Below are positions 1 to 64,000 of a stretch of DNA of 64,000 nucleotides, piece after piece. The notes beneath the pieces are model-generated. The model did no database searches and had not been told where the DNA came from. It saw only the letters and a program-made list of their open reading frames with translations. Every line of letters starts with the position of its first letter. The first letter of the stretch is position 1. The DNA lies in assembly GCA_963575745.1 (NCBI GenBank), contig CAUYUJ010022404.1:282001-346000 (forward strand). Direction: 5' to 3'. The position numbers and the translations under genes are program-made. This stretch comes from Prorocentrum cordatum (Eukaryota; Sar; Dinophyceae; Prorocentrales; Prorocentraceae).

Positions 1-266
1 GCGTTGGAGGAAAAAGAGCCCCAATATACGCTTTCCCCACGCATCCGCGAAACTTCCGCCAAAGATCGCCCGATGGGGGCCCCGAAACGGCCCCAAAAGT
101 GGCCCACGAGGGGGAGGTCGAGCCTTCCGCCCCAAAAGGTCTCCAGAAGGCCCCTGGGGGCCCCCCAATGAGCCCGAGAGGCCCTCTAGAGGCTCCCTAG
201 AGGCTCCACGAGGCCCCACAGAGGCGCGAAAAGACATCCCACGAGGAATCCAGGAGGCGACCCATT

Positions 267-297
<31 letters not shown>

Positions 298-1200
298 GTG
301 TGTTTTTTTTTGGGTTCCGCCCCGTTCCTTCTCTGCGCGTTTTTTGTGGGTTGTATTCTCGCTGTTCCTGTTTCTGACAGTCCAAGACGCCCACGAGGCT
401 ACATAAATCAGGTATAAACGGCCCAAAAAGGCACCCAAAGAGAGCGCCACGACGGCGCAAGAGAGCCCCACGACGGCCCAATAGTGCCCCAAGACGGCCC
501 AAAAGGCGCTCAATATCGCCCAAGAGGGCCCCAAGACGGCTCCAAGAGGGGCCCAAGAGAAACGCGAACCGACAATTCGAGCTTTCCGCTCCAACAGGCC
601 CCCAGGAGGCCCCAAGATGCCCGCAGCGAAACCCAAGGGGCCTCCTAGACGCCCCCATCGAGGCCCCGCGAGGCCCCAATGAGGCCTCGAAAGGCTCCCC
701 ACGACGAATTCAGGAGGCGAGCGAAGTAGGTTGTTTCGACGATTTTGCCGGTTTTTCGTGTTCTCGTTGCTTCCTGCTTCCGATGGTCCAAGACAGCCCA
801 CGAGGCTCCAGAAATCAGCTTTAGACGGCCCAAGAGGCACCCAAAGAGAGCGCCACGACGGCGCAAGAGTCCCAAAACGGAACAACAGCGACCCAAGGTG
901 GCCCAAGAGGCGCCCAAGATCGCCCAAGAGGGTCCCAAAAGGGGCCCAAGAAGGGGAACACAAACCGACAATTCGAGCCTTCCTCCCCAAGAGGCCCCCA
1001 GGAACCCCCAACAGAGCCCAAATGCCCCCCTGGAGGCCTCCAAGAGGCCCCCCAAAGGCGCCAGAGGCCCAAGAAAACGCCCCAAGAACACCCCAAGAGG
1101 CCTCCACAAGTGCCTTCAAGAGGCTTCCAAAACTGCCTCCAAAACATGGCCCGGCACGCCGTGTCTGTGCATACCATGTAACTCGGTAGCGTAGCTCTTC
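1..1200. repeat. Degenerate CCCAAGAGG/GACGGCC-type repeat field
   Basis: G/C-rich low-complexity DNA built from drifting short phrases such as CCCAAGAGG, GACGGCCC and AGGCCCC. An AT dinucleotide run lies at about 268-294. Open frames across it are rich in Trp, Gly, Leu and Arg or in Pro and Arg on both strands, as expected from composition, and I see no conserved domain. Two related sub-blocks (about 300-700 and 730-1150) share phrases such as TTCGAGCTTTCC/TTCGAGCCTTCC and 'CGCCACGACGGCGCAAGAG', suggesting an old duplication of several hundred bases. Confidence 0.7.
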
Positions 1201-1622
1201 GTAGGAAACGTCGCATGCTATTGCTCAGCGCATCATCTTATATATCATCATAGCATGTCACAGCACAGCATGGCATGGCATGCGCTGCGCACTGCAAAGT
1301 ATATCATGTTATTGCATACTGCATCGTGACATAGCGCATTTTTCGTGGCCCATAGCTTGGCGACAGATCACCGGTCGACTGGTCGATGAGAGCGGAGGAG
1401 GAGGAATGAAGAGGAGGCAGGAGAAAATAGGGAATGACGACCACATTATTCATGACCGCCTGGTTGCCCTCAATGCGATCAGCACGCGAGCAACTATTTA
1501 TTGAATCGCTTCGCTCATTCCGCCGGTCCATATTGGGCGCCGTTGTCGACTGACCGAGTGGTCTTTCGCGGTGCGGAGCTGCAGGGGCGGCGGCTGTTTT
1601 TGTCAGGTTTTGCGTTCGGCAT
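1201..1622. other. Intergenic stretch, nothing recognised
   Basis: About 420 bases of more mixed composition, with a short run of GCATGGCATGGCATGC-like words near 1268. No open frame with recognisable domains, no RNA gene and no repeat family seen elsewhere in the window. Confidence 0.5.
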
Positions 1623-2260
1623 GTGAGGTTTCTTGGTGGCCGCTGGAGGAGTCTTGAATGCGTCGCGGGCCGTCTGGAAGCGTTTTGCCTATGGGACTCA
1701 TTCGGGAGGCCTCTTGGTGGCCTCTTGGGGACTCTTAAACGCGTCGGGTCGTTGGCACTTGCTTGCGTGCTCGGGGGGGCATTTGGGGGGCCTCTTGGGG
1801 CCGCTTGGCTCTTCGGGGCGTCTCGGGGACTCCAGGGGGCTTCTTAGGGCCGAGGGTTCGAGATGTTGTTTCGTGTTCCCCCCCTGGGACCTCTCTTTGG
1901 GCGTTCTTGGGGCCTTCTTGGGTCGTCTTGGAGGCCTCGTGGGCCGCCTTGGGGCCCTCTTGCGGGCCTCTTGGGCCCTCTTGGGGCGGTCTTGGGGGCC
2001 TTTTGGGCCGTCTTGGGGTGTCGGGAAGCCGGAAAGGTGGAAACGTCAACATCTCTCCCAAACCTAAGGAGAAGCAATGATTTTTGCCTCTTGGGGCCCG
2101 CTTGAGTTTGCTCTTGAAGGCCTCATGGGCCGTCCGGGGGGACATTTTGGGCGTCTTGGAGCGATCTTGTAGCATCTCCCAGCTCTCTTGTATCATCTTG
2201 AGGGGCTCTTGGCGGCCTTTTGGCGTTTCTTGGGGCTCTCTGGACGGCCTCGAGGGCGGC
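1623..2260. repeat. Degenerate CCTCTTGGG/GGCCGTC repeat field (opposite orientation)
   Basis: The phrases here (CTCTTGGGG, GGCCGTCTTGGGG) are reverse complements of the CCCAAGAGG/GACGGCC words that fill 1-1200 and 3000-4830. It is the same low-complexity family on the other strand. Open frames are compositional. Confidence 0.65.
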
Positions 2261-2408
2261 GCCCAGGAGGAAAACCATCTCTGACCCGAGCCGCCCAGGA
2301 CCTGTCGTCCGGGGACCTCCAGGGGCCGCCCCGCGCGCGCGAAGTAGAATTATTGTAAAGCAGTTACCAGAGATCTTAGCACGCCTCTGGCCCGTTGGGC
2401 TGGCGAAC

Positions 2409-2422
2409 ATATATATATATAT

Positions 2423-2458
<36 letters not shown>

Positions 2459-2562
2459 GTATATGTATATGTACATGTATATGCATATGCATATGTAAAT
2501 GTATATGTATAGGTATATGGATATGTATATGTCTATGTATATGTATATGTACATGTACATGT

Positions 2563-2610
<48 letters not shown>

Positions 2611-3000
2611 AATGTATGTGTATATGTATATGTATATGTAAATGCATATGTATATGTATATGCATATGTATATGTACATGTATATGTCTATGTATATGTA
2701 TATGCATATGTATATGTAGTTGTATACGTATTTGTATATGTATATGTACATGTATGTATATGTATGTAAATGTATATATATGTATTTGTATGTATATGTA
2801 TATACAAGCATAAATATACATATGTATATATACATATATATATACATGTACACACCCATATATATATATATATGTATGCATGTATGTATGTATGCATGCA
2901 TGCATGCATGTATGTATGTATGTATGTATGTATGTATGTATGTATGTATATATGTATGTATATACATATATGTACACACATATACTATGTATATATATCC
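2409..3000. repeat. TATATG/GTAT microsatellite tract
   Basis: About 590 bases of alternating TATATG and ATGTAT words (2409-2790). Mixed AT-rich words follow, then a clean GTAT tetranucleotide run with GCAT variants near 2876-2952. A very long minus-strand frame crosses it but encodes only Tyr/Ile/His/Met low-complexity sequence. Confidence 0.9.
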
Positions 3001-4900
3001 CCGTGTACGAGGCCCGGGGGCCTGGGACCGCGACCCTGACAGCGTATGGGGGGACTGGGCGTCGTTTTCCTTTTGTTTTTACGAGGTTTCGGCGTCCCGG
3101 GGCCAACAGGGCCCCAAGAGGCTGCAGGGAGGCCCCAGGAGGTCGCAGCGATGGCTCCAGACGCTTTTCAAGACGACTCCCATGACGCCAAGAAGGCCCC
3201 CGAAGGCCCCGAAGACGCCCCAAGAGGCACACCGAGAGAGCCCAATAAGCAAACATCGCCGACTTCCCATGGGGAAACTGATACTTTTGGCGTGTTTGCC
3301 TTTTGGGCGTCCACTGCGTCCAAGACGGCCCAAGAGGCACCCAAGCCGGTCGAGGATGCCCCCAAGAGGGTCCCAAGACGGCCCACGAGGGGGCCAAGAC
3401 GGCCCACGAGGCGCCCAAACCGCCCAAGAACGCCCCAAGGCGGCGCCCAAGACGGGGACGAGGAACCGGAAATTCTGGCCTTTTGGCCCAAGAGACCCTA
3501 GGAGACCCCAAGAGGCTCCAAGAAGGGGCCCAGAAGCCCCAAGAGGCCCCCATGAGACCCGAAACAAAAATCAAAAGAGGCTCCGAAGACGCCCCAAGAG
3601 GCACCCAGAGAGTGGCCCAATATGCAAAAATCGTCGATTTCTTCTGGGTAAACTGATGTTTTCGGCGAGGGTGGCCCAATTTGCACAAGTCGTCGATTTC
3701 ATATGGGAAAACTGATATTTTTGGCGTGTTTGCATTTTGGGCGTCCACTGCATCCAAGACGGCCCAAGAGGCACCCAAGCCGGTCGAGGATGCCCACAAG
3801 AGGGCCCCAAGACGGCCCACGAGGGGGCCAAGACGGCCCATGAGGCGCCCAAACCGCCCAAGAACGCCCCAAGGCCGCGCCCAAGACGGGGACGAGGAAC
3901 CGGAAATTCTGGCCTTTTGGCCCAAGAGACCCTAGGAGACCCCAAGAGGCTCCCCCAGAAGCCCCAAGAGGCCCCCATGAGACCCGACAAAACCACCAAA
4001 AGAGGCTCCGAAGACACCCCAAGAGGCACCCCGAGAGTGGCCCAATAAGCAAACATTAGTTTCCCATGGGAAATATGCTATTTTTGGCGTGTTTGCCTTT
4101 TCGGCGTCCACTGCATCCAAGACGGCCCAAGAGGCACCCAAGCCGGTCGAGGATGCCCCCAAGAGGGCCCCAAGACGGCCCACGAGGGGGCCAAGTCGGC
4201 CCACGAGACCCCTTAACCGCCCAAGAACTCCCCCCAGGAGCCCAAGAGGCCTGTCCTCCACAGCGCCCCAGGAGGGCCCAAGACGTCTCCCAGGAGCACC
4301 TAGAATGCGAAAGGATGGTTCAAGACGTTCCCAAGCAGCTCAAGTCAGCCTTCGGACGGCTTTCGAGGCTCCCAGGTGGCCTCCAAGAGACCTCAAGAGA
4401 TGTCCGAGAGGCGTCCCGGGACGGCCCGAAGAGGCCCAAATCGTCGATTTCCATATGTTTTTGCAATGTTTTTGGCTTCTCGCGTTTTCGAGCTTCAAAT
4501 GGTCCCAGAGCGCCGAAGAGGCTCCCAAGACCGCCCCAAGACCGCCCATGAGACCCTCAGGACGGCCCCAAGACGAGCCACGAAGGCTCCAAGACTGCCG
4601 AAGAGGCGCCCAGGACAGCCCCAGACTACCCCAGTACAGGCCCAAAATGGGCCCAAGAGCGGGAGCAGGAGGCTTCCAGCGACCTCCGAGAGGCCTCGGG
4701 GACCCTCCAAAGGCCCCAAACACCCCCCCGATCCCTGAGAGGCCCCAAAAACACCCCGACGAGGCCCCAAAAACAGCCCAAGAGAGCTGCGAGAGCCGTC
4801 CCGAGAGAGCCCAAAGAGGGTAAGATCGTTGATTTCATGTTTTGTTTCAATTGCTTTCGCCTTCTGACGTTTTCCCGCTTCCAACCCTCGAAGATCGAGG
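3001..4900. repeat. Degenerate repeat field with three long diverged copies
   Basis: Same CCCAAGAGG/GACGGCC vocabulary as 1-1200, with longer internal units. A segment beginning with TTTTGGCGTGTTTGC and continuing through 'GCGTCCACTGC.TCCAAGACG' recurs at about 3285, 3717 and 4081. Phrases resembling ATCGTCGATTTC recur near 3629, 3690, 4440 and 4828. The copies are spaced about 430 and 365 bp and are near-identical over their first 150 bases, so they are younger than the surrounding field. No protein domain seen. Confidence 0.7.
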
Positions 4901-4914
4901 ATTTCTTTGGGAAA

Positions 4915-5047
4915 TTACCCTGGCGACGTACCCAACCCTTGCGCAATGCGGGGCACACATACATCAGGATTGCTACAACGGGTATGATGACGTAACATGG
5001 ACGCATGTGATTTTGCGGGCAGCAATCGGAAGGCTCGCAGGCCCCCG
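4915..5047 (+). repeat. Satellite leader sequence, copy 1
   Basis: A segment of about 135 bases starting TTACCCTGGCGACGTACCC and passing through GCGCAATGCGGGGCA and 'ATGATGACGT' to 'AGGCTCGC.GGCCC'. It is repeated at 6290-6422 with moderate divergence. Both copies sit directly upstream of a 101-bp satellite block in the same orientation, so the leader and the array look like parts of one larger unit. Confidence 0.7.
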
Positions 5048-5093
5048 ATCAAGATAAGGGCGTCGTAGTGGTTACTGACGCAGCCCTCACCCC

Positions 5094-6111
5094 CAGGGGC
5101 GGCGAGGTCCCGCTCAGATCTGCGCGGTGCCTCGCTCCGCAGGACCCACCGGCAGCCTTCGAAAGTGGCGACGGTGTCGCAGATCGCAGCCCCCCAGAGA
5201 CGGCGAGGTCTCGCTCAGATCTGCGCGGTGCCTCACTCCGCAGGACCCACCAGCAGCCCTCGAACGAGGCGGCACTGTCGCAGATCGCAGCCCCCCAGGG
5301 GCGGCGAGGTCTCGCTCAGGTCCCCGCGGTGCCTCAGTCCGCAGAACCCCCCAGCAGCCTTCGAAAGTGGCGACGGTGTCGCAGATCGCAGCCCCCCAGG
5401 GACGGGGAGGTCTCGCCCAGGTCCCCGCGGTGCCTCAGTCAGCAAAACCCCCCAGCAGCCATCGAAAGTGGCGACGGTGTCATACATCGCAGCCCCCCTC
5501 AGGGACGGCGAGGTCTCGCTCAGATCTGCGCGGTGCCTCACTCCGCAGGACCTACCAGCAGCCGTCGAAAGTGGCGACAGTTTCGCAGATCGCAGCCCCC
5601 CAGGGACGGCGAGGTCTCGCTCAGATCTGCGCGGCGCCTCACTCCGCAGGACCCACCAGCAGCCCTCGAAAGTGGCGACAGTTTCGCAGATCGCAGCCCC
5701 CCAGGGACGGCGAGGTCTCGCTCAGATCTGCGCGGTGCCTCACTCCGCAGGACCCACCAGTAGCAATCGAAAGTGGCGACAGTGTCGCAGATCGCAGCCC
5801 CCCAGGGGCGGCGAGGTCTCGCTCAGATCCCCGCGGTGCCTCAGTCCGCAGGACCCACCAGCAGCCCTCGAAAGCGGCGACGGTGTCGCAGATCGCAGCC
5901 CTCCAGGGACGGCGAGGTCTCGCTCAGTTCCCCGCGGTGCCTCACTCCGCAGGACCCACCAGCAGCCCTCGAAAGTGGCGACAGTGTCGCAGATCGCAGC
6001 CCCCCAGGGACGGCGAGGTCTCGCTCAGATCTGCGCGGTCGGTGCCTCACTCCGCAGGACCCACCAGCAGCCCTCGAAAGTGGCGACAGTGCCGCAGATC
6101 GCAGCACCCCA
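5094..6111 (+). repeat. 101-bp satellite, block 1 (about 10 copies)
   Basis: Tandem copies of a unit containing GACGGCGAGGTCTCGCTCAG, CTCCGCAGGACCCACCAGC and 'GTGTCGCAGATCGCAGCC'. Successive GGCGAGGTC positions are 101 bases apart (for example 5199 and 5300). Because 101 is not a multiple of three, a reading frame rotates through three phases and stays open for hundreds of codons on both strands; these frames are a by-product of the array. Some copies carry 'GTCCCCGCGGTGCCTCA' in place of 'ATCTGCGCGGTGCCTCA', giving two subtypes. Confidence 0.93.
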
Positions 6112-6289
6112 TGCAAGATGCACACAAGAGGTACGGCATGCAAGCTGCACGCGTACATAACGCGGCACGCACAAGGCGAGATGCGACAAGAGGGAGGCGG
6201 GCGGGAGAAGACGCAGGAGGAGGAGGCGGAGGGACGCGACCACAGTGCTCTTTTTCAAAACGAATACCCAACCAAGGAGGGCTGGGATC
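6112..6289. other. Spacer with GGA run; paralogue of the LINE-1 right flank
   Basis: Non-satellite spacer ending in a short GGA run followed by GGGACGCGACCACA and 'AAAACGAATACCCAACCAAGG'-like sequence. The same succession, GGA run then GACGCGACCACA then the CGAATACCCAACCAAGG phrase, is found at 16908-17006 just after the first LINE. Here no LINE is present, so the site looks like an unoccupied paralogue of that locus. Confidence 0.65.
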
Positions 6290-6422
6290 TTACCCTGGCG
6301 ACGTACCCAACCCCTGCGCAATGCGGGGCATGAGTAGCTTGGGAGACGTTATACGGAGGTGATGACGTGTCATGGGCGCATATACTTCTGCGAGCGGCAT
6401 TCGTGAGGCTCGCGCCCCCCCA
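6290..6422 (+). repeat. Satellite leader sequence, copy 2
   Basis: Second copy of the leader at 4915-5047. It has the same TTACCCTGGCGACGTACCC start and the same GATGACGT core, and is again directly followed by 101-bp satellite units. Confidence 0.7.
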
Positions 6423-6423
6423 A

Positions 6424-7253
6424 GGATTGCGATTTCTCGCTCCGCTGAACCCGCCACCCGCCTTCGAAAGTTGCGGCGGTTTCGCAGGTCGCAACCCCCC
6501 AAGGACGGCGATGCCCCGCTCAGATCTGCGCGGCGCCTCACTCCGCAGGACCCACCAGCAGCCTTCGAAAGTGGCGACAGTGTGCATATTGCAGCCCCCC
6601 AGGGACGGCGAGGTCTTGCTCAGATGTGCGCTGTGCCTCACTCCGCACGACCCACCAGCAGCCTTCGAAAGTGGCGACAGCTTCGCAGATCGCAGCCCCT
6701 CAGGGACGGCGGGGTTTCGCTCAGATCTGCGCGGCGCCTCACTCCGCAGGGCCCACCAGCAGCCCCAAAAACAACCCTCGAACGTGGCGGCAGCGTCGCA
6801 GATCGCAGCCCCCCAGGGACGGCGAGGTTCCGCTCAGATTTGCGCAGTGCCTCACTCCGCTGGACCCGCCAGCAGCCTTCGAAAATGGCTACAGTTCCGC
6901 AGATCGCTATGCTAGCCCCCCAAGCAGCCTTCGAAAGTTGCGGCGGTCTCGCAGATCGCAGCCCCCCAAGCACGGCGAGGTCCCGCTCAGATCTGCGCGG
7001 CGCCTCACTCCGCAGGACCCACCAGCAGCCCACGAAAGTGGCGACGGTGTCGTAGATCGCAGCCCCCCAGGGACGGCGAGGTCTCGCTCAGATCTGCGCG
7101 GTGCCTCACTCCGCAGGACCCACCAGCAGCCCTCGAAACTGGCGGCAGCGTCGCAGATCGCAGCCCCCCAGAGACGGCGAGGTCTCGCTCAGGTCCTCGC
7201 GGTACCTCAGTCCGCAGGACCCACCGGCAGCCTCCGAAAGGGGCGGCAGTGTC
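6424..7253 (+). repeat. 101-bp satellite, block 2 (about 8 copies)
   Basis: Same satellite as block 1 but more diverged at its left end, where GGCGATTTCTCGCTCC-like variants occur. It includes a short insertion near 6765-6780 and a shortened unit near 6905. The block stops at 7253, where the sequence TTGGAATCCA begins. Confidence 0.9.
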
Positions 7254-7263
7254 TTGGAATCCA

Positions 7264-9157
7264 CTGCCCCTCTGTTATGAGGCCGTTGTATAGGAGAGGG
7301 AACAGAGGACAGAGTGTTTACACAGTTTTAAGGAATTAGTGAATTCAGCATGGGTCGGGCTTGAAGTGCCTCGAAGAAAGCGCGCGCACCCGAATCGCAG
7401 ACATATGGCTATATGCGGACCCGGGACACTTTGCTTCCCGTCGTCGTCCTCGCCCTTGCTCCGTTCCCCTTCCTTTCTTCCCTCCCCTGGATGGTGTCGA
7501 AAGCGTCCGCGGCTCGGGCGGGGGAGCGCCCCTTCCCACCTCCCTTATTATTCCTCGTTCCTCTTTGCCTCCTTGCTCCACCGTCCGTCGTCCTACCTCG
7601 TCCACCCTCCTTGTTCGAAAAGTGAAGTCCCTGGTGCCGCGTGCCCGCGTCAGCGGTAAATGCTTTTCCGATATCCTCGCACAGCGGCGCAACCAAACAG
7701 AGGGGATTGCCAATGCGAGAGTTCGGGGCGCACCCAAAATGCGGGCGGCACGGCCGCCGAGCACAGTCGCATCGCTAACATGTAAATTATAGGTGCCTGC
7801 GGCAAGGTCCGCCCCCCTGCCAGAGCAGTGGTCTATATGGCGACGCGTGGAGCTTTGACTGTTAAGAGGTCCATGACATGTGACATCTCTCGTGTTTTCG
7901 GACTGCCACGCGGCATTCTTTGGGGTCCTTCGAGGCCTTTTGGGGCGTCTTCGGGCCGTTGGGGGCCGCTTTGGCGCCGCGTTACACCGCGGCCGCCCTG
8001 GGCCAGGGAAGCGTGCATTTGCGGTTCTCTCCGGGGCGCCCTGGGCCGGGGAAGTGTGTATTTGCAGTCCCCCCCAGCTGGGCATGTCAACCTCGGTTCT
8101 GGGCTGGCAAAGTCGGGGCGCCCTCAAGGTGGCGAGCGTTTACCTTTTCGAAATACACAGATCAAGGTGTGATCTGTGTACACAGTTTGTGTCTTCAACT
8201 GTGTATTTTCGTGTGTGGGCCGACTGTTTACACAGATCGTGGTGTGATCTGTGTAGACAGATTTCGTTCCCATCTGTGTATTTGGAGTGTGTCCCTCGCG
8301 GGTGGTGTTGAATGGGCGGGAACTTTCGCGTTTCCCTTCCGGCTGGTCCAGGGGGGCGTCGTGCGCGGTCGAAATGCACAGTTCGTGTCTCCAACTGTGC
8401 ATTTGCTGCGCGCCGTTCGCTGGAGTGGTCTCTGGGCGGGAGTTTCCGCGGGTCTCCCGGCTGGTCCAGGAGGGGGCCGTGGTCTGGGCATGCAAAGGCG
8501 CGGGGGGGGTGGAGATGGTGGGCTGTGGGAAGGAAGGGGTTCGATAGGAGGGGTGGCCGAGGGGCCAAGGATGAACGGGACTGGACGAGAGCGGAAGAAA
8601 TGAGCCCAGGAGGATGTGGATCATCGGTGTCAGCATCGCGAGGGCGAGGGAGGTGGGGGAGGCAGAAGTTGGGGGCATGATGTGCACTAGGGCGTAGAGG
8701 ATTGGAGGAGGGCAGGCATGTGGACGATGGGGGAACGAATCCGGCGCAGGAAGACGACGAGGAACGACGTGAATTGGCACATGGGGGGTGAGCAATGTGG
8801 ATGAAGGGCACGATGGGGACCGGGGCGATCGGAGGGGCATGAGGAGGGTGGGGCCACAGCGAAAGGACATTTGGAAGAGGCGGGGGGTGGGGCATGAGTT
8901 CGAGGCGGGCGCCAGCTAACGATTAGCTGAACAGTGTTTTGCGTGTCCGTGCGCCCCCAGAACACAGTGACTTGTTGCAGAACTTCATGATCTGGGTAAT
9001 CGTGCGCTTCGTGCTTCAAGGCCAAAGGCTCGAGTCCGCGACGCCCCTTGGCGTCGCGATAATGCCGCCCCGATTTGCCAGACCGCATATGCACAGATAC
9101 GCAGAATATGTGTTGCAACGTTTGTGTCATGACCCTCTCTATACTAACAGACCCACG
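7264..9157. other. 1.9-kb non-satellite insert between satellite blocks
   Basis: Sequence interrupting the satellite. The 10-base word TTGGAATCCA is present on both sides (7254-7263 and 9158-9167), resembling a target-site duplication. The interior has pyrimidine-rich and purine-rich stretches and a cluster of short hairpins (8154-8403). The longest open frames (for example minus strand 7345-8127) have no recognisable domain, and I do not call a gene. If this is a mobile element, I cannot assign its class. Confidence 0.45.
8154..8403. repeat. Cluster of five short hairpins
   Basis: Five inverted repeats. 8154-8180 has arms TACACAGATC/GATCTGTGTA and a 7-base loop. 8179-8205 has arms TACACAGTT/AACTGTGTA and a 9-base loop. 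8229-8255 has the same arms as the first and a 7-base loop. 8254-8280 has arms TAGACAGAT/ATCTGTGTA. 8373-8403 has arms AATGCACAGTT/AACTGTGCATT. The first pair and second pair are a 75-base direct repeat, and neighbouring hairpins share their terminal TA. Function unknown. Confidence 0.8.
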
Positions 9158-9165
9158 TTGGAATC

Positions 9166-11067
9166 CAAGCAGTGTCGCAGATCGCAGCCCTCCAGGGGCG
9201 GCGAGGTCTCGCTCGGATCTGCGCGGTGCCTCACTCCGCAGCCCTCGAAAGCGGCGACAGTGTCGCAGATCGCGGCCCCCCAGGGACGGCGAGGTCTCGC
9301 TCAGGTCCCCGCGGTGCCTCACTCGAACGTGGCGACAGTGTCGCAGATCGCAGCCCGCCAGGGGCGGCGAGGCCTCGCTCAGATCTGCGCGGTGCTTCAT
9401 TCCGCAGGACCCACTAGCAGCCCTCGAAAGTTGCGACAGTTTCGCAGATCGAAGCCCCGCGAGGTCTCGCTCAGATCTGCGCTCACTCCGCAGGGCCCGC
9501 AAGCAGCCCTCGAAAGTGGCGACATTTTCGCAGATCGCAGCACCCCCAGGGACGGCGGGGTCCCGCTCAGATCTGCGCGGTGCCTCACTCCGCAGGACCC
9601 ACCAGCAGCCATCGAAAGTGGCGACCGTTTCGCAGATCGCAGCCCCCCAAGGGCGGCGAAGTCTCGCTCAGATCTGCGCGGTGCCTCACTCCGCAGGACC
9701 CACCAGCAGCCCTCGAAAGCGGCGACAGTTTCGCAGATCGCAGCCCCCCCAGGGACGGCGAGGTCTCGCTCAGGTCCCCGCGGTGCCTCACTCGAACGTG
9801 GCGACAGTGTCGCAGATCGCAGCCCCCCAGGGACGGCGAGGTCTCGCTCAGATCTGCGCGGTGCCTCACTCCGCAGGACCCACTAGCAGCCCTCGAAAAT
9901 GGCGACAGTTTCGCAGATCGCAGCCCCCCCCAGGGACGGCGATGTCTCGCTCAGATCTGCGCGACGCCTCACTCCGCAGGACCCACCAGCAGCCCTCGAA
10001 CGTGGCGACAGCTTCGCAGATCGCAGCCCCCCCAGGGACGGCGAGGTCTCGCTCAGATCTGCGCGGTGCCTCACTCCGCAGGACCCACCAGCAGCCCTCG
10101 AAAGTGGCGACCGTTTCGCAGATCGCAGCCCCAAGGACGGCGAGGTCTCGCTCAGATCTGCGCGTCGCCCCACTCCGCAGGACCCACCAGCCGCCCCCGA
10201 AAGTGGCGACAGTTTCGCAGATCGCAAGCCCTCGGAAGTGGCGACGGCGTCGCAGATCGCAGCCCACCAGGGACGGCGAGGTCTCGCCCAGGTCCCCGCG
10301 GTGCCTCATTCCGCAGGACCCACTAGCAGCCCTCGACAATGGCGACAGTTTCGCAGATCGCAGCCCCCCAGGGACGGCGAGGTCTCGCTCAGATAGATCT
10401 GCGCCGTGCCTCACTCCGCAGGACCCTCCAGCGGCCTTCGAAAGTTGCGACGGTTTCGCAGATCGCAGCCCCCCAGGGACGGCAATGTCTCGCTCAGATC
10501 TGCGCGGTGCCTCACTCCGCAGGGCCCACAAGCAGCCCTCGACAATGGCGACAGTGTCGCAGATCGCAGCCCCCCAGGGACGGCGAGGTCTCGCTCGGAT
10601 CTGAGCGGCGCCCCACCCCGCAGGACCCGCCAGCAGCCCTCGAAAGTGGCGACAGTTTCGCAGATCGCAGCCCCCCAGGGGCGGCGAGGTCTCGCTCAGA
10701 TCTGCGCGGTGCCTCACTCCGCAGGACCCACCAGCAGCCCTCGAAAGTGGCGACGGTGTCGCAGATCGCAGCCCCCCAGGGGCGGCGAGGTCTCGCTCAG
10801 GTCCCCGCGGTGCTTCATTCCGCAGGACCCACTAGCAGCCCTCGACACAGATCGCAGCCCCCCAGGGACGGCGAGGTCTCGCTCAGATAGATCTGCGCGG
10901 CGCCTCACCCCGCAGGACCCACCGGCAGCCATCGAAAGTTGCGACGGTTTCGCAGATCGCAGCCCCCCAGGGACGGCAATGTCTCGCTCAGATCTGCGCG
11001 GTGCCTCATTCCGCAGGACCCACCAGCAGCCCTCGAAAATGGCGACAGTTTCGCAGATCGCAGCTCC
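9166..11067 (+). repeat. 101-bp satellite, block 3 (about 19 copies)
   Basis: Longest block of the 101-bp satellite. Deleted units occur at 9235-9250, 9325, 9455-9480 and 10220-10240, where copies are joined at CTCGAA or GCAGATCGCA words. That pattern is expected from unequal exchange. The block ends in GCAGATCGCAGCTCCC at about 11067, much as block 1 ends at GCAGATCGCAGCACCC. All long frames here are array artefacts. Confidence 0.93.
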
Positions 11068-11109
11068 CATCGTTGTCGAAGAGAGGGCAGGAGAAGGCGG
11101 GGTGCGGAA

Positions 11110-11171
11110 GGGGGAGGAGGAGGAGGAGGAGGAGGAGGAGGAGGAGGAGGAGGAGGAGGAGGAGGAGGAGG
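11110..11171. repeat. GGA microsatellite at LINE-1 left border
   Basis: About 60 bases of GGA/GAG trinucleotide repeat, directly abutting the first base of the spliced-leader sequence at 11172. A second GGA run lies on the far side of the LINE at about 16908-16965. Confidence 0.9.
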
Positions 11172-11193
11172 TCCGTAGCCATTTTGGCTCAAG
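11172..11193 (+). other. Complete dinoflagellate spliced-leader sequence (DinoSL) in genomic DNA
   Basis: All 22 bases match the DinoSL consensus (begins TCCGTAGCC, ends GGCTCAAG). DinoSL is normally added to mRNA 5' ends by trans-splicing. Here it is embedded in genomic DNA at the left end of a LINE, with no sign of an SL RNA gene downstream (no splice donor GT follows AAG). The next bases, 11194-11201, repeat the first eight bases of the leader (TCCGTAGC), like a decayed second leader. This marks a retro-copied trans-spliced mRNA. Confidence 0.92.
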
Positions 11194-11317
11194 TCCGTAG
11201 CGTGTGGCCCATTGGCCTTGGGTTTGGTGCGAGGGGATTGCGGCCCTGAGTGCCTACATACACTGTATTGAGGTATCATCCTCACGTTTTGTCTTCTCGC
11301 AGTCGCTTCAGTCCCGC

Positions 11318-12223
11318 ATGGATTGTTGGTCTTGCCAGCATTCTCGCAAGTGTGGATATCGCTACAACTATGCGTGGCGCACCGCATGTCGGTTGTGCGG
11401 CACTCCTGCTCCTCGGCGGCCTGGTGGCGGGCCCTCTATGCAGCCGCGTGGTCAGTGGCGCAACGGGCCACCGCAGCTCACCCCGAAGCCGTCCGGGCCC
11501 AATCTCTCCGAGCAGCAGGTGCACCATTATGCTACCTTGGCCGAGGAGGCCTTTAACATTGTCAGTGAGGGATGGCACCCCGAAGCTAAGAGTCGTGTGC
11601 GAGCTGCGCGTGCAACCCTCATCGGGGAGCCGCGTGCAGCAGCCAAGGCCGCTCGGATTGGCAACGACGAGGCGCAGTCCCAGCTGCAGCAGGCGCAGAG
11701 CAAGCATGCTCGCGCCCTTGCTGGTCTTGCTGAGTCTCTTCGGGCCATGCAGGCTGCCAAGGATGAGCTCGCGAGGGCCACCCAGGCGGCTCAGGAGGCG
11801 GCCGCCGAGGCATCGCAGGCATTCCAGCCCATGGCGCCCACTCCTGCCGAGACCAAGTTCCAGGCGTGGGCCAAGTCGGTGCTCGTCGAGCCCAGTGATG
11901 ACGACCCCGACTCTCGTCGCAAGTTCAACGAGCTCAAGGGCCAGCTCGAGGACATGGCTGCGGAGATGGGCTACGCTCTGGTTCCTCCTCCGCCTGCACC
12001 TCCTGCTGAGCGGGCTGGCGCTGCGGACCCCGCCGAGGATCAAGGAGGGATCGAGCAGCCTGTGCCCGTCGACATGGATCTCGATGCGCTCATCGGTGAC
12101 CCAGATTTCCTGGCCAGTATCGAGACCCAGCATGGAGTCAAACACGAGGCTACTGTTGGGATGTTGCAGGCCGCCAAGGCACACCTCTCCAAGAAGGCCA
12201 AGGGCGCTGACGGAGGCGCTTAG
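11318..12223 (+). CDS. LINE-1 ORF1: zinc-finger and coiled-coil RNA-binding protein
   Basis: Intact frame of about 301 residues from the ATG at 11318. The frame is open upstream to 11204, but MDCWSC gives the natural start for the finger. The N-terminus has a RanBP2-like zinc-finger pattern: a Trp, a CxxxxxxC-type pair and then CRLCG, with Arg and Asn spaced between (W-x-C ... N ... C-x-x-C-G). A Pro/Arg linker follows, then an Ala/Gln/Glu-rich helical region at about residues 110-200 that looks like a coiled coil, and an acidic tail. LINE ORF1 proteins generally bind element RNA. The frame overlaps the start of the endonuclease frame, so ORF2 would need reinitiation or frameshifting. Assignment is by architecture and position. 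Confidence 0.7.
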   Translation: MDCWSCQHSRKCGYRYNYAWRTACRLCGTPAPRRPGGGPSMQPRGQWRNGPPQLTPKPSGPNLSEQQVHHYATLAEEAFNIVSEGWHPEAKSRVRAARATLIGEPRAAAKAARIGNDEAQSQLQQAQSKHARALAGLAESLRAMQAAKDELARATQAAQEAAAEASQAFQPMAPTPAETKFQAWAKSVLVEPSDDDPDSRRKFNELKGQLEDMAAEMGYALVPPPPAPPAERAGAADPAEDQGGIEQPVPVDMDLDALIGDPDFLASIETQHGVKHEATVGMLQAAKAHLSKKAKGADGGA

Positions 12224-13108
12224 CCAGGCTCAGGTTCGGCCGCTCCCTCCACCGCTGGGGGGTAGCACCTTCGAGATCATCTCCTCGAGCGTGTCTGGTC
12301 TTGCGGGTTTAGATGAATTGGTGGCTGATCCGTCTGCTCGCAAGTGCCGGGCTGTTTGCTTTCAAGAACATCACCAGATTTCCGCTACAAGTCCCGAACA
12401 CAGGTTGCGTAAGGCAGCATGGAATGCCAAAGTTTCGCCGGCCATTGTCTCTGCTTCAGGTAAAGGTGTTACTGGAGGAGTGGATCTGATGGTGGCTGGA
12501 TGTGGTATGAGCGAAGTTGAGACGGTCGACACCGTTCTAGTACCTGGGCGCGTCACGGTTGTTCACGTCGGCGGTTTGTGCCCAGGGGGTTTCTCTACCT
12601 CCACCACAGTGTTGGGCTAGTAGCAGCAGCAAACTGGTCCCTGCTGTGTCAAGTTCGAGAAGTTATCAAATCGTTCCGCATGCCTTTCGTCATTCAATGT
12701 GAATGGCAGATTCCTCCAGATCAGTTGCAAGGCAGTCTATGGGTCGAGAGCATCGATGCCGTGATTGCCGCCCCGTCCATTCCCACCTGCTCCTCTGCGA
12801 ATGGTGGTAGAACGATTGACTATTTCGTGATTCGCACTCGCCTGCAGTTTGGGAGTTCAGTCGATGTATTAAGTAACGTCGCCACCGAACCCCACGAACC
12901 TGTACGGCTCAAGCTTCATTCTTCGAGCAGCGTGCCTCTGGTTGCTCAAGTGCGTGTTCCTCGGAGATTTCCGCATGTGCGACCTGCGGGATGCCTGCGT
13001 CGCGACTGGGGTCCTAGAGTGGGAGCAGCTTCGCCAAGAGAATGCAAATTGCTCTGTGCAGCATCAGCGGGAATCCTTCGCCACGATGGTCGAGCAACAG
13101 TTTCTTGA
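12219..13108 (+). pseudogene. LINE-1 ORF2 part 1: EEP endonuclease, frameshifted
   Basis: Endonuclease/exonuclease/phosphatase domain that would nick target DNA. The first half runs in one frame to about 12620 and includes CFQEHH, the metal-binding Glu motif of the family, and a GVTGGVDLMV strand. A single frame change near 12585-12595 leads to the second half (12578-13108), with RTIDYFVI, equivalent to the IDY strand. The usual C-terminal SDH is represented by PHEPV, so the catalytic His site may be lost. A further frame change near 12940 leads into the linker frame. Non-functional as written. Confidence 0.7.
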
Positions 13109-13790
13109 CCTGTGCCAGATTGACGACAAGGACGCATCCAAGTGCATTGGGCGTGCTGGGGAGCTACAGGTGGATCAGGTTCGTGCTCGCGCTCCTCAGC
13201 GGCTTCTTTTTCCTCGCTTGAGCCCTATCGCCGTCTGGTGGCGAAGGGCAGGCCACGCCTTGCGTTGCCATTCTTTTTGGCACTCCAGCATGCAGCGCAG
13301 CAGTGCCCTTGCCTGTTGCAAGCGGCTGTTGCGCGAAGCCAAGCTGCCTCCCTTGGTGAGCGTTGTTGGGCGCGAGGGAGGTTGGGTTCGCGTGCTCCGC
13401 GACGCGCCTGTCCTGTGCTACGGCGTGGCGGCTGCCCTGTCGTCTGCTGCGCGCGTCAGGGCCAGCTCTGGGCATCGCGAGGCCCTGTCAGTTAAGTCGT
13501 CAGAGTGGCGTCAGTGGGTTCGTGATCATTCGGTCGACGGCGCTGCCGCGTTGTTCGCTTCGACGAGACCGCACGCCCCTTGGCGCGCCACGCCCCGCTC
13601 CAAGGAAGATGGCGCGCTCGTTCCTGCTCCAGCCAGTCTGCAACAGGAGATGGGCATGCTTGCTGACGAATGGTGCAAATGGCGGCGCATAGGCGAGCCC
13701 CGCGACGAGTTCGAGCGGCCCAGTGATTTAGGCCCCCCTTTTTTCCAGCGCCCTCTGTCGAAGAGATGCGCAAGGTCCCCCGCTCCTTTC
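12942..13790 (+). pseudogene. LINE-1 ORF2 linker between endonuclease and RT
   Basis: Open frame joining the endonuclease to the reverse transcriptase. It contains a helical, Gln/Glu-containing start, a Trp/Arg-rich middle and a 'FASTRPHAPWRA' block. No catalytic motif. It belongs to the element by position and by continuity with the flanking domains. Frame is lost near 13780, where the RT frame takes over. Confidence 0.6.
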
Positions 13791-15139
13791 CTCCTCGGGC
13801 CGGGTGCGGGTTCGACGCGCTCTCGCCTCGACAGCTGGATCATCTTCCAGATGAGGCCATCAGGGTCCTCACCCAGCTGGTTATGGATGTCGAAGCCACC
13901 TGTGAGTGGCCCCTCGTCCACACGAGGATCGTTTTCCTTTTGAAGAGGACGGGGGGTTTGCGGTCAATAGGGTTGCGATTTTGTGCCGCCAGGATCCAGG
14001 GGCGTTTCCGACGTTACCTGGTGCGCTCCTGGCAGGGTTCGAACTTCAGGTCCTTCTGGTGGGCCACGGCTGGGCGCTGCTCAGATATATTGGTTTGGGT
14101 TCAGTCGGCCATGACGGAATGGTGCCAGGGGCGCGGTTTTTCCAGTGTTCTCGCCCTGCTCGACCTTGAAAAGGCATTCGAGCAGATCTCCCATCACAGG
14201 TTGCTTCAGGCCGCAGTGGCCTCGCAATTTCCACTTCGGCAGCTGAAACTGCTCATCACTCTGTATCGTGCCCCTCGCATCTTGGACCTCGATCGTCGAG
14301 CCTCGCAAGTCATCCACTCGCTTCAGTCTGTGGCCCCTGGATGTCATTTCGCCACGCTCATGTTGCAGCCCGCGCTGCTCCAATCGCTGGATGCGGTTGC
14401 TTCATCCTTTCGCACGGTGCATCTAGGCGTGGTCGTTGATGACTTCGGGCTCCACGCCTACGGGCGCGAGTCGCATGTGATGGACAATTTCACAGGCGCC
14501 ACGCTGAGATTGCATCATGAGCTCGAGCGTGAGGATTTGCGCATCAAGCAAAGCAAGAGCAGAGTTGTCGCCTCCTCCCCCGACCTCCTCGCCCGCATTC
14601 AGGCCAGACGGCGGAAATTGTCAGTCAAAGGAGTGCGGCACGAGCGCAACCTTGGCATTGATTATTCAGGAGGTCGAGTTGCTGCCAGGACCGTCAGACG
14701 CGAGCGTTTTGCCCCTGCCCGGCAGCGCCGCAAAAAGTTGATTTCTCTTGGTAAGCAGCTCAAGCGTAAGCAGGCACATCACATGGTGCAGGCCGCCGTC
14801 ATGTCCTCCACCTCCTATGGGCACAAGGTCCTCGGCACAAACAATGGAGAGCTGCGTGAGGCTAGGCATCTGCAGGCGCAAGTTGAAGCCACGCGTGTGC
14901 ACGGCAGATCGGTTTCTCTCATGTTGCAAATGTCTCAGGTTGATCGTGCCGATCCTGCGTATCGTTTGAACAAGGGCCCCTGCTGGCCCTGGCCTCGGCT
15001 GTTTGGGGCCCCTGGCTTCCCGTCTCGGTCCTTCGGAGTGGACCTGATGACGCTTGGAAGCGCCTGTGCGATAACGGGCCCCCCTGGTAAAGCATCCGAG
15101 GCCCTTTCTCAGCGCGTGCAGCCGCAGCGCTACGATTAG
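13766..15139 (+). CDS. LINE-1 reverse transcriptase domain (457-codon open frame)
   Basis: RNA-directed DNA polymerase of a non-LTR element. Counting from the first codon at 13766: FLLKRTGGLRSIGL (residues 57-70) is the fingers block; LLDLEKAFEQIS (131-142) is motif A with Asp133; SVAPGCHFATLML (188-200) sits at motif B; VVVDDFGLHA (222-231) is motif C with the Asp pair 225-226. The thumb and a basic C-terminal region follow. The frame is open to 15139, long enough for the full RT, but its start is an artefact of an upstream frame change. RNase H follows in a different frame. Confidence 0.85.
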   Translation: MRKVPRSFPPRAGCGFDALSPRQLDHLPDEAIRVLTQLVMDVEATCEWPLVHTRIVFLLKRTGGLRSIGLRFCAARIQGRFRRYLVRSWQGSNFRSFWWATAGRCSDILVWVQSAMTEWCQGRGFSSVLALLDLEKAFEQISHHRLLQAAVASQFPLRQLKLLITLYRAPRILDLDRRASQVIHSLQSVAPGCHFATLMLQPALLQSLDAVASSFRTVHLGVVVDDFGLHAYGRESHVMDNFTGATLRLHHELEREDLRIKQSKSRVVASSPDLLARIQARRRKLSVKGVRHERNLGIDYSGGRVAARTVRRERFAPARQRRKKLISLGKQLKRKQAHHMVQAAVMSSTSYGHKVLGTNNGELREARHLQAQVEATRVHGRSVSLMLQMSQVDRADPAYRLNKGPCWPWPRLFGAPGFPSRSFGVDLMTLGSACAITGPPGKASEALSQRVQPQRYD

Positions 15140-15174
15140 GCATCAAGTTTCAGGGACTCCAGTGGACGCACCCT

Positions 15175-16122
15175 TTGATCGGAACCTTTTCTCCCTTCGA
15201 CCCCTCTCCTCGGACCCTCGGGTTGGTTTTGGATCGGGTGGTGGGCGGGTGGATTTGGAACGGGGTTGCTGACCGCTTGGAGCTTCCCGAGGCTCGCGGG
15301 GGCTTGCTTTTGCATCCTATCAAGCAGGTCATTCGCAGTAAGAAGTGCTCGGCTCAAGGGGCCGCATACTTGAGGGGCGTTGTCGCGGGCGGTCAGGGGC
15401 CCCAACGGCGCCAGCATGACGCCAATCTCTCGTCTGAGTTTCTGTGTCGCGCCTGCCTCAGCGCTCCAAGCACGCTGTCGCACAGGCATCTCTCTTGTGG
15501 CTTCACCGAGGAGGTAGTCGAAGCTTCCCCGCCGCCCTTTTTGGCGAGGCTCGCTGCTGCTTGCGTCGATCCTCTTGCCCTCCTCCTCGCTGAGAGGCTG
15601 CTCGTGCCGCTTGCTCCTTCCCCCCCCCCCCCCCCCCCCCCCCCCCTCGGGCCTCCTGGGCCCTGGCTCTTGGGGCATGGGGCCCTGCGGGGCCATGTCT
15701 TCCTGGGCGGGGGCCGGAGGGGCTGCGAGTTTGAGGTTGCGCACCGCGGCCTGGGATGGTCGCGTGTCCAAGTGTCTGAGCAGCCGTTTCGGGCCGAGGT
15801 AATCTATGCTGGCTCTTTCGAGCATCCCGCCGTTGACATCGACGCTCTCGGGTTGCTGGCGCTCTATCGTGCGCTCTGCGCTTCTTTGCCTGGCACCATC
15901 TTTTATAGTGACTCCAGCTTCGTGGTGGATGGGGTCCTGGAGAGAGGCCCTGTCAAGTGCTGTTCTGCGAAATGCAGTTGGGCCGAGCTTTGGCGCATGG
16001 TGTGGCGCAAAATCGACGACTGGGGTGGTGTGAGTGGGTTGGGCGGGCTTGTGCAAGTTAAGGGCCACGCCACTCGCGCCTCGGTCGTCTGCGATGCCTC
16101 TGCCTTCCAAGGCAGGCAATGA
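15175..16122 (+). pseudogene. LINE-1 zinc motif and first part of RNase H
   Basis: Frame of 315 codons. Residues 91-109 carry CRAC followed by HRHLSC, a CCHH-type zinc motif usual near LINE C-termini. A poly-Pro stretch encoded by a poly(C) run at 15620-15646 precedes the RNase H. Visible RNase H elements are DIDALGLLALYRAL (helix with Asp in place of the usual Glu), IFYSDSSFVVDG (catalytic Asp at about 246) and VKGHATR (His at about 298). The first catalytic Asp strand reads VFLGGG, so that residue seems lost. The frame stops just after GHATR, and the domain continues in the next frame. Confidence 0.72.
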
Positions 16123-16720
16123 CCTTGCAGATGAATATGCCAAGCAGGCCTCGGCTTTCTCTCGTCTACCGCTCGAGCTGCGTGAGCAGCGCGAGCAGAA
16201 GGCAGGTGTACTTCGGTCGTTCGCTGCCTGGGTGGCTCGTGTTGGACCAGCCCTGATTGCCTCCGACGCGCTTCATGTCTGCGAGGACCAGCGCAAGCGT
16301 GCGGCGAAACCCCGCGCCCCGACGCTGCAGGTCCTCTCACCCGAGCCGCCCTGCACCCCGCGTGTCCTGAGGAGCGCTGATGCGACCACTGTTCGCATCG
16401 CCCTCGCGGGCCAGAGAATCCATGTTGTCCGCCCCTTCCAGCTCGCGGAGACGAGCAAGTGGGGGGTCGGCTGCGCCGTGTGCGGTGCTGCGGGCCTTGG
16501 CTCGCCGCCTGCGCTATCTTCCCCGTGCCCAGGTCAGCCAGCACCGCTCTCGTGGGGTGCTCGGGTGCTGGCTAACTTGGCACGAGGAAGGTACCAGGTG
16601 AATAAGAAGTGGTTTACACTTGTCCAGCCTTGGCGCACCGCCGAGCTGGTGCGCGCTGGCGAGACTTCGTCGTCTCGTTCGCATCCAGCGGTGGTGTTTG
16701 ACCCTGCTGGCCGTGTTTGA
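16085..16720 (+). pseudogene. LINE-1 RNase H C-terminal part and tail
   Basis: Continuation of the RNase H domain after a frame change near 16090. It opens with 'GNDLADEYAKQAS', the conserved N-x-x-AD helix carrying the last catalytic Asp. A C-terminal extension follows with 'CAVCGAAG', possibly a last zinc-binding pair. The frame ends at the TGA at 16718-16720. About 180 bases of 3' untranslated sequence separate it from the GGA run. Confidence 0.7.
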
Positions 16721-16907
16721 CCCTGCTGGCCAGTCTGGTGAGGCTGGTTGACCTGTCCCGACAGGCTGTGGCACGCGGTCTGTCCTCGTGGCGCGTGTGT
16801 CATGGCTCGGGGGGGCAGGACTGCCTGCTTCACTTCGCCCGTCGTGCCATCCGCCGTGGGCTTTTAAGGTAGGGCGCTCAGGATAACCTGTGCGCCAGGC
16901 TGCGTCG

Positions 16908-17006
16908 AGGAGGAGGAGGAGGAGGAGGAGGGGGAGGATGATGATGAGGAGGAGGGACGCGACCACACTGTTCTATTCAAAACGAATACCCAACCAAGGA
17001 GGGCTG
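16908..17006. repeat. GGA run and right flank of LINE-1
   Basis: A GGA trinucleotide run with GAT variants (16908-16965), then GGGACGCGACCACA and a segment containing CGAATACCCAACCAAGG. The succession is repeated at about 6195-6285 where no LINE is present. Confidence 0.75.
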
Positions 17007-17045
17007 GGGGAAAAAAGAATTATCAGAATTGCCGTTTTTCTGTAT

Positions 17046-17048
17046 ATA

Positions 17049-17082
<34 letters not shown>
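17046..17082. repeat. AT dinucleotide run
   Basis: Short TA/AT microsatellite. The sequence from here to 17230 shows no gene. Confidence 0.85.
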
Positions 17083-17084
<2 letters not shown>

Positions 17085-17227
17085 AAGGGCTTCGCCCCCT
17101 GCCGCCGGCCCCCTCTCTCGGAGAATGGGCCATGGAAGAGCTAAGTCATGATGCCTTGGCGCTGTTGTGAAGCAGTACCGAAACTTCATGCGAAACCGAT
17201 TCGCAATCAGCAAAACCAAGTGATCAC

Positions 17228-17345
17228 AAGAGGGGTTACCACACCTGGCGATTGGTAAGACGTGTATGGTGTACGGGCTTGGTTACCACACCTTGCGATT
17301 AAAGGGCCGAGGGGGTTCTCGCAGTTTGGGTTACCACGCCTTGCG
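17228..17345. repeat. Three copies of GGTTACCACACCTTGCGAT
   Basis: The phrase GGTTACCACACCTTGCGAT or a close variant occurs near 17234, 17281 and 17329. It leads directly into the 73-bp tandem repeat. Confidence 0.7.
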
Positions 17346-17660
17346 ATGGATGTGCGTGAGGGGTGGCACCGAATTTCAGAAATGTGCCAAATCCCTTGTG
17401 TTTTTGTGACCCTGACCCCGCGGATCTGCGTGAGGGGTGGCACCGAATTTCAGAAATGTGGCAAATCCCCTGTGTTTTTGGACCCTGGCCCCGCGGATCT
17501 GCGTGAGGGGTGGCACCGAATTTCAGAAATGTAACAAATCCCCTGTGTTTTTGGACCCTGACCCCGCGGATCTGCGTGAGGGGTGGCGCCGAATTTCAGA
17601 AATGTGGCAAATCCCATGTGTTTTTGGACCCTGACCCCGCGGATCTGCGTGAGGGGTGTC
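17346..17660 (+). repeat. 73-bp tandem repeat (four full copies plus a partial)
   Basis: Unit beginning GCGTGAGGGGTGGCACCGAA and containing TTTCAGAAATGTGGCAAATC and 'TTTTTGGACCCTGACCCCG'. Unit starts are at about 17354, 17428, 17501, 17574 and 17647. Copies are over 90% alike, so the array is recent. Confidence 0.92.
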
Positions 17661-17751
17661 GATTTCGAGCCCCCCCAGCAATTCAGACAACGCGCCCAGG
17701 AGACACCAAAAAGTCTTGTTTGGGCCTCCCCCCCCCTCGCGCGGTCAATCA

Positions 17752-17807
17752 ACTAGTTACAGTAACCAGCAAGAAGTCAATTAGTTACAGTAACCAGCAA
17801 GAAGCAG
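17752..17807 (+). repeat. Short direct repeat
   Basis: AGTTACAGTAACCAGCAAGA occurs twice (near 17755 and 17782), spaced about 28 bases. Each copy contains the small palindrome GTTACAGTAAC. Confidence 0.8.
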
Positions 17808-17900
17808 AACTGTAACACTGGAAACTACAAAATACAACTGGTACAGGAAACTGCGAATCACGCGCCTCGCAGCCTGGTGGCCCCACAAGGGGGCCGGCGG

Positions 17901-18078
<178 letters not shown>

Positions 18079-18099
18079 AAAAAAGTGGGACTCCGATTC

Positions 18100-18660
18100 G
18101 GCCCGCACATCCCCTGACATCTGGCCCGTGCCGCGTCGCCCGGCTTCCCGGGGGGCCCCCAAGACGCCGAAGGACAGCCCAAGACGACCCCAAGGAGCCC
18201 CCAGAACGCAAAGAACGGCCCAACACGCTCCCGTGCAGCCTGAGACACCCTTCCGACGGATCTCCAGGCCTCCAGGAGGCCTCCAGAAACCCCAGGGGGT
18301 CTGGAAGCCACACCCTTGAGGGGCCCAGCTAACAATACCCGCGAGGCACAAACCAAAAATAGCGCCGAACAGCGCCGAGGAACTGGAACGCATGGAAATC
18401 CCACAATTCTTCTTTTTTTTTTGTTTTTTTGTTTGTTTGTTTTTTAAGTTTGGCCCCCGGTCTACTCTTTCACAACCGACCGCAATTCAGACCCCCTCAC
18501 CTCCCCCAAAAAACCCAGGAAGCCTTTGAGGGCCTCAAATCGTTGAACACCTAGAAAAAAATTAATGATTCCGAGGCTTGCGCAGGGCCTCCAAGGGAAT
18601 CCCTGGACGTAGGAAGCGACCAGCATGAGATTACATGAGTTGGCCGATCCACCTAGCTAC
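18100..18660. other. No gene seen; degenerate repeat words and a T-rich tract
   Basis: CCCAAGACG-type words (18150-18330), then a T-rich tract with GTTTG repeats near 18405-18445. No domain-bearing frame or RNA gene recognised. Confidence 0.5.
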
Positions 18661-19650
18661 GACTGGGGGCTCGGGACCGCGACCTCGAGCGCGCATGGGG
18701 GTACCGGGGCCTCTGGGGCACCCCTGGGACGGCTCCCGAGGGCGCCGGAGGCCGCCAAAAGATCAAGAGGGCGCACGAGCCTCGAAATGTAGCTTGTAGC
18801 TTGAAGACGCCGACGATGGCTCCAAGAGGGCTCCCGGGAGCCCCCGAGACAGCCCAAGAGGGCCCCAAGAGCCCTCCCAATAGGGCCCCAAGATGCAAAA
18901 ATGGCCCCGTCCCCGTCGGAAAACGTACATTTTTCAGGGATTCGCCTCTTGCCCTTCCAGGGGAGTGAAGACGGCCCAAGAGGCCGCCAGGATCGCCCCA
19001 AGACAGCCTAAGAGGGTTCCAAAACAGCCCAGAAGGGCCCATGGCTAGCCTAAAAGGTCCCCAAGACGGCCCAAGAGGGACCTAGGACGGCCCCAAGCAG
19101 GGGCCCAGCGAGGATGCCCTACGAACATTTCAAGACCTCCGCCCCCAGAGGTCCCAAGGAGGCCCCAAAAGGCCCCCCAAACGCCCCAGACGAACCTGGC
19201 CTCCCAGAGTTTCCGGAGGCTTCTCCAGCGGAGATCCACGCGGGGGGAGGGCGAAGGAAGAGGAGGAAGGGAGGAGGAGCAGGGGGAAAGAGGGAAGATG
19301 CAGAAAATATCAGGACGAGGAGGAAGAAGAGGGAAGGCTGAGCAGGAAAAGTGCGCAGAAGGACGAGGGGAGAAAGGGCGAGGAAACGAGCAAAGGCGAA
19401 GAGAAGTGAACACTGAATAATGAGGATGTGACAAGAAGCAGTGGGATCCCCAATTCGGCCAAGAGGCCCCCAAGAGGGGCCCAAGAGAGCTCCAAGACGG
19501 CCCAAGAGGGCTCCAAGACATTTCATCTGAGCCCCAAGACGGCCCAAGAGGGCTCCAAGAGAGCTCCAAGAGAGCCCCAAAAGGCTCCCAAGACAGCGCC
19601 AAGGGGCCCAGAGGACGCCCCCAGGAGAGCCCTGGAGGGGTCGTGGGGGT
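18660..19650. repeat. Degenerate CCCAAGAGG-type repeat field
   Basis: The same G/C-rich vocabulary as 1-1200, in the same orientation. A purine-rich AGGAGG/GAAGAG segment lies at 19225-19430. Minus-strand frames up to 258 codons are Ser/Pro/Leu-rich and compositional. Confidence 0.65.
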
Positions 19651-20000
19651 GATGGCTGCAGTTGGCATCAGTTCGTGCGCCGGTTGTGGTCCTACCGACG
19701 ATTCGGATGGTCGTGGCGGTGGCACTTGGCCGTGGTGGTAATGATAGTGGTCGTGGATTCGCGGCAGTGGCAGTGGCAATGGTAGTGGTATTGGTGGTGG
19801 TACAGGCAGAGGTTGAACCAATGGCCGTTATATTGGTCGTGGACAGTGCAATCGTTGTGGATGGGGTGGTCATGCCCAGAATGGACGTGTAATCAGAAGT
19901 GGTCGTGACCGCGGTGATGGCGGAAAGGGCGGTGGTAGCCGTGGCGGCATTGGCGGTGTTGAGCGTGGTCGCGGCGGGAGTGACTAGAACCTAAGCGCGC
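19651..20000. other. GTGG-rich stretch, no gene
   Basis: GGTGGTAATGATAGTGGTCG-like G/T-rich sequence without a clean repeat period. It ends in a small inverted repeat, GCGCGCGAAGCGCGCG-like, at about 19996-20011. Confidence 0.45.
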
Positions 20001-20040
20001 GAAGCGCGCGTGTGGTTTTATTATGTAAATTTACACATGT

Positions 20041-20061
20041 ATGTCTGTCTGTCTGTCTGTA

Positions 20062-20124
<63 letters not shown>

Positions 20125-20167
20125 GTGTCTGTGTGTCAGTGTGTCTGTGTGTCTGTGTGTCTGTGTG

Positions 20168-20198
<31 letters not shown>

Positions 20199-20303
20199 GT
20201 ATGTATGTATGTATGCATGCATGCATGCATGCATGCATGTATGTATGTATGTATGTATGTATGTATGTATGTATGTATGTATGTATGTATGTATGTATGT
20301 ATA
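20041..20303. repeat. CTGT then GTAT/GCAT tetranucleotide array
   Basis: CTGT units (20041-20168, with GTGT variants), GTAT units (20167-20212), GCAT units (20213-20238) and GTAT units again to 20303. One unit grades into the next, as expected from point mutation spread by slippage. Confidence 0.95.
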
Positions 20304-20309
20304 CATTTT

Positions 20310-22128
20310 ATATGTGTATACATAGTACACATATCTACACCTATAGCGATATGTGTGTGTATCCTGGTCGTTCGGCCTTCCGGCCGGGGTGCTGAGGTCA
20401 CCCGCAGTGTGGGGGGGGGTCGGGGGCGCAAGCGGCTCACTGTTGCGCGCTCTGCGGGAGTGGGTTTAAGGCCCAGAGGGGGCCAGGTGGGACAACATTT
20501 GTCTTCGGGGGGCTCCCTTCGTTGTTACGGCTGGGCGCAGCTCGGAAAAATGGTGCGTCTGGACCCCAGAAGGGCTCGGGGGGCCACTGTTGATCGGGCG
20601 GGTGGTAATGGCGGTTGACTGAAATTCGCTTCGAAAGGGCTATTTGGGGCGTCCCCTTTGGGAGCCAGCAGGGGTTAAAAACAGACCCTACATGGACATT
20701 TTAGGGCCTTTTTCTTCATCCCCATTCAGGCCCCCTCCGATTCCACCCGCCTGAGAGGGATCAGGCCTTCTCAGAAAACTCGGAAAGTTTCTGGCCCTTT
20801 CAAAAAGTTCTAAGCCGCTACCGAGGACATAAAACACCTTTTAAATGACGGCCGGAGGGTTTCTGAGAAATTCCGCCGCCTTCTGCGAAAGCCTTCTCCC
20901 TCTCACTTCCCCCTGTCCCTCGCCGCCGAGGGCGGGGTCCGGTGGCCAATGTTGGGCTGTTGGGCTGCCGTTGTCACAGCTCGCCCTCCGAGAGACGGGC
21001 GTTTCTCCGGTGCGGCGGCGCGGGAGCGCGCGAGGGCTTACTGCTCGCCGCCGCCCCGTCGACGGAGCAAGGCGCAGGACTTGGATGGCCTGCGTTGCTG
21101 CCTCCGTGGGTGGCCTGAGCAACGCAGAAGGTCACCACCACATCACCTCAACCCAACCCGAAGGCCCCAATTTGCCCTCCATTCCCAGTGAGGGGTGGCG
21201 TCGGGGCACATGGAAGAAACAAATGTAGAACCGTGACACCCCAACCCGAAATTTGCTTCTTCGGGTTTGGTTGGGGTGGTCTGGCAGGTAGTCAGAATGG
21301 AAGTGCCGACGGATTCGCGTTCCTTCTCCTTCCTTCGTCCCCCCCGCATCCTTTGCGGCAGGGGCCGAGCACAGCCCTGCGGCAGGACAGCCTGCCGACC
21401 CCCATGCTTCATTCCTTCAAACAGTGTTTTCAATGTGTGAGCAACGTGTGAAATGATGAAGCTGATCGATGCTCAGAGCAGTGGAGTTTACCACGGAATG
21501 TTTCCCATCGCCTTCCGACGACTTGCAGTGCATGTGCCTCGTTGTGCTCGTTTGCCCGCGAATCGCGTGGCCGGGATAGCCCTCCCCAGGGTCAGAGGAT
21601 GTCTTGGTCTTTCTCTGGGGGGGGAAACATTTGACGCAGTGTTTTTGCATCAAGGAGCTGTCGTTGTCGCGAAAGTGGAAACAAAAGAGGAACGGGGTCG
21701 ACTGCGCGGGCGTTCGCGCGCAAGCCGCCCCCCCGTGCAGGGTTAGACGCAGGCGACCTCTCCTCCGCAAGTCGCGGCGTGCCGCGTCGGCGACCCGTGT
21801 CACCCGCCGCGTGGGGCCCCCCCGTACCCTCAGGCCCAGCCGTTTTTTGCCCAGTTTGGGTCCCCGCGACCATCACAAGTCGATCCGGCTAGAGAATGTG
21901 ACGGAGAAAGATGGGGCCTAGTGCTCTGAAAGAGCGCGTTCTGTGGTCGCTTGGAGGGGGGGGGTTTGGAACCGAACCCCCCCACCGCCCCACCTCATCT
22001 CTCCCTTTCCTCGGGCCAGCGCCTGCGTCGGTGGCGGCTGGCGGCAGCGGCGGGGGCGACGACTTCCTTTTCTGGGCTGGCGCCGGCGCCTGCGGCGGCG
22101 GGCGGGTGCGGCGGGGAGCGTCGATGAG

Positions 22129-22162
<34 letters not shown>

Positions 22163-22230
22163 CTCCGCCACCGTGCCTTGGTTTTGGGTCAAAGTCCTAA
22201 TGTGTGCCTCTTGGGCGTCTCTTGGGCCTC
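20310..22230. other. 1.9 kb without a recognisable gene
   Basis: Mixed G/C-rich sequence. A GAC trinucleotide run lies at 22131-22162. The frames in this stretch are short and lack domains. No RNA gene seen. Confidence 0.5.
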
Positions 22231-22231
22231 T

Positions 22232-23742
22232 CTGCGGTGGTGGTGGTGGTGGGCTGTGGTGGTGGTGGTGATGATGGTGGTTGTGGCGGTGGTGGTGGTG
22301 GTAATGGTTGTGTGGTGGTTGGTGGTGGTGGTTGTTAGTGTGGTGATTGTGGTGGCAGGTTGTGGTGGTGGTGGTAGTGGTTGTGGTGGTGGTGGTAGTG
22401 GTTGTGGCGGCGGTGGTGGTGGTGGTGGTGCGGTGGGTTCTGGAGGTGGTGGTGGTGGTAGTTGTGGTGGTGGTGGTGGTGGTAGTGGGTTAAGGTGGTG
22501 GTGGTGGTGGCGGTGGTGGTGTGGTGGTTTCTCGTGGTGGTGATGGGGGTGGTAGTGGTTGTGGTGGTGGTGGGTTGTGGTGGTGATGGTGGTGGCGGTG
22601 GTGGTGGTTGTGGTGGTTGTGGTGGTGGTTGATTGGCTGTGGTGGTGGGTAGTGCTGGTGATGGTGGGTTCTGGTGGTGGTGGTGGCGGGTTGTGGTGGT
22701 GGTGGTGTGGTGGTATGTTGTGGTGGTGATGGTTGTGGTGGTGGGTGGTGGTGGTGGTGGTTTGGTGGTGGTGGTGTGGTAGCGGTTTGTGGTGGTGGTG
22801 GTGGCTTGTTGTGGTGTTGGCGGTGGTGTGGCGGTGGTGGTGGTGGTTGTGGTGTGGTGGTTTGTGGTTGTGGTGGTGGCGGTGGTGGCGGTGGTGCTGG
22901 TTTGTGGAGGTGGTGGTGGTGGTGGTGGTGGTGGTGGTGGTGGTGGTGTTGGCGGTGGTGGTGGTGGTGTTGTGGTGGTTTGTGGTTGTGGTTGTGGTGG
23001 TGGTGGTGGTGGTGGTGGTGGTGGTGGTGTGGTGGGTTGTGGTGGTGGTGGTGTTGTGGTGGTTGTGGCGATGGTGGTGTGGTGGTGTGGTAGATTGTGA
23101 TGGTGGTAGTGTTGGAGGGTTGTTGTGGTGGTGGTGGCTGTGAGTTGTTGTGCTGGTGGTGGTGTTGGTGGCTGTGGTGGTGGTGGTTGTGTGGTCGTTT
23201 GGTGGTGGTGGTGGTGGTGGCTTGAGGTGGTGGTGGAGGTGGTGGTGGTGGTATTGGTGGTGGCGGTGGTGGTGGTGGTGGTGGTGGTTTGGTGGTTTGT
23301 GGTGGTGGTGGTGGTGGTGGTGGGCCGTGGTGTTGTTGTTGGTGGTGGTGCTGTTGGTAGCGGTGCTGGTGGTGGTGGTGTTGGGTGGTGGGTGGTGGGT
23401 GGTGGTGGTGGTGGGTAGTGGTGGTGGATGTGGTGGTGGTGGTGTGGTGGTTTGTGGCGGTGGTGGTGTGTTGTGGTGATGGTGTTGGTGGTGGCGGTGG
23501 TGGTGATGGTGCTTCTAGTGGTGTTGTGGTGGTGGTGATGGTGGTGGTGGTTTGGTGGGTTGTGGTCGGTTGTTGTGGTGCTGGTGGTAGTGGCGTTTTT
23601 GGTGGTGGTGGTGGTGGTGGTGTGGTGGTGTGGTGGTTTGTGGTAATGGTGGTGGTTGTGGTGGATGTGGGTTGTGGTGGTTGTGGTGGTGGTGGTGGCG
23701 GTGGTGGTGGTGTTGCTGTTGTGGTTTGTGGTGGTGGTGGTG
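22232..23742. repeat. 1.5-kb GGT-rich trinucleotide tract, copy 1
   Basis: Imperfect (GGT)n with TGTGGT, GGTGTT and GCGGT variants. The plus strand reads as Gly/Val/Trp runs and the minus strand as Thr/Pro/His runs, giving a spurious 692-codon minus-strand frame. The left flank (22080-22135, CGCCTGCGGCGGCGGGCGG then GGGGAGCGTCGA) is repeated beside the second tract at about 29113-29158. Confidence 0.92.
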
Positions 23743-23952
23743 TCGCCTTCGGCTCTTCCAGCTACCGTGATTTGGTTTCTGGTCAGAGTTCTACTGGGTG
23801 CCTCTTGAGGTCTCGTCAGAGAAGGGTCTCGGGGGCGTCTGAGGAGCATGTGTGAAGCCTCGTGGATTTTCCTGAGGGCCTCTCGGTGGCTTCTGGGGTC
23901 GAGGTCTCGATATGGCGATTTGTGTGTTCCCTCTGCGGCCGCTGGGCCCTCT

Positions 23953-24012
23953 CTGGTAATCGTCGCTGCGTCCCCGCCGTCGGCGCTGCTGGCCGCCGCC
24001 AGCTCCGGCGCG
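23953..24012 (+). repeat. Dispersed short palindrome-rich element, copy a
   Basis: Begins CTGGTAATCGTCGCTGCG and ends GCCGCCGCCAGCTCCGGCGC. Related to the copies at 24027, 30003 and 49948. Confidence 0.7.
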
Positions 24013-24026
24013 GGGGGGGGGCCCCC

Positions 24027-24100
24027 TCTGGTCATCGTCGCTGCGTCCCTGCCGTCGGCGCTGCTGGCGGCCGCCAGCGCCGGCGCCGGCGCGCCGGCGC
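24027..24100 (+). repeat. Dispersed short palindrome-rich element, copy b
   Basis: Begins CTGGTCATCGTCGCTGCG, passes through GCGCTGCTGGCGGCCGCC and ends in a GCCGGCGC self-complementary run. It lies 14 bases after copy a. Confidence 0.7.
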
Positions 24101-27020
24101 CGGGGGGGGGTTTGGACCCCCTCCTTCCGTTGGGAAGGTGGGGGGGGGTCCGGGAGGGATGGGGGTAGGGGGAGGGGGGTCCCCTGCTTCTGATCGACGG
24201 CGCCCAGTGTTGGGGGGGAGGGCCCCCTCCCCGGCTCGAAACGCGCTTCCGACTTTTCCCAAGGCAAGCGCCCGAGAAACGCGCTCTCTCAGTGCTCTTG
24301 TCGTGTTTCTTCGCGATTTGTTTAGCAACGCTTGATCTCATGGAAGGCGCCTTCACCCATTTTCGCCGCCCAGGTGGCCATGCGGCTTCGGTGGCAAGGA
24401 AAGTAAACACCACTATTCACCACTACCAGTCGAACAGGCCTGGCCAGGGGCCGATACATAACGGAATGCGGGCGATAATATAGGTCCCCCCTTCACCCCC
24501 TCTATCTTTATGATCTCCGTTCAACAGGATTTAGTGGTGGAGAGGGGCGCGGAGGCCGAACTTTATAATCTACCGGGTAAGTTACCGATTGTAACTTGCT
24601 GGCCGGTTGTAGCCACGAGCATCGAGATCTCTCGAGTCAGTCTTGTGCCGAGCGCCCAGGACCACGATCATCATGATCATCGTCATCATCATCATCAACA
24701 TCATCATCATAACTTCATTTTCCCTGGGAAAATTCTTGATTGTCCCCGCCAGACCCCCGAACTTTCTCATCCCCCGGGTATTATTATCGCCCGCACTCGG
24801 TTACAGAGGTCCCGGGAGTTCCCGACAAGGCCTCGCCTTCGGCGCGTCCCGCCCTCGGCGGAAACCGGCGGGATGGCCGCCGCAAGGCGGCGGGAGTAAA
24901 GCGGCGGCGGTTCCGCCGGCGGAATCTCGGAGGAAGTAAAAGTGCGTTTCGCCCCACATTTTTGAGATCAGGTCTCCTGGATTGGGCCATCTGTTTTCAC
25001 ACCGGGCGTTTTCCCCACCTGCAGGGCCGTCACGATGCAGCTCAAACAGTTACGTATGCAGAAAGATGGGGTCCAGGGCTCCGGTCGCGATCTTCTGGCT
25101 GTTGCTGTTTTTGTTCGCAACGTCGGATCTCATGAATGGTCTTGCCCTTGAGGGTACCCCAGAAAATGTTTTGCCTTCTCCAGCCCCAGCCCGTCCGATG
25201 TCCAGAGCCCCAGCCCGTGCGATGTCCAGAGGGACAGAGGTGATCCTGGCGCAAGGTGCCTCCCGCTTGTCGCGCCAAGTTGGAGCTCCCTGGGGCCCTC
25301 GAGGCCTCCCCCTGGGAGCCTCTGGGGAAAGCCGGCCTCACCTCGGGCCAGGGCCACCGCTGTCCCTGGCAGCACCCCCTGCTCCTGCCCGTGCCAAGCC
25401 TGGCCCGTGCAGGAGGCACGGTCTATGCCTCGCAGCCGCGCGGCGCGACGCGCGTTGGGGCCCGCGGCCGCCAGGTCCAGCGGCGCGGCGGGAGCCGCGG
25501 CCAGGGGCGCGCAGGCAACGGCTCCCGCGCTTGCGCCGGCCCTGCCAGCCCTCCCCCTCTCCGGCCAGGCGACGGCGGCAGCTGCGGCGTGGGCGTTGGC
25601 GGCGGCGGCGGCTGGCGACGTTGCCGGCGGCGACGGCGTGGACGCCGACGGCGGTCGGCGGCGACGGAATCGCCTACGTCGACGACGGCGACCTGTTGGC
25701 GCCTCTCACGGCCTTGGGCTGGGTGCGGTGCAAACGGGCTCCGAGGATCTGGTTTTCTCAATGTTTGTTTCTCTTGTTTTGTTTTGGGTTCTTGCCTTGG
25801 GTCGGGCACGTTTCCCACGGCATAGAGGACTGAGTTTATTGACAGGGGGAGGCCATGTTCTGTTGTTTTAGGTTCTTCTTTGGGCTTCCGGGAGGGTCCT
25901 CCGCGCCACGGCCAGAATCCCTTCGAGACTCTGGCCAGAGCGGGCCCCTTGTTGAGGTCTGGGGGTCGATGGTTCAGGGCGGGACGGAAGTGACGCGGCG
26001 AGGAGAAGTTGCCCCAAACACCCTCCGGTGTGATTGTTTCAATCGAACGGCCCCAGACGTCCCGACCCCGTAGTTTTTTGTCCTAGATCCGTTCGATGGC
26101 CTGGGGGCCCGATGACGTGCCCCGGAGGCCGCAGTCGAGGAAAAACGCCTGGAGGGCCTGGAGTGAAACAATCATATCCTCGGAGGTTTGGGGTCCTGTG
26201 GGAGAGTCTCTGCGCTGCTGTCAGCAACCCCCTCTGGGGACCCTTCCCGGGCCCCCGCGAACAGGGCCCGTGGCCGGCTGGCTCGATACGTCTCTTGGCG
26301 CGGAATCTGCAACGTTCAGACCGTCGTCGTCGTCGTCGTCGTCGCTTTGGTCGTCGTCGTCGTCGTCGTCGTCGTCGCTTTGGTCGTCGTCGTCGTCGTC
26401 GTGCCGTCGTAGTCGTGGTCGTCATCGCGCCGTCTTGGTCGTCGTGGTCGTCGTGGTGGTCGTGGTCGTCGTCATCGTCGTGGTCGTCGTGGTCGTCGTC
26501 GTCGTCGTCGACGTCGTGGTCGTCGTGGTCGCCGTCCTCGTCGATGTTCGAGGCTCGAGGGTCGAGGTTCGGGAAGTCTTCTGCATACTTATCCTTGGAA
26601 AGCCCATGGGGAGGCGGCCGAAGGAGGATGGAGATGGGGGGGCGGCGGGTAGCATGAGGCATAGCAGCGGAGGAGCAGGAGGGCGATGTCGAGGGGCAGT
26701 GCGAAGAGGACGAGGGAAGACGAGGACGAGGTGGAGATGTAAGGGTGGAGGGATTCCGGACCGCCCCAGCGAGGTCCGAGTAACTAGATGGGGCCGGAGG
26801 GCCGCGCCGCATCGCCTCGCGCCGCATCGCCGATGCATCAGCGATGCGGCTCGATCCAGAGCCGGACTTCCCCATCCCAACGTCGTGGATGCATCGGCGA
26901 TACGGCCCAATCTTCCGACGCCATCTGCTCGGACCCAATCTGAGGCGGTCTTCGAAGATCAGGCACAGCCGCCCTGGCTGCCCTGAGAGAGGAGGGCAGT
27001 GCAGCACCATCCTTTCAACT
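24101..27020. other. 2.9 kb without a supported gene
   Basis: Contains a CAT trinucleotide run (24667-24712), very GC-rich stretches (25380-25700) and a TCG trinucleotide tract (26322-26546). The frame at 24982-25833 includes a hydrophobic segment, but most of it is Arg/Pro/Ala composition and I do not call it. A short phrase near 25655-25720 (GDGIAYVDDGDLLAPLTALGW) reads like a protein and could be a lone exon ending at GT, but nothing nearby confirms it. Confidence 0.4.
26322..26546. repeat. TCG trinucleotide tract
   Basis: Imperfect (TCG)n with TGG variants, giving Ser/Arg runs or Asp/Arg runs depending on strand and frame. Confidence 0.9.
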
Positions 27021-27226
27021 TGGAGCCAGCTGGGGGGCTGAGTCGAGGCATCACCGGTTCTGACCAGTGGATCGGGGGAGAGGCGCACCTTCTCCAGATG
27101 GAGCGCCTTCTCCAGACTCCAGATGGGCAGTGGATGCCGAGTTTGTCCTTTTCCATTCTGACTGGGTTCGCTGGTGTCCATCCAGAGCAGACCTCCCAGG
27201 CGCCTCCAACTTTGGGTGACTGGTGG
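27021..27226 (+). repeat. Dispersed repeat upstream of HMGB exon 1 (copy A)
   Basis: Shares TGGAGCC.GCT.GGGGGCTGAG and CATCCAG..AAGACCTCCCAG-like blocks with 60563-60770, in the same order and orientation. Copy B lies in the last intron of the HMGB-like gene. It could be a transposed fragment or part of an old segmental duplication of the HMG region. Confidence 0.6.
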
Positions 27227-27250
27227 TATCTCTTTTGAAGTAATCATTGC

Positions 27251-27308
27251 TACTCTCCCTCCCTCCTTCCCTCCCTCCCTCGCTCCTCCTGCTGATGCCC
27301 ACGGGTAG
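27251..27308 (+). promoter_or_regulatory. Candidate trans-splice acceptor for the HMGB-like gene
   Basis: A pyrimidine-rich tract (27251-27289, CCCTCCCT units) is followed by the first downstream AG at 27307-27308, about 125 bases before the ATG at 27434. Dinoflagellate nuclear mRNAs usually receive DinoSL at such an AG. No promoter motif is recognisable. Inference from position only. Confidence 0.35.
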
Positions 27309-27433
27309 CAGTACTAGCAACACATCAGCGAGTTCTGTCGTTTTTCTGAGTCAGGGCTCAGGGATCGCCTCAGCTGACATCTCCCGCGCGCGGCGAGAAC
27401 TTCTCGGCGTCAGATTCCGAACAGCGAGCCAGC

Positions 27434-27748
27434 ATGGCGGCAGAACTCGAGGAGCCGAAGAAGCCGCAGACCGCCTATTGGATCTGGCTGGGTGAGAATC
27501 GCGACGCGCTGACGAAGGAGGCTGGTACCATGAAGGGCAGCGTCGTCGCCAAGCTCGGGGGCGAGAAGTGGAAGGGACTGTCGGCGACGGCCAAGAAGCC
27601 CTTCGAGGATCGGTCGGCGAAGCTGAAGGCTGACTACGACACGGCCATGGAGAAGTTCAAGGCCAGCGGGGGCCAGGTGGGCAAGCGGCGCCTGGAGAAG
27701 AAGGAGGCCAAGGACGCCAAGGCCGACAAGAAGGCGAAGAAGGATCGG
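27434..27748 (+). CDS. HMGB-like protein, exon 1: HMG box 1 and basic linker
   Basis: Non-histone chromatin protein that would bind and bend DNA in the nucleus. Starts at the ATG at 27434 (MAAELEEPKKPQTAYW). Residues 8-78 form a complete HMG box: PKKPQTAYWIWLGENR is the first strand and helix 1 with its aromatic core, VVAKLGGEKWKGLS is helix 2, and KKPFEDRSAKLKADYDTAMEKF is helix 3. A Lys-rich linker (residues 84-105) follows. The frame reaches 27892, but after KAKKDR the sequence loses basic character, and GT at 27749 is a phase-0 donor. Dinoflagellates use few histones, so HMG proteins are expected to matter for packaging. Two-box structure is inferred from the downstream exons. Confidence 0.88.
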
Positions 27749-28423
27749 GTGTTGACACGGGTGTCACTGGCCCAGGGTGCCTCCAGCTCCAGGGCCGTTT
27801 CTGCAGCTTCCGCTAGCCTCGGAGCCCCCGTCGGCGTCGGGGGGGCCATGCCATTCGGAGGATGTCAGCGTCACCACCGCCGACACTTTTGAGTGGGGGC
27901 AAACGGTGGATCAGCGGCCGCGGTGTCATATGCTTGCTCTGGCACTCTCGCGGGCCGTCTTGTGCGCCTTCGTCCCTCCAGGTCAGTCGGTTTTGCGTCT
28001 CCCAGGCGGTTGTGGTGCTTCCCCTTGTGTTCGTCCGAGAGCTGTCTGTGCCTCCCTGGCAGCTCGGGGGGCATCCGGGGCCAGAGCCGCCTCAACAGGG
28101 GCGGTCGACAAAAGCTGGCTGGGTCCAGCCCTTCACCGATTTCCAGCCCTGGCCAGTTTCCCTCTAGTGTCTCCAGCTCTGGCGTTCTCATCTGAACTGC
28201 TTCGGACTCGTTTCAGTCCCCGCCAGTTTTTCCAGCCCTGGATACTTCCACATTCGCATTGCATTTCCAACTGCCGCTTGTTCCAGGTTCTCTGTATGCG
28301 CCCCCGAAAGGATCCGTGGTGTGCACAAGGGGATGGCGCGAGGGGGGCGGCCCCGTAGAAATGCGAAGGGTTTCTTTGACCGCCAGCCCCCTCGCGCCAC
28401 CCCCTTGCGCGCGCCGCCAAGAG

Positions 28424-28567
28424 GAGGCCCGCAAGGCGTCCTTAAAGCCTGCGCGGCCAGCGAGCGCCTATTGGCTCTGGCTCGGCGAGAACCGCGAGGC
28501 GCTCGCGAAGGAGGCCGGCACCGCGAAGCCCCCGGTCGTCGCCAAGCTCGCGGGCGAGAAGTGGAAG
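28424..28567 (+). CDS. HMGB-like protein, exon 2: first half of HMG box 2
   Basis: Encodes about 48 residues ending 'VVAKLAGEKWK'. KPARPASAYWLWLGENRE and the VVAKLAGEKWK helix are close paralogues of box 1 (PKKPQTAYWIWLGENRD and VVAKLGGEKWK). The conserved reading stops abruptly after EKWK at 28567 and is followed by GC, a donor dinucleotide used in dinoflagellates. The missing half of the box is supplied exactly by the exon at 59628. The left border is uncertain: AG at 28422-28423 keeps phase 0 with exon 1, but nearby AGs are possible. If not part of the same gene as exon 1, it is a separate HMG paralogue. Confidence 0.8.
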
Positions 28568-28967
28568 GCTCGAGGGCGCCCAAACAGGGCTTGCGCAGGA
28601 GTCGCCCTGAAGGGACGGGATCCTGAGACTCGTCGAAGAAAAAAGCACGGTAACCAGAAACAGTCGGAGATCCGCGCGGATTTCTTCGATCGGCGCTTGG
28701 CTCCCCCTTGGCGGCGCGCCGTTGTCTGCCACTCGGGGGCCTTCGCGATTTTTGACCTCCCTGGGCTCTGCACGGGGCAGGGGGAAGGCCCTCCTTGGAG
28801 CCGTCACCCGCTGCCATCAGGAACTGCTTTCTGTATCCCAGAAGGGGTTTGGAGGACCTCTCCAGTGTTTCGGCGATGCAGCTGGGATCCGCGGTTCACA
28901 CTGTAGGAATCAGTCCTCAAACTTCTGCAGTGCCCAGAGGAAGGTGAACAGCAGGAGAGCTAAAGAA

Positions 28968-28997
28968 GTAGATGTCGCAGACACGTTCAGATTAGGG
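28968..28997 (+). repeat. Fragment of a dispersed repeat
   Basis: GTAGATGTCGCAGACACGTT is also present at about 58261 and, with one change, at 59295, where it forms part of a longer repeat. Confidence 0.6.
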
Positions 28998-29162
28998 TCA
29001 AATGTTCGCCAGCGTGGACCCCAAACAGTAGTAATTGCAGTCTATGCGGTGCAACCTATGTGGTGCAATGTATGCGATGCAACCTATGTAACGAATGCAA
29101 CCATCTCGGGACCGGCGCCTGCGGCGGCGGGCGGCGGTGGCGGGGAGCGTCGACGAAGACGA

Positions 29163-30003
29163 CGGTGGTGCTGGTGGTGGTGGGTTGTGGTGGTGGTGGT
29201 GGCGGTGGTGGTGGTTGTGGTGGTGGTTGTGGTGTGGTGGTTTGTTGTGGTGGTGGTTGTGGCGGTGGGTGGTGGTGGTGGTGGTGGTGTTGGTGGTTGT
29301 GGTGGTGGTGGTTCGGTGGTGGTGTGGTGGTGGTTTGTGGTGGTGGTGATGGTGGTGGGTTGCAGTGGTGGTGGTGGTGGTTTGGTGGTGGTGTGGTGGT
29401 GGTTTGTGGTGGTGGTGGTGGGTTTTGGTTGTGGCGGTGGTTTGTGGAGGTGGTGCTGGTGGTGGTGGTGGTTGTGGTGGCGGTGGTGGTGGTGGTGTGG
29501 TGGTTTGTGGTGGTGGCAGTAGGTTGTGCTGCTGATAGTGGTGGTGGTTGTGGCGGTGTGGTAGATTCTGGTGGTGGTAGTGGTGGTGGTGGGTTTTTGT
29601 GTTGGTGGTGATGGTGAGTTGTGGTGGTTGTGGTTGTGGTGGTGTGGGGGTGGTGGTGTGGTGGTGGTTTGTGGTGGTGGTGGTGGGTTGTGGTGGTGGT
29701 GGTGGTTTGTGGACGTTTGTTGTGGTGGTGGTGGTGGCGGAGGTGGTGGTGGTGGTGGCGGTTTGTGGTGGTGGCGGTGGGTTGTGCTGCTGGTAATGGT
29801 GGTGGTTGTGGTGGTGGTGGTGATGGTGTGGTAGATTGTGGTGGTGGTGGTGGGTTTTTGTGGTGGTAGTGGTGGTGGTTGTGGTGATTGTGGTGGTGGT
29901 GGTGGTGGCTGTGGGGGTGGTGGTGGTGGTTGTGTGGTGGTGGTGGTGATGGTGGGTTGAGGCGGTGGTGGAGGTGGTGGTGGTGGTGGTAGTGGTGGTA
30001 AGT
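29163..30003. repeat. GGT-rich trinucleotide tract, copy 2
   Basis: About 840 bases of imperfect (GGT)n like 22232-23742. Its left flank (29113-29158) and right flank (the palindrome-rich element at 30003) both have counterparts beside copy 1, so the tract and flanks were duplicated together. The 523- and 452-codon minus-strand frames are Thr/His/Pro artefacts. Confidence 0.92.
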
Positions 30004-30082
30004 GTCGCTGCGTCCCCGCCGTCGCCGGCGCCAGCGCCTGCGCCTGCGCTGCTGGCCGCCGCCAGCGCTGGCGCCGGCGCGA
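30003..30082 (+). repeat. Dispersed short palindrome-rich element, copy c
   Basis: Begins TGTCGCTGCGTCCCCGCCGT and ends GCCAGCGCTGGCGCCGGCGC. It has an extra CGCCTGCGCCTGCGC insertion relative to the other copies. Confidence 0.65.
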
Positions 30083-30796
30083 GGAGGGGGGGGGTTTGAA
30101 CCCCCCCCCTTCCGGCGCCATGCGGGGGGGGGATTGCACCCCCCGCCCCTGGGCTGCCTCTGAGGAGAGGCGTTGTGACGTCAAAGCCTGGTTTAGCGCT
30201 GGACCGAAAATCTCGGAGATGGTTGGACCGAGCGGGTGGCATTGGCGTTCCCATCGGGGTGTAGGCATTTGGGTAACCTTGCTTCGCGGGGTACAGGGTC
30301 GCCCCGTTCTTGTCTTTAGGCCTTGCTGTTGGGGTTGAGACTTTGATTCTCGTGCCACGGCGCAAAACAAAAACGAGGGAGATGGGCGAGAAGGAATGGC
30401 ATGCTGAGAATGAGGAGGAACATGAGAGAAGGGGTAGTGCAATTGCGAAGTTCCCCTCCCCCTTCCCCCCGAAATTAGGAATACAGCAGCTTTGAAACCT
30501 TTGGAGGGGGGTCAGTAGCAGAGCAGGTTTGAGGTTTGTCGCAGTTGCCGAAATTAGTTGTGAACTCATACAGGGTTTACAGTGGTGCTAGAGCTTCGTG
30601 CGTGAACGTTGCCAAATTGGCCCTCCTGGTGCGCGTTGGAAAACCTAAAATACAACCAAGAGCGTATATGGGCCCCCATCTTCCCTTCTCGTTCCTACCA
30701 CGTGCTCCCTCCCGCTCACCCTTGGCCGCCAATGCTAAACGATACGGTGCATCTCAAAACAGACCCGCCAGGTCTCATCAGCGTTGTTTGCTTCAC

Positions 30797-30818
30797 TCCA
30801 TAGCCGTTTTGGCGTCAG
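30797..30818 (+). other. Degenerate spliced-leader-like relict
   Basis: TCCATAGCCGTTTTGGCGTC plus AG aligns with DinoSL at 17 of 22 positions without gaps, or better if one inserted G is allowed after GGC. It lies two bases before the ATG at 30820 of the coding element that follows, which is where the leader would be in a retro-copied mRNA. Confidence 0.5.
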
Positions 30819-30819
30819 C

Positions 30820-31278
30820 ATGATATCCATGGTTTTTTTCCCATTTTTCTCTGCTGCTGAGTTAGCAGCCTTCCATATGGACGACGGTGTCGTGATCGTG
30901 GGTTCCTTCGCTCCCAACGGGCAGGGCGGCGCAGTCTCTCACCCCGCTGCCCAGCGTCGCTCGCGGAAGCGGCGCCGAGCAGATCTGTCTTACGTCGGGC
31001 CCTTCGTGCTCGTAGCGATCATCGGTTCCACCTCGGGCAGGTGGGCGCAATGTTTCTCAGATGGCGTGCAGGAGGGCCCAGAACGAGCTATAGCAGACAT
31101 GTGCCACGAAGTTCTGGATCGACATTCCGCTCTGCCTCCTGAGAGTGTTTCACGTTCATTGTGTACGGTCGGATTCGCAGTTGCCAGGTCTTACAAACTG
31201 TTGAAAGGGGACGAGGACGCCACAGACATGGTGACAGAGAACGACTCCCAGATGCAGAGGCAGTTCGAGAATGAGTGA
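30820..31278 (+). pseudogene. Element A segment 1: N-terminal region, unknown function
   Basis: Frame of about 152 codons from the ATG at 30820, immediately after the SL-like relict. The start is hydrophobic (MISMVFFPFF). A basic RRSRKRRR stretch then suggests nuclear import, followed by a mixed helical region. The TGA at 31276-31278 overlaps an ATG in the next frame at 31271. Function not recognised. Confidence 0.45.
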
Positions 31279-31789
31279 GCCAATTAAGATGCCAGAAGAA
31301 TTCAACACAATGTCAGGAGGCGAGTTCATGTTCAAATTGTCTGCATGGGTTGATATGGGCATGTCCGTTAGGGTGGGTACTGGTATTGCGAATGCGCACG
31401 GAGCATCAATATATTCTGAAAGAACCGTGGAGCTTCGAGATTTGGTTCGGACTTGGGAATCAACATGCGAATTTGATGGGATTGGTTCAAGATTTCGCAA
31501 ATGGGTTATGCATCCGAATTTTGCTACGATGCACGCTCGTGGATGGCTCGGCTTCGACATGTACCAGCTCGTGTTCCGACAGCGTTCGCGCGATTGTTTT
31601 TCACCAGACAGTCTATCAGATAAAGTTGTGCTGCGCTGCTTGAGATCTCAACCACGTGCCAGATCCAGGGCCATTGGCGCGGAGAGCGAGCCAGCAGTAG
31701 ACCAACCATCGTACACGATGAAAGGGCACGAGAAAAAAACATTGCACGAGGAACGAGGTTCACCCCGTGCCACCTGGTCAGATCCTTGA
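31271..31789 (+). pseudogene. Element A segment 2, unknown function
   Basis: Frame of 172 codons with protein-like composition, including 'TVELRDLVRTWE', 'SRFRKWVMHPNFATMHARGW' and 'MYQLVFRQRSRDCF'. No named domain recognised. It would continue segment 1 after a frame change and pass into segment 3 near 31786. Confidence 0.45.
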
Positions 31790-32600
31790 AAGTTTCAAAC
31801 GGCATGAGCGCCATCGGCACGATGGCAGATCACGTAAAGCACGCCCTGGAGTTTGTATTGCCTGGCGAAGCTTCGCAGCTGATGAGCAGGGTAATTGGGG
31901 ATCGTTCCCCATCGCCGTCAGGCCGCGCGTCCACTCGGGCTCGTATCATATTGGATGGAGCAATGATGTTGTTGAGGCAAGCATTGAATGCAGCTGGCGG
32001 CTGGATGCGGCAACTTTGGTACGACGCGAGCCCCCAGAAAGGCATCGAGTTGTTCTCTGTGCGTGAGTTCGCCCACCAGCGCGCCGACATGACCCGAGCT
32101 CAATTTCGGACGTTGCCTGCGTGCGCGCTCGGCGTGGGCCATTTCGCGGCCAGCGACAGGGCAGCTGCCGTGCTCCACTGCGTTGGCCTTGCATGTGGTT
32201 TCAGAACGGCCTTGATCAAGCACTGGTGCGAGTCCGTCAGGATCGCATCCCCAGGTAGCGGCACCGAGAGCCACATCAACGATTTCAAGGATTTCACGGC
32301 TCTCTTCCTCAGGGGCGAGGTGGCGGGCCCCATCGGCGCGGCCGTCCCCGACGAGTACGTGTTCCCGCGCAGCTTCTGGCTTCCCGAGGGCAACCGCGTG
32401 TGGGGCCTTATTTTACGGACAGTGTTGAATTCGATGGAATGGTGGAGTACGTTCTTCGCCGATTTAAACCGCATGATCGCTTTCCTGCGCGATGACGGTC
32501 ACCGCGGGACCATGCGTAGAGCGTTGAAGGACGTTGCCGCCCGCGAGGCCAAGCATTCCGAGCGGCCCCCCGATCGTGCTTCCGTCTTCGTTGGGGCACC
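31786..32600 (+). pseudogene. Element A segment 3, unknown function
   Basis: Protein-like frame with ARIILDGAMMLLRQALNAAG, 'SHINDFKDFTALFLRGEVAG' and 'FADLNRMIAFLRDDG'. Asp residues in the first two phrases might be catalytic if this is a recombinase-like enzyme, but that is speculation. After about 32600 coding character moves to another frame. Confidence 0.45.
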
Positions 32601-33550
32601 GTGGCTGCCGCTGCGTCCGACCTCGTTGACATGGCCACGGGCTTCCACATCAGCTGGAGACCGGACCGAATGCCCGCGCAGGGGCCCGAAGCGACAGCAG
32701 TGGGCGCTCTGTCCCGCGACGATGCGGTCTGGGCCAAGGCGCGGTTCGTCAGCGACCTCGGCAAGGACATCGAGACAGAGAGGAAGTGGATGCAAGGTTG
32801 CCCGTGTCATGAGGAGGAGCGCCGTCGCCACGCGGCAAAGGGCGTGAATTTTGCGCGCCCCAACAATCAGACATCTTGCAGGGGCAGAGTCGCCAGCGGC
32901 TCTCTGGAGCTTTCGATCGCTGGCGGAATAATCAGATCGCCCTTCGCACGACTCCCGACGAAGACCCGACTGGAGATCTACCGCGCCATCCACTCAGCGT
33001 GCAGCCATCTACGCGGGGTTGCCAAGCGCAAGTGGACGTTCGTTGATATGTTACCTTATCGCTTCTGGGAGGCACGGGGCCTTTCCATTGCTCAACAGTT
33101 GTTGGACATGTATCGCCGTGGCGTGGATCGGGGCAAGGCGCAGCACCGTGTCGCAGCTCGGCGGTGCGAGGGCGAATTGAGCATTGACTTTATCGACCAC
33201 TGCGAGGGCCGAGGGGTGACTTCTAGGCTGGACGCTGAGCTGAAGACCCTGGAGCACGCCAAGTTCGATGGGGCCAGCGTGGAGGCGACCCATGGGCAGT
33301 TGAATCACATTGCGACAGTATCGGCCGCATCTTCGTTTCGTTTCAATGCCAGCGTCGTTCGCTTGAAGCAGAATTTGACGGGGTACGACCTCTATTGCTC
33401 TTTGGGGTGGGCCAGCAAACTCAACGTGCATTGGCGCAAATACAAGGCGGTGTGCCAGAGACGCATCCCCAAGGGGATGATTGTGCCCAAGCGTACCAGT
33501 GACAAAGAGTATTGCGCAGAGGTGTACCGTTATGGCTGGCGTAGCAAGAT
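32601..33550 (+). pseudogene. Element A segment 4: Cys/His cluster and VEATH helix
   Basis: Frame containing WMQGCPCHEEERRRH, a compact Cys/His cluster that could bind zinc. A long helical region follows, with ASVEATHGQLNHIATVSAAS, resembling the Glu-bearing C-terminal helix of several transposase families (a weak resemblance). It ends near CAEVYRYGWR, where the frame changes. Confidence 0.5.
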
Positions 33551-33553
33551 TGG

Positions 33554-34550
33554 GGTGACTTGCGGGCGTACCTCGCGGGGCAGGCGAGCTCTCGCCGCGC
33601 AGAGGCGTCGACCAACTTGCAGAAGATCAAGAAGGACTTCATCAGCGCGCTGGTCCAGCCATGGAAACTCTACACCGTGAGAACCGACCCCGCAGTGTTA
33701 GACGAAACCCGCCGCCTGCCTCAAGAGGATGGCGACGAGAGAGGGGGCTTGGTGCGCGAGCTTGTCGCGTTCGAGGTTCTTGACATGAGCCCCAATGCGA
33801 AGCGCGTCCCCGAGGCCTACGATACGAAGACGATTTTTTGCCCTGCAATGGTTCGCAAGTGGATCGTGCATGGATTCGGGCCTGTACACTGTGAGCCGAG
33901 GCATCTTACGTTGGCTCCTTCCTGCGATGACCCTGCGGTCGTGGACGTGAGCGCGATGACATCATGGCCGAAACTTCGAGAGACTCTTCATATGTGGTCT
34001 GAACGGCGCCCGTCTGACGTACATGGATGTTTGGACGTCGCTGATCCCGTGCATTGGCATGGCCTCATACCTCTACCATGGGCGCCTCAAACGTGCCCAG
34101 CTTTCCGCCTGATCCAAGCAATGAGGGGCGCAGGTTGGTCAGAGGGGAAGCCGATCCACCACCCGCAACCCATCGCTGACAAGAAGGTCAACTACACGAA
34201 CGTCCATGCCAGGAAGTCCTGCCTGCTTTGCCTGCTTGACGCTGAGCCCCTGCGAGCTCGAGGGTGCGGTGTCGTCCACGCTGGGCAGTGCGAGCTCTAC
34301 TACCGGTGCCTCCTCAAGGTCGACCCGAACGCGCCGCCGAACAAGCCAGAGGCATCCTACAGGCGGGCGCTGAAGAACAACGGGCTCGGCGACGAGGCGC
34401 TGGTCGTTGCTGGGGAGGAGGGCGACGCAGTTCGCGTGGACGTCATGGGCGGCTTCCTCGCAGCGGGCCCTGCGCCGCTTCCTGGTGGCGGCGACGACCT
34501 CGCCGTTGAGGCGTTCGCGGGGGGCGGGGGCCCGTTCTGCACCCGACGGG
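33554..34550 (+). pseudogene. Element A segment 5: C-terminal cysteine cluster
   Basis: Frame beginning 'AYLAGQASSRRAEASTNLQK'. It reads well to about 34550 and includes 'ARKSCLLCLLDAEPLRARGC' then HAGQCELYYRCLL, a CxxC ... HxxxC ... C arrangement suggesting a zinc finger. A poly(C) run (34564-34579) then destroys the frame. Function not recognised. Confidence 0.5.
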
Positions 34551-34625
34551 GCACCGCCCTTTCTCCCCCCCCCCCCCCAGCCCCCGCTAAACCTTCCCCA
34601 CCGAACCTCCCAACATTCGGGGTAG

Positions 34626-35183
34626 TTGGCTTTGCAGTTGCACGCGGTGCAGTTCGGGTTTTCGCACCCCTCGGCCCAGGTGGTCTCTGGGTTCGTCGGC
34701 GGCGCTGCGCCGTCGGGCCCGCTCGAGGGGGCAGGCGCGGGCGAGGGCGCGGGCTTGCCCCCGCTCGCCGATGGGGGGGCGGCGCCGCCCCCTGAGCCAG
34801 CCCCGCCTGCGGCCGAGGCTATCGTTGAGGTCGCTGGCCACTTCTCGGGGCCAGAGCCGCTCGAGAGGATCCACGGCGAGTTCATCGAGGGCTGCAGGAT
34901 CCAGGAGGACATCTACTTCGACGGCTCCCAGCGCTATGCCAGATGGTCCATTCGGCGCCCCTCGTGCACAGAGGCGCACCACCGCGTGGGCCGTCAATGC
35001 AAGAGGTCGAGGTCAACGGCGTTGACCTCACGGCGGCACTTTGGCATATCAGAGGTGCACGCCTACCTCGGCGTTTGGGCGAAGGCCGCCCACGAGCACG
35101 CGTCGGCGGAGAGCCGCGTCGGCATGCCAAGGCCGAGCGTGTCGCAGCTCCGCGCCTACTGCGAGGAGCGCGGGTGGTTGTGA
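34626..35183 (+). pseudogene. Element A segment 6: C-terminus
   Basis: 185-codon frame. The first half is Gly/Ala/Pro composition. The second half, 'EVHAYLGVWAKAAHEHASAE' to 'QLRAYCEERGWL' and stop, reads as a real helical C-terminus. Sequence between 34930 and 35040 probably contains one more frame change. Confidence 0.45.
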
Positions 35184-36370
35184 GATAATGAAAAACACAT
35201 CATCGACTCCACCATCCATCATCAGCGCACATACGTGTATGTAGACATCACCATTATTACCACAACAATCGCAATAGCCACCCATGGATTCAACACGAGT
35301 GGCATCCACACACTTAGTATATCTGACCATGTACGTATAGGTTACGTGCGCTGGCGTCCACTATGTTTTGCATGCCCTTCCCCAGGAGCCGCCTGAGTTC
35401 ACGGGTCTGAACGCCCCCCCAAATTCGGGCGCGCGCGGGCTCGTGCACCGTTGGCCCCGCACGGTGTCGCCGCGTCGTCATGGTTTAGCGCTGCGAGCAC
35501 CTAAGTACTGCATGTCTTAAGCAGCATGTGAGACAATTGCAACGCAGCGGCCTTTATGGCACCACGCTGCGTGCGATGTTTGGTGCACTCACGGCTCTTA
35601 CGGCGCGCGCTGCACTTATGAAAAGCATCACGCGTACCACGCCTAGATGTGTCTACGGCTCTTTTGTATTGAAAGCACGCAGGGCATCAACTGCAGCCAG
35701 TGCACTTAAGACGTGTTGTTGCGCGCGATGCGTTGCTCGGTGTCGCCTTTTGCGAACCGCGCGCGGCGCGCTGATCGGGCGTCGCGCGCGCCTTGCGGCG
35801 CGCGGTTCGAGCCCCGTGGGCGCCGCAGGGCGCGCGCCTCTTTGCTCTACGGGGGGGGGGGGCGCCAATGGTTTACAGTGGGGGGTCACTGGCGCTGGGC
35901 GGGCCTCGAATGGGCCTTCGCTGGCCCAGTGCAACCTCTCCACTGTTTCAGTTCGACGCTGCCTGGGCTGCGCCAGCAACCTGGAGGGCACCGCGGGGAG
36001 CGCGCGCGGGCGCCGCCAGGGCCCCATCTGAGCATTGCCAATGGCCTGTCGCCCGACCAGGAGCTACACAGGGCAGCGCGCGGGTCGGGCGCGTCGGGTG
36101 CGCGTCGGGTAACCCAATGGGCGTGCTGCGGGAACGCATTCGAGATGCGTCGGGGGCGCGGCGGCATGCGCCGCGATCGCACGCGGGTGCTGTATGGGGC
36201 GCGGCGGCAAGCGCATCGAGGTTTCATGGCGGGCGGGCCGCGGGCGCATCGGCGACTCATTCCCGTGCTGCCGAGCAGCCTACCAGAACGTGCGGGTGAT
36301 GCACCAGGGGCGTCTCGGGGAAGCGGACGGGGGGGGCGGGGGGGTCGGGGTTGATTTCCAGATGCATCGC
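35184..36370. other. 1.2 kb without a recognisable gene
   Basis: CAT/ATC-rich sequence (35200-35300), then GCGCGC-rich sequence with frames that are Arg/Ala compositional on both strands. No RNA gene or domain seen. Confidence 0.5.
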
Positions 36371-36680
36371 TGGTGTGTCCAGGACGCATCTGCATGTACC
36401 AGCCAGGCGGGTGTGTCGGGCGGCGCACGCGGCTGTATCGGGATTGTAGCGGGGGCATGTATGGGGGATGTGTCGGCGCTCGTTTGGAGGGGGGGGGGTC
36501 GGGGGAGTGTCGTGGGTGTGTCGGGGTCGCTTGGAGGGGTGCATCGGTGCGCGTCGGGTATGTGTCGGGATGTGTATCGGGTGTGTATCGGGGGTGTATC
36601 GGGGTTTTATCGGGCAATGTATCGGGTGTGTATCGGGAATTGTATCGGGGAATGCATCGGGGGGCATCATGAACTGCATC
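36370..36680 (+). repeat. 11-bp G-rich minisatellite, diverged left block
   Basis: Degenerate TGTATCGGG words, becoming regular at about 36545-36665. Confidence 0.8.
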
Positions 36681-37854
36681 GGAGACGCACGGGGGCCGCG
36701 AGGTCAGGTCTCGGGGGGCACATCGGCCGCGCCGGCGGGCCGCGTGTGGGATACGTTGTGGCAGCGTTTGGGTCACGTCGGGGCCGCGCCGAGAATGCAT
36801 CGCGGTCTCTGCGTTAATGCGAATGGGATGGGGGGGGGGGGGGCGGGAGCGAGGGGGGTGAGGGGGAACTGCAGCGGCGGCATGGGCGTCGAATTGCCGC
36901 GATGGACGCAGTCGCAGACGGACTTGCCGCGCGCGCCCGAGGCGCGCGACCTGCGCTGGCCGCCATGCACCCGCGCGCTTGGCGCAGAAATCGTCGCCCA
37001 GAATGCTGCGCAGTAGATCCCGCATGGTCTGTCGGCGGCAGCTGCGTTGCAGCGCGGCTCCCAGCGCGCGCGGCAACGCCGCCGCGTGCGTCGCGCCGAA
37101 ATCCGCCGCCAGGGCAGAGTTCCCATCGAGCAAGGCTGGGAAAACGCAGCCGTGGGAGGCGCGCGACGCACGCTCGTCGAGCGCCAAGGCCCCGAGGGCA
37201 CTGGCCCAGTCAGCTTGGCGATGTTCGGCTTCTCTGGCAACGGTTCCGCCAAACCCAGATGCCGTTGTGTTGCGGGGCGCGGCGTCGCGGCAGGGCGCGC
37301 ATTACTCGCGCCCGCATGCGTGCGCCCCTGGCTGCGCGCAGCCGCTCGCGCAAGGCACGCTTGTGTCGTGGTCGCGTTGTTGGCGATTGTTTTTGAGGGG
37401 GGGCGGCGGAGCGGGGGGGGGGGATGGGGCGGGGGGGGGTGTGGCGGACTGCATGGTAGGCGCCGCCTAGCGCGCGCGCGACGTGGCGCGCGCCACTTAT
37501 CGGTGCGCTTCCGATTGAACCAGCGCGCCAAACCCAGGCCCGACCTGACTTGTGGGGGGCATTGGCGCGCGTGGCACGTCGGCGCCCATCGCGGGCGTCT
37601 CGGGGGCCCGTCGGGGGCTCATGAGTGGCTTCTCTCGGGCGCGTCGGGGGGGGGGCGCGCGACGCGCGCGTTGGGGGCCCGTCGGGGTTGCCATAAGACG
37701 CATCGAGGGTTAATCGCGAAGGTGAGGTGGGGATTGGGGCGCGGCGGGCTGCGCGTGCGCGTGCGCGCGCGCGCGCGTTCGGGGGGGGGGGGGGGGGGGG
37801 CATCCATCCGCAGCGCATGGAGAGGCGCGCCGCGGAGCGTGAATAATCATCGGA
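36681..37854. other. GC-rich interval between minisatellite blocks
   Basis: No domain-bearing frame despite several frames over 100 codons. Composition is dominated by GCGCG words and G runs, including a long G run at about 37782-37800. Confidence 0.5.
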
Positions 37855-39160
37855 GGTGCATATGGGGTGCATCGGGGGTGTATCGGGGGTGTGTCGGGGA
37901 TGTATCGGGGATGTATCGGGGGTGTATCGGTGCGCGTCGGGTGTGTATCGGGTGTGTATCGGGGATGTATCGGGGGTGTATCGGGGATGCATCGGGGGCG
38001 TATCGGGGGTGCATCGGGGAGTGTATCGGGGGTGTATCGGTGGTGTATCGGGGGTGTACCAGTGTGTGTATCGGTGATGCATCGGGGGGTGTATCGGGGA
38101 TGTATCGGGTGCGTATCGGGGTGCATCGGGGATGTATTGGGGGTGTACCGGGGATGTATCGGGGGTGTATCCGTGGTGTATCGGGGAATGCATCGGTGAT
38201 GGATGTGTGGCGCGTCGGGGCGCATCTGGGTGCATCGGGTGGTGCATCGGGGATGCGGCGGGCGCGTGTCGTGGATGGTTCGTTTGCGTGACGGTGCGCA
38301 TCGGAAATGCACCTGGGGTGCTTCGGGGGTGCACCGAAGTGCGTCGGGCCATAACGGGTGGCGAGGGGGGGGCTGGTGATCGCGGGGGCACGGTGGTTCT
38401 GGGGGGACGCATCGGGGTCGCATAGGGTTGCGTCGAGGGAACATTAGTGACGCATCGGGGATGTCTCGGTGGTGCATCGGGGGATGCAGCAGGGCGCATC
38501 GCAGATGCATCTGAGATGCATCGGGGGTGTATCGGGGGTGTATCGGGGGTGTATCGGGGGTGTATCGGGGGTGTATCAGTGGTGTATCGGGGTGTATCGG
38601 GGATGTATCGGGGATGTATCGGGGATGTATCGGGGGTGTATCGGTGCGCATCGGTTGTGTATCGGGTGTGCATCGGGGATGTATCGGGGGTGTACCGGGG
38701 ATGTATCGGGGATGAATCGGGATGTATCTGGGATGTATGGGTGGTTGTATCGGGGTGTATCGGGTGTGTATCGGTGATGTATCGGGAGTGTATCGGTGGT
38801 GCCCCAGGTATATATCGGGGATGTATCGGGGGTGTATCGGGGTGTATCAGTGGTGTATCGGGGGTGTATCGGGGATGCATCGGGTGCGTATCGGTGATGT
38901 ATCGGGGTGTATCGGGGGTGTATCGGGAGTGTATCGGGTGTGTATCGGGGATGTATCGGGTGTGTATCGGGGGTGTATCGGTGGTGTATCGGGGGGTGTA
39001 TCGGTTGTGTATCGGGGGTGTATCGGGGATGTATCGGGAGCGTATCGGGGGTGTGTCGGGGATGTATCGGGGGTGTATCGGGGATGCATCGGGGGTGTAT
39101 CGGGTGTGCATCGGGGGTGTATCGGGAGGCTTCGGGCGTGCATCGGGTGCACGCCGTGGC
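37855..39160 (+). repeat. 11-bp G-rich minisatellite, main block
   Basis: Unit TGTATCGGGGG with 10-base variants and changes at one or two positions. Densest at 37860-38200 and 38520-39130, roughly 80-90 units. Every three units span 33 bases, so frames on both strands stay open with an 11-residue period (GCIGGVSGVYR-like), producing spurious frames up to 633 codons. Runs of four or five G separated by six bases satisfy the simple G-quadruplex pattern throughout. Confidence 0.93.
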
Positions 39161-40129
39161 GCGGGGGTGCATCAGGGGGGCATCGGGTCTGCGGAAGGCT
39201 GTGTCAGATGAGCGTCGGGGCGCGTCGGCGGCCGTTGGGCTGCGCCGTGGGCGCACCGCGCGCACGCGTCGGGGGCGCGTCGAGACGGCTCGTCGGCGAC
39301 GCATCGGGAAGACGCTAGACATTGGATGCGCATGGAAGACTAGAGGCGCGCGCTGCACCTAACAGGCGCCAGTCACTAAGGCACGCGCTGCGCGTGGAAC
39401 ACGCAACGCGCTCCCGACACCAGAGACTGCAAATAAGTGTTGATCAGCGCATGGCATTTCTTAGCTGTTTCAGATTATGTATGTATATCACAAGGCTTGA
39501 ACGTGCCGCGTGCGCTATGGTGCGCTTACTGTTATACAAGTGCATCGAATCGGTCCTCATGGTTCTTTCGGTGCCTTGTACGTTTAATACAGAAAGCACC
39601 CGTGGTTGGAGTACGTCTTAAACATGAACAGTACCATGCGCGCATCTAATGTGCCGCTCAGCATGCGCGCACCATGTGCTGTACTTGGAGTACGCGTCGT
39701 GGGTTTCATGGGCATGAACATTGATAGCGCTGCCGTTTGTATGTGGAGTTCCCTATCCCTCTTCCCCCCCCCCCCCCCCCAAGGTGCCCCGATGGTCCGA
39801 TGGTACCAAGTAGAGTATGCGCTAAGCGAGTTGAAGGTCTCATGTGCATGAAGTGCTCAACGCGTCTTAGCTGTCTTCGGTGCGCGTGAATGCCAATCGT
39901 GCACCAGGCTGCCTCGAATGCCCCTGGTGTCCTGCACGCCTCAGAAGTGCCCCAAATGGACGACGTGCCCAGCGTGCTAGCCGTACACCCAAGTAAGCGG
40001 CGTGCCCAAGTGCCCCGCATGCTCCATGTGCCCAGACTGCTTTCTGTCCCGTAAGTCTCCGAAGTGCTTGGCGCGTCGTGAATGTATGCAATGTGTTGAG
40101 CGCATGATGTCCGTTGGCGCGCTCCCGAC
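39161..40129. other. About 1 kb without a recognisable gene
   Basis: GCGC-rich at the left, then mixed composition with a poly(C) run at 39764-39780. No domain-bearing frame or RNA gene seen. Confidence 0.5.
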
Positions 40130-40151
40130 GCCGTAGCCATGTTGGCTCAAG
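40130..40151 (+). other. Spliced-leader sequence with one mismatch in genomic DNA
   Basis: Matches DinoSL at 21 of 22 positions (GCCGTAGCCAT at the start, GGCTCAAG at the end). The only change is a T to G in the run of four Ts. It heads the second LINE, as the perfect copy at 11172 heads the first. Confidence 0.88.
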
Positions 40152-40439
40152 CTCTTCGAGTTCCCGGCGGTAGCCAAGGTCTCCTTGCGGGGGCCTTGGG
40201 CGCCGCTGGGGACTCCTTGGTGGCCCCCCCCCGCCGCGCCCCACCCGCCCTTGGCCGCGCCCGTCCATCTCTCTCCTCTCGGGCCTCGGCACCCTCGCGA
40301 TAGCGGCGGCTGCTGGCGCCTGGCGGCTGGCATCTTCTCTGCTGGGTGAATTGTTGGCAGGCCTATTACAGATATCTTGTGGCTAGCTGGCACACTGTAT
40401 TCCAGTTTTTCTCTTGGGGCTGCTTTGTTGTTTTGTTGA

Positions 40440-41726
40440 TTTGTAATCACGGCTGTTATCTCAGAAGACGACTGGGACTTTGAAGGCTGGGACGAGATCC
40501 CCGAACATACGACACAGGACGAACGTGCTCTATTCTCGGCGTTGGAGGCTTCGAAAGCAGGACGTATCGCATATTCGATGTCGACAGACCCTTCTTCTGC
40601 GGGCCATCCACCACAACTTGTGATGCACCATGGCCCTGCTCATTCCTTTGCATCTGCTGCTGCCGCTTGTGCTGATGTCTCTATGAAGCAGATCAGTGAG
40701 AGGGACGAGGTGGGGGATGCTTCCAGGTCTTCCAAGATGGCTCGTGCTGGGATGGGTGGTAAGGGCGCTTCAGATGACAAAGAACCTGTCACTATTGGTC
40801 TATAGCGTAATGAGTTCCAGAATTTGGCAGATATGCTCAAATGTACTCTGACGGAACATAAGGAGGAGGTGAGGAAGGAGATCCAGCAGGAGGTTGCACC
40901 CTTGAAGTCGGACCTTGAACAACTTAAGGAGGTGGTGAGGCAGCAGTAGCAGCAGCAGGAGGCGGTGAATGCTCAGGTTCAGAAGCAGGGGAATGATGGT
41001 GCGGCCAGTGAGGCTGCCTCTGTATCTACTCGGGTGAGTCTTGGAGGCAATGCAGGCCCTAGGAACACACCCCCATTTGTCCCTGGATACTTGACGCTCT
41101 CGGGCTGGACTTCGGGAGACCCTCGAGATGTCCAGGCTCGTACGAGTAACATCATGTCTGAGGCCAGGGCCACCAGAGTTATCCAGATTCTCTTGGATGA
41201 AGTTGGCTCGCAGTTTGAGGTGAATGCGAAGATCTTTGATCGTGAGGCCATTAAGAGAGAGTACCAGGGCAAGCCGCTCGGTGTCTTTAGGCTGCGTATT
41301 TTCTTCGTACACGGCACGAGTAAGGATACTGTCTGGAAGGTCAGGGAGGAGTTCTGGAAGGCTATCTCCTCGCGCACGGGTTCTCTTTGGAAAGATGATT
41401 CTCTTCTTGCAGCTACCCAGTCGTACATCGGCATTCGTGCGCAGTGTGAGCCTTGGCGTGAGGGACAGGTGAGTGCTGGCAGTGAACTTACAGCTGCATA
41501 CTTTCGTGTAAGGAACCCGCTGAAGAAAAACAATCGTGTACGTATTCAGTATGGGTATCCTGTGATGTCTTGGGCTTGGGGCTATCCTGAAACCGGTGGG
41601 CAGATCTGTTTGGGTACTTGGGACCCCAGGCATGGTTGGACTCTGAGGCCAGAATCGGTGATTGAGTTCGATGACAAGATCCTTCCTGGGCCCTGGCAGA
41701 CGCTGCTGAATGGGGGCTCTGTGTGA
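40440..41726 (+). pseudogene. LINE-2 ORF1, interrupted by two TAG codons
   Basis: A single frame runs from about 40440 to the TGA at 41724-41726, broken only by TAG at 40803-40805 and 40947-40949. The second TAG lies inside a run of CAG codons (VRQQ-stop-QQQEA), so a C to T change is the simplest cause. The N-terminus is acidic (SEDDWDFEGWDEIPE). Residues from about 40810-40950 form a charged coiled coil (EVRKEIQQEVAPLKSDLEQL). The C-terminal region (41060-41720) is a globular domain with 'GVFRLRIFFVHG' and a Trp-rich end, plausibly RNA-binding. No ATG is visible before 40578. Confidence 0.65.
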
Positions 41727-43493
41727 CGACGTACTCGCCCGCTGAGGGCGGCCAGTTGGAACGTCAGAATTATGAGTGATGCTACTGCTCTATCTGCTCT
41801 TCCTTACTTGCGTGAGCTTGGAGTGCAACTCGTCGGGCTCCAGGAGTGCCAGTTCCTCAGACGAGATACGTTGAATGAGGCTGGTTTCCACTATCGCTGC
41901 TCGGCTGAGGTGAAGCTTGACAGTGGCTCGATGGAGGGCCAAGCAGGTGTAGTATTCTCGTCTACTCTCAACTCCTGTTTCTTGGGGCACGCTGTTGGTA
42001 GAAGATTTGCGGTCTGTGCCTTCCGTGGGCCAGAAGTGGGCGCATTCATCGATGCAAGCGTGTATCTTCCTCAGCAAGGCTTCTTTGGGACAACGTCTGA
42101 GGGGTACCAGGCCACGTTCCATCTGTGCCAGAACGTTCTTCTTGAATTATCGAGCGTTGTGGTGCGCATGCGTCAAACGTACAGTATCCGTGACGTTGTT
42201 GTTTGTGCCGACGCCAATGTTGAAGTGCAGCCTCATGTTGAGATCGATCGACTCCGTATCTCTGGTGGTGGTGTGAATGTGCGCACTGTGAGGGAGGAGG
42301 AGGGCTTTGGCAGGAAGGCGTTGCAGGGTGCATGTGCGCGTGCCTGGTGTGTCTGCATGGCCCAGCTACGTCTGAAGCTGATCAACACATTCATGGATCG
42401 TGAGTTTACCTGGTGTGGTGGAGGTGCTAGGACAAAACACGTAATTGATTATGTTGCGTGCCCTGTGACTTGGGAGACTCATGTTATGTGTTCGAAGTTG
42501 CACGTTATGTATGCGCATCCTCCTGGCTCTCGGGACACGGAATGGAGTGACCACAAGATGATATGTTTTGATCTCCCTTGTTTGGTGCAGGGAAAGTCCT
42601 CTGGTAGGACGAAGGCCACTGGCAGTCGATCGTTCGCTTCGTGGTTTGTGCAGGAGGGTAAGGAGGTGAAACAGTGCAGAGAGTTCGATATGGCTGTAAC
42701 GCAGTTTGCTGGGTGGAAATCTGGAGGGGGGAGCGGCCAAAATAACAAACGCAAAAATCAGTACTGCACGGAGGGGTCTGAGGGAAGGGTGATTTGGCAT
42801 ACTAGGTGGAGGTCTATTTCTCTAGCCGACCTGGAATCACGATTGAAGGAGGGGGCTGTTGCCGATAAGCGCTGTTATGGCTTTAAATCGGCTTCACTCG
42901 TCCCGAAGTTGACCCAGGAGGAAGCTCAGGTGAAAGAGGCCCACTACAGGGTTCACAAACTCTGGAAATCTGGTCAGATCGATGAGGCCACGTTCAAGGA
43001 TAGTCGTCGTCGTTGGAATCGTGTTCGAAGGCAGTTCAAGAAACGTCTACTTCTTTATCGTTATCGGGATGGGGTCAAGACTAAGACTGTTACTAACTCT
43101 ATGATGATCGACGGGGAATGGTGTGAAGACCGCAGTAAGTGGAATGAGGATATGACGAGGGTGGTCAGGGCTAAGTACTCTAAGTCGGAACGTCTTGCTA
43201 TGAACTTGGCGACTCTGGAGCAGCTTCGGGTTCAAGCTGATGAGGCACGTGCGTGCAGCACTCACACTTCTTCTCCTATTACCATGCATGTTCTCTGTCG
43301 TGCTCGTTCGAGGCTTCGTGAAGGCAAGGCTGTAGGTGCTGACGGTATCAGTGCACGCATGTTACGTTCTTTGTCCTGGGAAGCCCTACGTGTGGTGTTA
43401 GACTGCTTCCAGCGACGCTTCTGGCGAATGGCAGAGGCACCTGAGTCTTGGAAGTTCATTCGTGCAGAAGAACGGAAGGGAAAAGAGGTTTGA
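41727..43493 (+). CDS. LINE-2 ORF2: EEP endonuclease and start of reverse transcriptase
   Basis: Open for about 588 codons in the same frame as ORF1, separated from it by one TGA. RAASWNVR directly after the TGA is the usual EEP first strand. Counting from the ATG at 41772: LQE (Glu25), 'VVVCADANVEV' (Asp147 and Asn149), HVIDYV (Asp226) and EWSDHKM (Asp260-His261) are the family's metal and catalytic residues, all present. A basic linker follows, then the RT N-terminal block with 'GKAVGADGISARML'. Coding is lost after PESWKFI, where RT continues in another frame. The endonuclease looks intact. Confidence 0.85.
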   Translation, partial: RRTRPLRAASWNVRIMSDATALSALPYLRELGVQLVGLQECQFLRRDTLNEAGFHYRCSAEVKLDSGSMEGQAGVVFSSTLNSCFLGHAVGRRFAVCAFRGPEVGAFIDASVYLPQQGFFGTTSEGYQATFHLCQNVLLELSSVVVRMRQTYSIRDVVVCADANVEVQPHVEIDRLRISGGGVNVRTVREEEGFGRKALQGACARAWCVCMAQLRLKLINTFMDREFTWCGGGARTKHVIDYVACPVTWETHVMCSKLHVMYAHPPGSRDTEWSDHKMICFDLPCLVQGKSSGRTKATGSRSFASWFVQEGKEVKQCREFDMAVTQFAGWKSGGGSGQNNKRKNQYCTEGSEGRVIWHTRWRSISLADLESRLKEGAVADKRCYGFKSASLVPKLTQEEAQVKEAHYRVHKLWKSGQIDEATFKDSRRRWNRVRRQFKKRLLLYRYRDGVKTKTVTNSMMIDGEWCEDRSKWNEDMTRVVRAKYSKSERLAMNLATLEQLRVQADEARACSTHTSSPITMHVLCRARSRLREGKAVGADGISARMLRSLSWEALRVVLDCFQRRFWRMAEAPESWKFIRAEERKGKEV

Positions 43494-44424
43494 TGACAGT
43501 CGTACTCTTGCTGTGAATTCTGTCGTTAACACATGGTATATGGGCTGCTGGTGTATTCTGCTCAATTTGCACTTGGTGTCTATTGCTCCTGTTGTTGCTC
43601 CGTCTCTGTGCTTGTATGGTTTCCAGCAAGGTCGTAAGACACATGAGGTGACGTCGGGATTGAAGGCGATGTGTAGACATGCCAGGTTGTGGGGGAAGGA
43701 TGAGAATCTTGTTTTTGCTTCCTTGGACGTTGCCACTGCATTTGATTCGCTCACTGTCCAAGTTGCTTCTTCTACGCTTGAGCGTTTGTGTGTTGATGTG
43801 GAGCTTCGGTATGGTCTTATTGAGAACTCTGTCGGTAATGAGGCGGTCTTTCAATTTGAGGGTGTCTGCACTGATACGCTCCCTTGGACAACGTGTGTGA
43901 AGACAGGTTCCAAGGAAGGACCTCACCTGTGGACTGCTCAATCATTGGTCATGTTTGGTGATATTACTTCTGCTTGGGCGAGAGATGCTGTCGGTGTTGA
44001 ACTCTCTAGTGAGGCGGGAGGTATTGTTGTGCGTCACTTCATATGGGCGGACAACGTGCTTCTTACGGCTCCTGATCGCCCCACACTGGCTAATGTGATT
44101 TTACAGTCGACGTGGGCTCTCCACGATCATGGCTTTCGTTGGAAGCAGAGCAGTCTTGAGTTCATGGATGTGGGAACTACCACCGGTGTGACGGAGCCTC
44201 TCATGGTGACGTTGTTCCCGCCAGGTATGTCCAGGGGGCCCAATGTGTCTCTCCCTGAGAGTATTACCATTCCGCAGGTGGATGAGATTATTGTGCTCGG
44301 GACTATGATTGCGAGGAAGTTCAAGGATCATGATGATGTGCGATATCGTATGGGAAAAGCTGTTCGTGCTTTCTGGAATGATCGTGCGTTTTACACCTCC
44401 AGGAGAATTGCTTGGAAAAAATAA
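43462..44424 (+). pseudogene. LINE-2 reverse transcriptase core, motif C reads WADN
   Basis: Continuation of RT after a frame change near 43470. Counting from 43462: GFQQGRKTHEVT (53-64) and SLDVATAFDSL (87-97, motif A with Asp89 and Asp95); VKTGSKEGPHLWT (146-158) at motif B; FIWADNVLLTAP (193-204) at motif C. The usual second Asp of the ADD box is Asn here. ASN at this site also occurs in some other RTs, so it may be a lineage trait and not damage. The thumb region continues to 44424, where the frame changes again. Confidence 0.82.
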
Positions 44425-45391
44425 ATTTAGGCGATATGAATCGAGAGTGAGATCTAAGTTTCTTTTCGGCTTGGAAGGAGCCACGGTTGACAGTTCTACG
44501 ATTGCATTCATACATAAGGAGGATGGGAAGATGTTGAGCAGGATGACGTGGAGAGCAAAGAGGGAGGAGGAGGGGTGGGCTGCATTCATGTCGCGCATGC
44601 ACAGAAGAGGGAGGCAAGCTTTATGTGAAGCTGGCAGACCTCCGCTCGCACAAGTCTTCTTGTATCGGCAGTGGAGATGGGCGAAGGATATTGCATTGTC
44701 TTGTTTTGGCAGAGGCGGTGGTGGCGTGGGGGAGGTATCTGTGGTGGGTGGCTCGCAGTTGGTGCCGTCTCCTTTGTATGCTCCTGGTGCTTCTGCTGAT
44801 AATACGACGCCCTCCGAGCCCATGAACCGACGGAAAAGAAAGACGATGTGCATGAATGAGGCCAAACGTCAGAGGACCCAACTTTCACAGAATACGGCGA
44901 GGCTCAGAGACAGGTTCGAGGACCCAACCCGTTATTACAATCAGCCTACGGTGGTGGACACTGGCACTGCTGTCATTGGCTACCTGCAGGCACGACTGTC
45001 CATGTTGCACGGTGGAGGGGAGTGGGAATCCAGGCGGGATGATCTGGTATTATCTCTAGGAAGCCAGGCTGGACGTGCTGGGACTCTTGCGAGGACTGGC
45101 CGAGTTCCTATCGGCATGCGCCCGTGGAGAACACCTTTTGAGCTCGTGGGAGGGAAATACTGGTACCATGTTCTGGAATGGACGGAGGAGGCCTGGGTCA
45201 AGTTTGCTCGCGAAGTTTTTACGCTTCTCCAGGTTCCTGGTGTTTCTGATTTCCTGGTTCTTAAAGATCATATTCCTTGGAAGCCTATGGAGGAGAGGGA
45301 GGAGGAGGTACTTTCGGAGGAGCTCAGCAGGAAGAAGGAGGAGGTGTTGTCCAAACGGTATACTAAGATATTTGAGGATTACACGGAGTGA
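44309..45391 (+). pseudogene. LINE-2 region between RT and RNase H
   Basis: Frame carrying the RT thumb from about 44410 (KNKFRRYESRVRSKFLFGLE) and then 'EEEGWAAFMSRMHRRGRQAL', typical of the connection region of such elements. A basic RRKRKTMCMNEAKRQR stretch at about 44830-44875 could be a nuclear-localisation signal. A Glu/Lys-rich helix precedes the TGA at 45389-45391. Sequence beyond the TGA stays in the same frame and is clearly RNase H, so the TGA is either a lesion or read through. Confidence 0.65.
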
Positions 45392-45961
45392 GAGTTCCAG
45401 GCGGGAAGGCTTGCCGTTGAACTGAACGGAGACTCTCAATGTGTTGTGCGGTGGACCCAAGGCTTGTATTTTACTGCGAATGTGCATTATGACAAGATTG
45501 TGGGCGGTATTCAGAATACTTTAGACACTCTAGCTAAGAGATGTGGTGTGCAGGCGGCCTCTCTTGGGAGACATATCTTCAAGTGGGTGTACAGGGAGGA
45601 CAATACTGCTGCGGATGAGTTAACACACAGAGCTCGACAGGGAATTTGTAGAACACGTTTTAGGCATGATTTCCTATCCCATGTTAAAGCTAACGCTATT
45701 CTGATCGACGCTATTCGGGGAAGCTTCGATGGTGGAAGATCCTATCTGGGCGTAGGCTGTGGCTGGCAGATTGATTTCCATTTGTGCTCCTCTTCTGTTG
45801 CTGATTATCCTGTCACTCTCCCGAGTGGCGTGTGGGAGCCCAACGTGGCTTCATCCTCTTTCCTCCTTCCTCCCTCGAGCACTATCACTGCAGCTGAGTT
45901 AGAGTCTGCCCGACAACTCCTTTTGGGAGTGGAGGAATGCCTGCGTTTGGCAGGATGCTAG
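45392..45961 (+). CDS. LINE-2 RNase H with halves in permuted order
   Basis: RNase H would remove RNA template after reverse transcription. Conserved blocks appear in the order ELNGDSQCVV (the third catalytic Asp strand), 'REDNTAADELTHRA' (the last Asp helix), then 'IRGSFDGGRSYLGVGCGW' (first catalytic Asp strand) and TAAELESARQLL (the Glu helix). In ordinary RNase H the last two come first. The frame is uninterrupted from 45392 to the stop at 45959-45961, so all four residues are in one polypeptide, which looks circularly permuted. No initiator lies at the start, since the domain belongs to ORF2 upstream of the TGA. Confidence 0.72.
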   Translation, partial: EFQAGRLAVELNGDSQCVVRWTQGLYFTANVHYDKIVGGIQNTLDTLAKRCGVQAASLGRHIFKWVYREDNTAADELTHRARQGICRTRFRHDFLSHVKANAILIDAIRGSFDGGRSYLGVGCGWQIDFHLCSSSVADYPVTLPSGVWEPNVASSSFLLPPSSTITAAELESARQLLLGVEECLRLAGC

Positions 45962-46570
45962 GCCTCCTTGTGTGGCTATCGCCTGGGCGGTGACCCGACC
46001 CTGCTGTGGCGGCACGCAATGCGCAAAAAAACCCTCGCGTCACTTACCCTTCACATGCCCGATTGGAGCCGCATTATAGACACGCCTGTCCTTAGATCGC
46101 GCCGCGAAAACTGCAACTCAAACGGCACTGGGTACACGTAGCGAACCCATGACACATCGCACGCGCACAGCATCGCACGCACTTGAAGCACCCACGGCGT
46201 AGCATATGCATATACATGGTGGCGCCTGAGGCGATCATGACACGTATGTCCTGCACATGCACCCCCGTTTGCCTGTTCCGATGCCTTTGAGCATATCGGG
46301 GGGCGCGTCTGCTTGATCTGGGTAAGAGATGATTAGCATTACCTTGTCCGGGGGGCAGTGCTGCTCATGCACACCTCGACTATGTGATTCGGTGTCTGAA
46401 GGCAACCGTGCTCGCCTGCAGCCTTGCCCCTGGTGCCTCCCCCTGGTTCGATGTACCCGGCGCGACTGGCGAGTTGCCGAGGCCGCCCACTGGCGGCCCC
46501 AGGTGGTGTTGGGGCTGGAACGTCGCCTCTACACGTTAGCGTGAAGCAATGCATTCTTCGCATGAGGTTA
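45962..46570. other. 600 bases between LINE-2 and element B; nothing recognised
   Basis: Mixed composition with no domain-bearing frame. The right part may be 5' flanking DNA of element B. A LINE-2 3' tail is not obvious. Confidence 0.5.
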
Positions 46571-46574
46571 TTTC

Positions 46575-46598
46575 TCATAGCCCCTTTTGGCTAAAAAG
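46575..46598 (+). other. Degenerate spliced-leader-like relict before element B
   Basis: TCATAGCCCCTTTTGGCTAA and following AAAAG keep the order TAGCC, TTTTGGCT and a final AAG of DinoSL. There is one extra base before the T run and two extra As near the end. It lies about 40 bases before the ATG at 46637. Confidence 0.45.
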
Positions 46599-46636
46599 CA
46601 GATCCCTTGCATCGCGAGTCTTGCTGGCCCATCACA

Positions 46637-47223
46637 ATGTCGAGTGTTTTGCCAGAGTCCCCGCGGTCGCCGCTCCCTGAAACACAGCCTCCCATGGACG
46701 TCGTCGCGGGTTCCCCTGGCAGGAACATCGAGGCGATGAGTCAGATGTTCGACGAGGCTGCCCGTGCTGAGCAAGAGGCAATGGCTGACCTGGTCCCCGT
46801 CCTCGGCACTGGTTCCGAACCGACGTCCGAGGCGAGAAGGAACATCGAGTGCGATGTGTGTGATTTCAAGTTCAGCATGCGCCAGACCACGAACATCGGC
46901 TCCAAGGAGTACCCCAAGTACAGGTGCAAAGGGTGCGCTGGCGCTGCGAAGTATTACGAGCGCGCGCTGTAGTCGGTTGGAGGGGACGTCTCCGAGGCGA
47001 AGAAACACAAGGAGCGCTACAATAATAATGTTATGTTGATGAGGGTCGCTCGTCCTGACGACCCCCCAGGGCTCGCCGAGAGTTGCCTTTGCAAGCACAA
47101 CCGTGATCGTGCTCAATACGAGTCCTCGCTGATTCGCGTGCAGCGGAGGGGCAGCGGCGCGACGAACAGGGCGCCGATCCGTTGGTTCAACATTCGCCAG
47201 TTCACGAGCCACATGATGAACAC
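46637..47223 (+). pseudogene. Element B segment 1: zinc-ribbon-like protein, one in-frame TAG
   Basis: Starts at the ATG at 46637 (MSSVLPESPRSPLPE). ECDVCDFKFSMRQ followed by KYRCKGCAG gives two CxxC pairs 22-25 residues apart, the pattern of a treble-clef or zinc-ribbon fold. TAG at 46970-46972 interrupts 'YERAL', but the same frame continues sensibly with 'SVGGDVSEAKKHKERYNNN' and a second Cys motif (ESCLCKHNRD). A CAG to TAG change is likely. The frame changes near 47224, before MSRQDALAKW. Confidence 0.55.
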
Positions 47224-47228
47224 AGGAC

Positions 47229-48155
47229 ATGTCGAGGCAGGACGCCCTGGCGAAGTGGGACAGGGACGTCCGCCCGAACTCGGGAGTCCCCCAGGGCCGA
47301 GACGATGATGACAACATCACGCTCGCCGTTAAGCTCCCGAGGGGCTCTGAGAAGTGGGAGGAGGTGGGCGACTGGGACGAACGCAGGGGCACCGAGAAGC
47401 CCCCCGAGCGCGACAACGACGAGGCGTTCACCGAGAGGGCCAACAAGAGGATGAAGAGGGATCGCGACCACCATGCGCTGCTGACGGCGATGGGTTTATC
47501 CGAGACTTTCGCCAACGCCGTTGGGCCAAAGGCATCAGACACCACGTCGGAGAAGGGGTTCAAGTCATCTCACAGTGCTACTGGCCGCAGCCCGACACTC
47601 TCGGACGGCAAGCTCCCCAGCGACGCGGCCTCCGTCGTCTCTTGTGGGGGCTCCTCCGCCGTTGATGCCGAGGTGCAGTTTAACTCGCTGGTGGAGGCCA
47701 AGAAGTGGGCGGAGTCGAAGGTGAAGGAGATCACGGCCAAGACTCGCAACAACAAGCAGAGCCCGTACAAGCAGCTCGCTGCCATCGCCGTCAAGTTTGG
47801 AGGGCACGAACACGACTATTGCAAGGAGAGGAACACCAAGACGGCGATGCAGACTCACGACGATATACTCCAGAAGTTCCGTGACATGGGCGGTAGTGCG
47901 AGCCACTGGGACAACGAGCGGTACGAGGACAAGATCAAGCAGTTCACCGACACGCTCGCCGAGGTCCTCGCGAGCAGCAGTAGCCTCCAGGAGATCGCGC
48001 AGAAGCTGAAGACGGAGCGCACGACCGACATCAAGGAGAAGACGAAGGATGCCAGGCTCCTCGCAGTGAAGGTGCGGAGCACCTTGAAGAGCAACCCCTT
48101 GGCTCCGCAGGGCGTGCCAAGCCCGATCGTCAGCTGGGTTGGGGGTCCGTGCCCG
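47229..48155 (+). pseudogene. Element B segment 2: charged helical region
   Basis: Frame beginning MSRQDALAKWDRDVRPN. Rich in Lys, Glu, Asp and Ser, with 'FTERANKRMKRDRDHHALL' and helices such as NSLVEAKKWAESKVKEITAK and LQEIAQKLKTERTTDIKEK. It looks largely helical and partly disordered, suggesting a scaffold or nucleic-acid-binding protein. No catalytic motif recognised. Coding shifts to another frame near 48150. Confidence 0.5.
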
Positions 48156-48991
48156 GCATCAGCCTGGACGGCGACGACATCAACCCGAAGTTCCAGCACC
48201 TTAAGGCGCTCCCAGACGACTGGGATGGGGCCCATGGACTACGAGCACATCATCGTCTGGAACAGCACCTCCAAGCGGGCGGAGATCAACAAGATGAGCC
48301 TTGCATGGCGACGAAGGACTTTCGCATCGGCGTGGTGAAGACGGCCTTGGAGAAGGCAGTGGCCCCTGGTGGCTCCTTGAAGCTCGCGATGGCCGTGTCG
48401 GCCCCGTGCCAGTCGATCGCGACGCCCGTGTGGCTGCCCCAGCCCTTCGGCGTCGACGGCACGCACGTGGTCTCGTCGGCAATGGGTCGCGGCCGTCCGT
48501 GGGTCCTCGCTGGCAAGACGTACTCGTTCCGTGGCGGCTTGGAGGTCTTCCCCATGAGTGGCGTCGCGGGCTTCTTCTATCAGCTCGAGGGTTCGGTGTC
48601 GGTGATCGCCCTCCCCTTGACCGAGTTGCTCAGCAAAGGCCTCAGCTCCAAGAATATATTCGAGACGATCTCGGGCTGGTCGCCTGCCGACGCCAAGAAG
48701 GCCATGGCCCAGAAGGCGATCGTCGCTCACCTCACCGAGAAATCAATGATGTGGTTGCCCTTCGGATACGTGCCGTGGCTCATCACAACGAGTAAGAAGC
48801 CTTCGTGTACGACCTGGGCGCCAGTGATGTGCAGGAAGCTCCTCGACTCATGCGCCCCCGCCGTCGGCGGGGGCCTGGCCGAGAGCCTGCAGGGCTTCAT
48901 CGAAGCCCAGGGTTCGCGCGCCCCGTGGGCGCCCCTCCGCGCCGACCTCTTTTGCTTCCTCTCGGCCTATGCCCCGACTGCCGATGCTTGA
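48149..48991 (+). pseudogene. Element B segment 3: globular C-terminus
   Basis: Frame of 280 codons. ISLDGDDINPKFQHLKALPD starts it. Sequence between about 48215 and 48300 reads better in another frame (MDYEHIIVWNSTSKRAEINK), so a short double frame change is likely. The rest, including 'LKLAMAVSAPCQSIATPVWL', 'VFPMSGVAGFFYQLEGSVSV' and 'MMWLPFGYVPWLITT', is protein-like and hydrophobic in places. Ends with TGA at 48989-48991. Function not recognised. Confidence 0.5.
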
Positions 48992-49947
48992 GATGACCAG
49001 TCAGGGCCCAGACGGAGGAGCGCGAAGGCGCCCTCGGCCGCCGAGCTGGCGGCCCGCCGCATCGACGGGGCGACGCGGGCACTTTGAACGAGGAGTTGGA
49101 GGAGGAGGGTGGAGAAGGAGGAGGGAGGAGGAGGGAGGATGAGGAGGAGGAGGAGGACGAGATGGAAGATGAAGGGGGGCGGGGGACAAGGGGTGTGCGC
49201 CGAGCCAACAGTTGGGGAGGATGCGACTCGCATCCTGCGGGGGTTTCGCTCGCGTCGAGCTCTGAGCATCCCCATCGCCATCTCCATCGCCATCTTTTCC
49301 AGGTCCTCCTCCTCCTTCCTCCTCGTCGTCCTCGCGTCCTTCTCATAGTCGCCCTCGTCGCATCCATGTAGCCGTCCTCGTCGCATATCGCCCCATGACG
49401 TCCTCATCGTCCTCGCCCTCGTCTCCCTCGTCGCCCTCCTTGTACTCTTCCTAATCATTGCTCTGGTCGCCTTCGTCGCCGCGGCCCTCGTCATTCGAAT
49501 CGTTCCCATCGTCCTCGTCGTCGTGATCGTCGTCGTCCTCGTCGCCCTCGTCGTCATTATCGTCCACGTCCTCGTCGTCGACGTCGTCGTCGTCTCTGCT
49601 GGCCCGCGCCCGCCGCGCCCCTCCGCCGCCCGCCGCGCCTCGCGCGCCCTCAGCGCGACGGCGAGCTTCGAGGCGGCGGGGAGGGGGTGGGAAGGGAGGG
49701 GGCAGAGAGAGAGCGCCCTTTTGCAACTCCTCCCCCCTCCTCCCGCACCTCCCCGCCCCCGCTCCCGACCCCTCGCCCTTCCTGCCTCCTCCTATTCTAC
49801 TCCCTCACTTACCCTCCCTCTCTCCCTCCCCCCTCCTCCTCCCTCCTCCTCCTCTCCCTCCGTCGTCTCTCCCTCCTCCTCCGTCTTGTGCCGACGGGGC
49901 CTTGTTTGACGTCGGGATCTCCTCGCTACGCCGCTCCTCAGCTGCCT
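48992..49947. repeat. GGA-rich and TCG-rich low-complexity region
   Basis: GAGGAGG runs (49090-49165), a TCGTCG tract (49370-49600) and CCTCCCTC pyrimidine tracts (49735-49890). Frames are compositional. Confidence 0.75.
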
Positions 49948-50016
49948 CTGGTCATCGTCGCTGCGCCCCCGCCGCGGGCGCTGCTGGCGGCCGCCAGCGC
50001 CGGCGCCGGCGCCGGG
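49948..50016 (+). repeat. Dispersed short palindrome-rich element, copy d
   Basis: Begins CTGGTCATCGTCGCTGCGCC, passes through GCGCTGCTGGCGGCCGCC and ends GCCGGCGCCGGCGCC. Most similar to copy b at 24027. Confidence 0.7.
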
Positions 50017-50034
50017 CAGTCGTCCGGGATTGTG

Positions 50035-50175
50035 AAGAAAAGTGCGTTTCCCATAATTCGGAATTGAACTCTCGGAATTCCGAATTAAGGGGAACGACGG
50101 CACCCAATGAGCCGCAATCGCGTTTCCCATATTTAAAAGATATGGTAAACGCGATTGTGGCTCATTGAGTGCGGT
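50035..50175. repeat. Alternating-palindrome unit, isolated copy
   Basis: One unit of the array at 51110-52512. A first palindrome centred on CTCGGAATTC (50042-50094) is followed by a second with arms CAATGAGCC...GCGTTTCCCATA and its reverse complement (50104-50168). Confidence 0.8.
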
Positions 50176-50179
50176 CTTT

Positions 50180-51040
50180 ATTTTTCCAACCATCCTGTGG
50201 TGTTGGGTCCTCTTTTTGAAGAGACGTCGCCCCGCGTTCCTCCTCCTCCTCGTCTCCTCCTCCTCCCCCTCCTTCCTCCTCGTTGCGTTTCACCCGCCCA
50301 GTGCAGCGTTTCGTGGCCCCATAGGGAGCTCCACCGAAGGCCCCGGTGCTACCGTCCACATGCGCCCCCCGCACCCATTTCGGCACCCCCCCCCCGCGCT
50401 TCGTGGCCCAATAGGGAGCTCCACCGAAGGCCCCAGTGCCACCGTCCACACGCGGCCCCCACATCGATTTCAGCACACCCCTCACGCGTTTCGTGGCCCA
50501 ATAAGGAGCTCCACCGAAGGCCCCGGAGCCACCGTCCACATGCGTCCTCGGCACACCGCGCGCGCTTCGTGGCCCAATAGGGAGCTCCACCGAAGGCCCC
50601 GGTGCCACCGTCCACATGCGTCCCCCGCACGCATTTCGGCACACCCCTCGCACGCTTCGTGGCCCAATAGGGAGCTCCACCGAAGGCCCCAGTGCCACCG
50701 TCCACATGCGTCACCCGCCCCATGTCGGCACACCCCTCCCACGCTTCGTGGCCCAATATGGAGCTCCACCGAAGGCCCCAGCGCCACCGTCCACATGCGC
50801 CCCCCGCACCCATTTCGGCACACCCCTCACGCGTTTCGTGGCCCAATAGGGGGCTCCCCCGAAGGCCCCGGCGCCGCCGTCCACACGCGCCCCCCGCACC
50901 CATTTCGGCACGCCCCTCACGCGCTTCGTGGCCCAATAGGGAGCTCCACCGAATGCCCCAGTGCCACCGTCCACATGCGTCCCAAATCTCATTTCGGCAC
51001 ACCCCTCACACGTCTCGTGGCCCCATATGGAGCGCCGCCG
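50180..51040 (+). repeat. 90-bp satellite with unique left leader (9 copies)
   Basis: The leader (50186-50300) contains 'CCATCCTGTGGTGTTGGGTC' and 'TTTGAAGAGACG'. Nine units follow, each with TTCGTGGCCCAATAGGGAGC, 'CACCGAAGGCCCC' and 'CACCGTCCACATGCG'. GTGGCCC positions are near 50312, 50402, 50492, 50568, 50658, 50748, 50838, 50928 and 51018. One unit is 76 bases. As 90 is a multiple of three, frames are open on both strands with a 30-residue period. Confidence 0.92.
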
Positions 51041-51109
51041 AAGAAGATATTCACAATTGCCGTACGAACAACTGCATATGGTTGGGTCCTTCGCCAGGCT
51101 ACGTGAAGG

Positions 51110-52512
51110 AAATTGCGTTTCCCATAATTCGAAATTCGACTTTTCGGAATTCTGATTGAGGGGGAACATAATTTTCTCAAAATGCAGCACCCGATGAGCC
51201 ACAATCGCGTTTCCCATAGTTCAGAATTATGGGAAGCGCGATTGTGGCTCATGGAGTGCGTTTTTTTGAAGACATTTTCGTTTCCCATAATTTAGAATTC
51301 GAATTCTCGGAATTCTGAATTATGGGAAAAGCGGTTCTCTTAAACATGAAACAGTACCCATTGAGCCACACTCGCGCTTCCCATATCTGAGAATAATGGG
51401 AAGCTCGATTGTGGCTCATTGAGTTTTTGGCATCGGAGAATAGCATTCCCCATAGTTCGGAATTCGAATTCTCGGAATTCCGAAATATGGGAAACGCGAA
51501 ATAATTTTATAAGAAACATCATGCAATGAGCCACATTCGTGCTTCCGTTGCTTACGAAACGCGATTGTGGCTCATCGAGTGCGGTTTTTGATGAAACGTG
51601 CGTTTCTCATAATTCTGATTTCGAACTCCCGGAATTCCGAATTATGGGAAACGCGATTTTCTCCAAACGACATCACCCAATGAGCCACAGTCGCGCTTCC
51701 CATTCGAATTCCGAAGTCTGGGCAACGCGCTTTTCATCAAACACAACGCCAAATGAATCACAATCGCGTCTCCCATACTTAACAAATATGGGAGGCGCGA
51801 TTGTGGCTCACTGAGTGCTGTGTTTTGAGGAATATTCGTTTCCCATAATTCGGACGTCGACATCTCGGAATTCCGAATTATGGGAAACGTGATTTTCTTC
51901 AGAAAACAGCACCCAAGGAGCCACAACCGTGTTTGACATAATGTTTGATTGTGCGAAATTCGATGGTGGCTCATGGAGTTCGTTTTTTTGAGGACCGTGG
52001 CTTTTTCACAATTCAGCAGTCGAGTTCTCGGAATTTTGAACTATACAGCGCCCGATGAGCCAGAATCGCGTTTCCCATATTGAGCAAGTATCGGGGAACT
52101 CGATTGTGGCTCATAGGGTGCGGTTTTTAATGACATTTGCGTTTCCCATCATTCAGACTTCGAATTCTTGGAACTCCGAATTTCGGGAAATGGAGTTTCC
52201 TCAACAGACAGCACCCAATGGGCCACAACCGCGCTTCCCACAATCATTACTTATGGGAAAGGCGATTGTGGCTCATTGAGTGTGGCTTTTTGAAGAAAAT
52301 TACGTTTCCTATATGTCAATATCCGGATTCTCGGATTTCAGAATTATGGGAAACTCGATTTTCATTACACGCAGCACCAAATGAGCCACAATCGCGTTTC
52401 CCATACTTAAGAATCATGGGCAACGCAATTGTCGCCAATTTGCGGTTTTGAGGAACATTGCGTTTCCCATAATTCAGGATTCGATTTCTCGGAATTCAGA
52501 ATTATGGGAAAC
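51110..52512. repeat. Tandem array of two alternating palindromes
   Basis: About eight diverged units of 150-190 bases. Each has palindrome 1, with arms TTTCCCATAATTC and its complement around TTCTCGGAATTCC. Palindrome 2 has arms AATGAGCCACAATCGCGTTT-CCCATA and its complement around a short AT-rich loop. Arms keep pairing although units differ, for example 51195-51253 and 51763-51815. The array ends with a palindrome 1 whose tail runs into the TG microsatellite. Confidence 0.9.
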
Positions 52513-52691
52513 GTGTGTGTGTGTGTGTGTGTGTGTGAGAGTGTGTTGTTGTTGTTGTGGTTGTTGTTGTTGTGTGTGTGGTGTATGTGTGTTGTTGTTG
52601 TTGTGTGTGTATGTGTGTGTGTTTGTTGTTGTTGCTGTTGTTGTTGTTGTTGGTGGTGTTGTTGTTGTGTGTGTGTGTGTGTTGTGTGTGG

Positions 52692-52727
<36 letters not shown>

Positions 52728-52797
52728 TTGTTGTGTGTGTGTGTGCGTGTGTGTGTGTGTGTGCGTTGTGTGTGTATGTGTGGGTGTGTGTGTTGGT
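52513..52797. repeat. TG and TTG microsatellite
   Basis: Interspersed (TG)n and (TTG)n. Frames give Cys/Val or His/Thr runs. Confidence 0.95.
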
Positions 52798-53540
52798 CCC
52801 AACCGTCCTGTGGTGCTGGGTCTCGTTTGAAGAGACGGTCTCCGCGTTCTTCTTCTTCTTCTTCTTCTCCTCTCCTCTTCCCCCCCTCCTCCCCCGCCCC
52901 CCCCCCCCCCCCCCCTTTCTTCCATTCGCTTCGCCCGCCCAGCGCGGCGCTTCGTGGCCCCGTGGGGGGCTCCGCCGAAGCCCCCAGTGGGACCGCCCGC
53001 ATGCGTCCGCCACCAGCCAGCGCAGCCCTTGCCCCCTGCGTTTCGCCCACCCAGTACAGCGTTTCGTGGCCCAATAGGGAGCCCCACGGAAGGTCCCAGT
53101 GGGGCCGCCCGCGTGCGTCCGCCACCACCCAGCGCAGCCCTTGCCCCCTGCGTTTCGCCCACCCAGCGCAGCGCTTCGTGGCCTCATGAGGGGGCCCCAC
53201 CCAAGGTTTCAGCGGCGCCGCCCGCGTGCGTCCGTCACCATCCAGCACAGCCCTTGCCCCCTGCGCTTCGCCCGCCCAGTGCAGCGTTTCGTGGCCCCAT
53301 GAGGGGGCCCCGCCGAAGGTCCCAGTGGCGCCGCCCGCGTGCGTCCGCTACCACCCAGCGCAACCCTTGCTCCCTGCGTTTCGCCCACCCAGTACAGCGT
53401 TCCGTGGCGCCATAAAGGGGGGCCCACCGAAGGTCCCAGTGGCGCCGCCCGCATGCGTCCGCCACCATCCAGCGCAGCCCTGCGTTTCACCCGCCCAGCG
53501 CAGCGCTTCGCGGCCCCCGTGGGGGGGCCCGCCGACCTGG
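52798..53540 (+). repeat. 112-bp satellite with the same left leader
   Basis: The leader (52798-52945) repeats the 'CCGTCCTGTGGTGCTGGGTC' and 'TTTGAAGAGACG' phrases of 50186-50300. Five to six units of 112-113 bases follow, with GTGGCCC-like starts near 52953, 53065, 53177, 53290, 53403 and 53509. Each unit keeps the TTCGTGGCCC..GCTCC.CCGAAGG core of the 90-bp satellite, plus an added 'CCAGCGCAGCCCTTGCCC' part. Confidence 0.9.
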
Positions 53541-53544
53541 GAGG

Positions 53545-54310
<766 letters not shown>

Positions 54311-54770
54311 GGGTCGCCTTTCTCCTTCCTCTCCCCCCTCGTTTCCCCGGCGCCCTCAGAGGAGTTGGAGGACGCGCGCGTGCCTCGAACGGGTCCGTGG
54401 CGAATGTGGCGCTGGAGGCGCGGCGTCTCTCGGGCCGGGCGCGCAACTGGGCAGGTGGCGCGACGCAGCAGTGTCAAGGGCCTGGCGCACAACTCCCGGC
54501 GCGAGCAGTCGCACCACGCTGGCGCCCAGCGAAGATGGCCGCGCTCAGGTGAGAGGACATGGGGGAATATGTTCCCACTCGCTCCTCCCCTCCCCAAATC
54601 GTTGTTCCCTCCTCTCCCTCTCCCTGCCCTGCCCCCCCCCTTCGACGTATCATTGTTGCCGTTGTTTCGTCGTGTTCGCCGCGTCTGCAGCGCGTTCTCT
54701 CGAGCCGCTTCCGCGAAGCATTCCTGGCGGCGGTCCTGCCCCGTCCACTGCGCGAAGCGGGCGCCTTGCT

Positions 54771-55367
54771 ATGGGCGCAGCCGCCGCGGCGACGCGGCTC
54801 GCGGCAGGGCTCGCCGAGCGCGGTCCTTTGCAAGATGTGGTCCGCGAGGCGGTCTTCCGTGCTCTGGGCGCCGGCTCGGCTTCGACCGCGGGAGTCATCC
54901 AGCAGGCCCTAGGCCCCGTCAAGGAGACCGCTGTTTCGATTTCGGCAGAGCTGGCCGTTTTCCGCGCGCAGCTGGACACTCGATTGCAAGTTCTGCAGAA
55001 ACGCGTCGAGGAACTCGAGGAGGTCGATGCGCAGTTGGGCGCCACTTTCCCCTGGAGAAAGACAGAGCGCGAAACGGATCCGGCTGAGTGGGCTGCGGGG
55101 TGTCGCCGCATCAGCGTCGATTCCGACTGTCTCAGTGACGCAGCCAAGAATGTGCAGGGCCCATCCGTCGCCGACCCGACGGCGGCGATCATTGCTATCC
55201 CCAGCCGCCCAGACGCTGAAAGACCGAAGCAGGCAGTCGGTCTCAAGAGCGCTCCCAAGCAGTGTCGGAAAACAACTTCTGCTTGGCCCCGTTCGGGGGC
55301 AGCCCAGAGAACTTCCCGTCCGCGAAGGCGACTGACGGAGACGCGGCGGTTTCTGCCATCGCTCTGA
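54771..55367 (+). CDS. Coiled-coil protein at the head of a recombinase-like unit, unknown function
   Basis: Start chosen at the ATG at 54771 (MGAAAAATRLAAGLAER). Upstream frame is low-complexity. Residues about 50-90 form a coiled coil ('VFRAQLDTRLQVLQKRVEEL'). A region with 'WAAGCRRISVDSDCLSDAAK' follows. Good coding character fades after about 55255, where the next frame takes over. It could be the first ORF of the element whose recombinase-like domain lies at 56990-57570. No named family recognised. Confidence 0.45.
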   Translation: MGAAAAATRLAAGLAERGPLQDVVREAVFRALGAGSASTAGVIQQALGPVKETAVSISAELAVFRAQLDTRLQVLQKRVEELEEVDAQLGATFPWRKTERETDPAEWAAGCRRISVDSDCLSDAAKNVQGPSVADPTAAIIAIPSRPDAERPKQAVGLKSAPKQCRKTTSAWPRSGAAQRTSRPRRRLTETRRFLPSL

Positions 55368-55945
55368 AATGCCTCTGGCATTTGCTCATCCTGGAAAAGC
55401 AGTTAACTGACGCTGACACGGCCAAGGCGAACTCTGCCGGCAGGATCAACGCGCAGCGTCTGGAAATGATGCCTGCCATCTTCGCTGGCATCAAGTCCAT
55501 GAAGAGAAGAGTAAGGGAGGCCTCAGCTCGCAAGCCGCTGGATGTGGCCCCCATGCAAAGGGACTTCTGCCCTGACTGGCAGCTCAGTCTGACGCACCTC
55601 GTTGCCGCCCTGTTCGCGCTCGCAACTGGGTCGGCCCAGGCGAGCCAGTTCCCGGCCAAGCGTCTCCGGACAGATTCCGGCGACCCGGTGCCATCAAGTC
55701 CCCCCTTCGAGTTCTCCCGGCGGCGGGGCATCATTCCTGGGCGCCAACAGCTTGCCGCCGGCGCCCCCAACTCCGGTTTGAGTTCAGGCGCCGCAGCAGA
55801 CCCGCCCGGCCAGCGGCCCAGCCAGCGGTGGCGACAAGAAGGCCGCCGCCGCTGCAATCCTGAACGACCGTCGGCCGGCGGCCATCCAGGTCTACGCGGA
55901 CCAGAAGTTCCGGAGCGTGCCGGCAGAGGTCGCTGGCATTCGTAG
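55262..55945 (+). pseudogene. Continuation of the coiled-coil protein, unknown function
   Basis: Frame with protein-like sequence ('ENNFCLAPFGGSPENFPSAK', AIALKCLWHLLILEKQLTDA, 'LEMMPAIFAGIKSMKRRV'). After about 55800 coding passes to another frame ('KKAAAAAILNDRRPAAIQVY', ending at the TGA at 56115-56117). Helical, with a KRLRTDSGD segment resembling a nuclear-localisation signal. Likely the same broken ORF as the preceding entry. Confidence 0.4.
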
Positions 55946-56117
55946 CGTCCTGAGCAATTACTGCCGCCGCTGCGTCCTGAACATCCGTCGCGTGGTCAAG
56001 CATTCGCGCGGGCAGTGCCGCGCGGAGGGAGGCGAGCCGAGCACGCCGCGCGCGCGGTGCGGCGCAAGCGGGACCATGGCCTACCGCAGGCCCGAGGATT
56101 GCCCCGGCGCGCGCTGA
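55806..56117 (+). pseudogene. Last segment of the coiled-coil ORF
   Basis: Short frame containing 'VYADQKFRSVPAEVAGIRSV' and 'SNYCRRCVLNIRRVVKHSRG', ending in TGA. No domain recognised. Confidence 0.35.
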
Positions 56118-56990
56118 GTGCGTTGCAGAGCAAGTGCCCTCCGCTCTCGCGCTCTCGCTCTGCCTCGCCCTGTCTCGACTTTCCCTGTCTCCCTTTCTCC
56201 GCCCCCCCCTCCTGGCGCGGCGCCCCACGCAACTCGATATTTCTCTGCGCGGCAGTCAGCCTTTGTGATTCGCCACTCTGGCAAGTGCAAACTCGCATCT
56301 GTCGCCGCTTATTGTTTTAGATTTTGGACGGATGTCACCGCGCATCTGTAGTCGTTCCCTCTGGCAGCGCCCGCCCTCGCAGAGCCTCCTGCTAAAAAGT
56401 GGCGCTCGCTGCAGGCTGAGTTCTTCGTTTGTTTCCTTTTTCCAGGTGAAAGGCAGTCCCCTCGGATGCGTTCCGGGGGGCCGTTCTGTCCGCCCCGAAA
56501 GGCCTTGGCGGCCTTCGGTGAGCCCGCGGGGGGCCCAAAAGCATTCGCCGCCCCGGGGTCACCTTGGGCCGCGGAAAAACGCGACCATGCAGCCATCAGA
56601 AGACAGCTCTCGCTGATGCCGAGTGCAGGCACGGAGGCATCGGCGCGCGCGCTTCGCTGTCCGCGCGCGCGCGTGCGCAGCTTGGCGCGCGTCCGTTCCG
56701 TGGTGGGTTGGGCTTTGGCGCGCCTGGTCCAGACGTCGTGCACCTCCTGCATGCACCCCCCGGGTCGCAACCGCCATGGGTGCTGTCGAGCAACAGGAGG
56801 TGGCCCAGAGCAGGCCGTCGCCTACCGCAAGGCCAGCCGGGTGTGCCTCGCTCCCAGTCTCTCCGGCGACCGGCACGCGGACTGGAGATTCCGTTTTGGA
56901 GCGCATGCGTTTCCTGCCGGTCCAGATTTTGTTGCCCAAGGCGCCAGCGATGTCGTCCGCTGCGTCTTCTTCTGGAGAACATATTTTTGC
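56118..56990. other. Interval before the recombinase-like domain
   Basis: An open frame covers 56466 onward, but its first 170 codons are compositional and I cannot support a domain there. Confidence 0.4.
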
Positions 56991-57570
56991 CAAGGCCCAT
57001 CGGAAATGCTGGGGGCTGGCTGGGGGCCATCGACCAAGCATGCTTACGCGAACGCTATCAGGTTCCACGTCCACGGTCTGGAACACACAGTTGACGCAAC
57101 TATGTTTCCAGTAGACTTGGTTGATACATTAATTCGGTTGTTCACTGGAATGGACGGGATGCCGTGGTCGGCAAGTCAGCTCAATAAGGCCGCAGTTCGT
57201 GCCTGGCATATGTGTCGGGGCTTCGATTGCGCGTTCGATTCTTGTTGGGGTCAAGTGGGCTCATCAGTTTTTGGGGGTCATCAGAAGAGAGCCGGCACGA
57301 CGGCCACCAAAGAGAGGGTAACTTGAATCGACGAATTTGCCTCTTTCATCCAAGCCCGGTTCGCCGCGGGCTCTGTCGCGGGGGCCCTGGGCGCCGCGTT
57401 CGTTGCGTTCTGCCTCTTCGGCAAAGCTTCTGCCTTCCTTGCCGCGGGCGTCAAGTTCGACGCGGAATGCGCCCAGTGCGTCATCCGGCGCCAGAAAAAC
57501 GACCTGGAAGGCAGAGGGCAAACGCGCGTGATCCCTAATTGTGACAGGCATCGGCCCGGCCCGTCTGATT
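56991..57570 (+). pseudogene. Tyrosine-recombinase-like domain, one in-frame TGA
   Basis: GPSTKHAYANAIRFHVHGLE to 'WSASQLNKAAVRAWHMCRGF' resembles the helical N-terminal DNA-binding (SAM-like) domain of tyrosine recombinases. TGA at 57324-57326 interrupts, and the same frame continues with 'DEFASFIQARFAAGSVAGAL', AAFVAFCLFGKASAFLAAGV and 'VIRRQKNDLEGRGQTRVIP'. The last phrase matches the strand with the catalytic Lys (K.D..G.G) seen in Crypton- and DIRS-type enzymes. The first catalytic Arg is not visible (GKASAF where GxRxSE is expected), and no HxLR or Tyr box follows. A decayed Crypton- or DIRS-like fragment is the best reading. Confidence 0.45.
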
Positions 57571-58139
57571 GAAGGCTGGTGGAAGTTCAGAAGAGGAATG
57601 CTATCGGCCCTGCGCATTTTCTTCTACGCCACAACTGGCGCATCGCACGGGCCTGTAAGTCCCGATGCATGGAAGAAGACGTTTCCATGGCAGTCCGCGT
57701 CCTTGATGCGCGCCGCGTGCGCCGCAGCGTCGCCGCAGCACTACGCGACGACAGTTCCTGTCTGCGTCGGTGGCTGCGGTGGGCGCTCCGCCGGCTGCGT
57801 CGCGTGACATCGCGGCCGCGAAAGCCGCCCTGCCGCCCTTCCAAATCGCCGGGGTCAGTTCGGCCCGCGTCGCCAGTAGAGGGGCCGAAGAAGCCCCGTT
57901 GGCTGCGGGGGAAGCAGAAGCCTGGGATGCCCCTTATGAGGGTTCCGCGGCAGCGTCTGCCAGACGAACCCAGGAGCGTCTTGTGGTAGCAAGTGGGTCC
58001 CCGCCCGCGCTCCTGCCCGTCGTCTCGTTCCCTCCGTTTCCACTTTCGCACGCGCGCGCGCCATGGGGCCATTCTGGCCTTCGCTGCGCGACCCGCCCGC
58101 CGCACGTTGGATCGACAGCCTCAGGGGGAGTTTGGGCTC
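57571..58139. other. No gene recognised
   Basis: Frames are short and compositional. Possible decayed C-terminus of the recombinase-like unit, but the conserved boxes could not be found. Confidence 0.4.
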
Positions 58140-58320
58140 GAAGCGGCTCCCATGCCGCGAAGCTGGGGGGCTTCCCTGCCATGGGGGGCTGGGCAGAGAT
58201 CCCCCCCTGATGCTGGGGCAAAGCATCTAGGCGTGGATGTTTCTCTTCACGTGTGCAGACGTAGATGTCGCAGACACGTTCAGAATGGGATTTCAATAAT
58301 GTTTGAAAGCACCGTTTGGA
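58140..58320 (+). repeat. Dispersed repeat, right-part copy
   Basis: 'GGGCTGGGCAGAGATCCCCC', TGATGCTGGGGCAAAGCATC and GTAGATGTCGCAGACACGTT in order. It is repeated at 59175-59350 with about 10-15% difference. Confidence 0.8.
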
Positions 58321-58664
58321 CGCAACGAACGTTTTCGAGAAGACTTCCATCAATCATGCTCTACACTGGCTGGGTAATGCGATGGAAGCCAAATTACCCA
58401 TGCACAACAAATTATTTTGGAATTGACCTGCCTGCGCCGTGGGTGAGACGAACTTATTCCAGAATAGCAGGTCCAGGACCTCTCTATGATTACCTACTCA
58501 AGAGAAGGGCGAAGCCTTTCGGACAAGTGTCGATCTGACGCCTGATTGCGCCAGCTGGTTCTACGGAGTCGCGCGTGCCACGGCCTGGTGGTCCGCGCAT
58601 GCGGGTTGTGCGGTGCGCGACATCCGTGGCTGACCTCATCCCTTTTACTTCGCCTCTAGGAGCA

Positions 58665-58835
58665 GCACCGGGGAGGCTGGGCATGTGCGTGGGGGGTTGG
58701 TCAGCGCAGGATAGAGAGGGAGGGAGGGAGAGAGCGCGGGAAAGAGAGAGAGAGAGAGAGGGAGAGAGAGAGAGATAGAGAGGGATGGAGAGAAAGAGAG
58801 AGAGAGAGAGAAAGCGAGAGAGAGAAAAAGAGAAA

Positions 58836-58867
<32 letters not shown>

Positions 58868-59350
58868 GGCCGGCATCCCAACTGATGCCCGCGCCGCACG
58901 CTTCATCGGGCACCGAACCAGTTCTTTGCGCAAGCGGCCCACTCCCATGCATCCCAGCTGGTGCTCGGGGGTTGTGTCGGGGTTGGGGTGTCACGCCCCC
59001 GCGCTGCTTATGTGCTTGGCATCCCCCAAACAGTGCTTGCATATTGTTACCTTTCCTCCCGCCCGACTGCGGGTCCCACACCGCACTGTGCTTGTTCTTG
59101 ATTCACCCCCCCTCCCGCCCAACTGCGACTGGGCCACGTACTCGTTCGGTCCCCAGCTCCCGAGGCACGTCGCCAGCACGGTTCCCTTGCCCCCAAGCTG
59201 GGGGGTTTCCGTGCCAGGAGGGCTGGGCAGAGATCCCCCCTTGATGCTGGGGCAAAACATCTAGGCATGGGTGTTTGTCTTCACATGTACAGACGTAAAT
59301 GTCGCAGACACGTTCAACATTGGGTTTATATAACGATTGAAAGCACCGTC
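58665..59350 (+). repeat. Composite dispersed repeat, most complete copy
   Basis: Left part with GGTTGGTCAGCGCAGGATAG, a GA core (58712-58866), a middle part matching 54112-54310 ('GGCCCACTCCCATGCATCCC', 'CAAACAGTGCTTGCATAT'), and a right part matching 58140-58320. The copies at 53545 (left and middle) and 58140 (right) are truncated versions. Confidence 0.8.
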
Positions 59351-59627
59351 TTTCAGGGACACATACCGCCACGCTGGATTCGGAACGCTTCAGATCGCGC
59401 CACTCGGGCCCGCATTCCGCAGACATCTCACGACATCATCCCGACGTCGCCGATGCACGGCGGTGCGGTGTGATCTTCACGATCCCGCTCGCTCTGATCC
59501 GCAGAAAGCGCCACCACCATGCCTTGCCAGGGTTTCGGCCAGGAGAACAAACCGCGCCTGGGCCCAGAGTGGCCTTGGCCAGGCACGGTGGTCCCTCTGC
59601 AAGTCTGGCCGTGCTCGGTCTCAACAG

Positions 59628-59696
59628 GCCCTGGCGGCGGCGGCCAAGAAACCGTTCGAGGCGAAGGCCGCTGAGCTGAAGGCCGCGTACGACAAG
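59628..59696 (+). CDS. HMGB-like protein, exon 3: second half of HMG box 2
   Basis: Encodes 23 residues, 'ALAAAAKKPFEAKAAELKAA' and YDK, the third helix of an HMG box and a clear paralogue of box 1 residues GLSATAKKPFEDRSAKLKAD. Preceded by CTCAACAG (acceptor) and followed by GTGCGC (donor), both in phase 0. It continues exactly where exon 2 (ending EKWK at 28567) stops. Codon use is GC-rich, as in exon 2. Confidence 0.8.
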
Positions 59697-60456
59697 GTGC
59701 GCGGTCGGTCGGCCTGCTCTTGGGGCCCGTGGGGGGGGGGCAAGGCCAGCCGAACGGACCCCGCTTGGCCGAGGCACGCAGCAGCCCCCGGCCTCCCTGC
59801 CGCTTCCGGGGGCTCCCAGAGGCGTTCAAGCCAGAGCTGTTTCGCTGCTTTTCGAACCTTGTGTGGCCGCTTCAGGGCCGTGGGGGGCCGTCAAAACCGT
59901 GCCCCCCTGGGGAGGGGATCGAGAGTCAATACCGTTGTACCGTTCTATGTGCCCCCATCCCCAGTGGGTCAGGCTTCCTTGACGCCACCAGCCTGCCGCC
60001 TCCTAGATGGGGCTAGGCGCCACGGAATCCGACGGGAACAGCATCTATCTCCACTCAATGAAGAGGAAATATCGGCTAGCGTGAAGATGTGTACCCAACG
60101 GGCCTGGAGATTGGTCCATCCATCGATGTCGAGGGAGTCCTCGTCGGAGGCCGAGGGTGCGAGCAGGTCGGGTGGTTGGATGCCCTGGGGGTGGGCCGAT
60201 GCCGCGGTAGCCTCTGCTCGGCGGCGTGTTGGGGAGGGAAGCAGAAGGCTCAGGAGGCCTCCGAGAAGCTTTCTAAGCCTTGTCTTAGGACCCGAGGCCT
60301 TCTGAGAAGGCCTGCCCCCTCTCAACGCCCCCTTCGGCGCGCCCCCGACCTGCAGTTTTTTTTGTTGGCTTTCGGCAAGCGGTGGTCCGTCGCGGCCAGC
60401 TCCTTGGCCCACCCCTCCGGGCCGCTCGGGCGGCCCTGCCGGGCCGTGGGCCCGAG

Positions 60457-60495
60457 GCCCTGCAGGAGTGGAAGAGCAGCGGCGGCGGCGAGGAC
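60457..60495 (+). CDS. HMGB-like protein, exon 4: end of box 2
   Basis: Encodes ALQEWKSSGGGED. After AAYDK this gives AAYDKALQEWKSSGGG, parallel to ADYDTAMEKFKASGGQ in box 1. Acceptor CCGAG at 60452-60456, donor GTGGGG at 60496, phase 0. Only 39 bases long, so it is recognised mainly by its match to box 1 and the splice signals. Confidence 0.7.
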
Positions 60496-60562
60496 GTGGG
60501 GGGGCCGCACCCATGTGCTTCACGCCGCCTGTCCGGCCGAGGAGCCAAGAGCTGTTCGGCGC

Positions 60563-60770
60563 TGGAGCCGGCTCGGGGGCTGAGGTGAGGCATCGGTGGT
60601 TCCAGCCGTTGAGAGAGGGGGAGGGGCACCACGGTACACAGGTGTCGTTCTTTGTCCTCTCTGGGCCGCCTTGGGTACTGAATGGCGAATCTGCTCCCTT
60701 TCCCCTCCTCACTGGTTTTGCTGGTGCCCATCCAGAAAAGACCTCCCAGCCGCTTGCAAGTTCGGCGCAG
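60563..60770 (+). repeat. Dispersed repeat (copy B) in the last HMGB intron
   Basis: Second copy of the repeat at 27021-27226, in the same orientation. Confidence 0.6.
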
Positions 60771-60883
60771 GAATCCGGTGAATGGGCGGTCCAGCGTCCC
60801 AGAGGTTGGGAAGCTGGCGCGTCTATGCACTCAGCTCCTTGGCCGACCAGGCGGTTCAGTGTACACTTTCGAGCCCCTCCCAG

Positions 60884-60934
60884 GACGAGGACGGCGAGGA
60901 CGACGAGGAGACGGCGGTCCTCGGCGGAGCCTGA
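60884..60934 (+). CDS. HMGB-like protein, exon 5: acidic tail and stop
   Basis: Encodes DEDGEDDEETAVLGGA and TGA. An Asp/Glu-rich C-terminus directly after the second box is the hallmark of HMGB proteins, where it tempers DNA binding. Acceptor CTCCCAG ends at 60883 after a pyrimidine-rich tract. The five exons together encode about 205 residues, close to the usual HMGB length (about 200-215). Confidence 0.72.
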   Translation, partial: DEDGEDDEETAVLGGA

Positions 60935-62150
60935 TTGGCCGACCTGGCTCTGAGCGTGGCGCGGGCCTCCCTCGACCTCCGCGCCAGTTCGCCAGTTTCA
61001 GCTCCCATTTCGGAGGAGGAGAAGGTACCTGATGCCGCTACCTTTCCCTCGTTTTCGCTTTTTCGAGCCCCTGGGGATGCCCTCGTCATCACGGCTAGAT
61101 TCGCCTCGAACTTCTGGTCAGAACCCACCCTGGGAGAGTCAAAGTCGGGGAGCAGCGGTGTCAGTATCTTTTTGGTTTCCCCACCATTCTCCCCGAGGGA
61201 TGTTCGTGTGATGATCTGGTTCTCATGGCTGGAGGGTGCGTGGTCAAGCACGGCCCTTAGGTCGCGGGAACTTTTTTTGTTGCGCTGGCGATGCAATGTA
61301 CTCCACGTTTCTTGACTGGCCGACAAGTTAAACAAACAGCATGCACAGCGAGTTTGCGGAGCTCGTGAATGACGCTTTGAGCGCTCGTGCATGTTCCGGT
61401 CATCTGTTCAATCTTTCTTTGCCGTCCTCGCACACGATCTCTTTTATGTTGTTTTACCATTCGTCGCTCATCTCCCCCTTGGCCGCCCTGTTCCTCTTTA
61501 TCCAGCCAGTGCTCCTGGCTCTCCTCTTCGTGCTCCTCCTCTCTTCTCCCCCCCCTCCTCTACATACTCTTTGTGTCTGGCCGGGGAATGACGCTCTTCT
61601 CCGCCAAGGTGTCCCCGCCGTTGTCTCTTCCGCTCCGAGGCCAGGATCTTCTAGATATCCACCGCCTTGGGCACCGATCTTGCTGGCCCTCGGAAGGCTA
61701 TGGATTCAGACCTGCAGGGAATGGAAAATACGGAATCTGAGATTTCCTGCATCTTCGACCTCTGAAGGTTGTTTCCAGTCCCGCAGGCCGTCAAAAACGA
61801 CAGAGGATGGAGAGCCGGTCGTTTGGGTAGGGAGGCCTCAGAGGTCCATGACCCGTTCCTCAGGATCCGCTTCTTTGGTGCCAGTCTTCGTCGTCCTCGC
61901 TCCCAACCCCCAGCCCACGGTCGATTCTACCTCTTCCCCTGAGCAGGGGTCTGTGTCATTCGGGGCGGATTGTGCGGTTGGCCTGGTCCCTCCGCGAGTT
62001 ACCTTTGGAGGCAGAAGGGTGAGGAGGAGGAGGTCAGTGGTGGGTGGAATAATCAGATGGGCAGGAAAATGACGAGGCTGAGCAGTAGGAGTAAGAGGAG
62101 GCTGAGGAGCTGGAGCTGAGCGCGGTGCTGTCGACAGTCCATCCGCGCAG
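60935..62150. other. 3' flank of the HMGB-like gene, no further gene supported
   Basis: A frame of 243 codons (61341-62072) has a hydrophobic Leu/Phe stretch from a CTCCTC pyrimidine tract and no domain; I do not call it. No dinoflagellate polyadenylation signal is recognisable. Confidence 0.4.
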
Positions 62151-62199
62151 CTGGCACAAATTTTACAAGTCTGGTCCGAAAGCATGAGGCACGAGGATG

Positions 62200-62400
62200 C
62201 GCCGAGCGATAGCCTCATTTTGAAGAGGGCAACTTCAGTCTGTCTAATTGATGCGCAATTTGTTGTGCCATACATCTTGAAGAAGTCTTAAGCGAGAGCG
62301 CACCATGCTGAGAAGACAGCGCCCTCCATATTCGTAACGCTTGAGCTTTTAAGACGAAAGAGTGCGACGCTGGGGCAAGAGCCTCATTTCGAAAGCCACC
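62200..62400 (+). repeat. Degenerate spaced motif GCGAGAGCCTCATTTTGAA
   Basis: Related phrases at about 62204, 62291 and 62375 (for example GAGCGATAGCCTCATTTTGA and GCAAGAGCCTCATTTCGA), about 85 bases apart. More occur at 63532 and 63612. Confidence 0.45.
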
Positions 62401-64000
62401 CGTTATCCATCTTTCTATTTTGCACATTTCTATATATATATATATATATATATATGTCGCTGCGGCGTGAGCCACACAGGCCCACCATCTTCCAGTGCAA
62501 TTGCTTCGATGATTCGAGCTTCTCTAACGGTGAGAAAGTCTCATTCGTATCACCCAGCAGGCCCTACCGAGCCGTCTGGTGGCGCGACGGGGAGGAGTCA
62601 TTGAGTGGCCTTCGGAGCATCCCGCCACCCTGCCAGTGTCGTGGACCAGAGGCCTCTTACGTATCTTTTAGCAGGTCTTTTGGGCGGCATGGTACGCTTT
62701 TTTGAAGTCTTTTGGGGGCGTCTTGGAACCGTCGGACGTATATTGAGGATTCTCTTGGACTGTCTTTGCGCTGCCTTCGGCTTCGATTATTTGGACAGCT
62801 GTCTTTTGCCGTCTTGGGGGTCTTTGGGGCATGTAGGGCAAGTCTAGGGGCCTTATTTGCCAGTCTTTGAGCTCTCGGAAGCCATGTTGAGCCGAGAAGC
62901 CGACCAGCCGAAACACATTGAGCACCACACTTTGTGATTATTATCACTGTCCCGGGCTTATCGTGGATCGTCTAGGAGCTCGTTTGGAGGGTTTTGTGGG
63001 CCTCCTGGGGCCCTCTTGAAACCTCTTACAGCCTCTCTGGCACTACAGCTGTCTGGGTTGGTGGTGCACTCTACAGTACGTGCTGAGATGTTGTACAAAG
63101 AGTATTGGCGGAGAAGGAGGAGGAGGTGGACCAGAGTAAACCAACGGTGCACACACGATGCTGCAACACACCCTCTCGTCAGAAGTCCCTTCCCCTAACG
63201 CCCCCGCAAGTCCTCTTTCTCATTACAAGGTGCGCCCCCTTGAGAGACCAGCACAATCGGGCTTGCCCCTTCGGCGAGCATCCTGCTTTGACAAGACATT
63301 GCCTTGCATCTTAATTCTTGAATGGTGCGTAATGAGGAGCGCGAGATACACTGATCATACAGTTCAGAGAGGTGTCCTGCGATCGAAGGACCGCTCTGAG
63401 GGTTTGCCCGTGTGGTCATGCACAGCGAGGCAGTCTCAGGTGACAACTTCGTTTTGAAAAAAGAGCCGCCATGAATATGTGCAGCGCTACGCGCGTTGTC
63501 TTTTTGGCTCTCTAAACTGAGCGAAGTCTCCGGCGAGAGCTCTGTACTGAAAAGGGTCGTCCCCCCTTCCTGCTACGCGTTCCATTAGAAAAATAATGCG
63601 CGCGGCGCTGAGGCGAGAGTCCCATTTTGAGAACGACCAGCGCTCAATCCCTGAACTTTTTGCAGACTTTTGACACGAATAGTCTGGACGTTTCGCATAA
63701 CCCCACCAGCGCGCCACTCGTGCCGGCTCCTGGTCAGTGACGTTTTCCTGGCCATCGGTGACAGCGGTACCTCCTGGAATGTAATGCCAGCGAGCTGCCC
63801 CCTTCAGGGGCTGGGTTCATGGGCGTCTCGTGTGGTTTATCCTACGTCTAGTCCTCGCCCTCCGCGGCCACTTGTCAGCGTTGTGTGCGACTTTGGTGGC
63901 GTCACTTCCATGCACTAGGTCCCTGGTCAGTGAGTTCTTCCTGGCCTTGCTGGTGTCTGCGGTCTTTCGTGATGGCGCTCCTGGCTTCATCCTGGTATCG
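62401..64000. other. Right end of the window, no gene supported
   Basis: Contains a TA run (62431-62455), a short field of CTCTTGGGG-type degenerate repeats (62640-63030) and two copies of a CCTGGTCAGTGA..TTCCTGGCC phrase (63730 and 63922). No protein domain or RNA gene recognised. Confidence 0.45.

Follow-up and report, generated by a model that had tools for sequence, protein, structure and literature searches.

LINE A, a retrotransposon of the dinoflagellate Prorocentrum cordatum, appears to have as its genomic 5′ terminus the 22-nt spliced-leader exon of its host (DinoSL), a start found again in nearly all of its relatives. We consider it highly probable that RNA of such elements is trans-spliced, reverse-transcribed as far as the leader and inserted into microsatellites, spliced-leader splicing renewing the 5′ end at each cycle. 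LINE A lies in a window of 64 kb (the whole stretch of DNA that was analysed) that also contains a second leader-bearing element, LINE B. The genome searched was the window's own (4.13 Gb, 21,875 contigs), in which the window occupies 282001-346000 of contig C21555.

The leader and the body of LINE A

The 21 invariant bases of the leader are present at the start of LINE A with zero mismatches. The AGG repeat that forms its 5′ target flank stops at 11171, one base before the leader, so that a first-pass annotation of this DNA was right to let the leader abut a GGA microsatellite, as it was in seeing the leader restart in the next eight bases. This 8-mer, TCCGTAGC, occurs in the window at positions 11172 and 11194 only, both strands having been searched. 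Chance is excluded as the origin of the leader pair: when the window was shuffled 100 times with dinucleotides preserved, two leader matches never occurred, even with up to three mismatches, and the reversed leader pattern had no match in the 4.13 Gb, against 24,192 for the leader itself (at most one mismatch). The latter figure corresponds to 0.375 leaders per 64 kb, so that finding two in the window is not striking in itself (P = 0.055). Immediately 5′ of the microsatellite of LINE A, the window is occupied by 101-bp tandem satellite arrays (5090-11068).

LINE A is about 5.7 kb long, from the leader at 11172 to a conserved 3′ end at 16906, an end point that recurs in L092, L094, L095 and L096. 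The first-pass annotation had taken it for an otherwise complete, full-length LINE; this holds for its extent, from leader to conserved 3′ end with a GAG repeat beyond, but not for its coding frames, which are broken and split over three phases (Table 1). Domain assignments come in part from another locus of the genome, L027. Residues 341-455 of the first frame match L027 at 2237-2593 (tblastn), approximately residues 420-538 of its protein, which overlap the Exo_endo_phos match of L027 at 437-629, while the stretch of L027 aligned with the RNase H region overlaps an RNase_H match (1e-7). With a reverse transcriptase (RT), an endonuclease upstream of it and no LTR, LINE A is, as far as homology allows one to classify it, a non-LTR retrotransposon (LINE) with an APE-type endonuclease. 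Direct repeats of at least 25 bases (seed 12) formed no family across LINE A or across LINE B with their flanks, so that nothing suggests an LTR element. The presence of microsatellite on both sides of LINE A hides any target-site duplication. A PDB sequence search with the RT of LINE A gave no match, nor did Rfam in the window at the gathering threshold.

Table 1. Positions of the leaders, repeats and coding frames of LINE A and LINE B in the window
Feature	Position	Strand	Remarks
(GGA)n microsatellite, 5′ target flank of LINE A	11109-11171	+	Last base adjoins the leader
Perfect 22-nt DinoSL	11172-11193	+	First bases of LINE A; TCCGTAGCCATTTTGGCTCAAG
Putative decayed relict of a second leader	11194-11215	+	TCCGTAGC and a diverged remainder; common to relatives of LINE A
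Stop-to-stop frame, N-terminal ORF into start of endonuclease	11250-12617	+	No Pfam match of its own
Endonuclease region continued in another frame	12521-13105	+	tblastn to L027, L010, L015, L018, L021, L026; no Pfam match of its own
Reverse transcriptase frame of LINE A	13727-15136	+	RVT_1 5.2e-6, 26.7 bits, under the 29.6 cut-off
RNase H region	15091-16119	+	tblastn homology to L027 6362-7402; no Pfam match of its own
Last frame of LINE A	16034-16717	+	No significant domain
(GAG)n, 3′ flank of LINE A	16907-16955	+	Directly after the conserved 3′ end, without poly(A)
Second leader of the window	40130-40151	+	GCCGTAGCCATGTTGGCTCAAG; one mismatch, first base G; upstream of LINE B; no microsatellite flank
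Open frame of LINE B preceding the RT	41727-43490	+	No significant domain
LINE B reverse transcriptase	43402-44421	+	RVT_1 1.9e-5, 24.9 bits, under cut-off

The leader of LINE B, an element in the region 40130-46000, had escaped the first-pass annotation. Matched at 40131-40151 and placed some 3.3 kb upstream of the RT, it is a single case, known from the window copy alone. The RT of LINE B gives no BLASTP alignment with that of LINE A, and a target-site duplication of 8-14 bases was sought around LINE B and not found.

A fresh leader followed by decaying ones

The family of LINE A was gathered independently of the leader, the query (LINE A 11202-12000) starting past both the leader and the eight restart bases. 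It had 35 matches at 32 places, window included, and 5′ ends were taken at all 31 other places. At 30 of these a DinoSL (at most two mismatches) stands directly before the aligned 5′ end. The leader is therefore not placed at random with respect to the element, and the proposal that it is the exact 5′ end of the LINE stands. The only place without it, L099, starts slightly further in, beside GGA-rich DNA, and looks 5′-truncated. Together with the window this makes 31 leader-bearing copies, 22 of them with a perfect leader, five with one mismatch and four with two (13 mismatches in 651 bases).

The DNA that precedes the leader is simple. Purines make up at least 90% of its last 30 bases in all but one of the 31 copies (minimum 80%), mostly as GGA, and GAGG is the commonest ending (13/31). 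Beyond the simple repeat, BLASTN of 248-259 flanking bases in the 31 copies found no shared, conserved sequence upstream of the leader, with two exceptions. L048 and L049 are identical over 252 flank bases and are thus one duplicated insertion, which leaves 30 of the 31 copies (29 besides the window) independent by their flanks; L046 shares with these two a 63-base stretch (89%), far upstream. These counts describe one genome, and the one family that was searched without conditioning on the leader.

The first leader is the best preserved part of the 5′ end. When copies are compared in pairs, its mean identity in successive bands is 0.926, 0.942, 0.966, 0.977, 0.971 and 0.995, and that of the following 170 bases in the same bands is 0.473, 0.55, 0.656, 0.735, 0.868 and 0.963. 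Behind it lies the relict of a second leader, with band means of 0.69-0.975 where the rest has 0.505-0.978 (20 copies and the window). This old leader, recognised by pattern in 30 of the 31 copies (not in L098), directly follows the new one in 21; in seven an extra G separates them, and in one a T. The 31 copies include a single one with three leaders, L036, in which the leader is followed by a 15-nt relict, CCATTTTGGCTCAAG, and then by the old leader. L036 is also the only copy of the family with a relict cut after base 7, at an AG; outside it, comparison of the related L015 with L026 reveals a relict cut at the same internal AG of the leader, after base 7.

How much of a leader the relict retains was scored in nine sequences, the remainder past the first eight bases being compared with the leader against 2000 shuffles. 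The score was reached by no shuffle for L037 and L026, by 9 for L038, 14 for L039, 32 for L025, 39 for L030, 155 for L029, 458 for the window copy and 986 for L042. The window copy alone thus shows no whole second leader; its relatives do. What had been described as an 8-base partial piece is, when read from the alignment of the relatives, a shared, decaying full-length relict, of which TCCGTAGC would be the remnant in the window. The suspicion that integration had occurred perhaps twice gains from the decayed second leader of the family and from the three leaders of L036. The companion idea, that each cycle could add a leader, fares less well, most cycles seeming to replace it instead. A similar series occurs outside these copies: L024 displays three leaders behind a GGA repeat (perfect, 15-nt relict, decayed whole), with no RT found downstream.

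The spacer G deserves a comment. It is expected of trans-splicing at the last AG of the flank, GGAGG/TCCG. Another possible source is a cap-templated base added by the reverse transcriptase. Whether the G came from splice or from cap, a splice in the flank would be needed, and hence an RNA transcribed from upstream of the element.

Leaders, LINEs and microsatellites across the genome

How general this arrangement is was examined on the first 61 perfect leaders in contig order, chosen regardless of content; 21 of these sites are in 20 stretches of 8.8-9.9 kb and 40 in stretches of 401 bases. A same-strand RT follows the leader in 14 of the 20 long loci (L010, L012, L014-L019, L021-L023, L025-L027), and 16 further sites share a homologous 5′ end with RT-bearing loci, bringing the number to 30 of 61, of which 16 are assigned by 5′ homology alone. 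One of these 16, L013, has no RT in its 9.9-kb stretch, so that 5′ homology is no guarantee of an RT. The other 31 leaders fall outside LINE assignment. Perfect sites only entered the 61, which excludes leaders with one or two mismatches in L025 and L020, and a weak opposite-strand RT match in L029 (6e-4) was not counted. The conjecture that the pattern might be general is thus largely borne out.

The reverse transcriptases form two groups that BLASTP does not connect at 1e-3, that of LINE B making a third. A profile grown from L014 reaches members of group I, for example LINE A at 1e-37, so that groups I and II are distant relatives, and both show the same 5′ architecture. The coding capacity of some of these elements is better preserved than that of LINE A. 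In L027 a frame of 2,786 codons, already open inside the leader, comprises endonuclease and RT (both below cut-off) and RNase H; L014 and L019 each have one long frame that likewise takes in part of the leader and encodes endonuclease and RT, with no RNase H detected. RVT_1 is above its cut-off in L014 (58.2 bits) and L019 (34.8 bits), and Exo_endo_phos is above its own (24.5 bits) in L014, L017 and L019, below it in L023, L025 and L027. An ATG directly follows the leader at 10 of the 61 sites; in the families concerned the leader by itself would form the 5′ UTR. A protein search with the endonuclease-RT of L014 had two matches, both with P. cordatum as source name and one also labelled Polarella glacialis, which is too few to name a LINE clade.

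Three further observations may be added. The 5′ ends of L010 and of L016/L017, the RTs of which belong to different groups, are 71-78% identical over 82-90 bases, and an exchange of 5′ modules between LINE lineages is possible. Three leaders about 3-5 kb apart on one contig (C39; L084-L086), with near-identical bases on both sides, would represent a leader-bearing unit in tandem repeat, with no link to LINEs by the present tests. Finally, a 7.2-kb contig filed as viral (L001, IMGVR_UViG_3300045993_001077) carries perfect DinoSLs on its minus strand at 2746-2766 and 2893-2913, 147 bases apart, next to a frame of 975 amino acids matching glycosyltransferase family 41; this suggests capture or mimicry of trans-spliced mRNA.

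The preference for microsatellites, though strong, has exceptions, and only some families favour one strand. At the 0.75 threshold, 37 of the 61 sites follow (TCC)n (26) or (GGA)n (11), against a background of 3.4% at positions sampled in the long stretches. The same repeat in the same orientation is found at the apparent 3′ end of 14 of the 20 long loci and of LINE A, these 3′ ends having been placed by inspection. Of 3′ stretches taken from seven further members of LINE A's family, three ended short of the element's end and were dropped; the four that reach it stop at one point, ...GCTGCGTC (GCAGCGTC in L096), without poly(A), and are followed by GGA-rich DNA in L094, L095 and L096 and by a short purine stretch only in L092. 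As for orientation, the flank is purine in all 31 copies of LINE A's family, TCC in 8/8 of family F1 and pyrimidine in 3/3 of F5 (F6, 2/2). F2 is mixed (one GGA, three TCC, one neither), and sites within the GGA/TCC repeat number 1/4 in F3 and 0/4 in F4. L029 sits behind TCC although its 5′ end aligns with LINE A's family.

Some details of these sites may be placed on record. A family made of L019 (with endonuclease and RT), L059, L068 and L089 reads leader, GCC or GCA, then ATG, and has varied flanks (TA, CAGACA, others) that are not TCC/GGA. In L016, which has leaders at 1022 and 6877, the second begins where the TCC repeat bounding the first LINE's apparent 3′ end stops, as if two insertions had entered one microsatellite. 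Ahead of the repeat, the 3′ ends of the TCC family (L014, L025, L016) carry CAAGGTTACGTTCG or CAAGGTACGTTCA; this 3′ motif is conserved and presumably resembles the exon/intron junction of an SL RNA.

Routes to a leader-first LINE

What the DNA displays is an exact leader exon in first place, one fresh leader, older ones in decay, junctions at AG sites and, mostly, microsatellite on both sides. The cycle that would account for it has three steps. A copy lying within (GGA)n or (TCC)n would be transcribed from outside. Its RNA would then undergo trans-splicing, as a rule at the terminal AG of the leader encoded in the DNA, whereby the same leader would be regenerated exactly; occasional use of the leader's internal AG would leave a 15-nt relict, and occasional splicing at a flanking AG would keep the complete old leader behind the new one. 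Finally, at another microsatellite, reverse transcription of the spliced RNA would run as far as the first base of the leader, presumably as target-primed reverse transcription to the cap. The junctions expected of the last two steps are those found in the genome. If the final AG of the leader is the usual acceptor, this would explain why most cycles replace the leader rather than add one. The first-pass annotation had proposed that the LINE's own mRNA was trans-spliced, reverse-transcribed and integrated; leader position and flank tests support this, and the RNA steps are what we infer from them. Purine tracts, behind which LINE A's family lies, are poor polypyrimidine tracts, so that efficient trans-splicing there is not obvious. 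An explanation of all insertions by the polypyrimidine tract was dropped as the main reading on account of this family.

The alternative that survives best is that the leader is fixed, inherited LINE DNA, selected as a promoter or as a splice site and never re-added by trans-splicing. Selection could in principle explain its conservation, which is high before the same 5′ end at 30 of 31 other places, and a promoter role of the DinoSL in retrogenes has been proposed (PMC6050394). We find this account unlikely, because relict leaders decay just one step downstream, because the number of leaders and their junctions vary among relatives at AG sites, and because simple inheritance would not be expected to place a G between the new leader and the old one.

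A template jump, in which the LINE enzyme, on reaching the end of its own RNA during target-primed reverse transcription, would continue on SL RNA or another leader-bearing mRNA, has in its favour that LINE reverse transcriptases are known to jump between templates. It is nevertheless very improbable here, since in the copies inspected nothing but the 22-nt exon lies ahead of the element or its relict leader, neither an SL intron nor a piece of another mRNA intervening, and since the junctions sit at AG acceptors.

An ordinary host retrogene with its relict leader, next to which a LINE would lie by chance, is the textbook situation for relict leaders at genes (PMC3229502), and we give it practically no credit: the alignment of copies, which places the same junction before homologous LINE 5′ ends at 30 of 31 places, refutes it for LINE A's family. 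Equally negligible is an element inserting into SL RNA genes in the manner of SLACS, CZAR or NeSL-1, to which a LINE adjoining SL sequence might make one think; it is refuted for this family by the flanks, in which no SL intron was seen among the copies but GGA/TCC microsatellite, by a leader that is the element's own start, and by the GGA-rich stretch at the 3′ end too.

The preferred reading, trans-splicing of the LINE's own RNA, has precedents that overlap it in part. SLACS, CZAR and NeSL-1 are LINEs that insert into SL RNA genes; they share with the P. cordatum elements an association with spliced-leader sequence, but the latter themselves begin with the leader and mostly lie in microsatellites. 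A close parallel is the mRNA recycling of dinoflagellates recognised by Slamovits and Keeling, namely retrogenes with relict DinoSL, as described in PMC3229502 and PMC12014239. Common to both are a DNA-encoded 5′ leader, a 15-nt relict cut at the internal AG and the decay of older leaders. Here, by contrast, the recycled RNA is that of the LINE itself, a likely source of the enzyme, with 31 leader-bearing copies in one family and a microsatellite target, and the usual relict in LINE A's family is a whole old leader. For host genes it has been suggested that the leader preserves itself in a similar way, by means of its two AGs (PMC3229502). Of 26 RdRp ORFs of endogenised dinoRNAVs, 6 have a leader no more than 500 bp away, which was interpreted as retroposition, perhaps aided by LINEs (PMC10235124); that leader marks a passenger RNA, whereas the LINEs described here begin with it themselves.

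Other hosts and elements differ further. In Hydra about 30% of the Iso-Seq reads of transposable elements carry a 5′ SL (PMC12220107), which is a matter of RNA, a genomic leader as element terminus not being mentioned in the passage concerned. The trypanosomatid L1Tc has its own Pr77 promoter, an HDV-like ribozyme and unspliced transcripts (PMC8190864). L1Tc/ingi, like the elements described here, is a LINE in a host with SL trans-splicing and has to separate its 5′ end from co-transcripts; the difference is that here the leader exon is the terminus. Among dinoflagellate LINEs, SymbioLINE-Dnmt has a DNA methyltransferase as ORF1 (PMC5890265), and the main text of that article contains no instance of 'spliced leader' and one of 'trans-splic', in the discussion. 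RT-containing genes or LINEs are also mentioned in dinoflagellate genome papers (PMC8045281, PMC7245778, PMC11453091). No statement that LINEs have the leader as their genomic 5′ terminus was found among the titles, abstract openings and passages listed for the open-access literature.

A 2018 review considered the type of element mediating mRNA recycling as unknown and leaned to LTR elements (PMC6050394). Here a LINE family bears the mark of recycling at its own first base, as do sampled LINEs of two RT groups, and since LINEs bear it themselves, the process can be tested directly as to source, splice sites and insertion target. The counts of DinoSL used to number retrogenes may, for their part, include many LINE 5′ ends. 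With respect to LINE biology, a 5′ end spliced by the host and rebuilt at each cycle would be one answer to the problem of keeping that end complete, and one answer to that of freeing LINE RNA from neighbouring transcripts. Taken jointly, and with somewhat less than even confidence, we would tentatively picture elements that have handed their 5′ end over to the host and need neither promoter nor 5′ UTR of their own. They would home to triplet microsatellites; for families that target (TCC)n, this polypyrimidine tract and the AG of the leader would make a ready trans-splice acceptor wherever they insert, so that splicing would rescue their RNA from read-through. The same machinery, acting on host mRNAs, would drive recycling, and many of the DinoSLs taken as marks of retrogenes would be the 5′ ends of LINEs.
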